This document shows, in pieces, positions 1 to 64,000 of a DNA stretch of 64,000 nucleotides. Both the position numbers and the translations under genes were made by a program. Origin of the DNA: Ruminiclostridium cellulolyticum H10. Lineage in GTDB: Bacteria; Bacillota; Clostridia; Acetivibrionales; DSM-1351. The notes under the pieces are model-generated. The model was not told the DNA's origin and searched no databases. It saw only the letters and a list, made by a program, of their open reading frames with translations. The stretch lies in NCBI RefSeq assembly GCF_000022065.1, contig NC_011898.1, forward strand, positions 3,661,501 through 3,725,500, written 5' to 3'. How positions within the stretch are numbered: the first letter of the stretch is position 1; every line of letters starts with the position of its first letter.

Positions 1-416
1 GTATCTAAGATTTGCTGTGTATATTGTAATCCGGCTGTTACCTGTGTTTTAAATCGTGACATATCTTCTTCCGGATTTTCTGTTATTACCGGTATATCTC
101 CAAAAGTTTTAAGAACCTCCTGCAATACATTTGTCTTATTCCCTATGTCAATATAAAGAAACTTTATCTTGGGGTTCATTATATGTATACTTTGTATCGC
201 AAGCTTAAAGGTTTCTGTATCATTTACAACTGCACTTAGATCTATTGCAAGGTATTTATAGTAGTTAATGCCTATTGCTTCTTTTTTGGCAAATGCCGAT
301 AAATCCAACTGGGTTGAAGATATTTTTTTTAGCATGAAGGGTTGAGCTACCAAACTGGATTCATTGAGCCAATCAAAGAGATTAACATTATTATGGCTGC
401 ATAGGTAAAGCATCAT
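1..416 (-). CDS. Hypothetical ICE protein, N-terminal part (runs off the left edge)
   Basis: An open frame starts at ATG 416 (or ATG 413) after an AGGTGA motif and stays open to the window edge, giving at least 138 residues. It overlaps the 3' end of the preceding small gene by 26 bases, which suggests translational coupling. The visible part is soluble, with alternating hydrophobic strands and helices (for example YKYLAIDLSAVV and KIKFLYIDIG). This could be the receiver-like N-terminal domain of a P-loop ATPase, but no catalytic motif falls inside the window. I do not recognise the family. Confidence 0.6.
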   Translation of the reverse strand, partial: MMLYLCSHNNVNLFDWLNESSLVAQPFMLKKISSTQLDLSAFAKKEAIGINYYKYLAIDLSAVVNDTETFKLAIQSIHIMNPKIKFLYIDIGNKTNVLQEVLKTFGDIPVITENPEEDMSRFKTQVTAGLQYTQQILD

Positions 417-573
417 ATGGACTCACCTGACTTTCTATTGTTGTTTTTGCCGGACTATCTACGTGTACCGGCTTTTTATCATAGGGTTTATTTATAAAAT
501 ACAGGACTATAAATATAATGCTAAGTGCTGCGTAGAACAGCAACTCAAGCACTTTGTTTGTGCTATTTTTCAA
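391..573 (-). CDS. Small single-span membrane protein
   Basis: A 60-residue protein starting at TTG 573 after AGGAGGG. It has one hydrophobic segment at about residues 11-27 (LLFYAALSIIFIVLYF) and a short polar C-terminus rich in P, K and S. It sits directly downstream of the M23 peptidase in the same operon, so a role as a small accessory subunit of the transfer apparatus is plausible but inferred only from position. Confidence 0.6.
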   Translation of the reverse strand: MKNSTNKVLELLFYAALSIIFIVLYFINKPYDKKPVHVDSPAKTTIESQVSPYDALPMQP

Positions 574-584
574 GTTTCTCCCTC

Positions 585-1517
585 CTAATTTAAGCTTACG
601 ATGGACACCTTTGAGATATTATCCTGATATGACCAATCTCTGGCCACTATACTGTAGCTGCCTGAATTAAGACTACTGAAAGTATATGTCTTTTCAAATG
701 TACCAATCCAAGTTATACCGCCATCAATGCTTACTTCGTATCCCCTATCCTTACCTCCTGCGATATTGACTTTTATACTGCCTTTACCAGATGAACAAGA
801 TATCTCAATCGGTACAGGGTCTATGTACAATTTGGGATCTACTGGTACGGCACTGCTGTAAGTACTGCCTACCCTTACTTCAAAGTGCAAATGGTGTCCC
901 GTTGATGTTCCCGGATACATATCCTTTCCCGGTTCACCGCCTTCCGAAGCCACTGCATCTCCCTGTCTTATCCGGCTGTTCTGATGTACATGTATAGCTG
1001 ACAAATGGAGATACCGGGTAAAGAATTGTTTTCCGTTCACATCGTGGTACAGGACTAAAAACATTCCGGCTTCATCACTTATACCCATGTTGTATACCTG
1101 ACCATCCGCAATAGCATAGACATTTGAATGCCATTGTGTATTAAAATCCTGTCCCCAGTGTGGCCTTGATATTCCGAGAACAGGGTGGTGTACAGGGGTT
1201 GGGCTGAATCCTCTGGTTCCGGTTGTTCCTTCCGTTGGATACGTAAATAGGCCTCCCCTGTCCAGTACTTTATTTTCCGGTATCAAATAAAAACCGTAAT
1301 CTGTTTGGGCATTTTGTATTGCAGTTTGTTCATCAGCAGATAAACTATATGTGTCGGTAAGAAATTGAAACGGTGCCGTAAGTATGTAGAAAATAACGCA
1401 TATTATCAGCATTAATATACCTATTGGTACAAATATGGCAATCAAAAGTCCCTTTCGTCCTTTTTCTGTCGATACTATCTGTACTGCTGCTTTTATAAGT
1501 GCAGGATTTATGGCCAA
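585..1517 (-). CDS. M23 family peptidoglycan endopeptidase of the transfer system
   Basis: A 310-residue protein with an N-terminal membrane anchor (about residues 22-48) and a LytM/M23 metallopeptidase domain. The zinc ligand motifs are visible: HWGQDF near residue 122 and HLHFEVR near residue 211. The last 75 residues form an Ig-like module ending in a 'SIVARDWSYQDNISKVS' stretch. M23 enzymes of Gram-positive conjugation systems are anchored outside the membrane and open peptidoglycan for the secretion channel. It lies 12 bases downstream of virB4, consistent with that job. The start is TTG 1517, eight bases after GAGGTG. Confidence is high for the fold, moderate for the transfer role. Confidence 0.88.
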   Translation of the reverse strand: MAINPALIKAAVQIVSTEKGRKGLLIAIFVPIGILMLIICVIFYILTAPFQFLTDTYSLSADEQTAIQNAQTDYGFYLIPENKVLDRGGLFTYPTEGTTGTRGFSPTPVHHPVLGISRPHWGQDFNTQWHSNVYAIADGQVYNMGISDEAGMFLVLYHDVNGKQFFTRYLHLSAIHVHQNSRIRQGDAVASEGGEPGKDMYPGTSTGHHLHFEVRVGSTYSSAVPVDPKLYIDPVPIEISCSSGKGSIKVNIAGGKDRGYEVSIDGGITWIGTFEKTYTFSSLNSGSYSIVARDWSYQDNISKVSIVSLN

Positions 1518-1529
1518 TATAATTCACCT

Positions 1530-3362
1530 CTACTTTCCTCCGGCTTTTCCGAAATATTTCATTTTATATTCCGGCAAGTCAAATTCTATCTGAAGGCGTT
1601 TTGAACCAATGATTAATAGTGCTATTTTTCTTCGTTTTGCTGCTAAAAGTTCTTCTTCGGCTTCCGTAAGTTTGTACAGTTCCTTGGTTTCCTGAAGGTT
1701 TTTACCGTCAGTACCCATCAGGATTTTTATGCAGGGTATATCAAGTAACGCCTGTCCGTACATTTTAACACTAGGATCAAGGAAATCTACTACTGAATGC
1801 GAGATTATTGCAATGGCTGCTTCATATTTTCTGGCTCTTTTTACAGCATTTCTAAGGAATATCAGTGACTGCGGTACTCTGTGGTCAATCATCAGATAGG
1901 CCTCATCTGAAATCAGAAGCACTCTTTCTTCTCTGTCTCTGGTCATTTGTTCCCAAGCCCATTGAAGGATTGTAAAGTACTGGGTACTTTTTATATTATC
2001 AGAGGTATCCTGAAGATCATGTGTATCAAGACACACACATCTAGTTTTCGTGTCTATGCTTGTATGTCCGTTCCATAGAAATTGGTCAGATCCAAAAATA
2101 AGGTCATGTAAAAGTAAGGATATGTCTACATACAAGGCTTTTATATTGGGTTCTGTTTCTTTGCTTTTTTTCTCTTCAATAATTTCATTGAGATCAGTGA
2201 ATATAGGATAGTCCTCATTTTTTAAATTCGTTACGTCTGTATCCCAGGTTATGCCGAATTTTTCGTACATTTCAATAAGGCAAATTTTTATCAGTGCCAT
2301 ATGTTTGTCGTTAAATGAAGGCTTGTATAGTTTAAAGAATATTTCAAGGCTTTTCATATGTAGAGCCAAAGCTCCCATACCGTTACCTTCATCTTCGTAT
2401 AACCTTTCGCCGTCTTCATCCTCATCGTCTTTGGGAACCTGCCTTATCTGCAAAGGATTCAGTCTTCCTTTGATTCCTCCGCCGCAGTTGAGCCAGTCGC
2501 CCTGCAGATTTCGTGTAAGTTCCTTATATTCTGACTCCGGATCAATAATGATTATCTTAGTTCCACGCATATACTCCGCCATGATAATATGTTTTATAGC
2601 AGTACTTTTGCCGACTCCGCCGACACCCATTATTGTCATACAGGAATTTGTTCTATCACCTCCACGCATCCACGGGTCTACAACAACCAATCCCCCTGAA
2701 GCATCCTTTGCCAAATAATACCCCTGTCCGTCATTCAGTCCAGAAGATGCAAATGGAAAGCCACCTATGAAACTGGATAAAGGCAGTATTCTTTGAGTAA
2801 TCCGCTCTATCTGTTCGTTTGATGCATAAAAAGGTGATAATTGTTTAAAGCTCTCCTTCTGGAGACTGGATAAAACCCTTCCTTTGCACTTGGCAACGGC
2901 TATTGCACTCTCTACTTTCTGACATACTTTTTTGAGAAGCTTCTCATCCCGTGTCAGCGGTGCCACAAGCAAACTCATAGCACCTATCTTCTCACCATGT
3001 TGGTCTACCTGTATCATCATTTTTTCAGCATCATCTGCTGCACGCTTTGCCCTTGAGGCTGTTAATGCATCCTTTGCACTCTCACATTCACCTCTCTTTT
3101 GTTTTATTGTATTTGACAGGCTTTCCAGAAAAACAGAATCATCAACGGGTGTAAATGTGATACTGGCTACAGTTGAGGGTATATTGGTGAGTTTTGACAG
3201 CCAACCGTAGTCAGCAGACTGAGGATACTTGACTATACCGTATACCCTCCCCATGCTTTCACCTACATTTATTGTGTTCTGCTTAAATTCCATACCAATA
3301 GGCGTAATGCTATTTAATAATGCTCCATTTATAGGTATTTCTTCAGTATTTTTTCTTGACAT
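1530..3362 (-). CDS. virB4: VirB4-type conjugation ATPase, C-terminal ATPase portion
   Basis: A 610-residue ATPase with Walker A GVGGVGKST near residue 249, then IIIIDPESEYKEL just after it, typical of VirB4/TraE/TrbE proteins, and Walker B LLISDEAYLM near residue 486. VirB4 powers assembly of and transport through type IV secretion channels at the inner face of the membrane. The protein starts two bases after the stop of the preceding gene, whose 3' end supplies the ribosome binding site, so the two are coupled. The N-terminal domain usually fused to this ATPase seems to be encoded by that separate gene. Confidence 0.92.
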   Translation of the reverse strand: MSRKNTEEIPINGALLNSITPIGMEFKQNTINVGESMGRVYGIVKYPQSADYGWLSKLTNIPSTVASITFTPVDDSVFLESLSNTIKQKRGECESAKDALTASRAKRAADDAEKMMIQVDQHGEKIGAMSLLVAPLTRDEKLLKKVCQKVESAIAVAKCKGRVLSSLQKESFKQLSPFYASNEQIERITQRILPLSSFIGGFPFASSGLNDGQGYYLAKDASGGLVVVDPWMRGGDRTNSCMTIMGVGGVGKSTAIKHIIMAEYMRGTKIIIIDPESEYKELTRNLQGDWLNCGGGIKGRLNPLQIRQVPKDDEDEDGERLYEDEGNGMGALALHMKSLEIFFKLYKPSFNDKHMALIKICLIEMYEKFGITWDTDVTNLKNEDYPIFTDLNEIIEEKKSKETEPNIKALYVDISLLLHDLIFGSDQFLWNGHTSIDTKTRCVCLDTHDLQDTSDNIKSTQYFTILQWAWEQMTRDREERVLLISDEAYLMIDHRVPQSLIFLRNAVKRARKYEAAIAIISHSVVDFLDPSVKMYGQALLDIPCIKILMGTDGKNLQETKELYKLTEAEEELLAAKRRKIALLIIGSKRLQIEFDLPEYKMKYFGKAGGK

Positions 3363-3364
3363 AT

Positions 3365-4108
3365 TTATTCCTCCTTCGCTGCAGCTACCAGACTTTCAAT
3401 AATCGGCATGGAAGCTCTGACGTCTGTATTTTCTATGTGAACATATGCTGGATTGGTAATAAGGTTTGATAGCCGGATTATATCTTCCTCAATCAATATT
3501 TCTCCGTTAATGTTTGAAGATGTGAAATATCCTAATAGCGTGAAACATCTCTTTTGAAGTTCGTTTTCCACTCCTTCTGAATACTTGTCCCATATTTTTA
3601 TATAAAACTGCCTTTCAACAACTTCACCTGACAATGCATAGTTGCTCATAGCCTGCATTTCACTTTTCAATATTTCTTTCTGTACCGGATCATTGGTATC
3701 TGAAAGTAACTCACTGTATTCCTTCACCAGAGGTGAGATATCAACGGGTCTGCTTAATGCAAGGAATCCGAACCTTTCTGTTTCAGCAGAAAGTTCCGCA
3801 GTGAGTTGCCTGGTCAATGTCCTTTTTTCTCTTCTTGAAAGCAAATCCGGGGATATGGGGTAGATCCTGATATATGAAAATACAAATCCATCTCTTGTAT
3901 ACAAATACTTATCTGTAATGTCCCTGACATTGACAAACTCTTGTGCCGTAATTTCTTCTGTTGTTTTATTCCTGGAAGCTTTTGTACCTTTGTTAATTCT
4001 TACCGGTGAATTATTCTTTGTTTTCACATTACCCTTGTTTATTACATACAGTGCTATAACACCGCCTATTACAGCTAATATAGGGAAAATAATTGTTATT
4101 AAATCCAT
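3365..4108 (-). CDS. VirB4 N-terminal-domain-like membrane protein (split VirB4)
   Basis: A 247-residue protein with one N-terminal membrane span (about residues 4-24) followed by a mixed alpha/beta domain (VNVRDITDKYLYTRDGFVFSY, then a helix-rich TAELSAETERFGFLALSRP stretch and VERQFYIKIWDKY). This resembles the substrate- and membrane-binding N-terminal domain of VirB4/TraC proteins. It precedes the ATPase gene with a two-base gap and provides its Shine-Dalgarno. Separate genes rather than a frameshift are likely, because the downstream frame has its own ATG and ribosome site. The family assignment is from overall pattern only. Confidence 0.6.
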   Translation of the reverse strand: MDLITIIFPILAVIGGVIALYVINKGNVKTKNNSPVRINKGTKASRNKTTEEITAQEFVNVRDITDKYLYTRDGFVFSYIRIYPISPDLLSRREKRTLTRQLTAELSAETERFGFLALSRPVDISPLVKEYSELLSDTNDPVQKEILKSEMQAMSNYALSGEVVERQFYIKIWDKYSEGVENELQKRCFTLLGYFTSSNINGEILIEEDIIRLSNLITNPAYVHIENTDVRASMPIIESLVAAAKEE

Positions 4109-4140
4109 TTGTTAAACCACCTCACGTTTTGGAATAAAAT

Positions 4141-4171
4141 AAGGTGACAGAATTATAAACTCTGCCACCTT
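4141..4171 (-). terminator. Hairpin upstream of the VirB4 gene pair
   Basis: An inverted repeat AAGGTGaCAGA...TCTGcCACCTT followed on the minus strand by a T-rich run. It lies in the leader of the split virB4 genes, between them and the AbrB gene, and may be a second terminator or an mRNA structure that shields the leader. Confidence 0.5.
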
Positions 4172-4214
4172 ATTTCTTAATATTTTATTTTTCAGTACCT
4201 TCTTTAATTTCATG

Positions 4215-4242
4215 AAAAAACAGCCTGTTTCCAAGCTGTTTT
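4215..4242 (-). terminator. Rho-independent terminator after the AbrB-like gene
   Basis: Stem AAAACAGC / GCTGTTTT with a 10-base loop and a T6 run on the minus strand, 20 bases after the AbrB-like stop codon. It separates the secreted-protein/AbrB unit from the VirB4/M23 unit. Confidence 0.75.
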
Positions 4243-4261
4243 AAAATACTATGTATCCTAA

Positions 4262-4504
4262 TTATTTTGATTTTAAATCATGGCTGCACTCTTCACAGAT
4301 ATGCTTATTTTTGTATACCGTGAGATTTTTGACATTGTTGCAAAATATGCATCCGGGAGAGTACTTTTTTAATAATATCATATCCTCATCAGTAAAGATT
4401 TCTAAAGAATCCCTTTCGCTAATAGAAAGCACTTGTCTTGTCTCTTTAGGTATTACTACCCTTCCAAGCTCATCAACCCTTCTTACTATTCCTGTAGATT
4501 TCAT
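4262..4504 (-). CDS. AbrB/SpoVT-type transition regulator with a Cys-rich tail
   Basis: An 80-residue protein. The N-terminal 45 residues are a clear AbrB-type swapped-hairpin DNA-binding domain (STGIVRRVDELGRVVIPKE, then TRQVLSISERDSLEIF). The C-terminal part carries two Cys pairs (CIFCNN and CEEC) that could bind zinc. AbrB-type regulators control transition-state genes in Firmicutes; here it follows the giant secreted-protein gene by 28 bases and is followed by a terminator, so it may regulate the transfer or surface operon of the element. Family assignment is strong; targets are unknown. Confidence 0.88.
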   Translation of the reverse strand: MKSTGIVRRVDELGRVVIPKETRQVLSISERDSLEIFTDEDMILLKKYSPGCIFCNNVKNLTVYKNKHICEECSHDLKSK

Positions 4505-4532
4505 GCTAACAGTCCTCCTTTTTATAAATTAA

Positions 4533-7500
4533 TTAAAATGCCATCCTAATTCTCCAATAATCGTCATTCACAACGTAGGTTTTTACAGTGTCTGTTTTGA
4601 TTGTGCCATTACTATAAGTTACAGTGAATACGAAAGTGACATATGTACCTTTCCATCTGTTTTTCTTCATATCTTCGTTCCACATTTCACCCTTGAAAGT
4701 ATTGGCAGTTTGGCTGGCCAGTGAAACAGGGCCGTAGCTTCTTTCTAATATTCTTACCCTAACATTTGATGCTGTAACAGCACTTCCTGAATTTATCTCT
4801 GTTGTAACGGCACTTAACACATACTTTTCATCATTAAAAAATGCATCATTTCCATATGTGGGTTTTCCCTTATTGGCAAGATGTTTGTTATATTTGTCCC
4901 AATTGGTTTTCCATGTAGGTGTGTGATTCACGTATCCCTTTATTGTGAGCCCATGTACTGTGAAGGTTGTTATATCCGTATCCTGTGCAAAGTACTGGTC
5001 TATTGTGATAACACTTATGGTATATGTACCCGTTTCAGTTAGCCTAGGTGTTTTCATTGTGAATGTTTTCTTTTTTCCGTTACTTACATACGATATATTC
5101 TCACCTGAATAGACAACTTCTGAACCCCTTTTCACTGTTACTTTTGATGTTAGCACCTGTTCAGGGTCCGGGTCTGTTACTTCAAATGTCATTGAAACAC
5201 TGTCTCCTTCGTAAACGAACTGCGGTGATATTCTCTGTATATTTACCTCCGGGGGTCGGTTTCTGCTAACTTTGTATGAAATATATTTTGTTTCCGCCTT
5301 ACCGCTTGGATTAATGGAAGTAAACTGTGCGGTATAGGTTCCGTCAGGCACATTGTCGGGAACCATGTAATTTACTACCCAGCTTTTTAAGTTACTATCC
5401 GGTGTTGGTGTCATACTCAAAGTATAGGACTGATATGGAGTACCGTACTGCATGTTTACCCGTGTAACAGTGGGGTATTTGGTAGTTGTAGCATAAATTT
5501 TCGTCTGAACGTTTGTATTGAGTGTTTTGCCTCCTAGAGCAGGCTCTAGGTTAATTGGGGTAAATACATTGACGGAAAACGTCTTGGGGGTTTCAGCACC
5601 GGTTAATTTATCTCTGGCAGTAATTGTGAAATTCCTTAATCCGTCCGGGTAAATATCCGGAATCTGCAAGGTCTGATTTTTCCAGTTAATATCTTGCCCT
5701 GATTGTGTTCCTGTAACACCTTCTTGAAAGTTAACCGTCTTTGTTGAGGGTAAGGCTGAAACTGTCGGTGTCAGATTCATTTCAAGCTGAACGGGATTGA
5801 GCTGCCTTGTCCAAAGGTTATATCCTTCAATGTATTCTGACGCCGGGATGCTTTTCAGAGTAAAAGCTGAATCATAAGCTCTAGCTGAAGCAGTGAACTG
5901 AGGTTTATCATCCAAGGTAAAATGATAAGTCCAAGGATCAGACCATGCACCCTCCATGTCCTTTACGTAATACATGACATCATATGTACCATACGTGAGT
6001 GTATCAGGAATAAAATATTGCCATTCTCCGCTGTCCTTGCGAAACATTATTTTTCTTTCTACGATACCCTTGTCAGTATTGGCTCTTGTAATATTGTGGT
6101 CGAGGTCGTAGGATTTATCAATCCAGATTGTTTTACACGCTCCTGATTGGGGATCATATTTCCAATCAAGTACGGCATCTGCAATAGGCTTTCTGTGTAC
6201 ATACATGTCAACCTCTGTGGCTCCGCTGTAATATGAGTAATTCTCCCCATATGCACCGGAGGGCTTGTCTTTTACCCTTCTGTAAATCCTGTACTTTCCT
6301 ACATTTGAAAATGAGTTTTTTATATCAGAAGTCCATCCTTTGCCAGAGTTAAAAACTGTTAGAGTTCCGGGTTCCTGTCCTGTTGGGTTATCAAAATAGT
6401 CCTTTTCCTGTACATACTGCATTTCTCTTGATATAATTTCATCTTTTTCAAGGTCATCTTCGCCGACATTCAGGGTAAACTGTTGATTCTGAAGAATAAA
6501 TACCTGTTCAACCTCCGGGGTTTCTTCTGAAATGTATTCCAGTGCTTCATTCAAAATCTCCTGAGCTGTCTTGTCTGTTGCATCTATAAATTTGGCACAG
6601 TCCGAATATTGCTTATGTATGTCAGGGGTTCCTGCCAGAATAACCTTTGCATCAGTCTTTGCTACAGCTTCATTGAAGGCTAAAAGCTCTGATATTTTAC
6701 TATCACTTACATAAAGAATGTATTTGCTGCTGTTTCCCCGCCACATATCAGTGTAAGGTTGCCGTACATATTTAAAAATAGTACCGCTGTAGTAGCCTGT
6801 ATAGTTGGCAACCCACTGCATATTGGGTACCCAATACGATACTGTTCTTGATGCAGTTCCGGAATATCCCGACCAGGATCTTGTCCAATTAAAATATCCT
6901 TCTCCATGAGTAGGGCTTATCGGATGTCCGCAAGGAGTACTTGTGTATACATAATTTTTAATGGACATGCTACCTGTATAACCTTCCCCATCACTGTACG
7001 AAATACTCGATGGTGGGGTTGAACCACCATACCCATGTCCAGAAGAATAACCACCGCCTGAACTTATAGTCTTGGTCTCAATTCGAGTTTCATAGTGACC
7101 AAAGTCATGATAACCTCCGTTGTCTGCCACACTTGTTCTTTGTAGCTTACCAGAGTAACCTGCACTGGTATATGGAATTTCTTCCGTAGGATAGCTTGTT
7201 CCTGTATTGCTTGATATACTTGCAGGAGTTGAATATTCATAGATTTTCATGTCCCATATATTAACGTTGGGAATGATATTTCTACCCAGTAAAGCATTTT
7301 CCATTGAAACCCTATTGCTTGCAATGTATTCGTATTTATCCTGGGCTAAGTCCTTATCCCTCATGATATACAAGTCTACATTGGGTCTTTCTATTGGAGC
7401 ATCTATATATATGTCACTTAACGGCTGATAGTTGTCTACCCAAAAATCGCATTCCAGATTAGCCGATTTTTTATCTGAATCAGTAACATACTGTGATAGT

Positions 7501-9806
7501 GTATCCTGACCATTTACACCAACAAACTCATCCTTAGCGTATATATAGAATTTGTAGTATCCAAGCTGTGTTGGAGAATATTTGGGAAAATCACCAAGAC
7601 CATTCCATTTTTGAATCAATGTGTCAACAATGCCGTTATTGTCACTGTCATACCACAATTCTATTTTGGCGGCAGCCACTTTATCCCCATCTGTACTGTT
7701 TACATCATAGTGCCATGCACTTATTTGATCATTCCTTGTTACTACACTGTCAGATAAGTTCAGCTCTATATTTGGAGCAATGTCCTCAAGTACTTTGAAT
7801 TCTACCGTATACGGGTCAGACCATTTGCCAAGAGTGTTTTTGCACTCAAGAGTCACTAAATACGAACCCGGCTCTTTATATTGCAGTTGCTTCCGGATGT
7901 CGCTGTCGGTACCTTTGTACATTTGTGAAGTGTCACCACCGTAAGACCATCTGTATTCAACTATCGGATATTTGTCCAAAACCAGTTGTATGTTCCCATC
8001 CTCCGAGATATTCTCAACGTTTATTATTCTGTTTTGTTTCCAGGAGTTCGAGGAAAGCTTAAATTGTGCAATAGGTTTTGTGGGGTATACATACACATAA
8101 TCCGTTGATACATATTCAACAACGGCAGCACCAAGTATCTCCTTCTTTTTATCTTCCGGTATCCCAGTTAGTACGATTTTGCTTTTATCAAGGTTATACC
8201 TGCATATGACTTCTGCGAAGTATCCGTTTTTATCAGATGTGGCTGGAAATATGTAAGAGCCTGAAAAGAATTCGTTGTAGTCAACCTGTTCTCCATTAAT
8301 ATAGAGTTCAGTGCTCTTGACTGCTGACATATCAGTATTATCCGTTGCATCCCGGAATGGAACGGAGTCAAATGCTATTTCTCCTATGTGATTATTTATT
8401 TGAAGTGTAGGTATATCAATTACTAAGGATTCTTTTTTTGCCAGTGCCTTAAAGTTGTTTGTAAGAAACTTATTATTACCTTCTGCCTTTTGAGTGTGTG
8501 CATCTTTATATACTACTTTTGCAGTAGCTTCCACCGCTAATTGATATTTGTCCCCTGACTTTGGCAGCTTTTTTATGTCTGCTACAGTTGTTTCTACTGT
8601 AATAGTTGCAGTACCTTGGTTGTCAGCTGCACTCTTTGGTACTACCGTAACGGCTTTCTTTTGTTCATCAGTTAGTAGCAGGCCTGGGATTTTGTCAATG
8701 TTTAAATCCCAGTTTTTTATATCCTGTCTTGTATAAAATGCACTTCTTGTAACAGGATCTTTGTAGTAATCATCATCTTCCAAAACTCCCTGTACTTTAA
8801 ATTGAAGTTTAACCTTTTGTTTATCCAGTTCTCCGCCCTTCGGTATGCTTGGCAATGGAGAAGCAAGTGTGACATAGCACTTTACAGGCAAGTCATACTT
8901 GTTATTTTTCAGTATTGGTATTGAAAACGTCTGATACCAGATGGAGCCGTTTGGCCTTACGTGCCACATCTTTCCGCTACCGGAATACTGAATTGTAGGG
9001 GCCGACTGTACATACATATATTGATACACATTTGGGTCATAGTGTCCCTTCCCGTCTGGAATTCCGGAAAACCTATTTACGGAAGTAAAGGTTTTGTACA
9101 TCCAGTCTTTTAGCTTTTGTACTGTCTGATGACTATAGTGCTGGGAATCATTATATGCTGCATTGTTATATGTGCTCGTACTAAGTGTAAGTACCTTGTT
9201 AACTTCATTGTTTTTACTCCAAGGTTCCTTTATCCAATTCCTTTCCCTAAAGGTAGTCACTGTTGCTACGTTTATCATCCACATATTGCTGAATACTTCT
9301 CCATTTACATCAAAGCCTAGGTACTTCCACTCCCCACGATTTGTTTTACACTTGTCCCCATGAGTTTCAGGGTTCTGCTCCTTTCCCTTACAGGAGATTC
9401 CCTCCGGTTTCAAGAAATATCCCCCGCCATAGTATATATCCGGCATTTTCTTATCCAAATCATTATGCAGCTGATAACCGCACTTAAAATAGTTTCCTGC
9501 CACACTCCTGTAGCTGCCATATACTACAAGGTTTTTTTGTGTGAATAGCCTGTAGTTGAGATAATATGTATTAGTACCCTTTTTTATTGAAAATGGCACT
9601 GTACCTCCTCCCGGAAGTGTAGGTAACTGGTTGTTCTTTTTATAGCTATCATATGCAGTCCGATCAAAAAACTCCATGCCACCCTTTTCATATTTCAGGG
9701 ATGTATAGCTTCCTGCTGCATTTATCTTATAAAGTACTGGAAAAAAAGCAATAAAAAAAGCTGTACACATTATCATGCACAGCACCTTAACTAATCTGTT
9801 ATTCAA
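4533..9806 (-). CDS. Giant secreted repeat protein with Ig/PKD-like modules
   Basis: A 1,757-residue protein with an N-terminal signal or anchor segment (CMIMCTAFFIAFFPVLYKINA, residues about 10-30). Several beta-sandwich modules resembling PKD or Ig-like domains follow: about residues 585-690 (a YRWSYGGD core and SYLVTLECKNTLGKWSDPY), around 1210-1310 (TYDVMYYVKDMEGAWSDPWTYHF), and further modules to about 1660. A Gly/Ser/Tyr-rich low-complexity stretch lies near residues 900-960. There is no LPxTG motif and no C-terminal membrane span. It is encoded between the SLH protein and the AbrB regulator. Its size and make-up suggest an extracellular adhesin or scaffold, possibly a tip or stalk component of the neighbouring pilus or transfer apparatus. 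That role is inference; no enzyme motif was seen. Confidence 0.75.
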   Translation of the reverse strand: MNNRLVKVLCMIMCTAFFIAFFPVLYKINAAGSYTSLKYEKGGMEFFDRTAYDSYKKNNQLPTLPGGGTVPFSIKKGTNTYYLNYRLFTQKNLVVYGSYRSVAGNYFKCGYQLHNDLDKKMPDIYYGGGYFLKPEGISCKGKEQNPETHGDKCKTNRGEWKYLGFDVNGEVFSNMWMINVATVTTFRERNWIKEPWSKNNEVNKVLTLSTSTYNNAAYNDSQHYSHQTVQKLKDWMYKTFTSVNRFSGIPDGKGHYDPNVYQYMYVQSAPTIQYSGSGKMWHVRPNGSIWYQTFSIPILKNNKYDLPVKCYVTLASPLPSIPKGGELDKQKVKLQFKVQGVLEDDDYYKDPVTRSAFYTRQDIKNWDLNIDKIPGLLLTDEQKKAVTVVPKSAADNQGTATITVETTVADIKKLPKSGDKYQLAVEATAKVVYKDAHTQKAEGNNKFLTNNFKALAKKESLVIDIPTLQINNHIGEIAFDSVPFRDATDNTDMSAVKSTELYINGEQVDYNEFFSGSYIFPATSDKNGYFAEVICRYNLDKSKIVLTGIPEDKKKEILGAAVVEYVSTDYVYVYPTKPIAQFKLSSNSWKQNRIINVENISEDGNIQLVLDKYPIVEYRWSYGGDTSQMYKGTDSDIRKQLQYKEPGSYLVTLECKNTLGKWSDPYTVEFKVLEDIAPNIELNLSDSVVTRNDQISAWHYDVNSTDGDKVAAAKIELWYDSDNNGIVDTLIQKWNGLGDFPKYSPTQLGYYKFYIYAKDEFVGVNGQDTLSQYVTDSDKKSANLECDFWVDNYQPLSDIYIDAPIERPNVDLYIMRDKDLAQDKYEYIASNRVSMENALLGRNIIPNVNIWDMKIYEYSTPASISSNTGTSYPTEEIPYTSAGYSGKLQRTSVADNGGYHDFGHYETRIETKTISSGGGYSSGHGYGGSTPPSSISYSDGEGYTGSMSIKNYVYTSTPCGHPISPTHGEGYFNWTRSWSGYSGTASRTVSYWVPNMQWVANYTGYYSGTIFKYVRQPYTDMWRGNSSKYILYVSDSKISELLAFNEAVAKTDAKVILAGTPDIHKQYSDCAKFIDATDKTAQEILNEALEYISEETPEVEQVFILQNQQFTLNVGEDDLEKDEIISREMQYVQEKDYFDNPTGQEPGTLTVFNSGKGWTSDIKNSFSNVGKYRIYRRVKDKPSGAYGENYSYYSGATEVDMYVHRKPIADAVLDWKYDPQSGACKTIWIDKSYDLDHNITRANTDKGIVERKIMFRKDSGEWQYFIPDTLTYGTYDVMYYVKDMEGAWSDPWTYHFTLDDKPQFTASARAYDSAFTLKSIPASEYIEGYNLWTRQLNPVQLEMNLTPTVSALPSTKTVNFQEGVTGTQSGQDINWKNQTLQIPDIYPDGLRNFTITARDKLTGAETPKTFSVNVFTPINLEPALGGKTLNTNVQTKIYATTTKYPTVTRVNMQYGTPYQSYTLSMTPTPDSNLKSWVVNYMVPDNVPDGTYTAQFTSINPSGKAETKYISYKVSRNRPPEVNIQRISPQFVYEGDSVSMTFEVTDPDPEQVLTSKVTVKRGSEVVYSGENISYVSNGKKKTFTMKTPRLTETGTYTISVITIDQYFAQDTDITTFTVHGLTIKGYVNHTPTWKTNWDKYNKHLANKGKPTYGNDAFFNDEKYVLSAVTTEINSGSAVTASNVRVRILERSYGPVSLASQTANTFKGEMWNEDMKKNRWKGTYVTFVFTVTYSNGTIKTDTVKTYVVNDDYWRIRMAF

Positions 9807-9825
9807 TTAAATCACCTTCTCAAAT

Positions 9826-11262
9826 TTATTTAAGCATTGTATCCTTTGTGATAAATCCTTTAGCCCAAACCCTAAAAGAGAAAACATTCCCGCTGTCACC
9901 ATTGCCCCCAACAACATATATTTGACGACCATTTAGCAAGTATATACCTATTTTCCCTTCAATATCATTTAAAGCATAACCTAAATACTGAGCATGTATT
10001 TTTTTTGCTTGCTCGTAATCCTTCCCAAACCAAAGCTTAAGTAGTTCATAGCTGTATTTCTTTAAGTCATTGTTGTATTTATCAACTTCGTAGCTTGTGA
10101 TATCGTACAGCCAACCGTTACAGTTATCATATAAACTCCGATCCTGTCCTTTCTTATTTTGAAGTTTCTCAACGGCTATTCCAACATAGTTCTGAGGTAA
10201 AATTAATCCGTTGAAGTTATAGTTCATATACTTTTTAAAGTGATCCTCACCATTAAAATAGTTAACTGCAAAACTCTTGTATTTCTCACTGAAAGTAAAG
10301 TCTATTTTCCCTCCTGTTATCAGGTTGCGGTTGTTGTACATTGTTTGTGCTGTTTCCCATATTTCCATCATTGGAAACAGTCCTTTATACAGGGTGTATT
10401 CCTTGTTTTCGTAAAAACCTGCGTCCTCGTTATCATATTCACCATTGTTGGCATTACTGTTGGTCCATTTAAAGCTTTCACTTGATGATGGAACGCTTTC
10501 TACCCTTGCCTTCTTGTCCAGAAGCTTGATTATTATTACGGATGCCTCGGCTCTGGTAAGAGTACCCTTGGGATTGAATTTATTGTTACTGCCTGTTAAA
10601 AGCCCTATACGGTAGCAATCTATGACATCCTGAAGGTATTTACCTGTGACAGTAGGATAATCTGTCATTTTAAGCTTCTGATAACCTACGTATACATTGT
10701 CAAAAAAGCCTTTGTTACCCTTGGATGGGTATGGGTCACTTCCCTTTACAAAGTAGTCCTTTGGAACCGTTTCATATTTTCCTATTGTTCTTCTTGCTAG
10801 ACTTGCCGCAAGCTCACGAGAGATAGGTTTTGTATAATCTAAATTTTCGCCTTTTGCCAATATACCTTCATTTAAGGCAATATCAACGAATGGTTTGTAA
10901 TACGGCACTCCTTGAGGTACTTCCGGTCGATAGCCTATTGCTCTGATGAGCATCAAAATGTACTGTCCCCCCAGAAGCTTATCATTAGGCCTGAAGCTTC
11001 CGTCCGGAAAGCCGGATATTATTTCAAGTGCAGATATTTTTGCTATGTAATTCCTGCCCCAGTGACTTTTAATATCTGTGTATTTAGCCAGCTCAGTATC
11101 AAGGCTTGCTTGTGTCAGACCGTTGTATTTGTCAATAAGAGGCTGCATACGCATTGCTGTTGTTGTACCAGCTGTATTATCAGCCAGGACCGGATAAACT
11201 CCAAGAAGTATAAATGAAATTACTAAGATAACCGATATAGCTTTTCTTAGGTTGTTTTTCAT
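9826..11262 (-). CDS. S-layer homology (SLH) domain surface protein
   Basis: A 478-residue protein with a signal peptide (AISVILVISFILLGVYPVLA, cleavage near residue 28). SLH repeats follow, at about residues 60-110 (IKSHWGRNYIAKISALEIIS then FPDGSFRPNDKL), 115-165 and 205-250 (IGLLTGSNNKFNPKGTLTRA). SLH domains bind pyruvylated secondary wall polymers, so the protein should coat the cell wall. The C-terminal 220 residues are not recognised. It sits 19 bases upstream of the giant secreted protein in one transcription unit, so both are likely displayed on the surface by the element, perhaps to mediate mating-pair contact (inferred). Confidence 0.88.
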   Translation of the reverse strand: MKNNLRKAISVILVISFILLGVYPVLADNTAGTTTAMRMQPLIDKYNGLTQASLDTELAKYTDIKSHWGRNYIAKISALEIISGFPDGSFRPNDKLLGGQYILMLIRAIGYRPEVPQGVPYYKPFVDIALNEGILAKGENLDYTKPISRELAASLARRTIGKYETVPKDYFVKGSDPYPSKGNKGFFDNVYVGYQKLKMTDYPTVTGKYLQDVIDCYRIGLLTGSNNKFNPKGTLTRAEASVIIIKLLDKKARVESVPSSSESFKWTNSNANNGEYDNEDAGFYENKEYTLYKGLFPMMEIWETAQTMYNNRNLITGGKIDFTFSEKYKSFAVNYFNGEDHFKKYMNYNFNGLILPQNYVGIAVEKLQNKKGQDRSLYDNCNGWLYDITSYEVDKYNNDLKKYSYELLKLWFGKDYEQAKKIHAQYLGYALNDIEGKIGIYLLNGRQIYVVGGNGDSGNVFSFRVWAKGFITKDTMLK

Positions 11263-11329
11263 AGGCTTTATTCTCCTTTATAAATGTAAAATACTTGAAT
11301 TTAGATTGGTTTTATGGTTTACTTTTTAA

Positions 11330-11455
11330 TCAAATTTGGTATAATATAATTAAGGTGATTGAATGTCCACAAGATGTGGCAGTCACTCTACATCATAAGA
11401 AGATATTTTTACCTAATCACTCTGTAGTGCGAATACAGGGTGATTATTTTTTTCG
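11330..11455 (+). ncRNA. Candidate antisense antitoxin RNA of a type I toxin locus
   Basis: A plus-strand promoter (TTTACT at 11318, 16-base spacer, perfect TATAAT at 11340) points toward the toxin gene. About 65 bases beyond the predicted transcription start, a stem (AATCACTCTGTA / TACAGGGTGATT, 11415-11445) runs into a T7 tract ending near 11454. The predicted transcript of about 100 bases is complementary to the 3' end of the toxin mRNA, the layout used by TxpA/RatA-type loci. It is predicted from sequence only. Confidence 0.6.
11415..11454 (+). terminator. Bidirectional terminator of the type I toxin locus
   Basis: Twelve-base arms around a 7-base loop, followed by TTATTTTTTT on the plus strand. 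The stem is fully paired (with one G-U) in the plus-strand RNA and has one mismatch in the minus-strand RNA, which suggests the antisense transcript is the main user. Confidence 0.7.
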
Positions 11456-11551
11456 CTCGTATAACTTGATTATTACAATAATCAAGGAGAGCAACGATAT
11501 GAGAAACATTGAGAACATTATCATTAGCGATATTGCTTCATAAGTATCCAT
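11444..11551 (-). CDS. Holin-like type I toxin peptide (35 aa)
   Basis: A 35-residue peptide: MDTYEAISLMIMFSMFLISL followed by a continuous hydrophobic helix and the basic tail KLYERKK. The length, the M-x-x-Y-E-A-x-x-L-M start, the single membrane span and the charged tail match the 'putative holin-like toxin' family of Firmicutes. AGGAGG lies 8 bases before the ATG. A promoter (TTGATT, 17-base spacer, TAAAAT) is visible at 11683-11688 and 11660-11665, giving an untranslated leader of about 100 bases. The peptide would depolarise the membrane when not repressed by its antisense RNA, serving as an addiction module for the element. Confidence 0.8.
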   Translation of the reverse strand: MDTYEAISLMIMFSMFLISLLSLIIVIIKLYERKK

Positions 11552-11659
11552 ACCTGCCACCTCCTTTCTCTTTTGTAAGAGATGAAGAGATGACTACCAC
11601 CCTGTTTACATCCAACCACCTTAAACTTGGCGGTTGAAACTTTTTTACTTTACATCTAT

Positions 11660-11688
11660 ATTTTACCATAAAAGGTGTCTCAAATCAA
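11660..11688 (-). promoter_or_regulatory. Promoter of the holin-like toxin mRNA
   Basis: Reading the minus strand, TTGATT (11688-11683), a 17-base spacer and TAAAAT (11665-11660). It lies about 110 bases upstream of the toxin start; the leader between contains short inverted repeats (CCAAG/CTTGG-like) that could hide the ribosome site, as in other type I toxins. Confidence 0.6.
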
Positions 11689-11766
11689 GTATTTTCAAGT
11701 GTTTTAGGGATTTTTCGTGTTTTATTTCAGTATCCCCGGAACTGATTTTCTGCATATTTTCTTATC

Positions 11767-12258
11767 TTACCACCCCACAATCTCATGTGCCGCACTCCGA
11801 ATATTTACTGTATCATCTATAATTCCTGCCATAGTGTATCTGGCTTTTCCGGCATTTATTGTAACCACAACCGAAGGCCGCAGCACCTCAAACTTAAACC
11901 CTGTTTCCGGATCAGTAAAGCTCTTAGGATATGTCGTATTTGAATCGTCAAAGAAGTATGCTTTGTATGTAATTTTCTCCTGCCAATAGCTTCCTTCCAC
12001 CGGATTGAGGTTTTCATCGGTTTTTAGCATTGACTTTAATACTGCTTTTATGGCCTTATGCCCCTCTGTCTGGTTAAATACTATATTCCCTTCACTTTCA
12101 GCCTTAGATTCTGTGAAAAGTGTTGCTGCCACTGATGCTTCTTCCGCTACTGTCTTTAGCTGGTTATAGTGCATATGGTTCAAGTTGTAATCATGGCAGA
12201 AAAGCCATACTATCAATCCAAAAAAGAATGCTCCTATTCCGAAAAGAAATGCTTTCAT
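11767..12258 (-). CDS. TadE/TadG-like membrane-anchored pseudopilin candidate
   Basis: A 163-residue protein with an N-terminal hydrophobic span (FLFGIGAFFFGLIVWLF) preceded by MKA, followed by an Ala/Val-rich helix (QLKTVAEEASVAATLF) and a soluble beta-rich domain. This organisation matches TadE/TadG-like minor pilins. Its start overlaps the stop of the previous gene (ATGA). It is the last gene of the Tad-like run, before the toxin locus. Family assignment is by organisation and context; no canonical prepilin cleavage site is evident. Confidence 0.55.
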   Translation of the reverse strand: MKAFLFGIGAFFFGLIVWLFCHDYNLNHMHYNQLKTVAEEASVAATLFTESKAESEGNIVFNQTEGHKAIKAVLKSMLKTDENLNPVEGSYWQEKITYKAYFFDDSNTTYPKSFTDPETGFKFEVLRPSVVVTINAGKARYTMAGIIDDTVNIRSAAHEIVGW

Positions 12259-12671
12259 GGTGCCAACACCTCGCTTAACACAAACCCTGCTCTTTTGGCA
12301 GTAGTCCGATTTTCATTCTCGGATATTCCCCAGTACGCCGGAACGGCAACTATTTTTCTAATTGGAATCCTGATATCATAGTTTATTGCCTCCCTTTCAT
12401 CAAATTCATTTGTCCTGTATTTCATGGTTGTTGTTACATTCACATATATATCTCCATCAGAAAGATCAGGAAATTCTTTCATCAGGTCTGATTTAAGCTT
12501 ATCTATTGTTGTTTGTTTGAAATATCCGTCTAATCTGGCTGTTTGTGCAGCAACATATACTATGTCCGAAAACCGCTGAATTCTTCTCTCATTGGATATT
12601 TCGAGTACGGATTGTAATGGAAATACTATCAGTAAAACCACAATAGCCAACCCTGCTAAAAAATTCTTCAT
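12255..12671 (-). CDS. TadE-like membrane-anchored pseudopilin candidate
   Basis: A 138-residue protein when started at ATG 12671, which follows GGAGTGTGAAGGT; a longer frame exists upstream but lacks a better ribosome site. It begins MKNFLAGLAIVVLLIVF, one membrane helix, then a helix with the repeated Ala pattern SDIVYVAAQTARLDGYF typical of TadE-like proteins, and a beta-rich tail. It overlaps the following gene by four bases. Probably a minor pilin or channel subunit of the Tad-like system; function inferred from context. Confidence 0.55.
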   Translation of the reverse strand: MKNFLAGLAIVVLLIVFPLQSVLEISNERRIQRFSDIVYVAAQTARLDGYFKQTTIDKLKSDLMKEFPDLSDGDIYVNVTTTMKYRTNEFDEREAINYDIRIPIRKIVAVPAYWGISENENRTTAKRAGFVLSEVLAP

Positions 12672-12747
12672 ACCTTCACACTCCGATACATAATAACAAG
12701 GGTATGTAACAAAACCTTTATTACACACCCCTGTTTTATGTAGTTAA

Positions 12748-12903
12748 TTATGGTACTAATTCCTCATGCATTTGTTTAACTGTGTATTTCATCACGTTAC
12801 CTGTTTCGGATTTTAGTGATTTAGTATCTCCCGGGCCCAGAATCATTGTAAAAAGAAATGCCCCCAGTATAACTCCTGCCATGGTAGCTAAAAACTCTTT
12901 CAT
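12748..12903 (-). CDS. Tiny membrane peptide A (51 aa), pilin-like
   Basis: A 51-residue peptide starting MKEFLATMAGVILGAFLFTM, one hydrophobic helix and a polar tail ending HEELVP. It starts after AAGGGG. It is a clear paralogue of the 55-residue product of the next gene upstream: both read MK-[ED]-FL-x(3)-AGV-x(2)-GA-x-[FL]-F. Two neighbouring paralogues beside TadC/TadE-like genes suggest structural subunits such as Flp-type pilins, although the usual Flp cleavage motif is missing. Confidence 0.6.
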   Translation of the reverse strand: MKEFLATMAGVILGAFLFTMILGPGDTKSLKSETGNVMKYTVKQMHEELVP

Positions 12904-12917
12904 TTTGTTTCATCCCC

Positions 12918-13085
12918 TTACGGTGACACCTTGACCTTACTGGTCATTTCGGTTGTCACATTATCAAAAATATTTTTTGATTTACCAGCCAGACTCGAAT
13001 TATCATTTCCGCCTGTTCCCCATATTAATACGAAAAACAATGCTCCTATAAGGACTCCGGCCAGTAATGTTAAGAAATCTTTCAT
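12918..13085 (-). CDS. Tiny membrane peptide B (55 aa), pilin-like
   Basis: A 55-residue peptide starting MKDFLTLLAGVLIGALFFVL with one membrane helix and a Ser/Thr/Asn-rich tail. It has GGGAGA nine bases before the ATG and stops 14 bases before the start of its paralogue. See peptide A for shared features. It is too small for most gene finders. Confidence 0.6.
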   Translation of the reverse strand: MKDFLTLLAGVLIGALFFVLIWGTGGNDNSSLAGKSKNIFDNVTTEMTSKVKVSP

Positions 13086-13112
13086 TTTTAATTCTCCCTT
13101 CCAGATTGCACA

Positions 13113-13202
13113 TTATTTTGCTATAAAGTATATTGATACTGCTATTGCTCCACCTACAAAACCTAATAAAAACTTTATTATGGTTGCTTTCTTTTTATCC
13201 AA
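13113..13202 (-). CDS. Tiny membrane peptide C (29 aa)
   Basis: A 29-residue peptide with a basic N-terminus (LDKKKATIIK) and one membrane helix rich in Gly/Ala (FLLGFVGGAIAVSIYFI). TTG start 13202 with AGGAGG eight bases upstream; the preceding in-frame codon is a stop, which fixes the start. It sits between tadC and the two related peptides. A strong ribosome site supports expression; its role is unknown. Confidence 0.5.
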   Translation of the reverse strand: MDKKKATIIKFLLGFVGGAIAVSIYFIAK

Positions 13203-13232
13203 ATATGTTCACCTCCTTGTGCCTTTGCGTTT

Positions 13233-14117
13233 TTAGAATGATATCTTCTGGAGCATGGGAATGGTATCAATTCCAACCGCTACGGCAAGAAAATTTATTA
13301 AAATAGCAATTCCTGATAGCATAGCAATCACGAATACTACATTACCCTGATGTTCACGTACTTTTTTAACTGCGGTTTTACGTTTGTCTTCCACCTGATT
13401 CTGATATAGTTCGATCTGTGATATGAATTGTTCCGGTTGAATATAATCAAGCTTTCCTATAAGACCTGCTATAGACTTTGCCGCCTCTGTTCCTATAGAG
13501 CTTTGAAAATATTCCTGTCCTTCCTTGTACCTTCCTTCGTACCAATAAGCCAGCATTCTCATAAAATATGGCCTTGTCACTTTCGTGTACTTTGTAATTT
13601 CACCAATTAAATACTCCGAGGAAAGTGCTTTTTGTGACATTGAAATCACCATATTCTTTAGCTGACTAAGAACTCTGAATATCTCCACATCGCATTTCTC
13701 TCTTTTTCTTTTGTTCATCAGATCACATAACATTGAAAAAGGGCTTCTGAAATTCAAAAGCTTCAGGCTTGGCCTTGATATAACTAAGGTAATAATCCAT
13801 AGTAAAACATGAATGTTTACCCCTATTCCCTTGTGCAACCGGATGTACGTTATATAGGCAAGCCAGATTATAAGCAGCGAATAACGAATTAGTTGATAAG
13901 AAAAAGCAGACAGTTTAATTCCTGCCTGCTTCAGTACTCTATCTGTCTCTGCACTTTCAAACTCTTTTTTATACCATTTAATGATCCTGTCAAGACTTCT
14001 CCTGGTTACGTCTCTTGAAAACCTGAATCCTGCACTTTCAAAGCTGAAGGATTTCTTGTATATTGCAGCTCCCAAAAAGAACACTGCCAGAATCACTATA
14101 TAAGGAAGTATTAGCAT
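13233..14117 (-). CDS. tadC: TadC-like type II secretion F-family membrane protein
   Basis: A 294-residue polytopic protein: an N-terminal span (about 2-20), a cytoplasmic helical region, two spans near residues 78-118, a long helical domain (FRVLSQLKNMVISMSQKALS; YIQPEQFISQIELYQNQV) and a C-terminal span (VFVIAMLSGIAILINFLAVAV). This matches GspF/TadC platform proteins, which couple the assembly ATPase to pilin polymerisation in the membrane. It follows the TadB-like gene by 16 bases. The sequence is divergent, so the assignment relies partly on order after TadA and TadB. Confidence 0.65.
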   Translation of the reverse strand: MLILPYIVILAVFFLGAAIYKKSFSFESAGFRFSRDVTRRSLDRIIKWYKKEFESAETDRVLKQAGIKLSAFSYQLIRYSLLIIWLAYITYIRLHKGIGVNIHVLLWIITLVISRPSLKLLNFRSPFSMLCDLMNKRKREKCDVEIFRVLSQLKNMVISMSQKALSSEYLIGEITKYTKVTRPYFMRMLAYWYEGRYKEGQEYFQSSIGTEAAKSIAGLIGKLDYIQPEQFISQIELYQNQVEDKRKTAVKKVREHQGNVVFVIAMLSGIAILINFLAVAVGIDTIPMLQKISF

Positions 14118-14133
14118 TATTTATTCCCTCCCT

Positions 14134-15105
14134 TCATATGTCGTATTTAGGCTTGCGTATCATTCTGAGGGATATAAAGCTCACTATAATACCCATAAAT
14201 GATATAATCCCCGTCCGCAAGCCTATTGGATTTAAAAACTGATATTCAAAGTATTTTCTTAGTGTAAAGTCGAATGTACTTATTGAAAATAAAATCCCTC
14301 CGATGTACAGAGGAATTAATAGAAATTTTATGGCAAATGCATCCGTATTATATCTTTTGCTCACTTCCACTTGTTCACTGCTGTCCTTCAACTTTTTCAA
14401 TATATCTTCAAGTCCGCTGCTGACGACAATTCCTTTATGGATTGCCATTTTAATATTCAGACCCAGCAGCATGGCCCATTCGGTATTGTATGCGAATACA
14501 AATCGTTCTATTGCTTTGTCCAAGTCCTCCTCAGAGTAATATGCCTTTAAAGCCAAAGACAATCGGAACAAGTTCTTTCTTGAATAACTTCCTATATCCT
14601 CCCGGACAGCACAGTTTTCTATAGCATTTATCATATTGAAATAATGCTGCTTATATTCGTTTGTAATACTTGGCACCAGTACATTTGCATCATAGGAGCC
14701 TTCAATCTGTACTGACCTGAGCTTTAATCTAAGCAATACATAAGGTGAAGCAGCAATTATTATTGCAATACCAAGACTTATGATAAAGTTGAACAGCTTT
14801 AATGCAGTCAGGAAACTGAAAATAAATAATGAAATGCTCCCTATCATAAAGGAATAAGTCCCCAAGTCAGATATTTCTTTTGATAATGAAGCAGTCAAAA
14901 CCTTGTATATATGATTGAATATTATTCCCTGACTTTTCTTTTTGGTAGCACTGACTGTTTTCTCCAGCTGCTTTAAACGCTGTACTTCTTTGAACATATT
15001 TACTATTGAAGCACCAAAGATAAACCAGAGTCCGGCAGCAAGTAGTCCAACACAGCCCCATGGTACAATGTGTTGTAGTAATATTCCGATTATATTGAGG
15101 TTCAT
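14134..15105 (-). CDS. tadB: TadB-like type II secretion F-family membrane protein
   Basis: A 323-residue protein with an N-terminal span, paired spans at about residues 85-125 and paired C-terminal spans (IKFLLIPLYIGGILFSIST; GIISFMGIIVSFISLRM). The central helical domain (NLFRLSLALKAYYSEEDLDKA; MAIHKGIVVSSGLEDILKKL) fits the T2SSF/TadB fold. Its ATG overlaps the TadA stop (ATGA), so the two are translationally coupled. Platform protein of the Tad-like machine. Confidence 0.7.
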   Translation of the reverse strand: MNLNIIGILLQHIVPWGCVGLLAAGLWFIFGASIVNMFKEVQRLKQLEKTVSATKKKSQGIIFNHIYKVLTASLSKEISDLGTYSFMIGSISLFIFSFLTALKLFNFIISLGIAIIIAASPYVLLRLKLRSVQIEGSYDANVLVPSITNEYKQHYFNMINAIENCAVREDIGSYSRKNLFRLSLALKAYYSEEDLDKAIERFVFAYNTEWAMLLGLNIKMAIHKGIVVSSGLEDILKKLKDSSEQVEVSKRYNTDAFAIKFLLIPLYIGGILFSISTFDFTLRKYFEYQFLNPIGLRTGIISFMGIIVSFISLRMIRKPKYDI

Positions 15106-16589
15106 TTTTCACGTTCACCTTCTTTGCTATCTACCTTTGAATAAGTAGGCTTTACTACTTTTTCAGGCATGGGATACTTTTCTGAAAGGAACTTCAACGT
15201 ATTTTTATATACTTCAAGTGCCTTTGGATTCTCAAACTCGCCCAGCTCGGTTACTTTATTGCCAACACTGTAGCTAAAACACCAGCTGTCTGTGTCTTTA
15301 TTATATTCGCAAATTTTGTGGTAGCTTATCACATTAGCTTCAGTATCATAACGGATTTCATATATGGATTTAAGTCTTTTTTGTGATCTGTTACCCGGTA
15401 GCTGAACCATTTCAAAAAGAAAATTAAAGCTGTTTGCCACTCTTACCATCTGATAGTCAATGTTACCTCCGAACACTCCTTGAATCTTGTTGGCTATGTC
15501 ATAGCAGAAATCCTCCGGATTTGACAGATGAGCTGTTATTTTCAAACGGTTTGTTCCCTTATTGGCTGCTTCAACTGCAATGTATGCGGTATAGCCGTCC
15601 CTTACTTCCTGAACTACGAGGTAGTCTGCATCTGATTTCAATATTTCCGATGATAATTCAAAGAGTTCCTTCCCTCCTGCAATCAAAGGCATTATAGGAG
15701 CCTTTGGCATTACCTCGTGTATCCGTATTTCAGGGTCGGTCTGAATTAGTACTCCCTCCAGTTCAGGATCTTCATATAACTGCCATGTTAACAGCATGGT
15801 GGATTTACCTGAACGAACAGGGCCGATAAATGCTACTTTAACACCGCAATTCACAAGTGCTTCCAGTGCCGGTACCAGCTCAACAGGAATAGTACCTCGT
15901 CTGGCCTGCTCTTCAAAAGTCAGGACCTTTACTACATACTTTCGAAATACCATAACAGATTGACCGTCAATAACCTTTCTGCCTGTGTAAACGGTAACAC
16001 GCTCCCCTGAATACATATAAAGCTCTGAATAGTTCTCATTGGCCCTTTTGGTTTCATCACTGAGCATAAAAGCTTGTCTTAACTGTTCGAACCTTTTTTT
16101 GCTTATTCTCTGCTCTTTTAGTACCTGTTTCCCATTTATAAAGAAATATATCCTGTCACCTATTATCTTTGCCGACGAGCTCTCCGGCATGTCCATCCAC
16201 TCCGCAATACCGGCTATCCCCCAATTTTCATGAAATATTGCATCAATCAGGTTTTTATACCATGTAGGATACCGTTCATTTTCAAGCCTTTTGGCTTTTA
16301 AATATTCCCTGATTTTATCCTTTAGGTAATTTACTTCTGTAGGTTTGCCGAGTATGGCATTTCTGTGTCTTTCCAAAAGAAGCTTCTGGTTATTCTGGTT
16401 CTGCTCTCTGATCCATTCGTCATCAATGTGTTTTTTTATTCTGGAACAAAGTAAAAGGAACCTTGAATCGTTATCCAAAGCTCCGTATCCCAAATTCTTT
16501 TTTCTCCTGTTACGTGATCTGCTCAGTACTTCTTCCAAGTCGAATTCCTTCATTTTGGTGTAGTCTGGATTCTGTATTACATTACTCAT
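15102..16589 (-). CDS. tadA: TadA/CpaF-family secretion ATPase
   Basis: A 495-residue ATPase. Motifs in order: Walker A GPVRSGKST (near residue 258), an Asp box (VLIQTDPEIRIHEV), Walker B with LVVQEVRDG, and a His box ITAHLSNPEDF. This is the pattern of CpaF/TadA/GspE hexameric ATPases that power pilus assembly. The usual Walker B GEVRD reads QEVRD here, keeping the catalytic Glu. An N-terminal helical region of about 180 residues precedes the ATPase. It lies between the CpaE-like and TadB genes, the usual Tad order. Confidence 0.9.
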   Translation of the reverse strand: MSNVIQNPDYTKMKEFDLEEVLSRSRNRRKKNLGYGALDNDSRFLLLCSRIKKHIDDEWIREQNQNNQKLLLERHRNAILGKPTEVNYLKDKIREYLKAKRLENERYPTWYKNLIDAIFHENWGIAGIAEWMDMPESSSAKIIGDRIYFFINGKQVLKEQRISKKRFEQLRQAFMLSDETKRANENYSELYMYSGERVTVYTGRKVIDGQSVMVFRKYVVKVLTFEEQARRGTIPVELVPALEALVNCGVKVAFIGPVRSGKSTMLLTWQLYEDPELEGVLIQTDPEIRIHEVMPKAPIMPLIAGGKELFELSSEILKSDADYLVVQEVRDGYTAYIAVEAANKGTNRLKITAHLSNPEDFCYDIANKIQGVFGGNIDYQMVRVANSFNFLFEMVQLPGNRSQKRLKSIYEIRYDTEANVISYHKICEYNKDTDSWCFSYSVGNKVTELGEFENPKALEVYKNTLKFLSEKYPMPEKVVKPTYSKVDSKEGEREK

Positions 16590-16592
16590 TTG

Positions 16593-17759
16593 TTACCCCC
16601 TGCTAAATATATTTTTCACCTTTTGCTTTTGTTGCAACTTGTATTCAATCTGTAATGCCATCACGTTTGTAAGTTTGTCCAGTTGTCTGTCGTAGTGTCT
16701 GCTTAACCCTCTGAGTGATTTATTCTGAATGTCAGTTAAGTAGGATGCATTGGGAATGTAGGGCAGTGAAACTGCAAAGACCATGTCATACTCTTTTGTA
16801 ACGTTGGAACTGATACCATCACTTTGCTTGTTTACAATCAGTAGAATATTATTGGGTGTATCCCGTTTTTCAGCATTGTTTTTCCTCTCTGTGATACCGT
16901 ATTCGTCCAAGGCTTGCTGTTTAATTATCCTGTGACTATATAGGCTTGACTGCTGCGGTGTTGTTACCATGTACCTGTTTGGAGTGGAATTTATTGCACC
17001 GAAGTACAGTTCATTATGGGGATACCAGCCTGCATCTACTATTACTGCATCAAAGATTTTGGATGCCATGTCTATTACGTACTCAATATGGTCTGTCTTG
17101 TAGTACTTAAAATCAATCAGTGTTTTACAGGGTGGAAGCATGTACAGGTTTTTAAGTTCCCTGCTTCTTACCATGGCTTCCCTTAATTCATCCTTGGATA
17201 GGATCTTATTAAACACCTTTGACCGGATGCTGTCCATTCCCTTACCTTCATAGTTTTCAACATATGTATATGACAAATGGCCGGACATATTCAAAAATGC
17301 GATGTTCCCTTCACTCTGCTCTGCCATGTTCTCGGCTATACTCAACGCAGTCAAGGTTGTTCCGACTTTGGAATCAGCTCCAAATAGCACTACTACATTA
17401 TTGGTTTTCCTTTCCTGAAGGTTTATTATTTCACAGAACCGTAATAGCAGCTGACTTTCTGTAAGCTTGGGAGGCAGTATGCTTATTCCGTGGGATTTTA
17501 AAAGAGCAGTCAATGAGGAATAACCAGATTGACTGCCCTTTGCCGAACTTAAAAGATACGTTATTTTCTTTGCCCTGATGCCTTTTTCTACACTTTGTAT
17601 CAATTCATTTATGTTGCATATCCTATCTGAAATAACAAGGTAATCATATTCTATTTTTTCATCAAGGCTGGAAGCAATGTTTACTTCGCTAAACAGTTTA
17701 GAATTTGAAAATACATTGTATAAATCAATATCATTGGTTATTAATGTTACTGTATTCAT
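16593..17759 (-). CDS. CpaE/TadZ-like MinD-family ATPase
   Basis: A 388-residue protein with an N-terminal receiver-like domain (residues 1-120) and a MinD/ParA-like ATPase domain. The P-loop is deviant (GADSKVGTTLTALSIAE near residue 133), and a switch-II-like motif reads DAVIVDAGW. TadZ/CpaE proteins mark the site of Tad pilus assembly. It begins 14 bases after the CpaB stop and ends three bases before tadA. Start ATG 17759. Confidence 0.8.
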   Translation of the reverse strand: MNTVTLITNDIDLYNVFSNSKLFSEVNIASSLDEKIEYDYLVISDRICNINELIQSVEKGIRAKKITYLLSSAKGSQSGYSSLTALLKSHGISILPPKLTESQLLLRFCEIINLQERKTNNVVVLFGADSKVGTTLTALSIAENMAEQSEGNIAFLNMSGHLSYTYVENYEGKGMDSIRSKVFNKILSKDELREAMVRSRELKNLYMLPPCKTLIDFKYYKTDHIEYVIDMASKIFDAVIVDAGWYPHNELYFGAINSTPNRYMVTTPQQSSLYSHRIIKQQALDEYGITERKNNAEKRDTPNNILLIVNKQSDGISSNVTKEYDMVFAVSLPYIPNASYLTDIQNKSLRGLSRHYDRQLDKLTNVMALQIEYKLQQKQKVKNIFSRG

Positions 17760-17773
17760 TCTTTATCTCCCTT

Positions 17774-18454
17774 CTATCTATAGACGACTATTAGCTTTTT
17801 GCCGCTTAGTACACTGTTTTCAAGCACCTGTGTGTCGTGCCTGGTACATATTATTTCTATGGCAGACACCTGGGATGTTCCGTCTAGGCGTTCATCTCCA
17901 TTTGTGTCTATAACCTCTCTGTTGGTACTGTCTTTTACATATACTACAGTGGTATCAAATATTGATTCCTGTTTGCCTTTGGTCAGCATAGCTGCGATGT
18001 CTTCATTGGTATTTAGCTTATTATCAATCTTACTGTCTATTTCATATATGCTGATTTTATCTCCACGCCGTATTGATGATGGAATCGAATATACCCATGT
18101 GGGCGGAAGCTTGAATACAAATTCGTTTTCTTTCAGTATCAGACTGTTATTTGAAAACGTCTGCCTTACAATTTGTCCGTTAGCCGGGATAAATTGCTCT
18201 GCTATCCTGCCGTCTAGCAAATTGATTTGATTGGGTTTTATTGCTCCTGCAACTGCTGATTCAAGGCTTATTTTTTGAGATTTAAAATAATCCTGTGCGT
18301 TGTTGATTACAGTACCCTTTGGTATGTCCTTTTGGGCCACAAGCAAGGATACTGATTGAATCTCGGTTTGCCCGTAAGTAACCCATAAATATGTAGCGAT
18401 TAGTGCTGTAAACATTATGGCTATTCCAATAACCCCTTTTAATTTCTGTCTCAA
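17774..18454 (-). CDS. cpaB: CpaB/RcpC-like SAF-domain protein
   Basis: A 226-residue protein with an N-terminal membrane anchor (GVIGIAIMFTALIATYLWV) and a SAF domain (LLVAQKDIPKGTVINNAQDYF, then a region ending GQIVRQTFSNNSL). CpaB/RcpC proteins are periplasmic or extracytoplasmic collar components of Tad systems and carry this domain. Start TTG 18454, seven bases after GGGGGG. It precedes the CpaE-like gene, as in Tad loci. Confidence 0.82.
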   Translation of the reverse strand: MRQKLKGVIGIAIMFTALIATYLWVTYGQTEIQSVSLLVAQKDIPKGTVINNAQDYFKSQKISLESAVAGAIKPNQINLLDGRIAEQFIPANGQIVRQTFSNNSLILKENEFVFKLPPTWVYSIPSSIRRGDKISIYEIDSKIDNKLNTNEDIAAMLTKGKQESIFDTTVVYVKDSTNREVIDTNGDERLDGTSQVSAIEIICTRHDTQVLENSVLSGKKLIVVYR

Positions 18455-18456
18455 TT

Positions 18457-19644
18457 TTATACCCCCCTTATTCTTGGCAGTAGTCTAAATATTCCATACT
18501 GCCTCTGCTGTTTTTTCTCTTTTGGTACCGCTATATCCGGAAGAAGTGTCTGTATTAAAATGTCTGTATCTGTATCCCGGCTGAAGCACTTTATTCCATT
18601 TAAATCTTTTTCTGCCTTGTCTTCTTCTCCGTCTGTGAGAAAGCACAATTCCTCATATGCCTTTCCACAAAGTCCTTCAAACACTTCATTTCCCGGTGTA
18701 AAGAATTTCAACTTTTCCAGCTGCCATGGAGCTGTAAATGCCATTCCTAGTTTTACATCTGCCTTTATAAATTCCTTCAGTAATACCCGGTTTATGGAAT
18801 CTTCCTGATTACGGTCTAAACTCCCATCTGAATTGATTTTGAACAGGCATCCATAATCAGTAACCGTTATGTTAAAGCCTGACCTATAAAGCTCATAGAG
18901 AGCATCTCCAAGCTCTTCCGGTTTTTTCAAAGCTCTGTAGTCACAGTTTGCTGTCGGTTTTGCAAACTGTAATGAATCTGACCCGTCAACCTCAATTACA
19001 GCTGTCTTTCCATGCTGTGACAGGTACTTTCCTAGCCTGACTGCCATAGAGGTACTTCCGCAGCCCGGGGAAACAGAAAAGGTTGCTATTTTAAGCAACC
19101 CTTTCACAACTGTCGGTCTGTCTACAATTACTTCTTTTTCTACTATTATTTTTTTCTCTACTACCTTTTCAACTATTTTTTCTTTTGGCGGTGGCTTCAC
19201 CCTTAAAAGTTTAGTATTAACAGCTTGCTTTTGCTTTTTTGCTTCTTCAAGCTGTACCAAACGTTCATGCTCTGCCGTAAGTGTTTCAACTAGGCGGTTT
19301 ACAGGTATTTCTCCATTTTCATTTATGTATATAATATGTTTTAGCCCAACCGCACTGAAAGCCCATGCTTCAAACTGTTCATCCTTTTCGTTCTCATGGC
19401 AAAACCAGATTAATAGTATATTTGGAAGTATGGCTCTAATATTGTATAAAAGCTTTTTATGCTGCTCCTTTGGCCTTGCAGAAGAATGAATTAGTATTGC
19501 CTCTAAATCCTGACAACTGCTGATATTGCTTACATTATTCAAAAGCTCTTCCATGTTGTATGTAATACTGATATCAAACTTATTCAGAAATTTATTTATT
19601 CCTGCCATTACTTCATTGTTTTCAAATAAACCCGCAGTTTTCAT
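18457..19644 (-). CDS. Second CpaE-like deviant P-loop ATPase with charged linker
   Basis: A 395-residue protein. The N-terminal 150 residues resemble a receiver-like domain. A strongly charged linker follows at residues 165-185 (KEKIVEKVVEKKIIVEKEV), then a MinD/ParA-like domain with a degenerate P-loop (FSVSPGCGSTSMAVRLGKYL) and switch IVIEVDGSDSLQF. The glycine- and lysine-poor P-loop suggests reduced ATPase activity. It overlaps the following PrgI-like gene (ATGA-type junction) and lies two bases before cpaB. A paralogue of the CpaE-like protein downstream; a partner role in positioning the apparatus is inferred. Confidence 0.7.
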   Translation of the reverse strand: MKTAGLFENNEVMAGINKFLNKFDISITYNMEELLNNVSNISSCQDLEAILIHSSARPKEQHKKLLYNIRAILPNILLIWFCHENEKDEQFEAWAFSAVGLKHIIYINENGEIPVNRLVETLTAEHERLVQLEEAKKQKQAVNTKLLRVKPPPKEKIVEKVVEKKIIVEKEVIVDRPTVVKGLLKIATFSVSPGCGSTSMAVRLGKYLSQHGKTAVIEVDGSDSLQFAKPTANCDYRALKKPEELGDALYELYRSGFNITVTDYGCLFKINSDGSLDRNQEDSINRVLLKEFIKADVKLGMAFTAPWQLEKLKFFTPGNEVFEGLCGKAYEELCFLTDGEEDKAEKDLNGIKCFSRDTDTDILIQTLLPDIAVPKEKKQQRQYGIFRLLPRIRGV

Positions 19645-19985
19645 TTATTATCCCACCTCCATTCGTCCAGTGATTTATAATAGAATTTTTTCTGTGAGCG
19701 TATATAGTTGTACAAATTTTTAACCATATCAAGTACCGAAAGATTTGTTACATCCTTCTGTACACACATTACACTCACAAAGATACCTAGCAGCAGCAAG
19801 ATAACAAATAACGGCATATTATTAAATACCAACAAAGTAAATAATGCGTCTAACCCTCCTATAATCAATGTTCCGATTATGGCTTGCCTTAATTCATTCT
19901 TACCGAACCCTGTGTATATCTCCTTTTGTGTTTTCAAGCCTGCTGGTATATACAAGGTATCCCTGTTTCCATCTTCTGAGCTCAT
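19641..19985 (-). CDS. PrgI/VirB3-like small membrane protein
   Basis: A 114-residue protein with two adjacent membrane spans (QAIIGTLIIGGLDALFTLLV and LFVILLLLGIFVSVMCV) after a polar N-terminus (YIPAGLKTQKEIYTGFGKNEL), and a basic C-terminus. This is the layout of PrgI/VirB3/TcpE-type subunits, which work with VirB4 in the inner membrane. It overlaps both neighbours by four bases, showing tight coupling with the 78-residue gene upstream and the CpaE-like gene downstream. Confidence 0.6.
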   Translation of the reverse strand: MSSEDGNRDTLYIPAGLKTQKEIYTGFGKNELRQAIIGTLIIGGLDALFTLLVFNNMPLFVILLLLGIFVSVMCVQKDVTNLSVLDMVKNLYNYIRSQKKFYYKSLDEWRWDNK

Positions 19986-20218
19986 ATACTTCTACCTCCG
20001 TTAAAATATGCTTCTGCCAATTGTTTTACGGCTTCTGTGAGAGATGCCATAATTACAAACTTTATTGCGTTTTTAGCACGTTTTTTTAGCATAGCGGAAT
20101 CGTCCTCATTGTAGTTAGATGCAATCAGGCAGTAGGTAGCTCTTGCCGCACCTCCGATTGCACACACTGGGGCAAGCCATATTGAAATTAACTTAACCAG
20201 GTTTACCGAATCCATCAA
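19982..20218 (-). CDS. Small two-span membrane protein of the transfer operon
   Basis: A 78-residue protein with hydrophobic segments at about residues 6-30 (VKLISIWLAPVCAIGGAARA) and 50-66 (AIKFVIMASLTEAVKQL). It lies between the VirB6-like and PrgI-like genes, overlapping the latter. Size and position are compatible with a VirB2/TrbC-like pilin or a channel subunit, but the sequence alone does not decide. Confidence 0.55.
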   Translation of the reverse strand: MMDSVNLVKLISIWLAPVCAIGGAARATYCLIASNYNEDDSAMLKKRAKNAIKFVIMASLTEAVKQLAEAYFNGGRSI

Positions 20219-20227
20219 TACTCACTC

Positions 20228-21118
20228 CTATCCTCGTGTGACAACTCCTTTTGCCATTTGAAAAACCCTTGCCGTCTGGTAAACGCTTCCGGCATTAAAC
20301 CCTCCTCCGCTTGGAACCATGAACGACTGTAAGAATTTCGGTGTACTTAGTGCCGCAAGTATTATTGCCGTACCAATTATAGGGTGACCCGTAAACACCA
20401 CACTGAGTGCAAGCTGTGAAAGTCCCACTTGGACAACAACCGTTGCACAACACTGAAACATTACCTGGGTCATTGCCTTGTACATTGCTCTGTCGGAGTC
20501 CAGCAAACCTACACAGCCTATGGGAAATGCCATCCTTAATACGAACATTTCGACTCCAAGTTTAATAAACTGTACATAGAGAATAATTAACATAATTATG
20601 GCTACCAGAAAACCAATCAAATCAAAAATGCCTGATAACATAAGAGTACCTACATTACCGTAAGAAAATTCAGATGTAACACCACAAGCATTTCTTATAG
20701 CAGTAGAAAAGCTACTTGTTATATCACATAAATATCCATATAGGACGGGGAACGCCATGGCTATTGCCAGTGCTTTAAAAAAACTAGTGGCTAAAAGTAA
20801 AGGGTCTGTATCAGCATCCCCTTCTGTCCATAGAACGTATGCTTCAAATCCTTTTTTAAGGAATTTAAGTATAATCATAGCTACTGCCATAGTCAGGCAT
20901 AAAACCTGTATTTTTGACATTGCCGTTGACAGCACATTGGCGGCGTCTGTAATAGTTCCGTATGCAACGGATTCTGATAATGAATCTTTCTCCAGAATTA
21001 CCGGAATTGAGTTTTCAATACGCAATGATATTTCCTCCAACCCTGAAAACATACTGCCTATCCATATTGCACCATGACTTACTACTGGCTTAAAAAGAAA
21101 CTCAAGTATCTTATCCAA
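20228..21118 (-). CDS. VirB6/TrbL-like polytopic channel protein
   Basis: A 296-residue protein with an N-terminal amphipathic region and about six membrane spans (for example IQVLCLTMAVAMIILKFL, IFDLIGFLVAIIMLIILYV, VMFQCCATVVVQVGLSQLAL and GTAIILAALSTPKFLQSFM). A Gly-rich C-terminus follows (VPSGGGFNAGSV). This fits the TrbL/VirB6 family of conjugation channel proteins. Start TTG 21118, seven bases after AGGAGAG. Transcribed after the VirB2-like gene. Confidence 0.75.
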   Translation of the reverse strand: MDKILEFLFKPVVSHGAIWIGSMFSGLEEISLRIENSIPVILEKDSLSESVAYGTITDAANVLSTAMSKIQVLCLTMAVAMIILKFLKKGFEAYVLWTEGDADTDPLLLATSFFKALAIAMAFPVLYGYLCDITSSFSTAIRNACGVTSEFSYGNVGTLMLSGIFDLIGFLVAIIMLIILYVQFIKLGVEMFVLRMAFPIGCVGLLDSDRAMYKAMTQVMFQCCATVVVQVGLSQLALSVVFTGHPIIGTAIILAALSTPKFLQSFMVPSGGGFNAGSVYQTARVFQMAKGVVTRG

Positions 21119-21151
21119 TACACCACTCTCCTTCTTTTTCTATAAGTATTT

Positions 21152-21547
21152 TTATTCAATACCTGTTGTAATCGACTTACCATAGTAGGATGCGATTAGT
21201 ACAATGATTGCTCCAATCAGAACGGCACCAAGGGTTGATATGACAGTGGTCTTAATCCTGTCATTCCATTTTTTCTGATCCATTTCGTCTGCTGCACCCC
21301 TTCTGATGAAGAAGTACGCTCCCACAGCTGCTCCTGCAATTGGAGCCAGGATTATAAGGTATTTTCCTATGTCTGTAAAAAGATCCTTGGTTCCTTTTGC
21401 AAATATACTATCACCGAAGCCTCCTGCCGATACTGGAATGGTATTAAAAAGCGTGAAAACTGTAATTGCTAATATTAAATAAATTCTTCGTAGTCTATTG
21501 ATAATTCTATTTGGCTTACATTGTATCTTCTTAATCAGCCTGTTCAT
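21152..21547 (-). CDS. VirB2/TrbC-like pilin subunit
   Basis: A 131-residue protein with a long signal sequence (YLILAITVFTLFNTIPVSAG, cleavage near residue 42) and two hydrophobic segments in the mature part (IGKYLIILAPIAGAAVGAYF and TVISTLGAVLIGAIIVLIASY) separated by a short basic loop. This is the layout of VirB2/TrbC-type conjugative pilins. It lies between the zinc-ribbon protein and the VirB6-like gene. Confidence 0.7.
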   Translation of the reverse strand: MNRLIKKIQCKPNRIINRLRRIYLILAITVFTLFNTIPVSAGGFGDSIFAKGTKDLFTDIGKYLIILAPIAGAAVGAYFFIRRGAADEMDQKKWNDRIKTTVISTLGAVLIGAIIVLIASYYGKSITTGIE

Positions 21548-21552
21548 TGGTA

Positions 21553-22494
21553 CTACTCCTCTCTTTTAAGTGAATTGGTATTTGTTGAAATTGAAGACAC
21601 CATTGAATACCATGTATCCAATGCCTTTTTTAATTCCAGCGGAACTTCATAGATTACATATTCATCATCATCAACCTCAAGTAACTGGGCAACATGAAAT
21701 GATGCTTTAAACTGTCTGTAAACTGCCGGGTTTCTGGGAAGAAACACTCTTATGCTTTCGTCAAGTTCCTGATTCTCCACGTTCTTTTCAAGCCATGGGA
21801 AGATACCGGAAGGAAACTTTCTTGAAACATTACCCCCTTCATTCTTTCTTCTCCTTTTTGGTGTGTATACCGCTTCAAAAGCCCTGAACCCGCCAAGTTT
21901 CTCCCATGCGTAGGATATAAAGTACTGCATTTCCTTGTCACGAGGCTTTGTCTCACGAAGTATGTAGTTTGAAAACTCCTCCGAGTTAACCTGAATTCTC
22001 ATGGTCTTTTCTGAAAAATCAGGTATGTAGAACTTGGCATAATCAGCAGCCACAATAATGCCCATGCACTCGGCCTCCCTTGTAGAACCCAGTCCGAAGT
22101 TAATCTTTTGAAAGTATCTTGGCATATCGAGACTTTCTATGGTCAGGTCAACTATCCCAGGCTGTCCCGATTCAACTCTCACACGTACCTCTTTTCTGTC
22201 AAGAGCCATGTACCTGTTTGCCTCATCATCTGCATCCTGATCTTTCCCTGCGTTTTCAAAAACAAATTCCGTGCGTGTGCCGTTTATAGCCAGCATCGCT
22301 TTAAACGGCTTATTTTTCTTTGATCTGAAAGTCAACATTTCAGTACGGCCCTGCTCCATTAGTTGTCTTAAATGAACTGGTGAAAGCAGTTTTCCGGAAG
22401 TTACCTTCCAGACTGTCATCCCACAGTCACAGAACCACTTTTTATCATCTCCTTTCATTGGTTTTTTACAGTTAATGCATAAAATTTCATCCAT
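21553..22494 (-). CDS. Protein with topoisomerase III-type zinc-ribbon repeat and unknown C-terminal domain
   Basis: A 313-residue protein. The first 80 residues match the C-terminal zinc-ribbon repeat of Gram-positive topoisomerase III: ILCINCKKPMKGDDKKWFCD, then VWKVTSGKLLSPVHLRQLME and LTFRSKKNKPFKAML. There is no topoisomerase catalytic domain; the remaining 230 residues are not recognised. The module may bind single-stranded DNA. It is the first gene of the Tad/VirB operon, five bases ahead of the VirB2-like gene. The domain call is by motif; its role in transfer is inferred. Confidence 0.7.
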   Translation of the reverse strand: MDEILCINCKKPMKGDDKKWFCDCGMTVWKVTSGKLLSPVHLRQLMEQGRTEMLTFRSKKNKPFKAMLAINGTRTEFVFENAGKDQDADDEANRYMALDRKEVRVRVESGQPGIVDLTIESLDMPRYFQKINFGLGSTREAECMGIIVAADYAKFYIPDFSEKTMRIQVNSEEFSNYILRETKPRDKEMQYFISYAWEKLGGFRAFEAVYTPKRRRKNEGGNVSRKFPSGIFPWLEKNVENQELDESIRVFLPRNPAVYRQFKASFHVAQLLEVDDDEYVIYEVPLELKKALDTWYSMVSSISTNTNSLKREE

Positions 22495-22538
22495 TTAGTC
22501 ACTCTCCGTTCTTTTATTTTTGTGTATATATAAAATCA

Positions 22539-22565
22539 GCCATGATTCAGAAAGTGAATCATGGC
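22539..22565. repeat. Perfect 11-bp inverted repeat upstream of the transfer operon
   Basis: GCCATGATTCA / TGAATCATGGC with a 5-base centre, about 45 bases upstream of the first transfer-operon gene. It could be an operator or an mRNA hairpin; the T-rich stretch following on the minus strand makes it a weak terminator or attenuator candidate. Confidence 0.6.
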
Positions 22566-22598
22566 CAATGATTTTAGTAATGGATAAGGGTAAGAAAA

Positions 22599-22615
22599 AC
22601 ACCCGGTAGGGTGCT
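22599..22615 (-). terminator. Terminator after the 36-aa peptide gene
   Basis: On the minus strand, CACCC / GGGTG arms with a 4-base loop followed by TTTTTCTT. It closes the small upstream unit before the transfer operon. Confidence 0.6.
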
Positions 22616-22625
22616 GTAAAAGTTA

Positions 22626-22736
22626 TCATATGTGTTTGATGAGAACTGAATGTAGCATATTTAAAACACTATTGCCGTACCATAGTATTAACCCCAATAG
22701 CATTATAACTACAAAATTAAACTCTCTCTCCGCCAT
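22626..22736 (-). CDS. 36-aa membrane peptide, hypothetical
   Basis: A 36-residue peptide: MAEREFNFVVIMLLGLILWY and a short amphipathic tail. It begins with an ATG shortly after GGATGAGGG and is followed by a hairpin terminator, which supports a real transcription unit. One membrane helix; function unknown. A second small membrane toxin or pilus accessory is possible. Confidence 0.4.
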   Translation of the reverse strand: MAEREFNFVVIMLLGLILWYGNSVLNMLHSVLIKHI

Positions 22737-22766
22737 TTCCCTCATCCTTTACCTTTTTATTTATGC

Positions 22767-22979
22767 TCACCAACCGTATTCCTCAATATCATCTGCAATC
22801 GCCTTATTATGTGTTATTACCTCAACTCGTTTAAGAATATCTGAATTCTTTTTATAAAACCAAATATGAAGTCCTTCTTCTGATTGAACATCATACTGCC
22901 ATATATATGGCATATACCCTTTTTCCTTCATCGCAGCTTTTAGTATTTCCCATTTTTCCATATCTTCAATGATTTTCAT
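22767..22979 (-). CDS. Hypothetical protein, 70 aa
   Basis: A small soluble protein starting MKIIEDMEKWEILKAAMKEK, choosing ATG 22979 because AGGTGA lies 7 bases upstream. It contains a YDVQSEEGLHIWFYKK strand pair. A promoter with TATAAT and a GAAC-N4-GTTC palindrome lie just upstream, so it may be under its own control. Confidence 0.55.
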   Translation of the reverse strand: MKIIEDMEKWEILKAAMKEKGYMPYIWQYDVQSEEGLHIWFYKKNSDILKRVEVITHNKAIADDIEEYGW

Positions 22980-23021
22980 ATAAGTCACCTGTCCTTTTAC
23001 CTATATTATATCACAGAAAAA

Positions 23022-23033
23022 GAACAAATGTTC
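23022..23033. promoter_or_regulatory. LexA-like palindrome upstream of a small ICE gene
   Basis: GAACAAATGTTC fits the GAAC-N4-GTTC core of the Gram-positive LexA (SOS) box. It lies 11 bases upstream of a TATAAT sequence on the minus strand, in the -35 region of the 70-residue gene, where a repressor would block transcription. SOS control of ICE genes is well known; LexA binding here is inferred. Confidence 0.5.
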
Positions 23034-23057
23034 TTCGTGTTACATTCTTTTTGCGAC

Positions 23058-23519
23058 TTAGTACTCAGAACATGCAAAGTGGCTGGGGAACTCAGTAATA
23101 TCCTTTAAAAATTCTCCGATTGTTTTAACAATCACCTTGCCTATATCATCGTTCCACAACGAAAACTCTTCGTCTTCTGGCATTTCTCTTACAAAATCCT
23201 CAATAAAATCTTCGTATGTTCCTGAAGGATTTTCCTCTTTAAACTCATTAAAATATTGTTCAACAACATCCTTTCCCCACAAATCTTCACAATAATCTAA
23301 AGCTTCTATTTTGCTTGTAGCAGCTATATACTCAGCTACACTATCCTCGTTAAGTGCATACATTTTTTCTTTCGTGTTCAGTTCTTCAAATCTTTTCTTT
23401 ATATCAGCTGCAATTTCTTCTTCCGTTACAATACGACCGCACTTCGTACATGAAGGCTTTCCGTTCTCATTTTTAAATTCAGTTGTCCCACAAGCAGGAC
23501 AATAAGCAGCATTATTCAT
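23058..23519 (-). CDS. Zinc-ribbon hypothetical protein
   Basis: A 153-residue acidic protein. Its N-terminus carries two Cys pairs (YCPACG and CTKCG) that form a classical zinc ribbon; the rest is helical and rich in Glu/Asp. No enzyme motif. It is preceded by a variant of the repeated linker found in the accessory genes. Function unknown. Confidence 0.6.
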   Translation of the reverse strand: MNNAAYCPACGTTEFKNENGKPSCTKCGRIVTEEEIAADIKKRFEELNTKEKMYALNEDSVAEYIAATSKIEALDYCEDLWGKDVVEQYFNEFKEENPSGTYEDFIEDFVREMPEDEEFSLWNDDIGKVIVKTIGEFLKDITEFPSHFACSEY

Positions 23520-23554
23520 AAATTCTCTCCTTTATCTTTTATTCAAATAGCGTA

Positions 23555-24511
23555 CTAAGCTATTAACCCCATGCTTTGATAATAACTCTTATATGGTTTT
23601 CCCCTTTCGTGGTTAAGGTATTGCGTTAGAAAATCCATTTTTTGATATGCTGCATGAACATTACCCCAGTTTGCTAAAGGTATATATAACTTTTCTGTAT
23701 CTTTTGTTATTAGGCTCTTAGGCTGTTTATCGTGTATCCGTCTGTATCTCATTACACAAGCATTTTGTCCAAGGCCTTTCAGCAAGTTAAGTCTGTACAA
23801 TGCATCCTCAATATCTTCTTTTGCTGTCTTATTATCTCTATCTTTACAGCCTACCAGGACATAAAAAGTGCTTCGATTTATACCTTTACTTTTAAGTATT
23901 TTTATTTTATCTTCGATAATTCCATCTAAACTTGAATAATCAAAAGCAAAATGGTACTGTGCATGGCTTATATATTTAGTACTAAGTAATTCCGCAACAT
24001 CATTATCAACAAGTCTAATATCTAGCCCTTGATTAAAGTCCACACGGATGCGCTCATTGTGTAGCTGCTCACATATATATTTAAAATGGTCAGGTAAAGC
24101 AAGGATATTATTATCATACAAAGTAATTTCTTTAGCTTGCCCATCCCAAATATCGTATATATCTGCCTCAACATGTACATAACCTTCTTTTTCTCTTACA
24201 CAACAAAACTGGCAATTTCTAATGCAGCCTCTTGAACAAAATCCATAGTTCACTTTAGGTCTTAATTTGTCTATACACTCAGGCAATTTACTTTTAATAT
24301 CAAATCCAGTACCTCCGCAGATTGCTCTCGGGTCTGCTTGTGATTTATCAGTAAATGTAAATATACTCGAACATACTATTAAATCATATAAATGTGCCAT
24401 AATTGGCACGTAATCAACACATTCATTGCCCTGTGACATGTGATACATTTTTATTTTTTCTTGAGCATAATTTTTGTATTGTGGCTCTAAATTTTGAAAT
24501 GCTACTAACAA
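23555..24511 (-). CDS. Radical SAM family protein encoded by the element
   Basis: A 318-residue protein with the radical SAM cluster motif C-x3-C-x2-C at C96, C100 and C103, preceded by another Cys at 92 (CSRGCIRNCQFCC). A TIM-barrel-like run follows (ITLYDNNILAL, RVDFNQGLDIRLV, FYVLVGCKD). Such proteins cleave S-adenosylmethionine to a radical, but the substrate cannot be told from the sequence. Start TTG 24511, placed by AAGGTG in the repeated linker. It sits between a membrane protein and a DNA methyltransferase, so a modification of nucleic acid or protein during transfer is possible. Confidence 0.8.
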   Translation of the reverse strand: MLVAFQNLEPQYKNYAQEKIKMYHMSQGNECVDYVPIMAHLYDLIVCSSIFTFTDKSQADPRAICGGTGFDIKSKLPECIDKLRPKVNYGFCSRGCIRNCQFCCVREKEGYVHVEADIYDIWDGQAKEITLYDNNILALPDHFKYICEQLHNERIRVDFNQGLDIRLVDNDVAELLSTKYISHAQYHFAFDYSSLDGIIEDKIKILKSKGINRSTFYVLVGCKDRDNKTAKEDIEDALYRLNLLKGLGQNACVMRYRRIHDKQPKSLITKDTEKLYIPLANWGNVHAAYQKMDFLTQYLNHERGKPYKSYYQSMGLIA

Positions 24512-24515
24512 TTAT

Positions 24516-24553
24516 TCACCTTCTTTCGTTCGCTATAGACTTATTTTGCGATT
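24516..24553 (-). repeat. Repeated intergenic linker, copy 1
   Basis: On the minus strand, AAATAAGTCTATAGCGAACG followed by AAAGAAGGTGA, which provides the ribosome site of the radical SAM gene. Related copies lie at 25994, 39766, 40322, 40587 and 42002. Confidence 0.7.
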
Positions 24554-24558
24554 TTCAA

Positions 24559-24843
24559 TCATCCTTTCTTAATTTCACTGCAAGCCAATCTATTACGTGC
24601 TGCGATTTTGCTTTTTGATATATAAATAATAGGAGTTATCAATATTGCCAAACAAGTGCATCCATTTAATACTTTATTTAATATTGATTTGGCCATAAAT
24701 ACGTTAATACCAAAGAGAATAACTCCTAAAATATAAAACAATATATACCATTTACTAATAACACCCTTTTTTCGGAGTCTTATCGTTACAACTCCATTGT
24801 AAAAAATGTAACAAATTATATATATTTCTGTTATCAAAAACAT
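24559..24843 (-). CDS. Hypothetical membrane protein, 94 aa
   Basis: Three hydrophobic segments (MFLITEIYIICYIFYNGVV; WYILFYILGVILFGINVFM; CTCLAILITPIIYI). Start ATG 24843 follows AAAGGAG. It ends just before the repeated linker that leads into the radical SAM gene. Function unknown. Confidence 0.55.
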   Translation of the reverse strand: MFLITEIYIICYIFYNGVVTIRLRKKGVISKWYILFYILGVILFGINVFMAKSILNKVLNGCTCLAILITPIIYISKSKIAARNRLACSEIKKG

Positions 24844-24897
24844 AAAAACTCCTTTCATCAACTATCTGATTGTTGCACAGAATATTCATATCCCGAA

Positions 24898-25977
24898 CTA
24901 AATTATTTTCAGTTGCACATTACTGAGCCTGGTTCTATTTGCAATTTCTATGTATTCCGGATTAAGCTCAAATCCAATGTAATTGCGATTATTTTGTTCA
25001 GCCACCATCGCCGTGGTACCGCTGCCCATGAATATATCAAGTACAGTTCCACCCACAGGACAGCCAGCTATTATACACGGTTCAATTAATTTTGGTGGAA
25101 ATGTAGCAAAGTGAGCTTCTCTCAGCTTATCAGTAGCAACATGCCAGACAGAACGTTTATTCCTAAATTCCTTTTTCCCCGCAACGGGAACTGATGGGGT
25201 TCCTCTATTTGCACTTTCTCCGGGAAGTCCTACAGATTTAATTTTCCAATTCCCCGGCCCACGCCTTCCTTTATTGGGATTACCTAAAACTCCTTCACTT
25301 CCTCTTGGTGGATTCGGATCACCATTAACACAGTACTCTTTAATTGATTCATTATCAAAATAATAGTTTTTATCTTTGGATAAAAGGAATAGGTATTCAT
25401 GGGCTTTCGTTGGCCTATCATTAGCACTTTCAGGCATACAATTTAATTTGTTCCATATAATATCCATTCTTAGGTACCATCCGTCAGCTTGTAGTGCAAA
25501 TGCTACTCTCCAAGGTATCCCCATCATATCTTTTACTTTTAATCCTGACTTCTTTAGAGTTTTATTTCTGCAATATCTACCATCACCGGGAGTATGTGAT
25601 TGTTGTAAATTAAATAATTCATTTTGTACTGGATTCTTCCTATCTCCTCCAGTGCCTACATAGCTATCCCCAAAATTCACCCAACATGTGCCTGATTTTT
25701 TCAATGTTCTGTATACTTCTCTAAAAATAAGTACTATATGTCCTATAAACATTTCTATAGTTGGCTCAAGTCCTAAACAACCTTTCCATTCTGTTATATT
25801 TATCTCAGGCAAACCTGGTAATGGAGAATATTCTACTTCTGGCCACAGTGTTTCAGGTAATCCGTAATCCCTTAATCCATAGTACGGAGGTGAGGTCACA
25901 CAGCAGTCAACCGTATTTTGTTCCAAAAGCTTTAACCCTTGTAAGCAATCCATATTATAAATTTTATTAAGTTCCAA
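24898..25977 (-). CDS. Site-specific DNA methyltransferase (beta class, N4/N6)
   Basis: A 359-residue protein with catalytic motif IV TSPPYYGLRDY near residue 29 and the AdoMet-binding motif I FMGSGTTAMVAEQ near residue 319. This order (IV before I) defines the beta class of amino-methyltransferases; TSPPY is common in N4-cytosine enzymes, but N6-adenine activity is not excluded. No cognate endonuclease is adjacent, so it is probably an orphan enzyme protecting the incoming element from restriction. Start TTG 25977 follows GGGGGTG. Confidence 0.9.
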   Translation of the reverse strand: MELNKIYNMDCLQGLKLLEQNTVDCCVTSPPYYGLRDYGLPETLWPEVEYSPLPGLPEINITEWKGCLGLEPTIEMFIGHIVLIFREVYRTLKKSGTCWVNFGDSYVGTGGDRKNPVQNELFNLQQSHTPGDGRYCRNKTLKKSGLKVKDMMGIPWRVAFALQADGWYLRMDIIWNKLNCMPESANDRPTKAHEYLFLLSKDKNYYFDNESIKEYCVNGDPNPPRGSEGVLGNPNKGRRGPGNWKIKSVGLPGESANRGTPSVPVAGKKEFRNKRSVWHVATDKLREAHFATFPPKLIEPCIIAGCPVGGTVLDIFMGSGTTAMVAEQNNRNYIGFELNPEYIEIANRTRLSNVQLKII

Positions 25978-25993
25978 ATTTTCACCCCCTGTA

Positions 25994-26020
25994 GGTTCGC
26001 TATTGACTTATTTAGCGATT
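25994..26020 (-). repeat. Repeated intergenic linker, copy 2
   Basis: On the minus strand, AATCGCTAAATAAGTCAATA then GCGAACC, just upstream of the methyltransferase ribosome site. It matches copy 1 at nearly every base of the core. Confidence 0.7.
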
Positions 26021-26132
26021 ATTAAGTAATCGTTCAAATCTAAATTTCAGGTTCATACTCTGCATTTACCCAAGCTGCACATTTATTTAAATATATTTAT
26101 CTATGAATTCTCGTTTGCTTTAGTGAATAGTA

Positions 26133-28421
26133 CTAATATAAATCATCCTCTCTTCTTGAAATTGTTCTCCTTAAAAGATTCGGCTGCTGCTGTGGTTGCA
26201 TTACCTCGCATTGTTTCTGCCAATACTTCCAGCACTCGCTCCAAAGTTCTATTTTTTCTGCTTCCTTTTTGGTCGTTCTTTCGATTCTTTGTTTTTCTCT
26301 ATAGTCTCTTACCTTTTCGTTGTGTTTCTTATTGCCAAGACCAAGCATTGTGTTGAAATTCCATTTTGACAAATCCGGGGAATACATGATTGCCGGATTT
26401 TCCTTGGATGTAACCAGGCTGTATGGTCTGTCAATCTGAGCTATTTCGTTTGTCATTAGCAATGCTCTTCCTGTCAGATTTACACTTGCGGATGATGAGG
26501 GTGTTTGGTATTTACTGCTTTGACTGGATAGTGAATAGGTTGACACGGTGTAGTTTCCAAGCTTTTCTGATATTTCTTTGAGAGTTTCCGGTGAGTTTGT
26601 CTGCAAGTAATCCCATACCTGACAATTTCCTTTTATTGTTTTGGCAACCTTTTCATCGTACTTGCTTTCCAACTGAGCAAAGTCCTGAAGGAATAAATTG
26701 AATCTCATTCCCCTGCCTCCGCCGACTGTAAGTAGTGTGTCAAAGGAAGGTATGGCAGCAAAGTTTCCAAACTCATCAAGTATAAAGTTTACTCTGTTTT
26801 TAAGACGTCCTCCCCTGCCATCACTTTCATTTACCAGCTGAATGTAATGTTGCAGGACAAGTAATGATGCAATGCTGTAATATGTTGTTCGTTCATCCGG
26901 AAGAACCATAAACAGTGCTGTCTTTTTTCTGCCGAGGTCTTTTGGATTGTAGTCGCTTGCCATGGTCATTGCGTTTATGTAGCTTGATGTAAAGAGTTTC
27001 AGTGTAGTTAGTGCCGCAGTATAAAAGCTTCCCCTTGTTCTCTCAGGAGCTATTTCAGATATGGCTACCAGTGGCTTGGCAGGATGATTGTCCGGCAATT
27101 CTTTGACATATTCCACTATGGGAATATTCTTTCCAATGGGCTTGCACATTTCAGCTATAAAGTAATACACATTGGTCAAGGTCTGGTACTTTCTACGTTC
27201 GCCCTCTCTGTTGTCATATACAACCGACATTATGGCACAGGCTATTGTTGAAGCTTCACCATTGTTCCATATCTTTTCACCTTTTGCATCTCCAACCAGG
27301 ATACCGACTAAATCCCATACACACTCTGTTGCCTTGGGTATGTTATCTTCATCTATGGCATCAATTATTGGCTGTAAAAGGTTGTACCTATCGCTTTTCA
27401 AAGGATTTTTGAAGTCTAGGATTATAACGTTGTATCCCAGCCTTTTTAAAAAAGTTCCCGTATATTGGTTCAATTCTCCCTTTAAATCGGATATAATCAT
27501 ACTTTCTCCTGCCAGAGCTAAAAAACAAATACTTTGTATTACCAGAGTTCTACTTTTACCTGAACGTGTTGCTCCTATTCCAAGTAAATGCGTATCATCA
27601 CCAATATAGTAGAACAGCTCCTTTCCTCCACGAAGTTTTTTCATTCCAATAACCAGTCCGCCGGAACTGAAGCATTGGGTATCGGCAATCGTTTCAATAC
27701 TATCTGTTTTTATTTCAGCAGTCGAATCTGCCTCTTTTGAAACATCAAATTCACAATCAAACAAATCGGCGAGCTTGTCAATCTTCCTCTGTTCCTTTAT
27801 TTGCCATATACTCGGGAAGTACTTTCTAAGCATTTCATCATAGTATAGTCTGTGTTTACCTCGGAGTATATGCCTTTTTTCTTCCGGCAGCACCTTATCC
27901 ACAAGCCATTTAATATACTGAAAATGCAACTTCTTATGCTCCTGTTTATCTTCCTTGTCAATAACATGCTTTTTTGCTATAGCCCTATCCTTTTTACCAG
28001 CCGCTATCAGAGCTTTGTAAAATTCATCTTTATGATTTATAACAGCAGTATCAAAGGCTTTTGCTTTTTCCTTTTCAGTCATCCACCTGGCTGATCCGAA
28101 CTGGTTTTGACCTGCGGCTACCGGTGTATATATCTTTGGAGTTATACATTGCAGCTTACTGATATAGTTTCTGCTGTAACTGACCATAAGTGACGCTGCG
28201 AGACAGAAGGATAATCCCTCAAAGCATAAAAAAAGCAGTCGGTGTTTTTTGACTGTTTTTATACTTTCGATACATTCTTTTATAGGGTAAAATGTTGGTG
28301 CTCTGTCAGCTCCTAGCAGTATTTTATGAAATGCCATTGAGGCAAATACACAGAACACTGACAGTACTATAAATACAAAAAATACAGTGGCGTACTGTAT
28401 TTTCAAATGTCTGTTGTGCAT
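26133..28421 (-). CDS. virD4: VirD4/TraG type IV coupling protein
   Basis: A 762-residue coupling ATPase. Two N-terminal membrane spans (about 7-33 and 66-88), Walker A GATRSGKSRT near residue 284, SDLKGELNQYTG, and Walker B NFILDEFGNFAAIPS near residue 550. A Q-rich tail ends the protein. VirD4/TraG links the relaxosome to the secretion channel. ATG 28421 is chosen because AAGGAGG lies ahead of it. It lies 24 bases downstream of the relaxase gene, the expected partner. Confidence 0.95.
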   Translation of the reverse strand: MHNRHLKIQYATVFFVFIVLSVFCVFASMAFHKILLGADRAPTFYPIKECIESIKTVKKHRLLFLCFEGLSFCLAASLMVSYSRNYISKLQCITPKIYTPVAAGQNQFGSARWMTEKEKAKAFDTAVINHKDEFYKALIAAGKKDRAIAKKHVIDKEDKQEHKKLHFQYIKWLVDKVLPEEKRHILRGKHRLYYDEMLRKYFPSIWQIKEQRKIDKLADLFDCEFDVSKEADSTAEIKTDSIETIADTQCFSSGGLVIGMKKLRGGKELFYYIGDDTHLLGIGATRSGKSRTLVIQSICFLALAGESMIISDLKGELNQYTGTFLKRLGYNVIILDFKNPLKSDRYNLLQPIIDAIDEDNIPKATECVWDLVGILVGDAKGEKIWNNGEASTIACAIMSVVYDNREGERRKYQTLTNVYYFIAEMCKPIGKNIPIVEYVKELPDNHPAKPLVAISEIAPERTRGSFYTAALTTLKLFTSSYINAMTMASDYNPKDLGRKKTALFMVLPDERTTYYSIASLLVLQHYIQLVNESDGRGGRLKNRVNFILDEFGNFAAIPSFDTLLTVGGGRGMRFNLFLQDFAQLESKYDEKVAKTIKGNCQVWDYLQTNSPETLKEISEKLGNYTVSTYSLSSQSSKYQTPSSSASVNLTGRALLMTNEIAQIDRPYSLVTSKENPAIMYSPDLSKWNFNTMLGLGNKKHNEKVRDYREKQRIERTTKKEAEKIELWSECWKYWQKQCEVMQPQQQPNLLRRTISRREDDLY

Positions 28422-28445
28422 GAATATTTTTCCTCCTTGCACTAT

Positions 28446-29660
28446 TTATTTTTCAATATCCCAACCGGTTGATTCCATTTCCTTTGCTTTTTCCTTTCTG
28501 GCTTGCTTTGAAAGGTCACCACCCATAACATGCTTACTGGATATACGATTCTTTCTATTATTTTTTGTAAGCCTTGCCAGTGCTGAGAAAATTTCTGTTA
28601 CCAACTGTTCTGTCGCCCGTTCTCTTATACCGGCTTCAAACTCTTCATTTTTTATATTCCACTCCTTTTTAATAAATTTCCTTACAAGCCCCAAAAGCTT
28701 GTTTGCGATAATCTTCTCAGCCTCCTTTTCATATTCATCAGCTTTTGCATCCAGTTCCATTTCATTAGATGAATATATTCTGGCAATATCCAGCTTTGAT
28801 TCAACATACTCTGAAATGGCTTCCTGTAGGTTTTCATCTATGTCAACCAGCTCTCTAACTAAAGAAATAAGCTTGTCCTTTACATCAGGTTTGAGATACT
28901 CAAACTTTAGTGAACCTTTTGGTATCTCTTTTCTTATTTCAAATAGCCTTTGAGCCAGGTATTTGCAAAATTGACTATTCGGTTTATCAAAGAAGAACTC
29001 TTCATTTGTCAAAGTTGAATATTCTCTCTTGCTCATTTTATCCAAATAGGTTTCAAACTCACCGGTCATCTCATTTGTAATTTCCCTAAGCAAGTACTTG
29101 TTCTGATCTCTTTTCTCATAATATTCTTTCAGCTCGTCCTCAAATATGTTCTTGACCAGTTTACCTCTGATCTTATCCGGCACTTTGGGATTGACCCAGT
29201 TTTTTTGTATCTCCTGACGTTCATCCCAGAAAACAATATGTACATGGGGATGGCTGGGTGTGTCATGAGCTGCAGCAACCCATTTGAAATCTGACATCTT
29301 TATGTTGTTTCCCTCTGCAATTATCCTGATTTGTTGTTTTATAAGTTCTTGCCATGCCTCTTTGGTTATTGGCTCTCCAACCTTTATTGCTGCATTTTCA
29401 GGAGAGAATGAAATTACTGCCCTGAAAATATTTTTTCTCTCTTCGGATCTTTTCTTAACTATATCCATTACATCCTTAATCTTATGTTTGACTTCGAGAG
29501 TGTCGGAATCATACAAATTACCAAACAGGCCATGCTTTTCTCCCTCATTTTTTATTACTCCGGGACGAGTACCAATGTACCTGATATGTTCGGCATTTTT
29601 ATTCGGTGTGCGAGTTTCATTTACCGGCTTAAACCACTGTTTATAGAAAACTGCTGACAA
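28446..29660 (-). CDS. MobP-type relaxase (resembles MobP3 group)
   Basis: A 404-residue relaxase. The N-terminal 40 residues hold NKNAEHIRYIGTRPG and KHGLFGN, which I associate with the MobP3 group of Firmicute relaxases. The metal-binding histidine motif reads HDTPSHPHVHIVFWD near residues 131-145. A long helical C-terminal half follows. Relaxases nick oriT and pilot the strand into the recipient. Start TTG 29660, after GAGGTG. The subgroup name is from memory of the motif. Confidence 0.88.
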   Translation of the reverse strand: MSAVFYKQWFKPVNETRTPNKNAEHIRYIGTRPGVIKNEGEKHGLFGNLYDSDTLEVKHKIKDVMDIVKKRSEERKNIFRAVISFSPENAAIKVGEPITKEAWQELIKQQIRIIAEGNNIKMSDFKWVAAAHDTPSHPHVHIVFWDERQEIQKNWVNPKVPDKIRGKLVKNIFEDELKEYYEKRDQNKYLLREITNEMTGEFETYLDKMSKREYSTLTNEEFFFDKPNSQFCKYLAQRLFEIRKEIPKGSLKFEYLKPDVKDKLISLVRELVDIDENLQEAISEYVESKLDIARIYSSNEMELDAKADEYEKEAEKIIANKLLGLVRKFIKKEWNIKNEEFEAGIRERATEQLVTEIFSALARLTKNNRKNRISSKHVMGGDLSKQARKEKAKEMESTGWDIEK

Positions 29661-29697
29661 ATTGAATCACCTCTTTATTGAATTTTGGGTACAAAAA

Positions 29698-29728
29698 ACC
29701 CCGTAGTCCCTTGGGTGGGGTACGGGGT
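29698..29728 (-). terminator. Terminator upstream of the relaxase gene
   Basis: ACCCCGTA / TACGGGGT arms around a 15-base loop, followed on the minus strand by T6. It ends transcription from the cargo patch before the relaxase/VirD4 unit. Confidence 0.75.
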
Positions 29729-29802
29729 ATAAACATAACTGGAAGTTCAAACGAATGAAAAGCACTAATATTATATAAAGTAAAATCTGAATAGATTGGT
29801 GG

Positions 29803-30522
29803 TTAGCTGCTAAAAAAACCACTAATCAAATCATTCTTACTATTCTCCCTGTACTTTGCTATATCTTCGGATGTTATGGATATTTCTATATCAGTTGAAA
29901 GAAAGGGATGTCTTACATGCAGAATATGATTATCACTCTTCTTCATATATTGCGATCTGACGTAATGCTCCTTAACACTAGCAACATAATCTAAAACAGC
30001 TGTATCAATAGGCTGCGTATTGTATGTTAAATAATAGTTTGCATTGGGCATATCCTCAATACTATAAAATACTGGATAAGGTGTTATATTTTCATTAATT
30101 TGTTTATTTGGCTTATCTGATATAAAAGCTGATTTTATTGAGCCCCAAGTTTTATCGCTTCTAACAAACACAATATGAACCATATGATTCTTAGGAAGTT
30201 CCAACAATACTACAGAATTTGATATTTTTGCTGATGATTTTCTTAATTCCGATTCTAATATCATGACGCTCTCAAAACATCTGTGCTTATTAAAATCATG
30301 AAAATCAGGAATTATACGTTTTAATATTATTTTTCCATTTTCTTTTATATGCATTTGGCCGTTGCTATACTGTTCATTGGGTGGATGTAAGGACAAATGG
30401 TAGTTGTTATTTTTCTTTCCATAATCAATATAGCACGCTCCATCTGGTTGGATTTTCAAAATTCTAATTAGAGAAACCAACCCCTCCTGATTCTTAACAC
30501 AGAAAGATATAGTCTTGTTCAC
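29803..30522 (-). CDS. Hypothetical protein beside the cyclase-like gene
   Basis: A 239-residue soluble protein. GTG 30522 is chosen because GGAGG lies seven bases upstream; a longer frame extends further but has no better site. It is beta-rich, with no membrane span or known motif (segments CYIDYGKKNNNYHLSLHPPN and VHIVFVRSDKTWGSIKSAF). It is AT-rich compared with the transfer genes and lies downstream of the cyclase-like gene on the same strand. I do not recognise it. Confidence 0.55.
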   Translation of the reverse strand: MNKTISFCVKNQEGLVSLIRILKIQPDGACYIDYGKKNNNYHLSLHPPNEQYSNGQMHIKENGKIILKRIIPDFHDFNKHRCFESVMILESELRKSSAKISNSVVLLELPKNHMVHIVFVRSDKTWGSIKSAFISDKPNKQINENITPYPVFYSIEDMPNANYYLTYNTQPIDTAVLDYVASVKEHYVRSQYMKKSDNHILHVRHPFLSTDIEISITSEDIAKYRENSKNDLISGFFSS

Positions 30523-30671
30523 AAGCTCGCCTCCACACTCTTTAACAGTAATCCTAAAAAAACATATAAATCCTTTTGAGTTTCCCATTATTGCTATAAC
30601 GACAAAAATCTTAAACTACCGATTATTAGCCAAATGCGAAGTATTAATAACTTTTTGGATTATATAAAAAG

Positions 30672-31367
30672 TTATTCTTTTCCATTTTTTTGAACAGGAA
30701 CAAAACATATTTTTTGTTCTAGGCCATCAATCATTTTCTTTAAAAGCCAATTATACTTAAATTTAATCCCTTCATCTGGACTATCAATATACTTACGTAT
30801 TACTTCCTCAAGCTTTTCTTTAATAAATTGACTAATATACATCAATTCACCTGATTCTGAATAGTAAAATTTAAAAATATCAAAATAAGCAAATCCATCA
30901 TCATCTAATTTCAAATCCCATTCTAGGCCAGTAAAATTATACTTATCTATGTCAGCTTTACTAATAATAACTCTTGGAACTTTTGCATACTTAGATTCTA
31001 GTTCATATGCTTTAACCATGGCTGGACCAAATACAACTGAATCTTTATGATATAATTCCCCGATTCCAACTCCGCCCCGACAAACGAAGCCATATTTAAG
31101 CAGTATCAGAACCAAATCTCTTATTTCTTGAAAAACTCTCATAAACATTGAATTGTGTATGGGATACGAAATAACTATTGAATCAGAAAATGTAGTTACT
31201 TCGCGAGACGAAATTTTCCCCGATTTATTCTCATAATTTTGTATTTCATAAACGGCTTGGTATATATTATTTAATACGTTTGTATTTTTACAGCTAATAT
31301 TAATTAAATTTTTAAAACCTAAAATATCCAAAAACAAAACTAGTCTATTTTCATATTTCAGTTCCAA
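30672..31367 (-). CDS. Class III nucleotidyl cyclase-like protein
   Basis: A 231-residue protein with the core of a class III (guanylate/adenylate) cyclase domain: RLVLFLDILGFKNL with metal Asp at residue 14, TTFSDSIVISYP with the second Asp at 62, and FVCRGGVGIGELYHKDSVVFG as the dimer strand. The 48-residue gap between the two Asp is close to that of known cyclases. Such small cyclases include the pyrimidine cyclases of Pycsar defence, but no TM or TIR effector lies next to it here. Start TTG 31367 after GGGGGA. The family call is moderate; the product nucleotide is unknown. Confidence 0.65.
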   Translation of the reverse strand: MELKYENRLVLFLDILGFKNLINISCKNTNVLNNIYQAVYEIQNYENKSGKISSREVTTFSDSIVISYPIHNSMFMRVFQEIRDLVLILLKYGFVCRGGVGIGELYHKDSVVFGPAMVKAYELESKYAKVPRVIISKADIDKYNFTGLEWDLKLDDDGFAYFDIFKFYYSESGELMYISQFIKEKLEEVIRKYIDSPDEGIKFKYNWLLKKMIDGLEQKICFVPVQKNGKE

Positions 31368-31518
31368 TCAGTTTTCCCCCTATGAATCCCAGCCCAATAT
31401 TGCTGATTTTTTCAGTGTCTCAAAATTAATATTACATTAAATATTGAACTCAACTTCCCAATATAGCCATAATGACAATTACTAATATAATTATACACGG
31501 CCTTCCTTTAATTTACAA

Positions 31519-32130
31519 TTATTTGTTAATCTTAAAACTTTTTCCTTCTCCTAATTTTCCAAGAAAAATATTGCCTAAATTTTCCCTGTCTCTATTTTTA
31601 TAATCAACAGGATCAATTGTTACAAGTTTACCGTTTGTATTTCCATTTCCCACGTAATACCCCTGATCCGAATCATCAGATATGTAACTAAGTAGGCTTT
31701 TTATATCAATTGTTTCTTTTTTATCGTTTTTACAGTCAGTCCCTTCCGTTTCTATTCTACATTTTATATCTAAGTTTTCTTCAAGCACTGACAGAAGGCT
31801 ATTCATAATTCTTTTTTGTAAAAAGTAGTCATAGTGTAATAATGAATATGTTTCATTACAAGCTCTTTGATATAATCTATCAACTAATGCTTCTCTTACA
31901 GGATCGATGTACGTCAAATATGAGAAATATCCCATATCAGTACTGGCACAAAATTTTCTATCCTGTCTACACTTTTTGTACTCATTGTAGAACTTTTCTA
32001 AAGCTTCCCTTGCCTCAAGATTCTTTTCCTCTGTACAATTATTTGACCAATCACTATTCCCATCCAATATTTTAGTCAAAAGCCTATATTTTTTTAAATA
32101 ATAACCGCTCCATTTATCTATTCTCTTCAT
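31519..32130 (-). CDS. Protein ending in a truncated VirB4-like P-loop
   Basis: A 203-residue protein. The first 150 residues are unrecognised and helical. The C-terminus reads DQGYYVGNGNTNGKLVTIDP and, a few residues later, IFLGKLGEGKSFKINK. This runs parallel to the region around Walker A of the VirB4 of this element (GYYLAK...VVVDP...MGVGGVGKSTAIK) but stops three residues after the motif. Start ATG 32130, with AAGGA 11 bases upstream. It looks like an N-terminal piece of a second VirB4-type ATPase joined to a new start, or a decayed gene. Confidence 0.6.
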   Translation of the reverse strand: MKRIDKWSGYYLKKYRLLTKILDGNSDWSNNCTEEKNLEAREALEKFYNEYKKCRQDRKFCASTDMGYFSYLTYIDPVREALVDRLYQRACNETYSLLHYDYFLQKRIMNSLLSVLEENLDIKCRIETEGTDCKNDKKETIDIKSLLSYISDDSDQGYYVGNGNTNGKLVTIDPVDYKNRDRENLGNIFLGKLGEGKSFKINK

Positions 32131-32211
32131 TTTTAATTCACTTCCTTAAATTTATAATTTTTTAGTTATAATTCTTGCTCTTAAATCTTTTAAAAATTGT
32201 AATACCCTACC

Positions 32212-32628
32212 TTAAGAATGTGCTTTAGTTCTCACCCTTCTTACGGCAATCAGGCAGAGGGTACCCAGTAACGGAGCTAAATACACATAGATATTTGTAT
32301 TTTCATAATATGCGGGGTAAGCAAAATACCCCAGATATACTGCTGTTAAAATAACATCACAGTGTATTTTTTTTACTAAATGTATTAGTGCGTTTAAAAG
32401 ACTCTGAAAACTTTCAGCTCTCAGACAAGCAACAACTAACCGGGTTAGCCCCGCAACAATAAGCAGAACCCCAAACACCCTGAATGTGTATGATATACCT
32501 AAATCGTTTATAAGTCCTATGTTTCCCCTGATTGAATACCAGCCCAGAAATACTAGCTGATAATAAAAAAGGAATCTACCATTTAGAATTGACTGATCCC
32601 ACTTGTACCTGAATTCCGAATATTTCAC
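32212..32628 (-). CDS. Hypothetical polytopic membrane protein
   Basis: A 138-residue protein with about four hydrophobic segments (FLFYYQLVFLGWY; FRVFGVLLIVAGLTRLVVACL; CDVILTAVYLGYFAYPAYY; YVYLAPLLGTLCLIAV). GTG 32628 is preferred because GGGGGTG lies six bases upstream; TTG 32643, overlapping the previous stop, is the alternative. It sits between the two VirB4-like fragments. Function unknown. Confidence 0.55.
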   Translation of the reverse strand: MKYSEFRYKWDQSILNGRFLFYYQLVFLGWYSIRGNIGLINDLGISYTFRVFGVLLIVAGLTRLVVACLRAESFQSLLNALIHLVKKIHCDVILTAVYLGYFAYPAYYENTNIYVYLAPLLGTLCLIAVRRVRTKAHS

Positions 32629-32643
32629 ACTCAGCACCCCCAA

Positions 32644-32841
32644 TCAACCCTGATAAATATCAAACGGATTAATCCTCTTATCCTTCAGACTAATTACCCT
32701 TTCTTTCATCAACTCAGTATATTCAGCCTCTGGATCAACTACTATAACCTTGCACCTATTAGATTTTTCTCTTTTTATATACTCTTTAACAGTTGTCACA
32801 TACCCAACTCCTGTTGAATTCTTTTTGTTTTCTGTTTCCAT
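32644..32841 (-). pseudogene. VirB4-like fragment (post-Walker A segment)
   Basis: A 65-residue frame, with its own ATG and a GGAG-type site. Its residues about 15-65 match the segment that follows Walker A in VirB4-type ATPases: VKEYIKREKSNRCKVIVVDP, then EAEYTEL and INPFDIYQG, parallel to IIIIDPESEYKEL...LNPLQI in the main VirB4. It ends where the ATPase core should continue. Together with the 203-residue neighbour it suggests remains of a second VirB4 with the pieces in swapped order. Confidence 0.55.
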
Positions 32842-32875
32842 CTTCTCACTCTCCTATTTCTTAAAAATAATGGCT

Positions 32876-33334
32876 TCACTTCACTCTCCTACTATCCTTA
32901 CCCACTTCCTCAGCCTGGCCCAAATACTGGTCAATCTCGACGTCCTTCTTCTTCATGTACTCAACACCAAGCCGTAAGCTTCTGTTAATCATTTCGTAGA
33001 AAGCTTCCTGATCCTCGTCACTTATCAGCTGGATTAGGCTTAAATTTGCATACATGGTTCCGGCTGATACCTTTCCTATTTTCATGAGCATTTTTACTAT
33101 TCTGTTTATTTGCGGTTCCAGTACTTCCTTTAGCTCCTTGTGAATGATTTCTGTAATAAAATCAATGTCATTTTTATACCCGTCAACTGCCAGACCCTTT
33201 TCAACAAATTCCCTGACTATATCTGAAACGGATACACTTCTGACAGCTGCAAGTTTTTTCATATCTTCTATACTTTTGGCTTTAAACCTAATTGACCTTT
33301 TTAACTCCTCCGGATTGGTTTTCCTTTTAACCAC
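32876..33334 (-). CDS. Ribbon-helix-helix protein, likely relaxosome accessory (MobC-like)
   Basis: A 152-residue protein. The N-terminal 50 residues form a ribbon-helix-helix motif (ELKRSIRFKAKSIEDMKKLA then VSVSDIVREFVEKGLA), followed by helical regions. GTG 33334 is chosen because AGGAGG lies six bases upstream; the longer frame is unlikely. It is the first gene after the inverted-repeat cluster proposed as oriT, the usual place for a MobC-type accessory protein that helps the relaxase bind. The oriT link is inferred. Confidence 0.7.
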   Translation of the reverse strand: MVKRKTNPEELKRSIRFKAKSIEDMKKLAAVRSVSVSDIVREFVEKGLAVDGYKNDIDFITEIIHKELKEVLEPQINRIVKMLMKIGKVSAGTMYANLSLIQLISDEDQEAFYEMINRSLRLGVEYMKKKDVEIDQYLGQAEEVGKDSRRVK

Positions 33335-33499
33335 TTTACACCTCCTGACAAAACAAAAGCTGCAGCATTGTGCCACAGCAACATAGTTTACTTTACATAT
33401 ATTTATTTAAATTTTAATTACTTTCAAACTTTATATATTCCTATTCCCAACCACTTTTAACTTCATCCTTCAAAACCCGCACTATATGAGCATTACACC

Positions 33500-33696
33500 T
33501 TTGCTGTCACCCTTTTGTCACCCATAAATTACAACGTCACCCGTTGCCAACTCTGTTGGCAAGCTGTATACCGTCGGGTGTGTCACCCGACTATTCCTGC
33601 CGTACATAACCGCCCCAAAAAGGTGCGGTTTTTTGTACGGAAATCGGGGGATTCTCCCCCATGCCCCCTGTTTTTTCAGAGTAAAACTCTGAAAAA
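33500..33696. other. Candidate oriT: dense inverted and direct repeats
   Basis: A non-coding stretch with four GTCACCC direct repeats (33506, 33517, 33536, 33582) and several inverted repeats: TTGCCAA/TTGGCAA (33544-33562), GTCGGGTG/CACCCGAC (33573-33591), nested CCGTACA-AACCGC / GCGGTT-TGTACGG (33600-33640), GGGGGA/TCCCCC (33646-33660) and an 11-bp perfect hairpin (33672-33696). It lies between the primase-like unit and the ribbon-helix-helix gene. Such clusters typify transfer origins; the nick site cannot be read from sequence alone. It could also bind ParB. Confidence 0.55.
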
Positions 33697-33752
33697 TGAT
33701 ACTGAAAAAGAAATATTTTTGAGTAATTTTCATGTCCACCTCGGTATTTTAA

Positions 33753-33789
33753 AGAAGGCTGCTGGAAATCTCATCTCCAACAGCCTTCC
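33753..33789 (-). terminator. Terminator of the par/primase operon
   Basis: On the minus strand, GAAGGCTGTTGGA and its imperfect complement TCCAGCAGCCTTC form a long stem followed by TTT and an A/T-rich run, eight bases after the primase-like stop. Confidence 0.7.
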
Positions 33790-33796
33790 ATCTTGT

Positions 33797-34819
33797 TTAT
33801 AAAGCTGCCTCAAGTTCTTCATTATTCCCCATCATAAGTTGTAAACGGTCTTCTTCATGCCTGTTCTTTAAATCCTGTTGTACAAGTCGTATATTTAGCA
33901 GATCTTCATTCCAATCCTTTGCAAGGGGTTTTTCTATAGTTGTGTTATAACCTAGTTTTGCATATTTTTCTGCGTACTTGTTAGCTGCTTCTTGACCCCA
34001 GTTTGGTGCAGGGCTTCCGTTAGAAAACTTTGCTTCATCATCATTATCCAATGCAAATGTTATATTTTTTATTTCTGGATGCCGTTTTAGGTAACCTGTC
34101 AATGCATTATCAGAGAGACAACCCAATGCTATCCTGTGTTCTTTTTTCCACCCCATGCCAAGACTTTTGTATATACTTGCATGACTTATTGCATCTATTG
34201 CAGCTTCGTACACTGTTAGGCTGTCTCCTTTGCCTTCCATCTCGAAACAATAGTTCATATTACTTCCCGGTACAACTCCTTTGAATGATAAGCCGGTTAC
34301 TGTTCCACGCTGGAATGCCTGCCTTGCTTCGCCATTTTCATCATACCCTACAAATACAATATTATGATGAGGCAGACTTTCATATATTTTTTTCTTGTAA
34401 ACAAGATCGGCTACTATATCCTTATCCAACCCTCTAGTTTTTATCAGATATGCAAATAATCTCTTGTACTGACTGGCTTTATCCGGAAGTTTGAATTCTA
34501 CCTGCTTTTTTTCTATCGGTTTATGCTGTTTTAAGCTCGCTTCTTGAGTTTGTTGCATTTCTCCGTCACCAATAAGGTATTTCATAGAATCCAGCCAACT
34601 TTTATTTTCAGTAAACATCAAAAACTGGATGGGACCCCCTCCACGTTCAGCAGCCCAGCAATAGAATGAGTTCTTGGCATCATCGATATATAGGCCTCCA
34701 TGGTTCTTGATATGATAGTTTGAACCACGTTTTTCAGGATTATATCCAAGCTGCTTTGCCAACTCGTATATGCTGACATGATTCGCTCGATAAATTTGTT
34801 CATTTGTAAATCTTTTCAT
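33797..34819 (-). CDS. Toprim primase-like protein (CHC2/DUF3991 type)
   Basis: A 340-residue protein. The N-terminal 75 residues resemble a degenerate zinc-binding CHC2 domain (YHIKNHGGLYIDDAKNSFYC, WAAERGGGPIQFLMF). A Toprim domain follows, with LTVYEAAIDAIS and FALDNDDEAKF providing the acidic residues. This matches DUF3991/Toprim proteins common in ICEs and plasmids, which probably prime synthesis of the complementary strand. ATG 34819, after GGGAG and nine bases past the ankyrin stop, is chosen over GTG 34831. Confidence 0.82.
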   Translation of the reverse strand: MKRFTNEQIYRANHVSIYELAKQLGYNPEKRGSNYHIKNHGGLYIDDAKNSFYCWAAERGGGPIQFLMFTENKSWLDSMKYLIGDGEMQQTQEASLKQHKPIEKKQVEFKLPDKASQYKRLFAYLIKTRGLDKDIVADLVYKKKIYESLPHHNIVFVGYDENGEARQAFQRGTVTGLSFKGVVPGSNMNYCFEMEGKGDSLTVYEAAIDAISHASIYKSLGMGWKKEHRIALGCLSDNALTGYLKRHPEIKNITFALDNDDEAKFSNGSPAPNWGQEAANKYAEKYAKLGYNTTIEKPLAKDWNEDLLNIRLVQQDLKNRHEEDRLQLMMGNNEELEAAL

Positions 34820-34827
34820 TTTCAGTA

Positions 34828-36546
34828 TCACTCCCAGCTTCCATCAAATGCACTAATATCACCATAGTCACCAATGACTTCCTCTATTTCCGGTACTGAT
34901 TGCAATTTATTGTCCAGTTCATTTTCAGCTATACCACAGTGTTTATATAGCTCTTGAATGAATTCAATATTGGGTCTTACATTTTTTATTTGATTTATAT
35001 AGTTTGTAAGGTAATTGATATTTGCCCCATAGTTTAGTAGAACTTTTGCTGCTTCAAGTTTATTGGTTTCATAACATGCATAGAGTGCTTCACCGTTGTT
35101 TGAATTAACATCAGCTCCTCGGCTGATAAGTGTATGCATTGCATCTGCATCCTTATGCTGGGCTGCAAAATAGAAAAGTGCCGGGGAATGCTCGTCTATA
35201 TTCCGGCATTGCATTAACCCTGAATTGAGTAGTCCATATTTTCCGGCTCTTATCAATTCTTTGAATATTACTGTATCATCTAAGGCTTTTGAACTTGACT
35301 TAATGAATTTTTCTGCATCTGCCTCCGGTAAGGTGGTTAATGCATGACTGAGGAAACCCCTCATAGTATCAAACTGTGCTGAACCATGTAAGTTTGCATC
35401 TGTATATTTGTATATACTCAATGCTGAATTAATGTTATTGTCTATTGCTGTTACGAACGCATTCTGCAATGTTCTGATAGATACAGGAACTTTCTCTTTG
35501 TATAGAATATGGTTTATTATATCCGTACTTTGAATTGTTGCTCCCTGAGCTGCCTCACATATAAAGTCATGACAATATTTAATCTTCTGCTCAAATGTTC
35601 TGTACAGTTCTCTGAATGTATCAATGTTTTCGTTATTTATTGCAGAGTATAAAGAGTTCAATTTTTCTGATGTAATTTTGTCTGCATCTATAACCTGATC
35701 AAGCTTCTTGCTGATTGCACGAAGCATCTTTCCCATTACTTCTCCCAACAAACCAAACATACTACTCTTTGGCTCATACTTCTTCTGATTCTCTTCAAGT
35801 AAATCAATAACAACCTCTGCCTGTTCAGGAGTAAAGTTTACGTTTATAAGCTGATTCTTGATACTTCCACTTTCATTGCCGCCGTTAATTAATTCTTTTT
35901 GACTGTAATTATCGTTAATCTCCACATCATTTAAGGCTTTATTACCTGTTGGAATTGTGACCGTTTTAGTTGTTTTGGCTGTTGTTTCTTCGTCTTCTGA
36001 AGCCGACTGATGAAGCTTTTTAAATTCCCTTGCAACATCTTCATTAGCCAAGGCCTTTTGAATTGATAATGCTACTTCTCTGGGATCAGCATCATTCTTA
36101 ATATCGTTTTCTTCTACTTGGGGGTTCTTGGTGTTTAACTGTTCATCCTCGTTATTTATGGCCTTGTCTTCAGTATCCATCCAGAAGCTTTCAACCATTA
36201 GCTGCATTGCCTTTGTAGCTTTGCTAAAAGCTTCGGCTGCTTTACCGGACTCAATCTTGTATTGTCCGCTGAACATTCTCCCTTTTAATTCCGGATTTTT
36301 GTTGTCCATTACATTGATAGAGGCAACAACCATGTCGCTGCTCACAGATAACATTCCGGAAACGTTATAATCTTTTGGAAATTCGCTCTTCTGGAATTTC
36401 TTAAAGTCTGCGGACAAAAAAGAAAAGTCAGGTTTCAATCCCTGACTTTCCAATCTGCTGCCCAACTCATCCGATATTTCTTTAATTGTTTTAATTGTTT
36501 CTTTTCCTTTGCCCCCACCGGGTTTGTACAAATCAATTTTCTTCAT
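34828..36546 (-). CDS. Ankyrin-repeat protein in the par operon
   Basis: A 572-residue protein if started at ATG 36546, which follows AAGGAGG and overlaps the parB 3' end by 14 bases. The N-terminal 130 residues form an alpha/beta domain; a low-complexity Glu/Asp/Asn-rich linker follows; residues about 420-540 hold ankyrin repeats (SPALFYFAAQHKDADAMHTL, then ISRGADVNSNNGEALYACYE, then AAKVLLNYGANINYL). Ankyrin repeats bind proteins. An ankyrin protein between ParB and a primase is unusual. Function unknown. Confidence 0.7.
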   Translation of the reverse strand: MKKIDLYKPGGGKGKETIKTIKEISDELGSRLESQGLKPDFSFLSADFKKFQKSEFPKDYNVSGMLSVSSDMVVASINVMDNKNPELKGRMFSGQYKIESGKAAEAFSKATKAMQLMVESFWMDTEDKAINNEDEQLNTKNPQVEENDIKNDADPREVALSIQKALANEDVAREFKKLHQSASEDEETTAKTTKTVTIPTGNKALNDVEINDNYSQKELINGGNESGSIKNQLINVNFTPEQAEVVIDLLEENQKKYEPKSSMFGLLGEVMGKMLRAISKKLDQVIDADKITSEKLNSLYSAINNENIDTFRELYRTFEQKIKYCHDFICEAAQGATIQSTDIINHILYKEKVPVSIRTLQNAFVTAIDNNINSALSIYKYTDANLHGSAQFDTMRGFLSHALTTLPEADAEKFIKSSSKALDDTVIFKELIRAGKYGLLNSGLMQCRNIDEHSPALFYFAAQHKDADAMHTLISRGADVNSNNGEALYACYETNKLEAAKVLLNYGANINYLTNYINQIKNVRPNIEFIQELYKHCGIAENELDNKLQSVPEIEEVIGDYGDISAFDGSWE

Positions 36547-37591
36547 CACCTTCGACCTCCTTGTTATTTTCTTTTTCAGAATCTTCTGCTTCTTGCCTGC
36601 GGCGTTCAAAGTATTCTTCAAGGGCCTGTTCAATTGTTGATGTTATTTCTGTCTGCGTAGCATAAGCATTGAAGAATCTTGAAATAAGTTTTGGTTTTAC
36701 TTTTACTGCTGTTAGCTTTGGCCTTTTCTTTTTCTCAAAGAATTCACCGGATGCTATGGCCAATATATCATCCTCTGTAAGTTTTCCACTCCTTTCCTTT
36801 AGTTTATCTGCTCTTTTCATATCTATCCTGTAATCGTTTTTATTCAGGATACTGAAAAGAATATTTTGTTCATCTATAGTTAAATATGACAGGCTTACTG
36901 CCGGATTTAACTTGATGCTTCCTTCGTCTAACATGTTAAGTAATTCTTCGTTGAGATAATTAAGACGGATATATCGGCGAACATTCTCTCTGCTCATCTT
37001 GTTTTTATTTCCTACTTCATCAACACTCCATTGGCCCTGCACAACTTGTGTAGAAGTAGCGCGAAGCCCATTATTATCAGTATTTGAGTAACTTTCAATT
37101 GCATTAATTAACTCACGTTTTTGCTTGGCTTCCTTACATGCTTCCAATTGCATCTGTAAGCTCTTGGCAAGCTCACTGGGAAGCATTTCTTCCACTGAAC
37201 GCTGTATAAAGTTGGAGTCTGTTACAATTATTTTTGCCTGTGCATCTGTGATATCTTCTTTAATTTCGGCAGGAACTTTTGTCAGTCCGGCAAGCTTCGC
37301 TGCATTAACACGGTTATGGCCTGCCAGGTTCTCATATGTCCCGTCATCTTTTTTTCTAACCACTATAGGAACTATCACTCCATTTTCCTTTATGGATTCA
37401 ACCATTTGCCTGAGCTTCTCACCTGTGTACAGTCGGAATGGATGATTTTTGAAGGGTACTATAAGGTTTATATCTATTTCAGTAGCATTTTCCTTATTTT
37501 TGTTTGTAGTATTCAAATTAAACATCTGGGCAAAAGCATTGTCTGACGGCTTATCCAACTTCTTTGAAAAGTCAATTTTTGTTGTCCCCAC
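36533..37591 (-). CDS. parB: ParB/Spo0J-family partition protein
   Basis: A 352-residue protein with the ParB N-terminal nuclease-like/CTPase domain (RLYTGEKLRQMVESIKENGV, VPIVVRKKDDGTYENLAGHN then RVNAAKLAGL). A helix-turn-helix region follows at about 190-230 (VDEVGNKNKMSRENVRRYIR), then a charged C-terminus. It binds centromere-like sites and pairs with the adjacent ParA. GTG 37591 follows the ParA stop directly. Confidence 0.93.
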   Translation of the reverse strand: MGTTKIDFSKKLDKPSDNAFAQMFNLNTTNKNKENATEIDINLIVPFKNHPFRLYTGEKLRQMVESIKENGVIVPIVVRKKDDGTYENLAGHNRVNAAKLAGLTKVPAEIKEDITDAQAKIIVTDSNFIQRSVEEMLPSELAKSLQMQLEACKEAKQKRELINAIESYSNTDNNGLRATSTQVVQGQWSVDEVGNKNKMSRENVRRYIRLNYLNEELLNMLDEGSIKLNPAVSLSYLTIDEQNILFSILNKNDYRIDMKRADKLKERSGKLTEDDILAIASGEFFEKKKRPKLTAVKVKPKLISRFFNAYATQTEITSTIEQALEEYFERRRQEAEDSEKENNKEVEGDEEN

Positions 37592-38371
37592 TTACACTCT
37601 ACTCCTTTCAATCAGCTCCTTTGTCACATTTCTGTATTCGGCACCCAGTACACTATTTTCCATGGAAACCAGGCTTTTTTGTTCAAATGTACTGTTTGTA
37701 GCTTCTACCCTTTTGTGAATCCTGGTAACAAAGAGAGTATCACCATATTTTCTTTCTAATTCTGCTTCTACCGCCTTGGACATATTTGTATTATCAGCCA
37801 TGGTCAATATAACACCATCAATTTTAAGTTCAGGATTTACATTTACCTTAACCATGTTATATACTTGTTCAAGCTGTACTAATCCATCCAGAGCAAACTT
37901 CTGTGCTTGTACGGGAATTATGAGGCTATCTGCTGCTGCAAGTGCATTTGTAAGAAGGATACCAAGGCTGGGCAGGCAGTCAATAATTATATAATCATAT
38001 TTACTGAATATTTCTTTTTTCAGTATCCTATTTAACACTTGCTCCCTGCACATTACATTTGATAAGAACAAGTCAGCCCCGGAAAGTTTTATACTGGAAG
38101 GAATATAGTCAATGCCCTCCTTACTGTGCACTATACTTTCTACTATGTACTCATCACTCAGATTATTGTTTGCCGCTGCCACCATCAGGTCGCTGATATT
38201 GTACAAGCTTTTATTGTCATAACCTAAATAGTCACTCATGTTTGCCTGCGGATCGAGGTCAATGCCTATGACGCTCAATCCTTCTTTCACCAGACCAGCG
38301 GCAATGTTTACAGCGGTTGTAGTTTTACCTACTCCGCCTTTTTGATTTGCAATTGCAATTACTTTTCCCAT
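37592..38371 (-). CDS. parA: ParA-family partition ATPase
   Basis: A 259-residue protein with Walker A KGGVGKTTTAVNIAAGL at residues about 10-27, switch DLDPQANMSDYLG and the IIDCLPSLGILLTNAL motif, the full pattern of Soj/ParA ATPases. It supports segregation or stability of the excised circular element, together with ParB. It lies directly downstream of a short hairpin leader. Confidence 0.95.
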   Translation of the reverse strand: MGKVIAIANQKGGVGKTTTAVNIAAGLVKEGLSVIGIDLDPQANMSDYLGYDNKSLYNISDLMVAAANNNLSDEYIVESIVHSKEGIDYIPSSIKLSGADLFLSNVMCREQVLNRILKKEIFSKYDYIIIDCLPSLGILLTNALAAADSLIIPVQAQKFALDGLVQLEQVYNMVKVNVNPELKIDGVILTMADNTNMSKAVEAELERKYGDTLFVTRIHKRVEATNSTFEQKSLVSMENSVLGAEYRNVTKELIERSRV

Positions 38372-38393
38372 TTTTGTTTTCTCCTTTCAAAAT

Positions 38394-38420
38394 AAAAAAA
38401 GCAGGTCATCAAACACCTAC
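38394..38420 (-). terminator. Terminator or attenuator in the parA leader
   Basis: On the minus strand, GTAGGT / ACCTGC arms with an 8-base loop (one G-U pair) and a T7 run, only 22 bases before the parA ATG. There is little room for a promoter after it, so it either ends transcription from the upstream small genes or controls parA by read-through. Confidence 0.6.
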
Positions 38421-38464
38421 TCATTCCTTACAGATATTATTTTTTTAATCACACAAAATTCATA

Positions 38465-38866
38465 TTACCTATTCAGATAGCACCATGATTGCGGAGCCTT
38501 GTTCAATCCAAAGTCAGTGAGGTTCATAGGATGATCATACTTCTTTACATTACTGATTCTCCAAGCATATATTGTCCCTTTTCCTGCCTGATATTTCATA
38601 ATATCTTGCGGGGGTACACAACTGTGCGCAGACAGAATACCCATAAGTTTATTCCTGTTTTCAAATAAACTATCACTAGGTTCAAATTTTAAAAGGTAAT
38701 CGCCGACAACCATTCCGCATCCTCCACATTGTTTCGTTTCATATATGTACACTTTGGCAGGATACCTTATGCCAATAGGCTTGCTTTTTCTCAACTCAAG
38801 ATTTTTGCTGCCAGCAAATATCAGACTGTCCCATGTTTTATGTATGCTTTGCATTATTTCTGTCAT
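38465..38866 (-). CDS. ASCH-domain protein
   Basis: A 133-residue protein with the ASCH pattern: MQSIHKTWDSLIFAGSKNLE, LRKSKPIG, AKVYIYETKQCGGCGMVVGD and a final basic region with TIYAWRISNVKKY. ASCH domains are RNA-binding relatives of PUA and are common on phages and mobile elements. Start ATG 38866 after AAGGTG. Its role in the element is unknown. Confidence 0.75.
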   Translation of the reverse strand: MTEIMQSIHKTWDSLIFAGSKNLELRKSKPIGIRYPAKVYIYETKQCGGCGMVVGDYLLKFEPSDSLFENRNKLMGILSAHSCVPPQDIMKYQAGKGTIYAWRISNVKKYDHPMNLTDFGLNKAPQSWCYLNR

Positions 38867-38870
38867 TTTA

Positions 38871-39014
38871 TCACCTTCCCACTAAATTTGTATTATTGCT
38901 TGTAAAATACATACAAGCCTTTTGTCCTGCCTTACAAGGCATATCAAATTTCTTGCATGTACATTTTCCTGTTTGATCTTCCTCAAATTGCATACAACTT
39001 CCACAAAAGCCCAT
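38871..39014 (-). CDS. Cys-rich 47-aa hypothetical protein
   Basis: A small protein: MGFCGSCMQFEEDQTGKCTC and then a tail with CKAGQKAC. Seven cysteines in 47 residues suggest metal binding. Start ATG 39014 after GGAG; its stop lies four bases before the ASCH gene. It belongs to the same small-gene operon. Confidence 0.6.
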   Translation of the reverse strand: MGFCGSCMQFEEDQTGKCTCKKFDMPCKAGQKACMYFTSNNTNLVGR

Positions 39015-39064
39015 TTCTAATCACTCCTTATTGAAATATTCAAATGTAAATTAGATATATTTCT

Positions 39065-39562
39065 CTATATTTTTAGTTCACTGTAGTAAATTGATGATTT
39101 CACAAGATTCTTTTTAGAATTTGACCTGATTCCGTGAATTTGGTTGTGACAGTCATTACAAATTGTAATAAGGTTGTTTTGTTGATCTGTCCCACCTTCT
39201 GAGACTTGTATTAGATGATGTACGTCTAGTCCTACTGCTATAGGTACAAACAAACCATGTTTATTTTTATATGCAGCAAACAACCCGCATTCTTTACAAG
39301 TAAAATTGTCCCTGCAAAGTATTCTGTACGGTAGAGGTGCAACCCCTCGCCCCCAGACCGCCAATCTCTGAAATTCAATTTTACAATCTTCACAGCAATA
39401 ACTTTGCTGTCTCTTACTTTTTAAGGATTGACCACACCATTTACAGGTATTCTTATCTGCCCTGTAATCAGGCATCTGATATAAAATATTGTCGTTTGGA
39501 TATTGTTTTGCATAATTCCACAACGATAGCCAATATCTTTTACCTTTATTGTTGTACGGCAA
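39065..39562 (-). CDS. HNH endonuclease with zinc ribbon
   Basis: A 165-residue protein. TTG 39562 is preferred because AAGAAGGTGAG precedes it; a longer start at 39598 overlaps the upstream stop. The N-terminal half has Cys pairs (CKWCGQ and CCEDC; then CRDNFTCKECG), and the C-terminus is a clear HNH motif (LDVHHLIQVSEGGTDQQNNL, then CNDCHNQIH). Free-standing HNH nucleases on mobile elements may nick DNA or restrict rivals. The role here is unknown. Confidence 0.85.
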   Translation of the reverse strand: MPYNNKGKRYWLSLWNYAKQYPNDNILYQMPDYRADKNTCKWCGQSLKSKRQQSYCCEDCKIEFQRLAVWGRGVAPLPYRILCRDNFTCKECGLFAAYKNKHGLFVPIAVGLDVHHLIQVSEGGTDQQNNLITICNDCHNQIHGIRSNSKKNLVKSSIYYSELKI

Positions 39563-39594
39563 GTTTTTCTCACCTTCTTTCAGACGGTTAATAT

Positions 39595-39756
39595 TCAATT
39601 TACGTCATTATCCTCAATATAACAAGGACAATTGCCTTCACCTTTATTTCTATACTTGTCATGTTCTTCTTCCGTTAAATCCTCATTAAAGCAGTGGTTT
39701 ATAAGCCCTGCCGACCTTTCATCTCCATAAAATTTACATTTGTTACATTTAAACAT
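39595..39756 (-). CDS. Small zinc-binding hypothetical protein, 53 aa
   Basis: Reads MFKCNKCKFYGDERSAGLIN with later CYS pair CPCY. It begins at ATG 39756 after AAGGA, at the end of linker copy 3. Overlaps the longest possible HNH start by four bases. Function unknown. Confidence 0.55.
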   Translation of the reverse strand: MFKCNKCKFYGDERSAGLINHCFNEDLTEEEHDKYRNKGEGNCPCYIEDNDVN

Positions 39757-39765
39757 ATAATCATT

Positions 39766-39794
39766 CCTTTCTTCGCTATAGACTTATTTTAGTT
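39766..39794 (-). repeat. Repeated intergenic linker, copy 3
   Basis: On the minus strand AACTAAAATAAGTCTATAGC then GAAGAAAGG, ending in the ribosome site of the 53-residue gene. Confidence 0.7.
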
Positions 39795-39795
39795 A

Positions 39796-40029
39796 TCAAC
39801 CCCAAGTACCATTTGAGTAATAATGATACCATTCATTGTTAGCTAATCTAACACATACATTGCCATATTCATCAACCCACGAATCAATAATTGCCATATT
39901 TTTCTGTCTTTCGGTTCCGTTACAAGCAACGTGATGTTCGTGTACGTTTTTCATGTGCTCTAATTGTTCTTCGTTTAAAGGTCTTTTTTTCATATTCTCA
40001 AATTCCTTTCCGTCGCAGTACATATCCAT
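39796..40029 (-). CDS. Hypothetical protein, 77 aa
   Basis: A small soluble protein with a His-rich helix (EEQLEHMKNVHEHHVAC) and a C-terminal strand pair rich in Trp/Tyr (NNEWYHYYSNGTWG). Start ATG 40029 or ATG 40023 after a weak AAGGAG. Function unknown. Confidence 0.5.
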   Translation of the reverse strand: MDMYCDGKEFENMKKRPLNEEQLEHMKNVHEHHVACNGTERQKNMAIIDSWVDEYGNVCVRLANNEWYHYYSNGTWG

Positions 40030-40067
40030 TTCTCCTTATTAAACCTCCTTTATATTCATTAACCTAA

Positions 40068-40316
40068 CTAACAATAGAATTTCCAAGTCAAATAATGTAG
40101 CCTTTTTTCTTCCTCCTCTGTAATAGTGCAATTATCCCGTTTTTCTTCAAGTGCTGATATTTTAGCTTTTTCTTCTAAGCATTTTTCTTTAAGTACACAT
40201 TCGTCACAGATAGAATCCCCATCATTAATAATACAGGGCTTACACTTTATTCCCTTTTTCTTATCGTCTTGTTTTAAGCAATAAAATTTAGAACACTCAG
40301 CTAAACACTTCTTCAT
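40068..40316 (-). CDS. Cys-rich hypothetical protein, 82 aa
   Basis: Ten cysteines in 82 residues, in pairs (CLAEC, CKPC, CDEC and others), then a charged helical stretch. Likely metal binding. ATG 40316 follows GAAGG from linker copy 4. Function unknown. Confidence 0.55.
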   Translation of the reverse strand: MKKCLAECSKFYCLKQDDKKKGIKCKPCIINDGDSICDECVLKEKCLEEKAKISALEEKRDNCTITEEEEKRLHYLTWKFYC

Positions 40317-40321
40317 AATTA

Positions 40322-40355
40322 ACCTTCTTTCGTGCGTAATAGACTAACATCAACC
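40322..40355 (-). repeat. Repeated intergenic linker, copy 4
   Basis: On the minus strand, GGTTGATGTTAGTCTATTAC then GCACGAAAGAAGGT. It starts at the stop of the 65-residue gene and ends in the ribosome site of the Cys-rich gene. Confidence 0.65.
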
Positions 40356-40547
40356 ATTACTAGTAGAAACATCAATTTCAATCAACTTATCAGTTTCATA
40401 AGCAATGTTGCAGCTAGGGCTACGAGCAAGAATTCTATCAAATATGACTTGCAACTCCTTGATATCCTCAACGGTGTTTACCTGGCTACGTCCCTCCACT
40501 AAAACAACATCATCCTTTGAAAGTGTTGATAATTTAATTTTATCCAT
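40350..40547 (-). CDS. Hypothetical protein, 65 aa
   Basis: A small soluble protein (DKIKLSTLSKDDVVLVEG at the start). ATG 40547 with GGAGAG upstream. No recognised motif; part of the linker-joined series. Confidence 0.45.
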   Translation of the reverse strand: MDKIKLSTLSKDDVVLVEGRSQVNTVEDIKELQVIFDRILARSPSCNIAYETDKLIEIDVSTSNG

Positions 40548-40586
40548 AAAACTCTCCGTTCTGCCGTTCTTAACGGCTTATATTTT

Positions 40587-40610
40587 TGTTCGCAATAGAC
40601 TTAAAGTACG
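40587..40610 (-). repeat. Repeated intergenic linker, copy 5
   Basis: On the minus strand, CGTACTTTAAGTCTATTGCG then AACA. It follows the stop of the 119-residue gene. Confidence 0.6.
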
Positions 40611-40612
40611 AA

Positions 40613-40972
40613 TTATTTTAGTAACTTTTCAAAAGACTTAATTTCATCATAAAATAAATTAATATCACTAATTACAAAGCCACCACCGCAAGTATCAGTA
40701 TAAAATATACTATAAATTGTCACTGAGCTTATATTCTTACTATCAACTTTAAAACACTTTGTTGTATCCCTTCTGTAGCTTTCATTTATAACAATAATTT
40801 TTGCTCTATATTGATTTGATTCATTCGAGCAATTTTCATATTCTTCATGTAACCATTCATCAAACTCTTTCCAATGACAGGTTCTTTCAATAGCTTCAAT
40901 AACAACAGATTTGAAATGTTCAATATCAGTTATTTTGAAATTTCTAACATTTTTTAACTCTTCCAATCTCAT
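40613..40972 (-). CDS. Hypothetical protein, 119 aa
   Basis: A soluble protein with an N-terminal helix (VVIEAIERTCHWKEFDEWL) and a beta region (SVTIYSIFYTDTCGGGFVI). It is the first gene of the leftward operon from the palindromic promoter at 41004-41042. Function unknown. Confidence 0.5.
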   Translation of the reverse strand: MRLEELKNVRNFKITDIEHFKSVVIEAIERTCHWKEFDEWLHEEYENCSNESNQYRAKIIVINESYRRDTTKCFKVDSKNISSVTIYSIFYTDTCGGGFVISDINLFYDEIKSFEKLLK

Positions 40973-41003
40973 AATATTATTTCCTTTCCTTAAGCATCTT
41001 TAT

Positions 41004-41042
41004 GATATAATTATACACTAATTTTTAGTGTATAATTATATC
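41004..41042. promoter_or_regulatory. 39-bp palindromic bidirectional promoter/operator
   Basis: Eighteen-base perfect arms (GATATAATTATACACTAA and its complement) around TTT. Each arm contains TATAAT, so both strands carry a -10 element. It lies between the divergent XRE repressor and the leftward small-gene operon. Core TACACTAA-N3-TTAGTGTA is likely the repressor operator. Confidence 0.75.
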
Positions 41043-41080
41043 TGATATGCACAAATATTTGGTGTATTTATTATGCATGT

Positions 41081-41103
41081 TGTACACTTATATTTAGTGT
41101 ACA
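41081..41103. promoter_or_regulatory. Second operator copy before the XRE gene
   Basis: TGTACACTTA-TAT-TTAGTGTACA, arms matching at nine of ten positions and sharing the TACACTWA core with the palindrome at 41004; the two centres are 69 bases apart. Located just upstream of the XRE ribosome site, where it would allow self-repression. Confidence 0.7.
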
Positions 41104-41135
41104 TATCTGTTATCATGTTAATCGGAGGTGTTTCT

Positions 41136-41345
41136 ATGATTAAATATAAAATTGATGTTCTTCTATCACTTAAAAACGCAGGATTTACTACCTATAAGCT
41201 TCGTAAAGACAAGCTATTTGGAGAAGCAACTATTCAGAAGTTACGCAACTTAGAACTTGTTTCTTGGGATAATATCAACATGGTATGTAGTCTCTTAAAC
41301 TGTCAACCTGGAGACGTACTAATATATGAAAAAGATTCTGAATAA
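41136..41345 (+). CDS. XRE/Cro-family repressor, 69 aa
   Basis: The only plus-strand gene in this part of the element. A compact helix-turn-helix domain: KIDVLLSLKNAGFTTYKLRK, then FGEATIQKLRN and ending DVLIYEK, typical of small Cro/CI-like regulators. ATG 41136 follows GGAGG by seven bases. It faces the small-gene operon across two matching palindromes, so it probably represses both directions and acts as the switch of the accessory region. Confidence 0.85.
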   Translation: MIKYKIDVLLSLKNAGFTTYKLRKDKLFGEATIQKLRNLELVSWDNINMVCSLLNCQPGDVLIYEKDSE

Positions 41346-41394
41346 GAGTCTTTTTTTTACTACTTAATATTTCATTTTCAATAGAAGAATTATA

Positions 41395-41658
41395 TTATGT
41401 TTGAAACCACGTACTTACCCGGGAAACTCTTTTAATAAACTCTCCCAAGCCTTCCCTTATCCACTCTGCTATAAACCCTCTGAAACTAAACTCTGTTTCA
41501 TCAGGTACTTTACCCGGCGCTTCACTTACGACAAGCGAAATATTGTTGGAATTATTTTCGCTTTGGTCAGTTACTGAAAAGTAAAAATTTGATTCTCTTA
41601 GATTCTTCATAAAATCATTTATTTTCTCAGTTTCTCCCTGAACATTTAACTTAATCAT
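41395..41658 (-). CDS. Hypothetical protein, 87 aa (long copy of a duplicated pair)
   Basis: It begins MIKLNVQGETEKINDFMKN and ends EGLGEFIKRVSRVSTWFQT. Its ends match the 42-residue product at 42016-42144, which lacks the middle. Start ATG 41658. Function unknown. Confidence 0.55.
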   Translation of the reverse strand: MIKLNVQGETEKINDFMKNLRESNFYFSVTDQSENNSNNISLVVSEAPGKVPDETEFSFRGFIAEWIREGLGEFIKRVSRVSTWFQT

Positions 41659-41678
41659 AAAATCTTCCTTTCCTAAAA

Positions 41679-41993
41679 TTATTTCTCCATTTCCTGCTCT
41701 TCTTCATCAGTAACTACAGACGAAGCATCTATTGCTATATCATCAATGATGTAATCTATCAAGCTGTTTGCTAAAGATGCGTCGGAATCAAAATACTCAT
41801 TTAACTGATTGGCAACTTGTCGACTGCTCTTGATAACATCTATAACCTTACTTTGTACCTCTATGTACCTTACACTTGTTCCACCATCAATCAAATTAGC
41901 AAGTACGAATAGGTATCCATTGCTATAATCTTTGTACTCTTGCTCCAAGGTTGCTTTTGTCAGGTTCATTAAGGTCTTAAAGTTTTCGTTCAT
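41679..41993 (-). CDS. Hypothetical protein carrying a duplicated helicase tail
   Basis: A 104-residue protein; ATG 41993 is chosen for its 8-base spacing to GGAGG. The last 15 residues, [15 protein letters not shown], match the C-terminus of the large helicase ([15 protein letters not shown]) at both protein and DNA level. The rest is helical and unrecognised. This looks like a segment of helicase 3' end copied behind another gene. Confidence 0.55.
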   Translation of the reverse strand: MNENFKTLMNLTKATLEQEYKDYSNGYLFVLANLIDGGTSVRYIEVQSKVIDVIKSSRQVANQLNEYFDSDASLANSLIDYIIDDIAIDASSVVTDEEEQEMEK

Positions 41994-42001
41994 ATTCATT
42001 C

Positions 42002-42020
42002 CCTCCGTAGACTTATTATG
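42002..42020 (-). repeat. Repeated intergenic linker, copy 6 (short)
   Basis: On the minus strand, CATAATAAGTCTACGGAGG. The TAAGTCTA core is kept, and the 3' part changes directly into a ribosome site. Confidence 0.5.
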
Positions 42021-42144
42021 TTCTCAACCACGTACTTAGTCGGGAAACTCTTTTAATAAATTCTCCCAAGGCTTCCTTTTGTAATTCAATTGAATATATT
42101 TGAGGTATTCGCTCAGCTTCTCCCTCCATACTTACCTTAATCAT
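42016..42144 (-). CDS. Hypothetical protein, 42 aa (short copy of a duplicated pair)
   Basis: It reads MIKVSMEGEAERIPQIYSIE at the start and EALGEFIKRVSRLSTWLRT at the end. It is a shortened paralogue of the 87-residue gene 360 bases downstream. Both follow a helicase-tail sequence in the same arrangement. Confidence 0.5.
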   Translation of the reverse strand: MIKVSMEGEAERIPQIYSIELQKEALGEFIKRVSRLSTWLRT

Positions 42145-42169
42145 AAAAATCATCCTTTCCTAAAATTAT

Positions 42170-45100
42170 TTACATCTCAACTTCCTGCTCTTCTTCATCA
42201 GTAACTACAGACGAAACATTTATTGCTACCTCTTTGTCTTCAATTGACGCTTCATCTCCAAGAACTTCATCCTGCTTATTTAAATCAAGTTCAATGTTTA
42301 GTTCTGCCTGACGTGCTAATTTTGTCTTGTATTCTTCCTCGTAACGCCAAGGCTTTTCATATTCTGCCTTTGCTGTTTCGAAGTCCTGATTAAGTTGTTC
42401 CAATTGATTGCGGCATCTTTGCAATGACGGTTCCATACCTTCCAGTGCATTGTCTGTACGTGTGATATTCCCGATGGGATTCCCACCAAGCTCAATTGTG
42501 TACTGATATTTACCTGTAATATGTAGATTAAACCCACTTAAGAATTCATTGTATTCAAGCTTTAAATCAAAGCCTTTGTAGGTTCCGATTCTTACCTGCT
42601 TCCAGTTCTCTTTTTTTGCCTTGCTACAAAGCAGTAACAAAAGTTCTCCCGCTTTTTCTTTTTCAGTAATCAGAGTGTTTTCCAATACAATGCTGAACTC
42701 ATCATCCGGGAACTTGTTTGAGTTTCGTAATTCTATGTCCTTTTGTATGGCTTCTATTTTTACTTGATATGAATTAATACCTTTGGGAATCGAGTACACT
42801 ATACTATCTTGTAGAGAGTATCTTTGTTTTGACCAAGCAGCCTTTAGTACGGAAAGCTTATTTATTTCTATGTCCAAATCCATCTTTTCCTTTATTCTTG
42901 GATCTCCCATTGCCAAAGCTTTTATTTCAGCATAGTTTAAAACTACTTCATCTATATCCTCACAGCTACGGCTTACAGCCTTGCTTGTCATTATCTGTGA
43001 GATAAAGCGTTGTTTCTGCTCAACGGTTTGCCAGAGGTACCCATCAAACGTATCCTTTGTAACATATCTGAATATCTCTACTTTCTCGTTTTCGTTTCCC
43101 TGCCTTAGTATTCTTCCATCACGTTGTTCTATATCTGCAGGCCGCCATGGACAATCCAGGTGATGGAGTGCAACAAGCTTGTTTTGAATGTTTGTCCCGG
43201 TTCCCATTTTGGGAGTTGAACCCAGGATTATTCTTTTCTCTCCTGTACGCATTGCAGAGAACATTGATTCTTTTTGCTTCTTTGTTTTGGCATCGTGGAT
43301 TATGCATATTTCATCTTCCGGAATCCCGAAACTGACAAGTTTATTTTTTATATCATAATAAGCACAAAAACCTCCACGGTCATTTGGGGTTCCAACATCA
43401 GAGAATATTATTTGTGTACCCTTGCTTGAGTTGAATTCAATGTATTTCTGATATACATTGTCCACCAGTTTATTTATTTTGCTCCCCGGTTCATCAGGTG
43501 CATCAGGAATTATTAATCGTGGATCTGTCCCGAATTGCCTTGCTTCGTTTGTAATTTTAAGCATGTTATCTATTGACGGATCTACAAGGCCGTTTCTGAT
43601 TCTTTCAGCTCGTTCCGCACTTTCCTGTACAAGTTCCTGCTGCAACTCCGACGGCTCAGAAGTTACCACTGTAACCTTATTGTTTTTAAGTTTTGGTACA
43701 GGGAGGTTTAACATGTCGGCAGTCTGAATATCAGCTATATTTTTAAACATTGTCATTAACTCAGGAAGATTAGTAAATTTACTGAATCTGTTTCTCATTC
43801 TGAATCCACGGCCTTCAGGTGCAAGTTCAAGTGCTGATACAACTTCGCCAAAACTTGCTGCCCATGCATCAAAGTTATGAATCCCTTTTTCTCGAAGTTC
43901 ATTTTTTTGCAAGAACTGCTGCATTATGAACATTTCGGTCATTGAATTGCTTATAGGTGTTCCTGTTGCAAAGATAACATTTCGTCCGTTGTTTTCCGAA
44001 ATTATATAGTCGCATTTCATCTGCATATCCAGAACCTTTTTTGCAGAGTTCCCTGATATACCCGCAACGTTTCTCATCTTGGTAAATACACCGCCATTTT
44101 TATAATAATGGGCTTCGTCTACAAACAAGCAATCAACCCCCAGCTGTTCAAAGGTTAATACATCATCCTTGGGAGCATCCGCCAGCTGTTCCAACTTAGC
44201 TTCAAGATTAAACTTCATTTTCTCCATCTGCTTAATTGTCCATTTGTCTCCGTTTTGCTGCTTATAAGCAGATACAAATTCAACTATTTCTTCTATGGTG
44301 TTTTTTATTATCTGGCTTTGCAGTTCAACCGATACCGGTATTCTCTCGAACTGACTCTGGCCTATGATTATTGCATCATAATCACCTGTTGCTATCCTCG
44401 CCAGAAATCTCTTTCTGTTTGCCGTTTCAAAATCCTTTTCAGTGGCCACCAGGATGTTGGCAGCCGGATATAGTTTTAGGAAATCTGCTCCCTGCTGTTC
44501 TGTCAAATGGTTAGGCAGTACGAACATGGCTTTCTTAATTATATTGAGCCTTCTCATTTCCATACAGGCAGCCTGCATGGTGAATGTCTTGCCTGCTCCC
44601 ACAACATGTGCCAATAAGGTATTACCGCCGTATAGTATTCTTGCTACGGCATTTTTCTGATGTTCTCGAAGTTTTATGTAAGGACTCATGCCCGGGAATT
44701 TTAGGTGTGAACCATCGTATTCCCTTAACCTGATGTTATTAAAGTTGGTATTGTAGAAGTTAACATACTTGTTCCTTCTGTCCGGGTCTTTAAATATCCA
44801 GTCCCGGAATTCTTCCTTGATAGCATCCTGCTTTGCCCTTGCTGCTATTGTTTCATTCTTGTTTACAACATATTTTACTTTTCCGTCAGCATCTTCTACC
44901 CTATCCTTAACTACAACACTTCTCAAGTTTAGAGTATCTTCTATAATACTGTAGGCATCAGCCTTTTTTGTTCCGTATTCTTCAGTGGCCTTCATACTGT
45001 TCCATTGCAGTGACTTATTCTGTATTGACCATGAACTTGAAAAAGAATTGTATGTTGTGTAGATTCCGGTTCCCTTTGATTTGCTATTATCTCTTTGAAA

Positions 45101-48100
45101 GAACCCCGGTACCTTTAGCAACTCGTATATAAATTGATTTATATCTTCGGTTTCAATCCATGTTGTCCCAAGCTTTACATCTATTTCAGACGCGTCCAAG
45201 TCCACAGGCTGAACGCTCTCAAGGGCCTTAACATTTATCTGGTAATCTGGATTATCCTTGGCGTAATATAAAGCGGTTTTCAACTTATAGCGTACATCTC
45301 CTGATAGGTATTCGTCTGCTGTCTCATATCTTTTTTTATCAGGATTGAGGAATATAAGTCCTTCCAGTTCACTAATTATCTTTTGTTTATCAGCTTTATA
45401 TATAGACGCCATATAATCCAAATCAACTTCTCCTTTTTCAGAAAGAGACGCTGCCAGAGAATCCGCTGCCGTACTAACTTGAGTAATTATCTCGTATGGT
45501 CTGATTGTTTGTTTGTAGAATATATCAGCCAATGACTTAACATTGCCCTTTTCATCGAGAACTTCAAGAGAAGATAATAAAGGCAAATCTGAATCCTTTT
45601 GAAAGGCCCTTAGATTTGCCGTACTGTTTATTATTCCATACTTCCGTGTAAATGTATTATATGACTTTAATAACTTCTCCTGATATGGTTTAAGCTCTTC
45701 CTGAGTACAACCTTCTGTCTGGATTTCTATAACCTTTCTTAATATTTCTCTTACCTCACACATGCCCCTGACACGTTGGGAAGTTTTTTCAGGAAGTATT
45801 ACTTTAGCCATTTTGGAATTTTCTCTATAGTAGATGTTTTCATCTTTTAATACATATGTATAGTTTTTGACTTCCGGCTCTGCAGGCAGATATTCTTCTT
45901 CCTGATTTTCTTTTCCAGTATCAATTATTTCTATCCTGGCATGTAGTTTTTCAGCTGCTTTGTCAAGAGCTTCAACCAAATTGAAATTATCCTCTGCAAC
46001 AAGGCTTGTATATTTTCCGTCACTTCCAAACATCCTGTTATCAAAAATCATTTTCCCAAGGAGCATATCAGGATTATCCAGATAATACTGATTTACAGGT
46101 ACTTCGTCATCAGTCTGGCCAAGTCCCGTCCAAGCCGGTTCTTCATCCAAAATAATTGCATGATCACGTTTCTGAAGAAAAATAATGTCTGTTGTTACAT
46201 CTGTATTTGCTATCTGCTTGAAGGCATTGTTTGGAAGCCTTATTGCTCCTATTAGCTCGGCACGTTCCGCAAGATATCTCCTGAAGGAACCGTTTGCCTT
46301 ATCCAGAGTTCCTTTGCTGGTTATATATGCTATAATTCCTCCGGGACGAACCTTGTCCAATGTCTTTGCAAAGAAGTAATCGTGTATGTTAAGGTTGAGC
46401 TTGTCATATCTTTTATCACGGAGCTTGTAATCTCCAAAAGGGACATTGCCCACTGCAATATCAAAGAAATTGTCTGAAAAGTCTGTATCTTCAAACCCCT
46501 GAATCCTTATATCAGCCTTTTGGTAAAGTTGCTTTGATATCCTTCCGGATATGCTGTCCAGTTCGACACCATATAATTGGGATTTATCGGAAATGTCTTC
46601 AGGGATTAAGGAATAAAATAAGCCGATACCCATTGCTGGCTCAAGTATGTTACCCCCTTTAAAACCAAACCTGCTCAATGCTTTGTATATAGCTTTGATT
46701 ACTTGCGGCTCTGTATAATGTGCATTGGGCGTAGATGCTCTGGCACTGCTGTATTCTTCCTCAGTAAGGAGTTCTTTTAATTCCTGGTACTCATTTTCCC
46801 AGCCTTTGGCTTCTGCATTGAATACCTGGGATAATCCGCCCCACCCGGTGTACCGGGTAAGTATGCTCTGTTCCTGACTTGTTGCAATACGTTTTTCTTT
46901 TTCGATATCCTTTAGCAGCTTAATTGCTTCAACATTGGCTTTATATTTTGTCTTTTGACCACCGGCACCAATATCATCTGAAGGGTTATATCTATAGTTA
47001 ACTTTCTTACTTATTGCAGCTGTATATTCATTTTGATCTTGCTCAATTTCATTCTGGGGCCTTTTCTGGTTTTCTGAGTCTTCAAGCTCTTTAATAGCAA
47101 GGTCTAATTTCTCTCCTGTTCGCTCGACTCCATTAAAAAATTCTGAGGTTAACTTCTCAACCTCATTTTCTTTTATCTCTATTAAATCAAATAGAGTTTG
47201 TTGATTCCGGGGTAAAAAATTAGAGCCACCATTTTCTGATGACTCTTTATCTTTTCCACTGTTATTTTCTTTTATCTTGGAATTCTGACTACTTCTTTCA
47301 TCACTATTTCCTGAGCTGTTTCCCTTATCCAGTTGTAATATCTCGCCAGTTCCATGTAGTTGTCCGTTTTGGGTTCCTGATATTGCTGTTTTAACTGTTC
47401 CTGAATCTTTTGCATCATTAAAACTGCTTGTGTGTCTACCTGATAAATTGTACTGAACCATATACCCTGAATCTTCATTTCCTGCACTCTCTTCGGGTAA
47501 TTTTGTACCAAGTATTTCACTGCTTCCGCTGCGAATATCCCTTCCGGCATTCCCTCCAACTCTGGGTTCTCGTCCGGTGATATCACCGGATAAAGTATCC
47601 CCTCCGATCCTTCCCTGTACTCCGCTTTGGATATCGGTTCCTGATTCTTTATTGTCTCCGTCTCTTTGTTCATGGCTACCTGTATTTCCTCCGGTGTCTC
47701 CGGATATTCCACTAGTCCAATTCCTTCTATGTATTTGGTTCGCATTTTTACTTATCTCCTTATTTTTATATATTCGTGCCGGTTTTTCCAAAAGTCTCAA
47801 AACCTGTTTGCTAATTTCACATATTATTGAAGCATACTCAGTTGCTTGTCCAACATCAAGCTGTTGCAAAATATCTTCAAAATGATATTTTCCTTCAGTA
47901 TCAAATTTAAGCTTGTCAAATACAGAATATACAACACTATCTTGCACAAAGCAATCAAAGTATTCTCCCGGATAATCATGTTTCTCTAAAAACTCAGTAC
48001 AAAGACTTTCTACAAAACCTTCAAAATCCCTTTCTTTTTCTACACCTAGATATTCCATAATATAGTTTTGAGCAGCATTCGATTTTATGGTGTAGCTGTT

Positions 48101-48403
48101 AATTCTACTTGTATAGTTACCGTGTGTATCTGATATATCAAATAAATATCGTACACCTTTACTATCAGGGTCAAAAACCTTAATTGCCCTGCTGCCACGA
48201 TTTATCCATCTTCCTACCCTTTTATTCCATGTATCCATGTCTGCAACAATAGTTGCATCAGGCCTTTGATTGTAAATAAGGACAGTTTCGTAAAAACCAT
48301 ACTTGAATAACTGTCCTGAGAAACCTAGAAACTTTTTCCACTGGCTGTCATTCCTCGTAATCTGCTTCATAGTTTCATTAAACATTGTTTTGAAACTAGG
48401 CAT
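42170..48403 (-). CDS. Giant N6-methylase/SNF2-like helicase of the ICE
   Basis: A 2,077-residue protein. Residues about 1-95 resemble an ArdC-type antirestriction/ssDNA-binding domain ([33 protein letters not shown]). A low-complexity Ser/Gly/Asn-rich spacer covers about 220-390. A methyltransferase core follows ([14 protein letters not shown] near 588; NVPFGDYKL near 654), then a superfamily 2 helicase with VGAGKTFTM near 1269, [10 protein letters not shown] near 1431 and [14 protein letters not shown] near 1767. Proteins like this are hallmarks of large Firmicute ICEs; they are thought to protect or process incoming DNA. The cellular role is not proven. Confidence 0.88.
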
Positions 48404-48468
48404 TTTCTTGAAATCCTTTCCGTATTAATTATATAATTTTATGAAGTTAATAAGAAATGACTTTTCTC

Positions 48469-49239
48469 TTACTGAAGTTCTTGTTCATATAGCTCCAGAT
48501 CTTCCTCGAGAACGACGGTTTCATTAACAGAGGAAGTAATAAATCTAGGATCATTTCTATAAATCCTTGCTTCTATATCAGGAATTATGTCCTGTATTTT
48601 TTGTTTTATCTGCTTAAATATTTTGTTGCTGCCATCAATGTTGTTTTCATTATCTTCAAGTTTAATAATTCCGCTATATATAGCCATCATCTCAGTTTCA
48701 CTCAGTAGCTTACTCTTTCTCAAAATTCCAGCTCTGACAGCAAAGTTTTCTTTTGCACATGTATAGTTATCACTAAAATAATTACCGGAGTGAACACCCA
48801 ATTGTAATCCTCCTCTATCTTTTTCCCATGTGACATATTGATAGCTGTTAACCTTCTGCATGGAAGAATTTAAACTTTCTGATTCACATGCAGTCAAAAT
48901 AACGTTATTATATTCAACTAAAACTTTATGGTGTTTTAACCCTTCTACTTGCATTGGTTCTGCTCTGGTAAAAATTCGTTCCTGTTCCTGAAGGTCATTA
49001 ATAAAATCTCGAATGGAATCAATTTCCTCCTGATCAGAAGCATTAAGGTATGTAATTGTACCTTCAATACAATTGATATCACATAAATCTCTGCCATCTT
49101 TGGTTACGCATATTTTTTCAGTATCCCAATTCCCCTCCTTTCCACTGGTATTTAATGAAGCAGCTCCATATCCATTTAATCTTAAGTAGTAAATAACCTT
49201 GCTGGATATGCCCTGCCAAACAGAATTCTCTTTTTCCAT
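48469..49239 (-). CDS. Hypothetical ICE protein, 256 aa
   Basis: A soluble acidic protein, first gene at the right end of the element. Segments include ERIFTRAEPMQVEGLKHHKV and a helix-rich C-terminus ending ELYEQELQ. Similar proteins often accompany the large helicase in ICEs, but I cannot name a domain. ATG 49239 after AAGGAG. Confidence 0.55.
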   Translation of the reverse strand: MEKENSVWQGISSKVIYYLRLNGYGAASLNTSGKEGNWDTEKICVTKDGRDLCDINCIEGTITYLNASDQEEIDSIRDFINDLQEQERIFTRAEPMQVEGLKHHKVLVEYNNVILTACESESLNSSMQKVNSYQYVTWEKDRGGLQLGVHSGNYFSDNYTCAKENFAVRAGILRKSKLLSETEMMAIYSGIIKLEDNENNIDGSNKIFKQIKQKIQDIIPDIEARIYRNDPRFITSSVNETVVLEEDLELYEQELQ

Positions 49240-49273
49240 TTAAAATCTCCTTCCTAATAGTTTTTTAAGAAAT

Positions 49274-49302
49274 AAAAAAGACAGCTTATTTGTTTAGCTG
49301 TC
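49274..49302 (-). terminator. Terminator at the right end of the element
   Basis: GACAGCT / AGCTGTC arms, 9-base loop, then T6 on the minus strand. It blocks leftward transcription from the chromosome into the element, upstream of the 256-residue gene. Confidence 0.7.
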
Positions 49303-49314
49303 CTAAAGGGTTTT

Positions 49315-49370
49315 TCAAGGGGCTTAGCCACTTGGTTTATTTAGTTTCTACCCTGTTCCATTTTGTTACA
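49315..49370. other. Right end of the element (attR region)
   Basis: The stretch next to the spoIIID fragment contains an imperfect inverted repeat CAAGGGGC-TTA-GCCACTTG (49319-49337), possibly a recombinase binding site. The exact crossover cannot be placed without the left junction; it should fall near TCAGTCCACAAGGAC (49371). Confidence 0.4.
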
Positions 49371-49514
49371 TCAGTCCACAAGGACGTAACCGAACGGTTG
49401 GAAAAAATAAATCCTGTACTGATGAATGAAGTAAGGACAATACTTGAGGAAAATAAGGCAGAAAGGCATATACGCGGTGGTGAAGCAACAAAGGCAAAAT
49501 ATCAGGCGAAATAA
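49371..49514 (+). pseudogene. spoIIID: spoIIID, C-terminal fragment interrupted by the element
   Basis: The frame reads SVHKDVTERLEKINPVLMNE, then VRTILEENKAERHIRGGEAT and KAKYQAK, matching the C-terminal half of SpoIIID, including part of its helix-turn-helix (STVHKDVTERL in the family) and the conserved HIRGGEATKAKY end. About 35-40 N-terminal residues are missing and replaced by element sequence. SpoIIID is a mother-cell transcription factor needed for sporulation. The frame continues upstream by chance to an ATG at 49290 without a ribosome site. A terminator follows. The missing half should lie at the other end of the element, outside this window. Confidence 0.85.
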
Positions 49515-49538
49515 ATTTACATAGAGAGCAAAGAATAG

Positions 49539-49574
49539 AAAAAGCCGGGAGCATTTGAGCAGACCGGCTTTTTT
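49539..49574. terminator. Bidirectional terminator between spoIIID and the TetR gene
   Basis: AAAAAGCCGG / CCGGCTTTTT arms with a 15-base loop and T-runs on both strands, serving the converging spoIIID fragment and TetR-type gene. Confidence 0.85.
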
Positions 49575-49584
49575 CGTTATATAT

Positions 49585-50100
49585 TTAATTATTGTTAAAT
49601 GCACTTTTAAATATTTTTATAATTTCTTCGGCAAGAACATCTGCCGGCTTTTCAGGCTCATTATAAAGCCAATACATTAAAAGCTGACTGTAGCCGGCAA
49701 CATAGAATCTAGCCTGAGTTATGTAAAATGAATCCATCCGAGCTTTATCAGCACCATTATTTAAGATAGTCGTAAACCATTCGAATATTAGCTTTTGAAA
49801 AAAATTATTAAACGACTGCTGCTTGTCGTCTTTAAATGCACTTTTAAAGAATTTGCGGTTATCCTCGAAGTACCTCAAAATTCTGGGAACCTGGTTTATT
49901 GATTGTTCAATTAATGATTCTTCAGCAACGGCATCATAATCTATTACAAGCATTTGCGTAACTATCTGGTATAGCAGATCATACTTGTCATTAAAGTGAT
50001 TATAAAAGGAATGTCGGTGTACTTCCGCTATATCAGTAATATTCTGTATTCTGATTTTGCTAAATGGCATTACTGTCATTAAATACTGGAACGCCTCCAT
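49585..50100 (-). CDS. TetR-family regulator with displaced start
   Basis: A 171-residue protein from ATG 50100. It has the TetR helix-turn-helix (PFSKIRIQNITDIAEVHRHS then FYNHFNDKYDLLYQI) and a C-terminal ligand domain. The frame continues upstream as KKTRTRIAI to an in-frame stop caused by an A9 run (50121-50129); with one more A it would join to GTG AAA TAT CAG, which has AAGGAG eight bases before it. So the natural N-terminus is probably 14 residues longer and out of frame here. It faces the glycosyltransferase gene and may control it. Confidence 0.8.
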   Translation of the reverse strand: MEAFQYLMTVMPFSKIRIQNITDIAEVHRHSFYNHFNDKYDLLYQIVTQMLVIDYDAVAEESLIEQSINQVPRILRYFEDNRKFFKSAFKDDKQQSFNNFFQKLIFEWFTTILNNGADKARMDSFYITQARFYVAGYSQLLMYWLYNEPEKPADVLAEEIIKIFKSAFNNN

Positions 50101-50261
50101 TATTGCTATTCTGGTTCTTGTTTTTTTTTATGCTGATATTTCACTAATATCACTCCTTGTTATTTTTTGGACAATCAGTTATTTTTGTCTATTTAAAAAT
50201 AGTATACAAGTTGGTAATATAATTCTCAATAGTAAATTATTTCCAGTTAGGAGTGATAGTT

Positions 50262-51479
50262 ATGTCCCATGTATTATTTATCAATGTATTTGGATATGGT
50301 CACATTAATCCCACCGTAAGTATAGTTGGCGAACTGTTAGACAGAGGAGAGAAAGTTACATATGTGGCAGGAGAAGAGTTTAAAGACAAAATTGAACATA
50401 TGGGTGCAAGATTTATTGGATATAAGAATTTTGACGAGCTTGGATTTAACAACGGCGAAATAAGCCCTGCCGAAATTGAACCTCAATTAATGGAAATATC
50501 TCGTGTTTACGTGGAAATCATTGAAACTGTTTTCAATATTAAGGACAATTTTGATTATATTATATATGACTCGTTATTTTTTCTTGGTGCTGAAATAGCA
50601 AGAGTATTAAAAATTCCTGCCATAAGTTCCGACTCAACTTTTGCAGTTAACGATAAAACAAATTATATGTCGGAGTTTTTTGCAAAATTCGGCCCAGTTA
50701 TAATGGGGCTAACTAGCAGGCCTGACTTTCTATCCACTATTAATTATTTACGGGACAAGTATGGGATAATTGTACCCGATTTATTTAGTATACATAAATT
50801 GAAAAGTGATATTAATATCATCTATACTTCAAGGTATTTCCAAATTTGTGGTGAGAGCTTTGATGACAGCTATAAATTCGTAGGACCTTCAATATCAGAC
50901 AGAAAAGAAAAACCGGAGTCGACATTGATATACAAGGATAAAAGCAAACTCATCTATATTTCCCTGGGTACTATATTTAACAAATCTGTTGAATTTTACG
51001 AAAGTTGCTTTAAAGCTTTCGGCAGCATGGATGTGAAAATTATTATGTCTGTAGGCATGAATATAGATATCAGCAGTTTTAAAAACGTTCCGAACAATTT
51101 TATTATACGGAATTACGTACCACAGCTTGAAATTTTAAAATATGCTGATCTCTTTATAACTCATGGCGGCATGAATAGTACAAATGAAGGATTGTATTAT
51201 TCAGTACCATTGATTGTTATACCTCACTTTTTTGACCAGCCTGTTGTAGCATACAGAGTTGCAGAGCTGGGTGCAGGCATAGTAATTGAAAAAGATAAGG
51301 TCTCTCCTGAAATTTTAAAAGAGTCGGTCAACAGGATTTTTTCCAACAAAGCTTATAAAGAGAACAGTGAGAAAATTGGTAAATCACTGCGGGGGTCAGG
51401 AGGATACAAGAAAGGAGTTGATGAAATTTTTGCTTTAAAAGATAGTAAAAAAACAACTGGCAATCTTATTTACATTTAA
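50262..51479 (+). CDS. Macrolide-type UDP-glycosyltransferase (MGT family)
   Basis: A 405-residue GT-B enzyme. N-terminal HVLFINVFGYGHINPTVSIV, and the donor-binding C-terminal motif around NYVPQLEILKYADLFITHGG then NSTNEGLYYSVPLIVIPHF, with the FDQP loop. These match macrolide glycosyltransferases and YjiC. It transfers a sugar from a UDP-sugar to a hydrophobic acceptor, possibly detoxifying an antibiotic. ATG 50262 follows GGAG. Transcribed divergently from the TetR-type gene. Confidence 0.88.
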   Translation: MSHVLFINVFGYGHINPTVSIVGELLDRGEKVTYVAGEEFKDKIEHMGARFIGYKNFDELGFNNGEISPAEIEPQLMEISRVYVEIIETVFNIKDNFDYIIYDSLFFLGAEIARVLKIPAISSDSTFAVNDKTNYMSEFFAKFGPVIMGLTSRPDFLSTINYLRDKYGIIVPDLFSIHKLKSDINIIYTSRYFQICGESFDDSYKFVGPSISDRKEKPESTLIYKDKSKLIYISLGTIFNKSVEFYESCFKAFGSMDVKIIMSVGMNIDISSFKNVPNNFIIRNYVPQLEILKYADLFITHGGMNSTNEGLYYSVPLIVIPHFFDQPVVAYRVAELGAGIVIEKDKVSPEILKESVNRIFSNKAYKENSEKIGKSLRGSGGYKKGVDEIFALKDSKKTTGNLIYI

Positions 51480-51504
51480 ATTTTATAATTGTAGGAGGTC
51501 TATT

Positions 51505-52215
51505 ATGAAGAAAAAATTATTTTCGTCTCTTCTTTGTGCAGCACTGATTTTTGCAAATGTTATCGGTTCAAATGTTTATGCGTTCGACCTGAAAGCTGAT
51601 TCCGGTCTTCAATCCTATATTAGCAGGCCAAACGCTGATACAAAAGATGCAGAGGCAATCTATAAAGAAATAATTGATACATTAAGTTTTCAGGTATACA
51701 TAGAAAAAAACTGGAACAATCTATCTGTAGAAAAAGATATGGATTTGTATAATTCTACAGACAAATGGGTTGGAAAGCCGGGAGACATTCTGATTACAGT
51801 CTTTGATAAGAATAATAGTGATATTAATGCAATCACTATGGGTTCACTTACCACACACGCCGCATTTGTAGATTCCGACCCTACAAAAGTTCTGGAACTT
51901 TTTCAGGATGGTATAGCTAAGCGTGAAAATGACTGGAGAACCAGATACAAAAAGATCCTTATTGTGCGTCCAAAGGTTGACCCAAAGATTATTTCAGATG
52001 CCATTGCATACGGATATACCAAAATAGGAACCCCTTTCAGTTATTTCACCAATATGTTTCAAAAAACGAAGATAGATAAATATTATTGTTCACAGTTTGT
52101 ATGGGATTGTTATTTAAAAAGCGGAGTTGATTTGGACGGAAATGGCGGAAAAGCTGTTTTCCCTTATGACTTCCTAAGAAGTGATAAAGTATCAATTGTT
52201 TATAAGCAGGGCTAA
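51505..52215 (+). CDS. Secreted NlpC/P60-like (YiiX/YebB-type) cysteine hydrolase
   Basis: A 236-residue protein with a signal peptide (LFSSLLCAALIFANVIGSNV, cut near VYA). The later part holds KPGDILITVF, a catalytic-His region LTTHAAFV, and the catalytic-Cys motif YYCSQFVWDCYLKSG. This is the circularly permuted papain-like fold of YiiX-type NlpC/P60 proteins, acting on cell wall or lipids outside the cell. It lies 25 bases after the glycosyltransferase, with GGAGG before ATG 51505, and may share its transcript. Confidence 0.8.
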   Translation: MKKKLFSSLLCAALIFANVIGSNVYAFDLKADSGLQSYISRPNADTKDAEAIYKEIIDTLSFQVYIEKNWNNLSVEKDMDLYNSTDKWVGKPGDILITVFDKNNSDINAITMGSLTTHAAFVDSDPTKVLELFQDGIAKRENDWRTRYKKILIVRPKVDPKIISDAIAYGYTKIGTPFSYFTNMFQKTKIDKYYCSQFVWDCYLKSGVDLDGNGGKAVFPYDFLRSDKVSIVYKQG

Positions 52216-52228
52216 TTGAAATTAAGTT

Positions 52229-52341
52229 AAATGGGCTGTTTAACACATGTACTCCCGTATAAAATTGTATCAATGATTGCTTCCAAGCTTCCATTGATAC
52301 AATTTTATACTCATAAGTACAATTGAATCAACAACCCATTT
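52229..52341. repeat. Palindromic hairpin element, copy 1 (intact)
   Basis: A 113-base imperfect palindrome: outer arms AAATGGG / CCCATTT, then GTACT / AGTAC, then a 19-base perfect inner stem (52257-52275 and 52292-52310, GTATAAAATTGTATCAATG). It lies between convergent genes and may also terminate both. A close copy at 62779-63005 carries an insertion in its loop. Confidence 0.75.
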
Positions 52342-52370
52342 ATATTTTGCTTTTACTGTACTGCAAGTTC

Positions 52371-53648
52371 TTATTTAATAACCGCCATACCGCCCATGTA
52401 AGGCTGCAATGCAACAGGTATATTTACCGAGCCGTCTTGATTAAGGTTGTTTTCCAGAAATGCAATAAGCATTCTCGGAGGAGCAACAACTGTATTATTC
52501 AAAGTATGAGCAAAGTATTTTCCGTTTTCACCGTCAACACGGATTTTTAAGCGACGTGCCTGAGCATCCCCAAGGTTTGAACAACTTCCAACCTCGAAAT
52601 ATTTCTTTTGTCTTGGTGACCATGCTTCTATATCCACTGATTTAACCTTCAAATCTGCAAGGTCTCCCGAACAACATTCCAGAGTCCTAACTGGAATATC
52701 CAGTGAGCGGAATAAATCAACTGTGTTCTGCCACATTTTTTCATACCAAATCATGCCGTCCTCAGGCTTGCAGACAACTACCATTTCCTGTTTTTCAAAT
52801 TGGTGGATTCTGTAAACCCCTCTTTCCTCTATACCGTGAGCTCCCTTTTCCTTTCTAAAACAGGGTGAGTAACTGGTCAGGGTGTGAGGCAGTGATGCTT
52901 CAGGTATAATTGTATCTATAAACTTACCTATCATGGAGTGTTCACTTGTACCAATGAGAAACAAATCCTCGCCCTCAATTTTGTACATCATTGCTTCCAT
53001 TTCAGCAAAGCTCATAACCCCTGTTACAACCTCGCTGCGTATCATGAAGGGAGGTATGCAGTATGTGAATCCTTGGTTTATCATAAAGTCTCTTGCGTAT
53101 GAAATTACTGCCGAATGAAGTCTTGCTACATCCCCCATCAGGTAGTAGAAGCCATTACCTGCAACCTTTCTGGCACTGTCAAGATCAATTCCCTTTAGCT
53201 TTTCCATAATTTCAGTATGATATGGAACCTCAAAATCAGGAACTACAGGCTCTCCATAACGTTGAACCTCCACGTTCTCACTGTCATCCTTTCCTATAGG
53301 AACGCTGGGGTCAATTATATTTGGAATAGCCATGAGAACATTTTTTACTTTCTCTTCAAGCTCATTCTCTTTAGCCTCTAACGCTGCAAGACATTCCGAT
53401 TGAGCTGTAACCTGCTGCTTCATTTCCTCTGCCTCAGCCTTTTTCCCTTGAGCCATAAGCCCGCCGATCTGCTTTGAAATCTTGTTTCTGTTAGCTCGCA
53501 ATGCTTCCGCCTCTTGCTTTGCACTTCTCAGCTCGGAATCCAGAGAAATAACCTCATCAACTAAACCAAGCTTTTTGTCCTGAAATTTATTCCTTATATT
53601 TTGCTTTACGATTTCGGGATTCTCCCTGACAAATTTTAAATCCAACAT
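52371..53648 (-). CDS. serS: Seryl-tRNA synthetase
   Basis: A 425-residue class II synthetase. N-terminal coiled-coil arm (residues about 30-105), class II motif 2 around SPCFRKEKGAHGIEERGVYR then IHQFEKQEM, and motif 3 near NTVVAPPRMLIAFLEN. It charges tRNA-Ser. ATG 53648 follows GGAGG by seven bases. Expression is controlled by the T-box leader upstream. Confidence 0.97.
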   Translation of the reverse strand: MLDLKFVRENPEIVKQNIRNKFQDKKLGLVDEVISLDSELRSAKQEAEALRANRNKISKQIGGLMAQGKKAEAEEMKQQVTAQSECLAALEAKENELEEKVKNVLMAIPNIIDPSVPIGKDDSENVEVQRYGEPVVPDFEVPYHTEIMEKLKGIDLDSARKVAGNGFYYLMGDVARLHSAVISYARDFMINQGFTYCIPPFMIRSEVVTGVMSFAEMEAMMYKIEGEDLFLIGTSEHSMIGKFIDTIIPEASLPHTLTSYSPCFRKEKGAHGIEERGVYRIHQFEKQEMVVVCKPEDGMIWYEKMWQNTVDLFRSLDIPVRTLECCSGDLADLKVKSVDIEAWSPRQKKYFEVGSCSNLGDAQARRLKIRVDGENGKYFAHTLNNTVVAPPRMLIAFLENNLNQDGSVNIPVALQPYMGGMAVIK

Positions 53649-53699
53649 ATTTGTTCCTCCTGTATAAAATATTATAGTTTTCCAACTTAGAATAAAATC

Positions 53700-53950
53700 A
53701 AAAAAACCTTCCAATCCCATATAAAATACTGGGACGGAAGGTATCCGCGTTGCCACCCAAATTGCCGGTATGTAAATTACCGACCTCTCGACATAAGTAG
53801 GATAAAGGGTACCAACCTTTCGATTCATCACCGACAGCTCCAAAAGTGGATAGATCTATTCTTTCACCGATTTTCACCACCCATCGGCTCTCTTGAGAAG
53901 TAAATAAATCATAGCTTTTATAATCGCTGTTTTTTGATATTTTTATATTA
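53700..53950 (-). promoter_or_regulatory. T-box riboswitch of serS
   Basis: On the minus strand, the conserved GGGTGGCAACGCGG sequence (53744-53757) precedes a terminator stem (CCTTCC...GGAAGG, 53707-53741) with a T7 run. The leader is about 250 bases. Uncharged tRNA binding would favour the antiterminator and raise serS expression. The serine specificity follows from the gene; I did not fix the specifier codon. Confidence 0.9.
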
Positions 53951-53956
53951 TTTTCT

Positions 53957-53985
53957 ATTATATATATATTTATTCCTGTTTTCAA
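53957..53985 (-). promoter_or_regulatory. Promoter of the serS T-box leader
   Basis: TTGAAA (53985-53980), a 17-base spacer and TATAAT (53962-53957) on the minus strand, placing transcription start near 53950. Confidence 0.75.
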
Positions 53986-54000
53986 GTATTCATGTATCTT

Positions 54001-54561
54001 TTAATCAACCGCATCACATTCACGCATTGCTAGAATAGTCTGCTGTATGAGATAATCCAGTTCCCACCCGAGTAATTCGGCACCACGTTCTATAACCTCT
54101 CTGGAACATCCCGCTGCAAAACTGGAAGTCTTGTACTTTTTCTTAACCGATTTAACCTCAAGTTCCGAAACGCTTTTCGAAGGCCTCATAAGAGCTACAG
54201 CACCAATCAGCCCCGTTAGCTCATCTACTGCATAAAGAACCTTTTCCATTTGATGTTCCGGCCTTATATCTACAGTAAGGGCATAGCCATGACTTGCTGT
54301 CGCACGAATAATCCTCGGGTCGATTCCTCTTTCCTTCATTATTTCCTGCTGCTTTATACAGTGTTCCTCCGGATATTGCTCAAAATCCAGATCATGCAGC
54401 AAACCTACGATTCCCCAGAAATCCTCTTCTTCTGAATATCCCAGCTGCCTTGCGAAATATCTCATTACACCTTCTACAACCTGTGCGTGTTTCAAATGAA
54501 AAGCGTCCTTATTATATTCTGTAAGCAGCTCCCACGCTTTCTCCCTTGTAAGGGTACTCAT
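54001..54561 (-). CDS. HD-domain phosphohydrolase family protein
   Basis: A 186-residue protein with the metal-binding HD motif: LKHAQVVEGVMRYFARQLGY, then GLLHDLDFEQYPEEH and later ASHGYAL and AVDELTGLIGA. HD proteins hydrolyse phosphate esters, often nucleotides, but the substrate is not predictable. A stand-alone gene between patB and serS. Confidence 0.85.
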   Translation of the reverse strand: MSTLTREKAWELLTEYNKDAFHLKHAQVVEGVMRYFARQLGYSEEEDFWGIVGLLHDLDFEQYPEEHCIKQQEIMKERGIDPRIIRATASHGYALTVDIRPEHQMEKVLYAVDELTGLIGAVALMRPSKSVSELEVKSVKKKYKTSSFAAGCSREVIERGAELLGWELDYLIQQTILAMRECDAVD

Positions 54562-54610
54562 AATTACTTCACCTCTTCTGTAAAAATATCAAAGATATAT
54601 TGTATATCTA

Positions 54611-55786
54611 TTATAGTCGGTTTACAGCGGCTTCAAGCTGCAAAAACGCCTTCTCCAGTATTACCCTTGGGCAGGCAATATTTATTCTTTGAAAGCCTTT
54701 TCCCTCGTCTCCGAACATTGTACCACTATCAAGCCATAGTCTTGCATCACTTACTATAAGTTTTTCAAGTTCTTTTTCAGTTAAACCCAGCTCTGTAAAA
54801 TCCATCCATACTAAATAAGTCCCCTGTGGCTCCACAAGTTTTATCTTTGGCAGCCTTTCAGCTAAAAAGTTTCTTACAAAGGAGAGGTTTCCTGCCAGGT
54901 AAGCCTTTAGCTGTTGCAGCCATTCATGACCATGCTCATAGGCAGCTTTACAGGCAACAATACCCATAGTATTGAGCTGCCCGTGTCCGGTCCTGCTAAT
55001 TTCATTTTTTATTGCTTCTTTAAGCTCCCTGTTGCTTATTATAATATTGGACACTTGGAGTCCCGCAAGGTTAAATGTCTTGCTGGGAGCGGTACAGGTA
55101 ACGGTTATTTTGCCGAATTCAGGCTTTATATTTGCAAAAACCTGATGCCTGTAACCGCTGTAAATAAAGTCAGCGTGAATTTCATCGGATATAACTGTAA
55201 CACCATGCTTTATGCATATGTCTCCAAGCCGTATGAGTTCATCTCTTGTCCAGACCCTTCCTACCGGGTTATGTGGATTGCACAGAATGAACAGTTTTAC
55301 ACCGTTCTCTATTATTTTTGTCTCAAAATCCTCAAAATCCATTGAATAGGTTCCGCTATTATATATGAGAGGATTATTTACAAGAATCCGTTTATTATCG
55401 AGTATTACTTTTGAAAAAGGAAAATATACAGGCCTTTGAATCATAACAGCATCGCCTTTGTTGGTAAGTGCCCTGACGGTCATGGCAATTGCAAACACAA
55501 CGCCGGGCGTTTTAACGAGCCATGATGAATGTATTTGCCAATCATAGTTTTCCGTAAACCACTTTTGGAGAGTCAAAAAATAATCCTCTCTTGTTTCAGT
55601 GTACCCAAAAACACCGTGCTTACCTGATTTTACAAGGGCATCTATAACTGGAGCGGGAGTTCTGAAATCCATATCTGCAACCCATAAAGAGATAGCATCA
55701 TCAGGTATCCCGTTAACACCATAAAAATCATGCTTTATCGAATCGGTATCTTTTCTGTCAATTATTTCATCAAAATTATAGTCCAT
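54611..55786 (-). CDS. patB: PatB/MalY-type PLP-dependent C-S lyase
   Basis: A 391-residue fold-type I aminotransferase-like enzyme. It has the family start MDYNFDEIIDRKDTDSIKHD, LWVADMDFRTPAPVIDAL, CNPHNPVGRVW, SDEIHADF and the PLP lysine in APSKTFNLAGL. PatB/MalY enzymes cleave cystathionine or cysteine conjugates, so it fits sulfur amino acid metabolism, and it lies divergent from cysK. Confidence 0.92.
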   Translation of the reverse strand: MDYNFDEIIDRKDTDSIKHDFYGVNGIPDDAISLWVADMDFRTPAPVIDALVKSGKHGVFGYTETREDYFLTLQKWFTENYDWQIHSSWLVKTPGVVFAIAMTVRALTNKGDAVMIQRPVYFPFSKVILDNKRILVNNPLIYNSGTYSMDFEDFETKIIENGVKLFILCNPHNPVGRVWTRDELIRLGDICIKHGVTVISDEIHADFIYSGYRHQVFANIKPEFGKITVTCTAPSKTFNLAGLQVSNIIISNRELKEAIKNEISRTGHGQLNTMGIVACKAAYEHGHEWLQQLKAYLAGNLSFVRNFLAERLPKIKLVEPQGTYLVWMDFTELGLTEKELEKLIVSDARLWLDSGTMFGDEGKGFQRINIACPRVILEKAFLQLEAAVNRL

Positions 55787-55897
55787 AAATAACCTCCTTT
55801 ACGCTTAAATTAATACCTTTAATCTTACAATGATAAGAAATCAAAGTCAATATCCTACTAAACATATATGTAAAATATTCTTAGTAATTCTAAAGTA

Positions 55898-55926
55898 TTG
55901 ACATTTATAAACTGAAGGAATATAAT
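55898..55926 (+). promoter_or_regulatory. Consensus promoter of cysK
   Basis: TTGACA (55898-55903), a 17-base spacer and TATAAT (55921-55926): a perfect sigma-A promoter. Confidence 0.9.
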
Positions 55927-55943
55927 TAATTCATACTAATTAG

Positions 55944-55979
55944 ATAGGAAATATATGAAATATAAAACCTATTTCCTAT
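55944..55979. promoter_or_regulatory. Inverted repeat in the cysK leader
   Basis: ATAGGAAAT / ATTTCCTAT arms with an 18-base centre, at +12 to +48 from the predicted start. A repressor bound here would block the strong promoter; a CymR-type cysteine repressor is possible but is only a guess from the gene. Confidence 0.45.
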
Positions 55980-56031
55980 GCATAATCACTGATAATTACA
56001 TTAAACTAATATAAAAGGAGTGTATTAAAAC

Positions 56032-56964
56032 ATGGCAAATGTATATAAAAGCCTGACTGAATTAATTGGAAAAACCCCTCTTCTCGAACTGTCAAACTAT
56101 AATAAGAAATACGACTTAAAAGCAACCATTATCGCAAAACTGGAATATTTTAATCCTGCGGGAAGCGTTAAGGATAGAATAGCAAAGGCTATGATTGAGG
56201 ATGCCGAAGAAAAGGGTATCTTGAAGGAAGGCTCTGTAATAATCGAGCCTACTAGCGGTAACACAGGTATAGGTCTTGCGTCGGTTGCCGCAGCAAGAGG
56301 TTATAAGACAATTCTGACTATGCCTGAAACAATGAGTATCGAACGCAGAAACCTCTTAAAGGCATATGGTGCCGAGCTTGTATTAACCGAAGGTGCCAAG
56401 GGTATGAAGGGTGCTATTGCAAAAGCCGAGGAGCTGGCAGCGGCAACACCAAACAGCTTTATTCCGGGTCAGTTTGTAAATCCCGCAAACCCCGCGGTTC
56501 ACAAAGCTACTACCGGCCCTGAGATCTGGGAGGATACAGACGGAAAAGTTGATATATTTGTATCAGGAATAGGTACAGGGGGAACAATCACCGGAACAGG
56601 TGAGTATCTTAAATCACAGAACCCAAATGTAAAAGTAGTTGCAGTTGAACCGGCAGGCTCCCCTGTCCTTTCCAAGGGAACAACAGGGCCTCACAAGATT
56701 CAGGGTATAGGTGCGGGGTTTGTTCCTGATACGTTAAATACAAAGATATATGATGAAATAATTGCAGTCGAGAATGAAGACTCTTTTGTAGTCGGAAGAG
56801 AACTTTCTAAGGCAGAAGGTCTGTTAGTTGGTATTTCATCAGGTGCAGCACTCTGGGCGGCAACTGAGCTTGCAAAGCGTCCCGAAAATGCGGGAAAGAC
56901 TATTGTAGTACTGCTTCCAGACACTGGCGAAAGATATCTTTCAACACCTTTGTTCTCTGAATAA
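56032..56964 (+). CDS. cysK: Cysteine synthase (O-acetylserine sulfhydrylase)
   Basis: A 310-residue PLP enzyme. PLP lysine in [14 protein letters not shown] (residue about 45), the TSGNTGIG loop, [10 protein letters not shown] phosphate loop and GISSGAAL. It forms cysteine from O-acetylserine and sulfide. ATG 56032 with AAAGGAG upstream. Confidence 0.96.
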
Positions 56965-56992
56965 TAAGCATAATAAATTAAACTCACCAGTC

Positions 56993-57036
56993 AAAAGGCA
57001 GATGAAAAGCTAAAAACGTTTTCTTCTGTCTTTTTT
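56993..57036 (+). terminator. Terminator of cysK
   Basis: AAAGGCAGATGAAAA pairs with TTTTCTTCTGTCTTT, followed by T6, 30 bases after cysK. Confidence 0.8.
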
Positions 57037-57139
57037 CCTTTTTATGTTTATTTCGTCGGCATTGAAATAACACTTTATAAATGTTAAAGTATATTCAATA
57101 AGTTACATAGTGACGGTTAATAGTAAGGGTGTGAACAGT

Positions 57140-57934
57140 TTGGTTGTATTGATTACAGCTGGTGGAACAACGGAAAAAATTGATGATGTAAGAGCTATTT
57201 CAAACAATTCCACCGGGAAATTGGGGACTGCTATAGCAGAAGCCTTTTTGAGTTGTGAAAGCATTTCTATAGAAAAGATTTACTATGTCTGCGGACAAAA
57301 CGCCGTTGTACCTTCATCCGATAAAGTAAGAATAATAAGAATTGACGGTGTAGCGCAGCTTGCATCTGAATTGCAAGAAATCCTTGAAAGCCGTAAGGTT
57401 GATATAGTCATTCATTCCATGGCAGTAAGCGATTATGGTGTTGATTTCGTTACAACTAAAAACAGTATTTTCAGGTCCATTGAAACATTTATTACGGAGA
57501 AATCCGATAAACTTACAACTCTTCCTCCAAGAGACCTTGCTTCAAACATAACCGACTATATTTTCAGCAACTCGGCAGTTAATAATGAAAACAAGCTTAG
57601 TTCCGATATAAACGATCTTATAATCAGTCTTAAAAAAACTCCTAAGATTATAGGAATGATAAAAAAACTCCAGCCTGAAACAACACTTGTTGGTTTCAAG
57701 CTGTTGAGCAATGTAGCAAAGGAAGAGTTAATAGACGTAGGCTTCGGTCTTCTAGAGAAAAACAATTGTGAAATGGTTCTGGCAAATGATATGACCAGGA
57801 TAACAAAGGACAGTCATACGGGCCATTTGATTTTCAAGGACAGGACCTACCTGACCTTTGAAACAAAAGCACAAATAGCAAATGCCATAGCTGCCCACTC
57901 TATTGAAATTGCTTTGGGCAAAGGGAGGATATAG
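57140..57934 (+). CDS. coaB: Phosphopantothenate-cysteine ligase (separate CoaB)
   Basis: A 264-residue protein starting at TTG 57140 with AAGGGTG ahead. It opens with VVLITAGGTTEKIDDVRAIS and NNSTGKLG, the nucleotide-binding start of CoaB, and has the later ANDMTRI motif and a C-terminal FETKAQIANAIA. It joins cysteine to 4'-phosphopantothenate. Unlike most bacteria it is a separate gene, just upstream of coaC with one base between stop and start. Confidence 0.88.
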   Translation: MVVLITAGGTTEKIDDVRAISNNSTGKLGTAIAEAFLSCESISIEKIYYVCGQNAVVPSSDKVRIIRIDGVAQLASELQEILESRKVDIVIHSMAVSDYGVDFVTTKNSIFRSIETFITEKSDKLTTLPPRDLASNITDYIFSNSAVNNENKLSSDINDLIISLKKTPKIIGMIKKLQPETTLVGFKLLSNVAKEELIDVGFGLLEKNNCEMVLANDMTRITKDSHTGHLIFKDRTYLTFETKAQIANAIAAHSIEIALGKGRI

Positions 57935-57935
57935 C

Positions 57936-58472
57936 ATGAGAAATATTATTCTTGGAGTTACAGGAAGTATTGCAGCCTACAAAGCAGCTGACATAGCAAA
58001 TATACTAACCAAGCGTGGTTACAACGTGGACGTTATTATGACAAAGAGTGCAATGGAATTTATTACTCCCCTGACATTTCAATCCCTGACCAAAAACAAG
58101 GTTTACTTGAATATGTTTGAGGAGATTACGCCAAAAGAAATAAAGCACATATCTCTTGCAAAGAAAGCCGACTTGTGCCTGATTGCCCCTGCCAGTGCAA
58201 ACCTGATAGGTAAGATTGTATCCGGCATCGCCGATGATATGCTGACAACAGTAGTTATGGCAATGAACAATGTTCCTGTTTACATTTGTCCTGCAATGAA
58301 CACCAACATGTACAACAACCCAATTGTTCAGCGAAATATCACAACTCTGTCAGAATTGGGTTACAGGTTTATTGATCCCAAAGAAGCTGTTCTGGCCTGC
58401 GGTGACCTTGGAAAGGGTGCGTTGGCTGATGTGGAAACAATAATAAATACGGTCGAAGGGTATTTTAAATAG
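57936..58472 (+). CDS. coaC: Phosphopantothenoylcysteine decarboxylase (separate CoaC)
   Basis: A 178-residue flavoprotein: ILGVTGSIAAYKAADIANIL with the catalytic-type His in KHISLAKKAD, the PAMNTNMYNNP substrate loop and the late Cys in LACGDLGKGAL. It decarboxylates the product of CoaB in coenzyme A synthesis. ATG 57936 after AGGGAGG. Confidence 0.93.
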   Translation: MRNIILGVTGSIAAYKAADIANILTKRGYNVDVIMTKSAMEFITPLTFQSLTKNKVYLNMFEEITPKEIKHISLAKKADLCLIAPASANLIGKIVSGIADDMLTTVVMAMNNVPVYICPAMNTNMYNNPIVQRNITTLSELGYRFIDPKEAVLACGDLGKGALADVETIINTVEGYFK

Positions 58473-58530
58473 TCTGTTTAGTGGGTATATATATACCATA
58501 ATCTTTGTAATAATATACCAGGAGGTCCCA

Positions 58531-59568
58531 ATGAAGGAATTAATTGATAAACTATATGAAACACAAGTGCTTGAAAGAAAAGAGCTAGTACACTTACTCA
58601 ACAATTTCAGTGCTGATATAAGCGACTATTTGTTCGAAAAATCACGATTAGTTGCAAAGAACAACTTTGGTAACTCTATTTATACAAGGGGCTTAATAGA
58701 ATTTACTAATTTTTGTAAAAACGACTGTTATTACTGTGGTATCAGCAAAAGCAATAAAAATGCAGACAGATATAGATTAAGCATGGAAGAAATTTTGTCC
58801 TGCTGTGAAACAGGGTACGAACTTGGTTTTAGAACCTTCGTATTACAGGGCGGTGATGATGGATATTATTCAGTAGATAAAGTTGTTGAAATCATAAAAA
58901 AAATAAAATCAGCTTACCCTGACTGTGCTATTACCCTTTCTATCGGAGAGCATAGCTATGAGTCATACAAAAAATTTTATGAAGCCGGGGCTGATCGTTA
59001 TCTGCTTCGCCACGAAACAGCAACAGACGTCCATTATAAAAAACTCCATCCCGCAGAACTTTCATTGGCAAACAGAAAGCAATGTCTGTACAATCTGAAG
59101 GAAATTGGCTTTCAGGTGGGAACAGGCTTTATGATAGGCTCTCCATTCCAGACTGTCGAAAACTTAGCAGATGACCTTCTTTTTATAAAGGAATTCAAAC
59201 CTCACATGATAGGTATAGGACCCTTCATACCACACAAGGACACAAGGTTTTTCAATGAAAAGCAAGGCAGTCTTGAACTGACTCTTTTACTTATAGGAAT
59301 ATTACGGCTTATGCACCCAAAAGTCCTTATTCCTGCAACGACTGCTCTGGGTACAATTGACCCAAAGGGACGTGAAAAGGGCATCCTTGCGGGGGCAAAT
59401 GTTGTTATGCCAAATCTTTCTCCTGTTAATGTCAGAAATAAATACTCTTTGTATGACAACAAGATATGCACTGGAGAAGAAGCCGCAGAATGTAGGTTCT
59501 GCCTCCAAAACCGTATGCAGAAGATCGGCTACGAGCTTGTAATAGACAGAGGAGATTACAAAGAATAG
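58531..59568 (+). CDS. hydE: [FeFe]-hydrogenase H-cluster radical SAM maturase HydE
   Basis: A 345-residue radical SAM enzyme. The cluster motif C-x3-C-x2-C appears in FTNFCKNDCYYCGISKSN, followed by FVLQGGDDGYY, HETATDVHYKKLHP and GFMIGSPFQT. These match HydE, which helps build the dithiolate-bridged H-cluster. ATG with AGGAGG upstream. The neighbouring genes are not other hydrogenase genes. Confidence 0.9.
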   Translation: MKELIDKLYETQVLERKELVHLLNNFSADISDYLFEKSRLVAKNNFGNSIYTRGLIEFTNFCKNDCYYCGISKSNKNADRYRLSMEEILSCCETGYELGFRTFVLQGGDDGYYSVDKVVEIIKKIKSAYPDCAITLSIGEHSYESYKKFYEAGADRYLLRHETATDVHYKKLHPAELSLANRKQCLYNLKEIGFQVGTGFMIGSPFQTVENLADDLLFIKEFKPHMIGIGPFIPHKDTRFFNEKQGSLELTLLLIGILRLMHPKVLIPATTALGTIDPKGREKGILAGANVVMPNLSPVNVRNKYSLYDNKICTGEEAAECRFCLQNRMQKIGYELVIDRGDYKE

Positions 59569-59578
59569 CACAAAAACA

Positions 59579-59622
59579 GGGTTGTCGCAAAACATAGAGT
59601 TTTTTCTGTTTTGCGACAACCC
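59579..59622. terminator. Strong bidirectional terminator after hydE
   Basis: Sixteen-base perfect arms GGGTTGTCGCAAAACA / TGTTTTGCGACAACCC with a T-rich tail on the plus strand; it separates the converging hydE and PH-domain genes. Confidence 0.9.
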
Positions 59623-59640
59623 CTTTATTTTTTTTAAAAG

Positions 59641-60012
59641 CTATTTAAGCAGAGCATTTGCAATAAGTTTATCAAACTTCCTAATGTCAACACCTTTTTG
59701 AAGATTAATTTTAATGTGACCTGCTCTTGTCCACAACTCAACTTCTGCATTAAAATCCAAAAATCTGCCTGCGTTTTCCGTAGACCACATATTGATTGAA
59801 GAATACGGTAAAGAATATACCTCAACCTTTTTACCGGTAAGTCCCTGTGCATCCCTTACAATCAGCCTCTTATTAGTGAATATTGCACTGTCACGAAATG
59901 TTTTATAGGCAGCTACCGCCACTTCACCTTCCACCATCAGATCGATTACATCATCAGGGATAGGACATTCTGATACCAGAGTCCATACCAGAATACTACT
60001 TGTTTCAGCCAT
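59641..60012 (-). CDS. Bacterial PH-domain protein
   Basis: A 123-residue protein with the bacterial pleckstrin-like pattern (AAYKTFRDSAIFTNKRLIVR, then EVYSLPYSSINMWSTENAG and ELWTRAGHIKINL). Known in many Firmicutes; function unknown. ATG 60012 after GAGGAGG. Confidence 0.8.
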   Translation of the reverse strand: MAETSSILVWTLVSECPIPDDVIDLMVEGEVAVAAYKTFRDSAIFTNKRLIVRDAQGLTGKKVEVYSLPYSSINMWSTENAGRFLDFNAEVELWTRAGHIKINLQKGVDIRKFDKLIANALLK

Positions 60013-60129
60013 ACCAAATTCCTCCTCAAACGTTATTATTGTGGAATCCTATAGTAAAATTGTATTCAATTACCAATATACTATACCGTAAAACAGAATT
60101 CAACGGCTGTTAATCTCTTATTTTACAAA

Positions 60130-61230
60130 TCACCTTACTACTCTTGCACTCTGCCCTTTCATAATACTTTCAACCTCCTTAAGGCTTGCCATGGAAGTAT
60201 CACCGGGTGTTGTCATTGCAAGTGCACCATGGGCCACACCGTAGTTTACAGCCTTTTGTGCATCTCCTGTTGTCATCAAACCATAAACCAAACCTGATGC
60301 AAAGCTGTCTCCTCCGCCTACCCTGTCATAAATCTCAAGTCCGGGGAATTCCATAGACTTGTAAATAGTGCCTTCCGCCCAGCATATTGCACGCCAGTCA
60401 TTTATGGTAGCTGTTTTTACTCCTCTTAGAGTAGTGGCAACCACCTTTAAATTGGGGTATTCCTCAACGACCCTGTCTATCATCTTCTTGTATCCTTCTA
60501 TATCCAGTTCTTTCAGGTTTTTGTCATTTCCCTCAACTTCAAAACCCAGGCACTGTGTAAAATCCTCTTCATTTCCGATCATTACATCAATATACTTTGC
60601 AATTTCTTTATTTACTTTCTGTGCCTTCTTGTTTCCCCCGATATAGTTCCAGAGAGAAGGTCTGTAGTTTAAGTCATAGGAAACAATAGAATTGTATTTC
60701 TTTGCAGTTTTAACGGCCTCTATAACCACATCAGGTGTAGTTTCGGATAATGCTGCAAAAATACCTCCAGTATGGAACCATCTTACCCCCAGCTTTCCAA
60801 ATATATGTTCCCAGTCAATGTCCCCTACCTTCAACTGAGAAGCTGCAGTATTTGCCCTGTCGGAAACACCAAGGGCGGCTCTTATTCCAAAGCCTTTTTC
60901 TGTGAAATTTAAACCATTTCTTACAGCCCTGCCAATACCGTCAAAAGGTATCCATTTAATCAGAGATGTATCCACACCGCCCTGTAAAACCAGATCTTCA
61001 ATAAGCTTTCCGATATCATTTTCGGCAAAAGCCGTAACAACCGCACATTTCATTCCAAAGCATTTGCGAAGTCCACGGGAAACATTGTACTCTCCTCCGC
61101 CTTCCCATACTTTGAATTCCCTGGTATTTTTTATTCTTCCATCCCCCGGATCAAGTCTCAGCATAACTTCTCCCAGAGAAATACAATCATATGTGTAACT
61201 CCCCTCCGGTTTCAAATTGATAATAGACAT
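60130..61230 (-). CDS. kdgK: 2-keto-3-deoxygluconate kinase (PfkB family)
   Basis: A 366-residue PfkB sugar kinase. Substrate-binding GGGEYNVSRGLRKCFG near residue 44 and the catalytic GGGDSFASGLVYGL near 304. With the adjacent aldolase it phosphorylates KDG to KDPG, the last steps of hexuronate or pectin breakdown. ATG 61230 with AGGAGG. It lies 34 bases after the aldolase, in one operon. Confidence 0.88.
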   Translation of the reverse strand: MSIINLKPEGSYTYDCISLGEVMLRLDPGDGRIKNTREFKVWEGGGEYNVSRGLRKCFGMKCAVVTAFAENDIGKLIEDLVLQGGVDTSLIKWIPFDGIGRAVRNGLNFTEKGFGIRAALGVSDRANTAASQLKVGDIDWEHIFGKLGVRWFHTGGIFAALSETTPDVVIEAVKTAKKYNSIVSYDLNYRPSLWNYIGGNKKAQKVNKEIAKYIDVMIGNEEDFTQCLGFEVEGNDKNLKELDIEGYKKMIDRVVEEYPNLKVVATTLRGVKTATINDWRAICWAEGTIYKSMEFPGLEIYDRVGGGDSFASGLVYGLMTTGDAQKAVNYGVAHGALAMTTPGDTSMASLKEVESIMKGQSARVVR

Positions 61231-61264
61231 AACGGCCTCCTTATTTGGTCTGTATAGGTACCTG

Positions 61265-61909
61265 TCAGACTCTAGCCTGCTTTACCTTTTCAATGAACTG
61301 TTTTCCTATAGTAACAATTGACTTGTAGTCGCCCTTTTTAGCTCCGGCAGTTAAATTTCCACCAACTCCTACCGCAACACTTCCAGCTCTAATCCATTCC
61401 GCTGTATTTTTCAGACTTACTCCTCCTGTAGGCATCAGTTTAATCTGAGGTAATGGCCCTCTGAATGCCTTAATAATGGCAGGCCCAAAAAGCTCTCCAG
61501 GGAATACCTTTACAATATCAGCACCTGCTTCCATACACTCTACAGCCTCTTTAACAGTCATGGCTCCCGGCATACAGGCAACCTGATACCTGTTGCAAAC
61601 CTTAACAACTTCTTTATTCAGGCATGGGCTGACAATAAACGTAGCTCCTGCAAGAATAGCCGCTCTCGCTGTCTCAGGGTCAAGAATAGTCCCTGCTCCT
61701 TTGAGAATCTTGTTGCCCTTGTTTGACTCTGCCAGTTTCTTAATAACGTCCAATGCACCATTTACCGTAAAGGTTATTTCGATGGCACTGATTCCCGCTT
61801 CTACACAGGAGTCGGCTATTTTTATTGCCTGTTCAGGACTTTCAGCTCTGACAACCGCTACAACACCGCAATCGCAAATTTTTTTCAGCACTATATTCTT
61901 ATCAATCAT
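61265..61909 (-). CDS. kdgA: KDPG/KHG aldolase
   Basis: A 214-residue class I aldolase: VVAVVRAESPEQAIKIADSC, the catalytic-type Glu in GISAIEITFTV, KGAGTILDPETARAAILAGA, the Schiff-base Lys in SPCLNKEVV and the LMPTGGVSL loop. It cleaves KDPG to pyruvate and glyceraldehyde 3-phosphate. First gene of the operon. Confidence 0.92.
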   Translation of the reverse strand: MIDKNIVLKKICDCGVVAVVRAESPEQAIKIADSCVEAGISAIEITFTVNGALDVIKKLAESNKGNKILKGAGTILDPETARAAILAGATFIVSPCLNKEVVKVCNRYQVACMPGAMTVKEAVECMEAGADIVKVFPGELFGPAIIKAFRGPLPQIKLMPTGGVSLKNTAEWIRAGSVAVGVGGNLTAGAKKGDYKSIVTIGKQFIEKVKQARV

Positions 61910-61960
61910 AATTTACCTCTTTTTAAAGAAATTATTGAAGAACCTTCTCTTATATATTAA

Positions 61961-61980
61961 TATACTAGTATACAAGTTTG
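61961..61980. promoter_or_regulatory. Candidate GntR operator between kdgA and gntR
   Basis: TATACTAGTATA is a perfect 12-base palindrome, followed by CAAGTTT, midway between the divergent genes. A related copy, TATACTAGCGTACAAGTTA, lies at 63001-63019, downstream of the regulator. Confidence 0.55.
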
Positions 61981-62073
61981 GTGTCAATTCAATTCAACGC
62001 TTACAGCAGTAAATTGTCAATGTATTGCTACCTGTGCTAAAATTGAATAAAGTTTCAAACATAGGAGATTACC

Positions 62074-62751
62074 ATGAATCCATTTCAAAGAAATGTACTT
62101 CCACTTAAAGAAGTAATTTATATAGAAGTTAAAAATAGAATACTAAATCTTGAGTATAAACCCGGGCAAATGATAAGCGAGACAGAAATATCCGAGCTTC
62201 TCAATGTCAGCAGGACACCTGTAAGGGAAGTATTTATACGTCTTTCCTTAGAAAAGCTGATTGATATATACCCCCAAAAAGGTACCTTTGTATCACTGGT
62301 AGACCTTTCTTATGTAAAGGAAAGTGTTTATATGAGAAACATTCTGGAATGTCAGATAGCAGGCGAAATAATCAACAGCGGATTAAAGACTTTACCTGCT
62401 GAAATAAAAAAGAACATAGGGTTACAGAAATATCTCGTTGAAAATGAAGGCAATATAGAAGAATTTCTGGAACTTGATAACGACTTTCACAAGGTTATTT
62501 TCAAGGCTGTAAACCATGATACAATATGGGACATTATAAGTACAACCAGAATCCACTACAATAGATTCAGGCTTTTAACAATGTATGAGCCGGAAATGAT
62601 GAAAAAAGTGTATCAAGAGCATTTCGACATTATGAATAAAATTGAAGAGGGGGACAAAAAAGGCTGCAATGCGTTACTCAAGCAGCATCATTACAACGGT
62701 CTCGAGCATACAGATATCCTAAAGGAAAAGTACCCGGGATACTTTCTGTAA
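62074..62751 (+). CDS. GntR-family (FCD/FadR-type) regulator
   Basis: A 225-residue protein. Winged helix at residues about 10-70 (KPGQMISETEISELLNVSRT, PVREVFIRLSLEKLI, PQKGTFVSLVD) and a helical FCD domain with metal-type His in DNDFHKVIFKA and later HFDIMNKIEEG. It is divergent from the KDG/KDPG genes and likely controls them in response to a sugar acid. ATG 62074 after GGAG. Confidence 0.9.
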   Translation: MNPFQRNVLPLKEVIYIEVKNRILNLEYKPGQMISETEISELLNVSRTPVREVFIRLSLEKLIDIYPQKGTFVSLVDLSYVKESVYMRNILECQIAGEIINSGLKTLPAEIKKNIGLQKYLVENEGNIEEFLELDNDFHKVIFKAVNHDTIWDIISTTRIHYNRFRLLTMYEPEMMKKVYQEHFDIMNKIEEGDKKGCNALLKQHHYNGLEHTDILKEKYPGYFL

Positions 62752-62778
62752 GATAATGGCATAGTTTTTCTGTTCAAC

Positions 62779-63005
62779 ACCAGTACTCCCGTATGAAATT
62801 ATATCAATGATTGCTTCCAAGATATTTGCAAGAGTTCATAGCGGCTGCTCATCTTAGGATATTTTACCGTCGCTCACATTCATCGTCCACGATTCATTGT
62901 GTCGCTAAAACCTACATCGTGATAGGTTTTCCGGTAAAATATCCGTATTCGCCGATAAACAACTGCAAATATCTTTAACCAAGCTTCCATTGATACAATT
63001 TATAC
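62779..63005. repeat. Hairpin element, copy 2, with a palindromic insertion
   Basis: The flanks (62783-62820 and 62979-63005) match copy 1 at 52251-52310, including GTACTCCCGTAT and ATCAATGATTGCTTCCAA. Between them lies a 156-base insert (62821-62976) flanked by a CCAA duplication. The insert is itself palindromic: GATATTTGCA near its start and TGCAAATATC near its end, and GGATATTTTACCG / CGGTAAAATATCC inside. A small mobile hairpin has landed in the loop of another. Confidence 0.7.
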
Positions 63006-63057
63006 TAGCGTACAAGTTAAAAAGACATAAATTTATTTTGCGACAAACCCATTTTCC

Positions 63058-63663
63058 CTACATACTGACTTTGCGGCTTCTGGTTACTTCGAACTTTTCC
63101 AGCCAGCCTTTTTTAAATTTAAGTGAAATAAAGCCGGTAATACTGGTGGCGAGTGCTCCAAGAGAATCAACTATAAGGTCCTTCATAGTATCAGCCAAAG
63201 CTGCTCTTCCCACCATAGGACTTCCATCCTCATGGGCAAATTTCTGCATATTCAACCCAAGCAGCTTGTCAAAGGCAAATTCATATATCTCCCACAATGC
63301 GCCTATTGCCAATGCGAAAGAAAAGGCAAAAGCTGCAACAAACAAAGGACTCAGGTTTATTTGTACCTTTTCAGAATCATTTAAAAGCTTTACGATAGAA
63401 AACCCGAGTGCTCCTATCATTGCACCACTGAAGGTATGGAGGACAGTGTCCCAGTGGGGTATCTTGTAGTAAAAACTTCTGACCTCACCAAGGTATATTG
63501 CTGCATAAAGGAAAAATACAAAAACTATGTGCATAAAGCCGGGAATATTAATCCTCCATTTTCTTTCAATAATTGATGGAAGAAACATTATAATCATACC
63601 CATAATACACTGAATGAGCATTAAGACATAATCACTTCTCAGTTTAACAAATTCTTCTCCCAA
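63058..63663 (-). CDS. YjdF-like polytopic membrane protein (DUF2238 type)
   Basis: A 201-residue protein from TTG 63663, with several spans and the motifs HWDTVLHTFSGAMIGALGF and ALAIGALWEIYEFAFDKLLG, which recall DUF2238/YjdF proteins. The same frame stays open upstream to 63783 and encodes an extra span (FWFVFATLVLSTGFSLVNVI); GAGGTGAT then ends in ACT ATT, so the real start may be a rare ATT codon at 63783. Function unknown. Confidence 0.7.
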   Translation of the reverse strand: MGEEFVKLRSDYVLMLIQCIMGMIIMFLPSIIERKWRINIPGFMHIVFVFFLYAAIYLGEVRSFYYKIPHWDTVLHTFSGAMIGALGFSIVKLLNDSEKVQINLSPLFVAAFAFSFALAIGALWEIYEFAFDKLLGLNMQKFAHEDGSPMVGRAALADTMKDLIVDSLGALATSITGFISLKFKKGWLEKFEVTRSRKVSM

Positions 63664-63900
63664 AACAGGCTTTGATGGTGCAGTAATAACATTAACCAGG
63701 GAAAAGCCCGTGGATAAAACTAATGTGGCAAAGACAAACCAAAACGTAGTCTTTTCCCAATTTATTTTTTTCTTTATAAAAATAGTATCACCTCATAAAA
63801 TTAAATAATCTATATAAATATTTAAATCGTCTTAATGAATACTTTATAACAGTGAAAATTCATGGTCAAGTTTAATTTTTGCCTGTTAAGCTAAAAACAA

Positions 63901-63944
63901 GCCGCATAATTATGCCAACTGTAGATTGACACTGATTGTGCGGC
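63901..63944 (-). terminator. Hairpin near the right edge
   Basis: GCCGCATAAT / ATTGTGCGGC arms, T-rich on the minus-strand side, probably a terminator for a leftward gene outside the window. From 63784 to 64000 I see no other gene. Confidence 0.5.
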
Positions 63945-64000
63945 TCATGGTATAAATGGTCTGCAAATCATTTATAAGACTTAGTATAGACTTCAATTCA

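Follow-up and report, generated by a model that had tools for sequence, protein, structure and literature searches.

Two accounts (PMC10747680, PMC5595907) describe developmental splitting by mobile DNA for a small number of sporulation genes; in most cases the inserted DNA is phage-like. In the skin systems of B. subtilis and C. difficile, the element splits sigK, the gene of a mother-cell regulator, and excision rebuilds the gene. The large serine recombinase (LSR) of C. difficile skin is CD1231 and its recombination directionality factor (RDF) is CD1234; it is the small RDF, not the LSR, that is under the control of sigmaE and SpoIIID (PMC5025042). SPbeta in spsM of B. subtilis (SprA/SprB) is a mobile element that is still active, and PMC6957869 and PMC4191935 give its RDF gene a sigmaE/K promoter for mother-cell excision. 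Furthermore, the non-phage element gin splits gerE, a very small regulator gene, in Bacillus cereus ATCC 10987 (PMC5595907, in excerpt), and the clostridial element yin in yabG of Clostridium botulinum V73 has a putative RDF gene behind a possible sporulation promoter (PMC10747680, in excerpt).

Here we analysed a stretch of 64,000 nucleotides (the window), corresponding to bases 3,661,501-3,725,500 of the complete, one-contig genome of the spore former and cellulose degrader Ruminiclostridium cellulolyticum H10 (4,068,724 bp), in which a conjugative element (ICE) lies inside spoIIID. Like skin, it splits the gene of a mother-cell regulator; however, spoIIID stands close to the top of the mother-cell cascade, one step earlier than sigK, and the carrier is an ICE. 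Being one step earlier, its switch should not need SpoIIID. The element shares with SPbeta its mobility, but SPbeta is a prophage in a non-regulatory gene of Bacilli. It shares with gin a very small, split regulator gene, whereas gin has three recombinases and no conjugation genes, and occupies another gene in another class. In contrast to the spoIIID element, yin is described as prophage-like and unique to one strain, and yabG is a late protease gene. A report of an interrupted spoIIID was not found among the matches listed in the open-access literature, outside which most subscription journals lie, and the word spoIIID is absent from the main text, as far as consulted, of an LSR survey (PMC10083194). 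The gene would represent a new target for skin-type excision elements.

The split spoIIID gene of R. cellulolyticum H10

The preliminary description of the window had read the frame at 49371-49514 as the C-terminal half of SpoIIID, with the N-terminal part of the protein replaced by sequence of an inserted conjugative element. A search of the complete genome with the Pfam SpoIIID profile (PF12116) bore this out, yielding two partial matches only, both on the same strand. The C-terminal match covers 49371-49511 (genome 3,710,871-3,711,011; E 8e-21) and is stop-free; it belongs to an ORF at 49290-49514 that starts in element sequence and ends ...HKDVTERLEKINPVLMNEVRTILEENKAERHIRGGEATKAKYQAK. The N-terminal match (profile 1-42, 68.6 bits) was found to the left of position 1, where the description had suggested looking for it, at genome 3,646,002-3,646,127 and 64.8 kb left of the C-half. 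At this left junction the N-half reads ...SKSTVHKDVTKWNG and then a stop codon, yielding a truncated protein. Restoration of the gene by the left end of the element is excluded in H10 because of this truncation. An intact spoIIID elsewhere in the genome, the other finding that the description had named as fatal to the insertion, is ruled out by the profile search together with the uniqueness of the C-half DNA, which has no second copy anywhere in the complete genome. The main features of the locus are as follows, in window coordinates unless marked as genome coordinates.

genome 3,646,107-3,646,123 (left of the window): attL copy of the 17-bp direct repeat GTCCACAAGGACGTAAC, from the exact-repeat search
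genome 3,646,107-3,661,500 (outside the window): left 15.4 kb of the ICE, with the LSR, RDF candidate, two-component genes and Cas9/Cas1/Cas2
genome 3,646,232-3,647,884 (-): ORF of the LSR, adjoining attL (PF00239/PF07508/PF13408)
1-49373: right-hand 49.4 kb of the 64,767-bp ICE
1530-3362 (-): VirB4-like conjugal transfer ATPase (PF19044, PF12846; NF045975 E 1e-101, below cut-off)
20228-21118 (-): TrbL-like conjugal transfer protein (PF19597, E 1e-75)
26133-28442 (-): VirD4-type coupling protein (PF02534 E 9e-56, PF12696)
28446-29660 (-): MobP3/MobL relaxase (NF041499 E 2e-54, above cut-off; PF18555)
36533-37591: ORF beside ParA, clustering with a ParB-like protein of the R. sufflavum element (PF02195 on that relative)
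37592-38371 (-): ParA-like partition ATPase (PF13614, E 3e-52)
42170-48403 (-): large helicase/methylase-like protein (PF04851, PF00271, PF07669), presumably of the type common in clostridial ICEs
49355-49369 (+): right arm of the deduced attP, GTTCCATTTTGTTAC, matching without exception, in inverted orientation, the left arm at the element's other end
49371-49514 (+): spoIIID C-half behind attR (PF12116 35-81, 76 bits), with TAA at 49512-49514
49374-49390 (+): attR copy of the 17-bp direct repeat GTCCACAAGGACGTAAC, from the exact-repeat search between the junctions

The direct repeat that the description had expected at the junctions is present at genome 3,646,107 and window 49374, and the two copies are 64,767 bp apart. 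Joining the two ends of the element gives a deduced attP in which perfect 15-bp inverted arms GTTCCATTTTGTTAC surround a 16-bp spacer. Joining the flanks in silico gives an uninterrupted, full-length SpoIIID frame, exactly restored, which is identical to the intact gene of the sister genome G006 at 239 of 246 nucleotides (G, L and C numbers denote genomes, loci and contigs). Removal of the element in silico also restores the exact spoIIID frame in a second split genome of the genus, G009. As in skin-type systems, the element thus lies in a sporulation gene of which the genome has no other intact copy, contains a recombinase and is flanked by short direct repeats at both junctions.

The break falls within the DNA-binding helix, at its S-T-V-H|K-D-V-T codons. 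The two halves remain open frames, the C-terminal one within a TTG-started ORF of 74 aa, and conceivably each is translated on its own and the pieces come together as a split protein. However, the helix-turn-helix region itself is broken, and both halves are joined to unrelated, element-encoded residues, which makes such reassembly extremely improbable.

The gene content supports the conjugative nature claimed for the insert. An integrase, a relaxase, a coupling protein and a type IV secretion ATPase, the set by which an ICE is recognized, occur together in it, and by these genes the H10 spoIIID insert is an ICE. Its LSR has Resolvase, Recombinase and Zn-ribbon domains and probably starts nearer 3,647,770 than the listed ORF start. 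The gene is situated at the left end and antisense to spoIIID, whereas most relatives have the LSR beside the C-half. Near attL, inside the ICE, there are a LytTR response regulator, a GHKL sensor and an ORF of 57 aa (L003:9730-11917); the latter resembles, by eye, an agr-type autoinducer precursor, and quorum control of the ICE is possible. The ICE also encodes Cas9 (TIGR01865), Cas1 and Cas2 (L004:990-5302), so that a type II CRISPR system appears to travel with it. A 1757-aa PKD-containing protein (4533-9806) and an SLH-domain protein (9826-11262) in the window are possibly surface cargo.

Comparison with five sister genomes (G003-G007) revealed that the DNA on both sides of the element corresponds to the spoIIID neighbourhood in all five. 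In three of them (G004, G006 and G007) a short segment with spoIIID is inverted relative to its neighbours, and G003 has a more complex rearrangement; G005 keeps the order of the neighbours, with about 4.4 kb extra on the right. This points to repeated local inversion at the spoIIID locus of these sister species.

A recombinase family at spoIIID and the small gene upstream

Species genomes of GTDB were scanned with an alignment of five spoIIID-element LSRs, and the best 80 of at least 492 relatives were analysed. In 73 of these 80 loci the LSR has a spoIIID C-half behind it on its own strand, within about 0.3 kb in 69 cases and within 2.5 kb in the other four. A strict pattern placed the C-half behind 65 of the 80 (61 within about 0.3 kb; L054, L056, L059 and L132 within 2.5 kb), and a profile search found it directly behind eight of the other 15. 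At L055, from Marasmitruncus massiliensis, the LSR lies between spoIIID halves that are 125 kb apart on one contig, and the remaining six are L069, L104, L113, L120, L122 and L125. Whole-genome searches covering 45 of the 80 found both halves in 45 of 45 genomes, in ten of them on different contigs, and in five the match of one half runs across stop codons. On single contigs the smallest insert measures about 4.2 kb (G449) and the largest about 125 kb (G429). One of the 45 genomes, G445, has an extra full-length spoIIID, which we rejected as the excised state; as it is only about 84% identical to the split copy, the two copies would come from different organisms.

The LSR relatives occur in host groups that include Lachnospiraceae, Oscillospiraceae, Ruminiclostridium and Negativicutes, with hosts such as Blautia, Agathobaculum, Schaedlerella arabinosiphila, Sporofaciens musculi, and Negativicutes and Pelosinus MAGs. 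Between hosts, the LSR genes are up to 94% identical, whereas the host C-halves are saturated at synonymous sites, which indicates that the elements move between species. For this reason dN/dS on the C-halves was rejected as a test of selection after insertion; its median of 0.25 (154 of 2556 pairs with usable dS) is uninformative on the time after insertion.

The carriers differ widely. Nine small elements read whole measure 4.3-7.5 kb including the halves and contain the LSR, often a small RDF-candidate gene, and cargo genes some of which resemble, by eye, RloA/RloB and nucleotidyltransferase/HEPN genes. Among four LSR relatives from IMG/VR, one, on a 62-kb rumen phage contig (L180), precedes an uninterrupted attP-like palindrome (by eye) and has no spoIIID half; the other three are 43-45% identical and use different sites. 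Of nine large ORFs tested from this contig, six received functional PHROG names, including DNA polymerase, ligase, endolysin and tail proteins, and two had no match in PHROGs. Given the free palindrome and these phage genes, the phage appears to use the same spoIIID site. The contig also has an RDF candidate with the sigmaE-like promoter pattern described below. MT838016.1, a 6.4-kb human-faecal phage record, is an integrated form with the C-half beside the LSR. Taken together, the loci point to one LSR family specialized on spoIIID, the putative carriers of which are ICEs, a phage and mini-elements. Another link between mobile DNA and this gene is phage phi6013 of Clostridium pasteurianum, which encodes its own SpoIIID and SigE according to the passage cited (PMC5027557).

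Upstream of the LSR, on the same strand, most elements encode a small protein, some 45-60 residues long, that shows the pattern [K]LNYRFHNPN... (the H10 element has IEFVDPN..., and there its frame overlaps the listed LSR start). A profile built from these very loci found it in 72 of 93 elements: 62 times within 3 kb, nine times 3-5 kb upstream, and in the overlapping frame of H10. Of the 62 near matches, six have weak E values (8e-5 to 2e-3), and one locus enters this survey twice, as L054 and as G009. In the other 21 there is no match on the LSR strand, five of them having less than 800 bp upstream. Searches with six of the candidates gave no Pfam family at cut-off, and NCBIfam gave none for two. 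The gene probably encodes the RDF of the LSR, since its size, strand, position and conservation fit this role.

The DNA upstream of the RDF candidate contains a recurrent motif, TA-N16-CATA, which corresponds to a sigmaE-like promoter (-35 xTA, 14 bp, -10 CATA). This pattern, fixed after seeing the matches of a scored scan with the B. subtilis sigmaE consensus, is present in 30 of 46 non-redundant loci (44 of all 65). Other spacings from 6 to 30 reach at most 10 of 46, 2000 shuffles averaged 2.0 and never exceeded 7, and only 7 of 407 other ORFs (at least 150 aa, 43 loci) are preceded by it. The H10 element has it as TCATAGC-N14-CATACATA, 36 bp ahead of the RDF-candidate start codon, and spoIIID itself is preceded by TCATAAG-N14-CATATATA. 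In the element of the closest relative, G009, the CATA box is missing from this position. We considered and rejected a sigmaE-like promoter immediately before the LSR, where the scan gave 10 hits in 76, against 6.4 expected and 10 on the reverse strand. The -35 element of C. difficile promoters is ATA for sigmaE and AC for sigmaK, with a similar -10 (PMC3789822). The motif suggests mother-cell sigmaE control of the RDF-candidate gene.

Occurrence of split spoIIID and its probable excision during sporulation

In the genus Ruminiclostridium, 9 of the 11 genomes searched have a full-length spoIIID, and H10 (G000) and G009 have halves only. Across the order, a SpoIIID match was obtained in 54 of 58 genomes; five (G000, G009, G025, G026 and G046) have halves only, and the match in G050 is confined to a short C-terminal piece. 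Of 393 genomes drawn evenly from the class, 285 gave a match, and among these we examined in detail the 45 with several matches or a weak best match. At least 12 of the 285, counting G000 and G009, have both halves and no full copy, the others being G097, G108, G296, G311, G301, G392, G407, G411, G387 and G349. In the 16 N-halves and 19 C-halves read, the break is at S-T-V-H|K-D or no more than a few codons away. Many spoIIID genes called 'missing' or 'truncated' may accordingly be whole after excision.

Two further loci are of note for their contents. The 6-kb insert in spoIIID of G025 (L027, C555) has no recognizable phage or conjugation genes, and its cargo comprises GNAT, DUF2156-like, metallo-hydrolase and serine-hydrolase-like genes (named by eye). 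In G002 (L023, 586001-600000), an intact spoIIID is followed by RloA/RloB-like genes (by eye) and two decayed copies of the C-half; each stands behind an attR-like arm, and they may be scars of earlier insertions.

Not all split genes are in good order. G260 and G317 combine a C-half with a degraded N-half, and G248, G199 and G135 have a single half. Such remains are what would be expected if spoIIID were dead in the split strains and these sporulated without SpoIIID; the stop codons in one half of 5 of the 45 genomes with LSR relatives agree with this, and because the elements move between species, recent insertions would need no selection on the halves. On the other hand, the joined frame is exact in H10 and G009, and the LSR, the RDF candidate and its promoter pattern are conserved. 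Moreover, in G030 the element brings a complete, diverged spoIIID of its own, which immediately follows attL and the truncated N-half of the host (L030, C33:113454-113875), as expected if the host needs the protein. We therefore consider a dead spoIIID very unlikely. The G030 element itself may represent replacement of spoIIID instead of excision.

In the cited passage of PMC3936895, wild-type H10 gave 35.7 +/- 7.3% survivors of a heat test and a spo0A mutant gave none. For a strain that makes spores and has spoIIID only in split form, excision in the mother cell is the simplest explanation. Of the two alternatives raised in the preliminary description, left-end restoration thus fails in H10 and sporulation dependent on excision is favoured, given the lack of any other spoIIID, the good sporulation, the LSR with its att sites, and the mother-cell-type promoter of the RDF candidate. 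Skin-type developmental excision of the ICE from spoIIID in the mother cell is, on these grounds, quite probable. A point against it is that SpoIIID is perhaps partly dispensable in some clostridia.

These features enable us to propose a putative model. Initially, the ICE would have integrated by its own LSR at an attB inside spoIIID, leaving two halves, neither of which codes for the whole protein. After asymmetric division, the sigmaE-like promoter of the RDF gene would bring about excision in the mother cell: once switched on by the RDF, the LSR would recombine attL with attR, take the element out and restore the spoIIID frame. SpoIIID would then be made and the mother-cell programme would continue. 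Finally, the excised DNA would be lost with the dying mother cell, and the forespore would keep the element. A mobile element could persist in a developmental gene in this way, as the only cell that needs excision is the one that dies, and spore formation in split-spoIIID strains may depend on a mobile element.

Excision might also proceed without developmental control. ICEs and LSR elements excise at a low rate in growing cells, and with steady, spontaneous excision a spoIIID-positive minority would sporulate and give cured spores. However, the heat survivors of H10, at about 36%, are well above the usual level of spontaneous excision, and the sequenced H10 genome still has the element. In addition, the sigmaE-type pattern is specific to the RDF-candidate gene across the family. 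Steady excision is accordingly an unlikely source of the spores.

A second split gene, sigK, and the likely order of rearrangements

If the ICE is excised from spoIIID in the mother cell, this would probably not be the only such event in H10, where sigK is also split. A sigK model places its halves at genome 498,635-498,970 and 505,561-505,944, and the insert (498,635-505,944, L174), an element of 6.6 kb distinct from the ICE, encodes an LSR-like recombinase and a protein of 62 aa. Within the genus, 9 of 11 genomes have both sigK halves, G008 has the N-half only and G002 has an intact gene. Among 17 split-spoIIID genomes examined, sigK is split in five (G000, G009, G025, G026 and G301; in G026 on different contigs) and full-length in 11, seven over the model cut-off and four just under it; G460 has no clear sigK.

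In B. subtilis the skin recombinase is not expressed without SpoIIID (PMC3789822), and in C. difficile SpoIIID increases the expression of the skin RDF gene (PMC5025042). Given this dependence of the skin excision genes, the order in the doubly split strains is likely spoIIID first and sigK second. In R. cellulolyticum and four other species, sigmaE would then lead to excision of the spoIIID element, SpoIIID would help excision of the sigK element, and sigmaK would follow; in R. cellulolyticum the first step would be run by a conjugative element of a mobile, spoIIID-dedicated LSR family. We lean slightly towards this complete cascade. As both genes are split in H10, the order of the rearrangements is testable there. 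The cargo of the H10 sigK element resembles CO dehydrogenase and an ABC transporter (named by eye).
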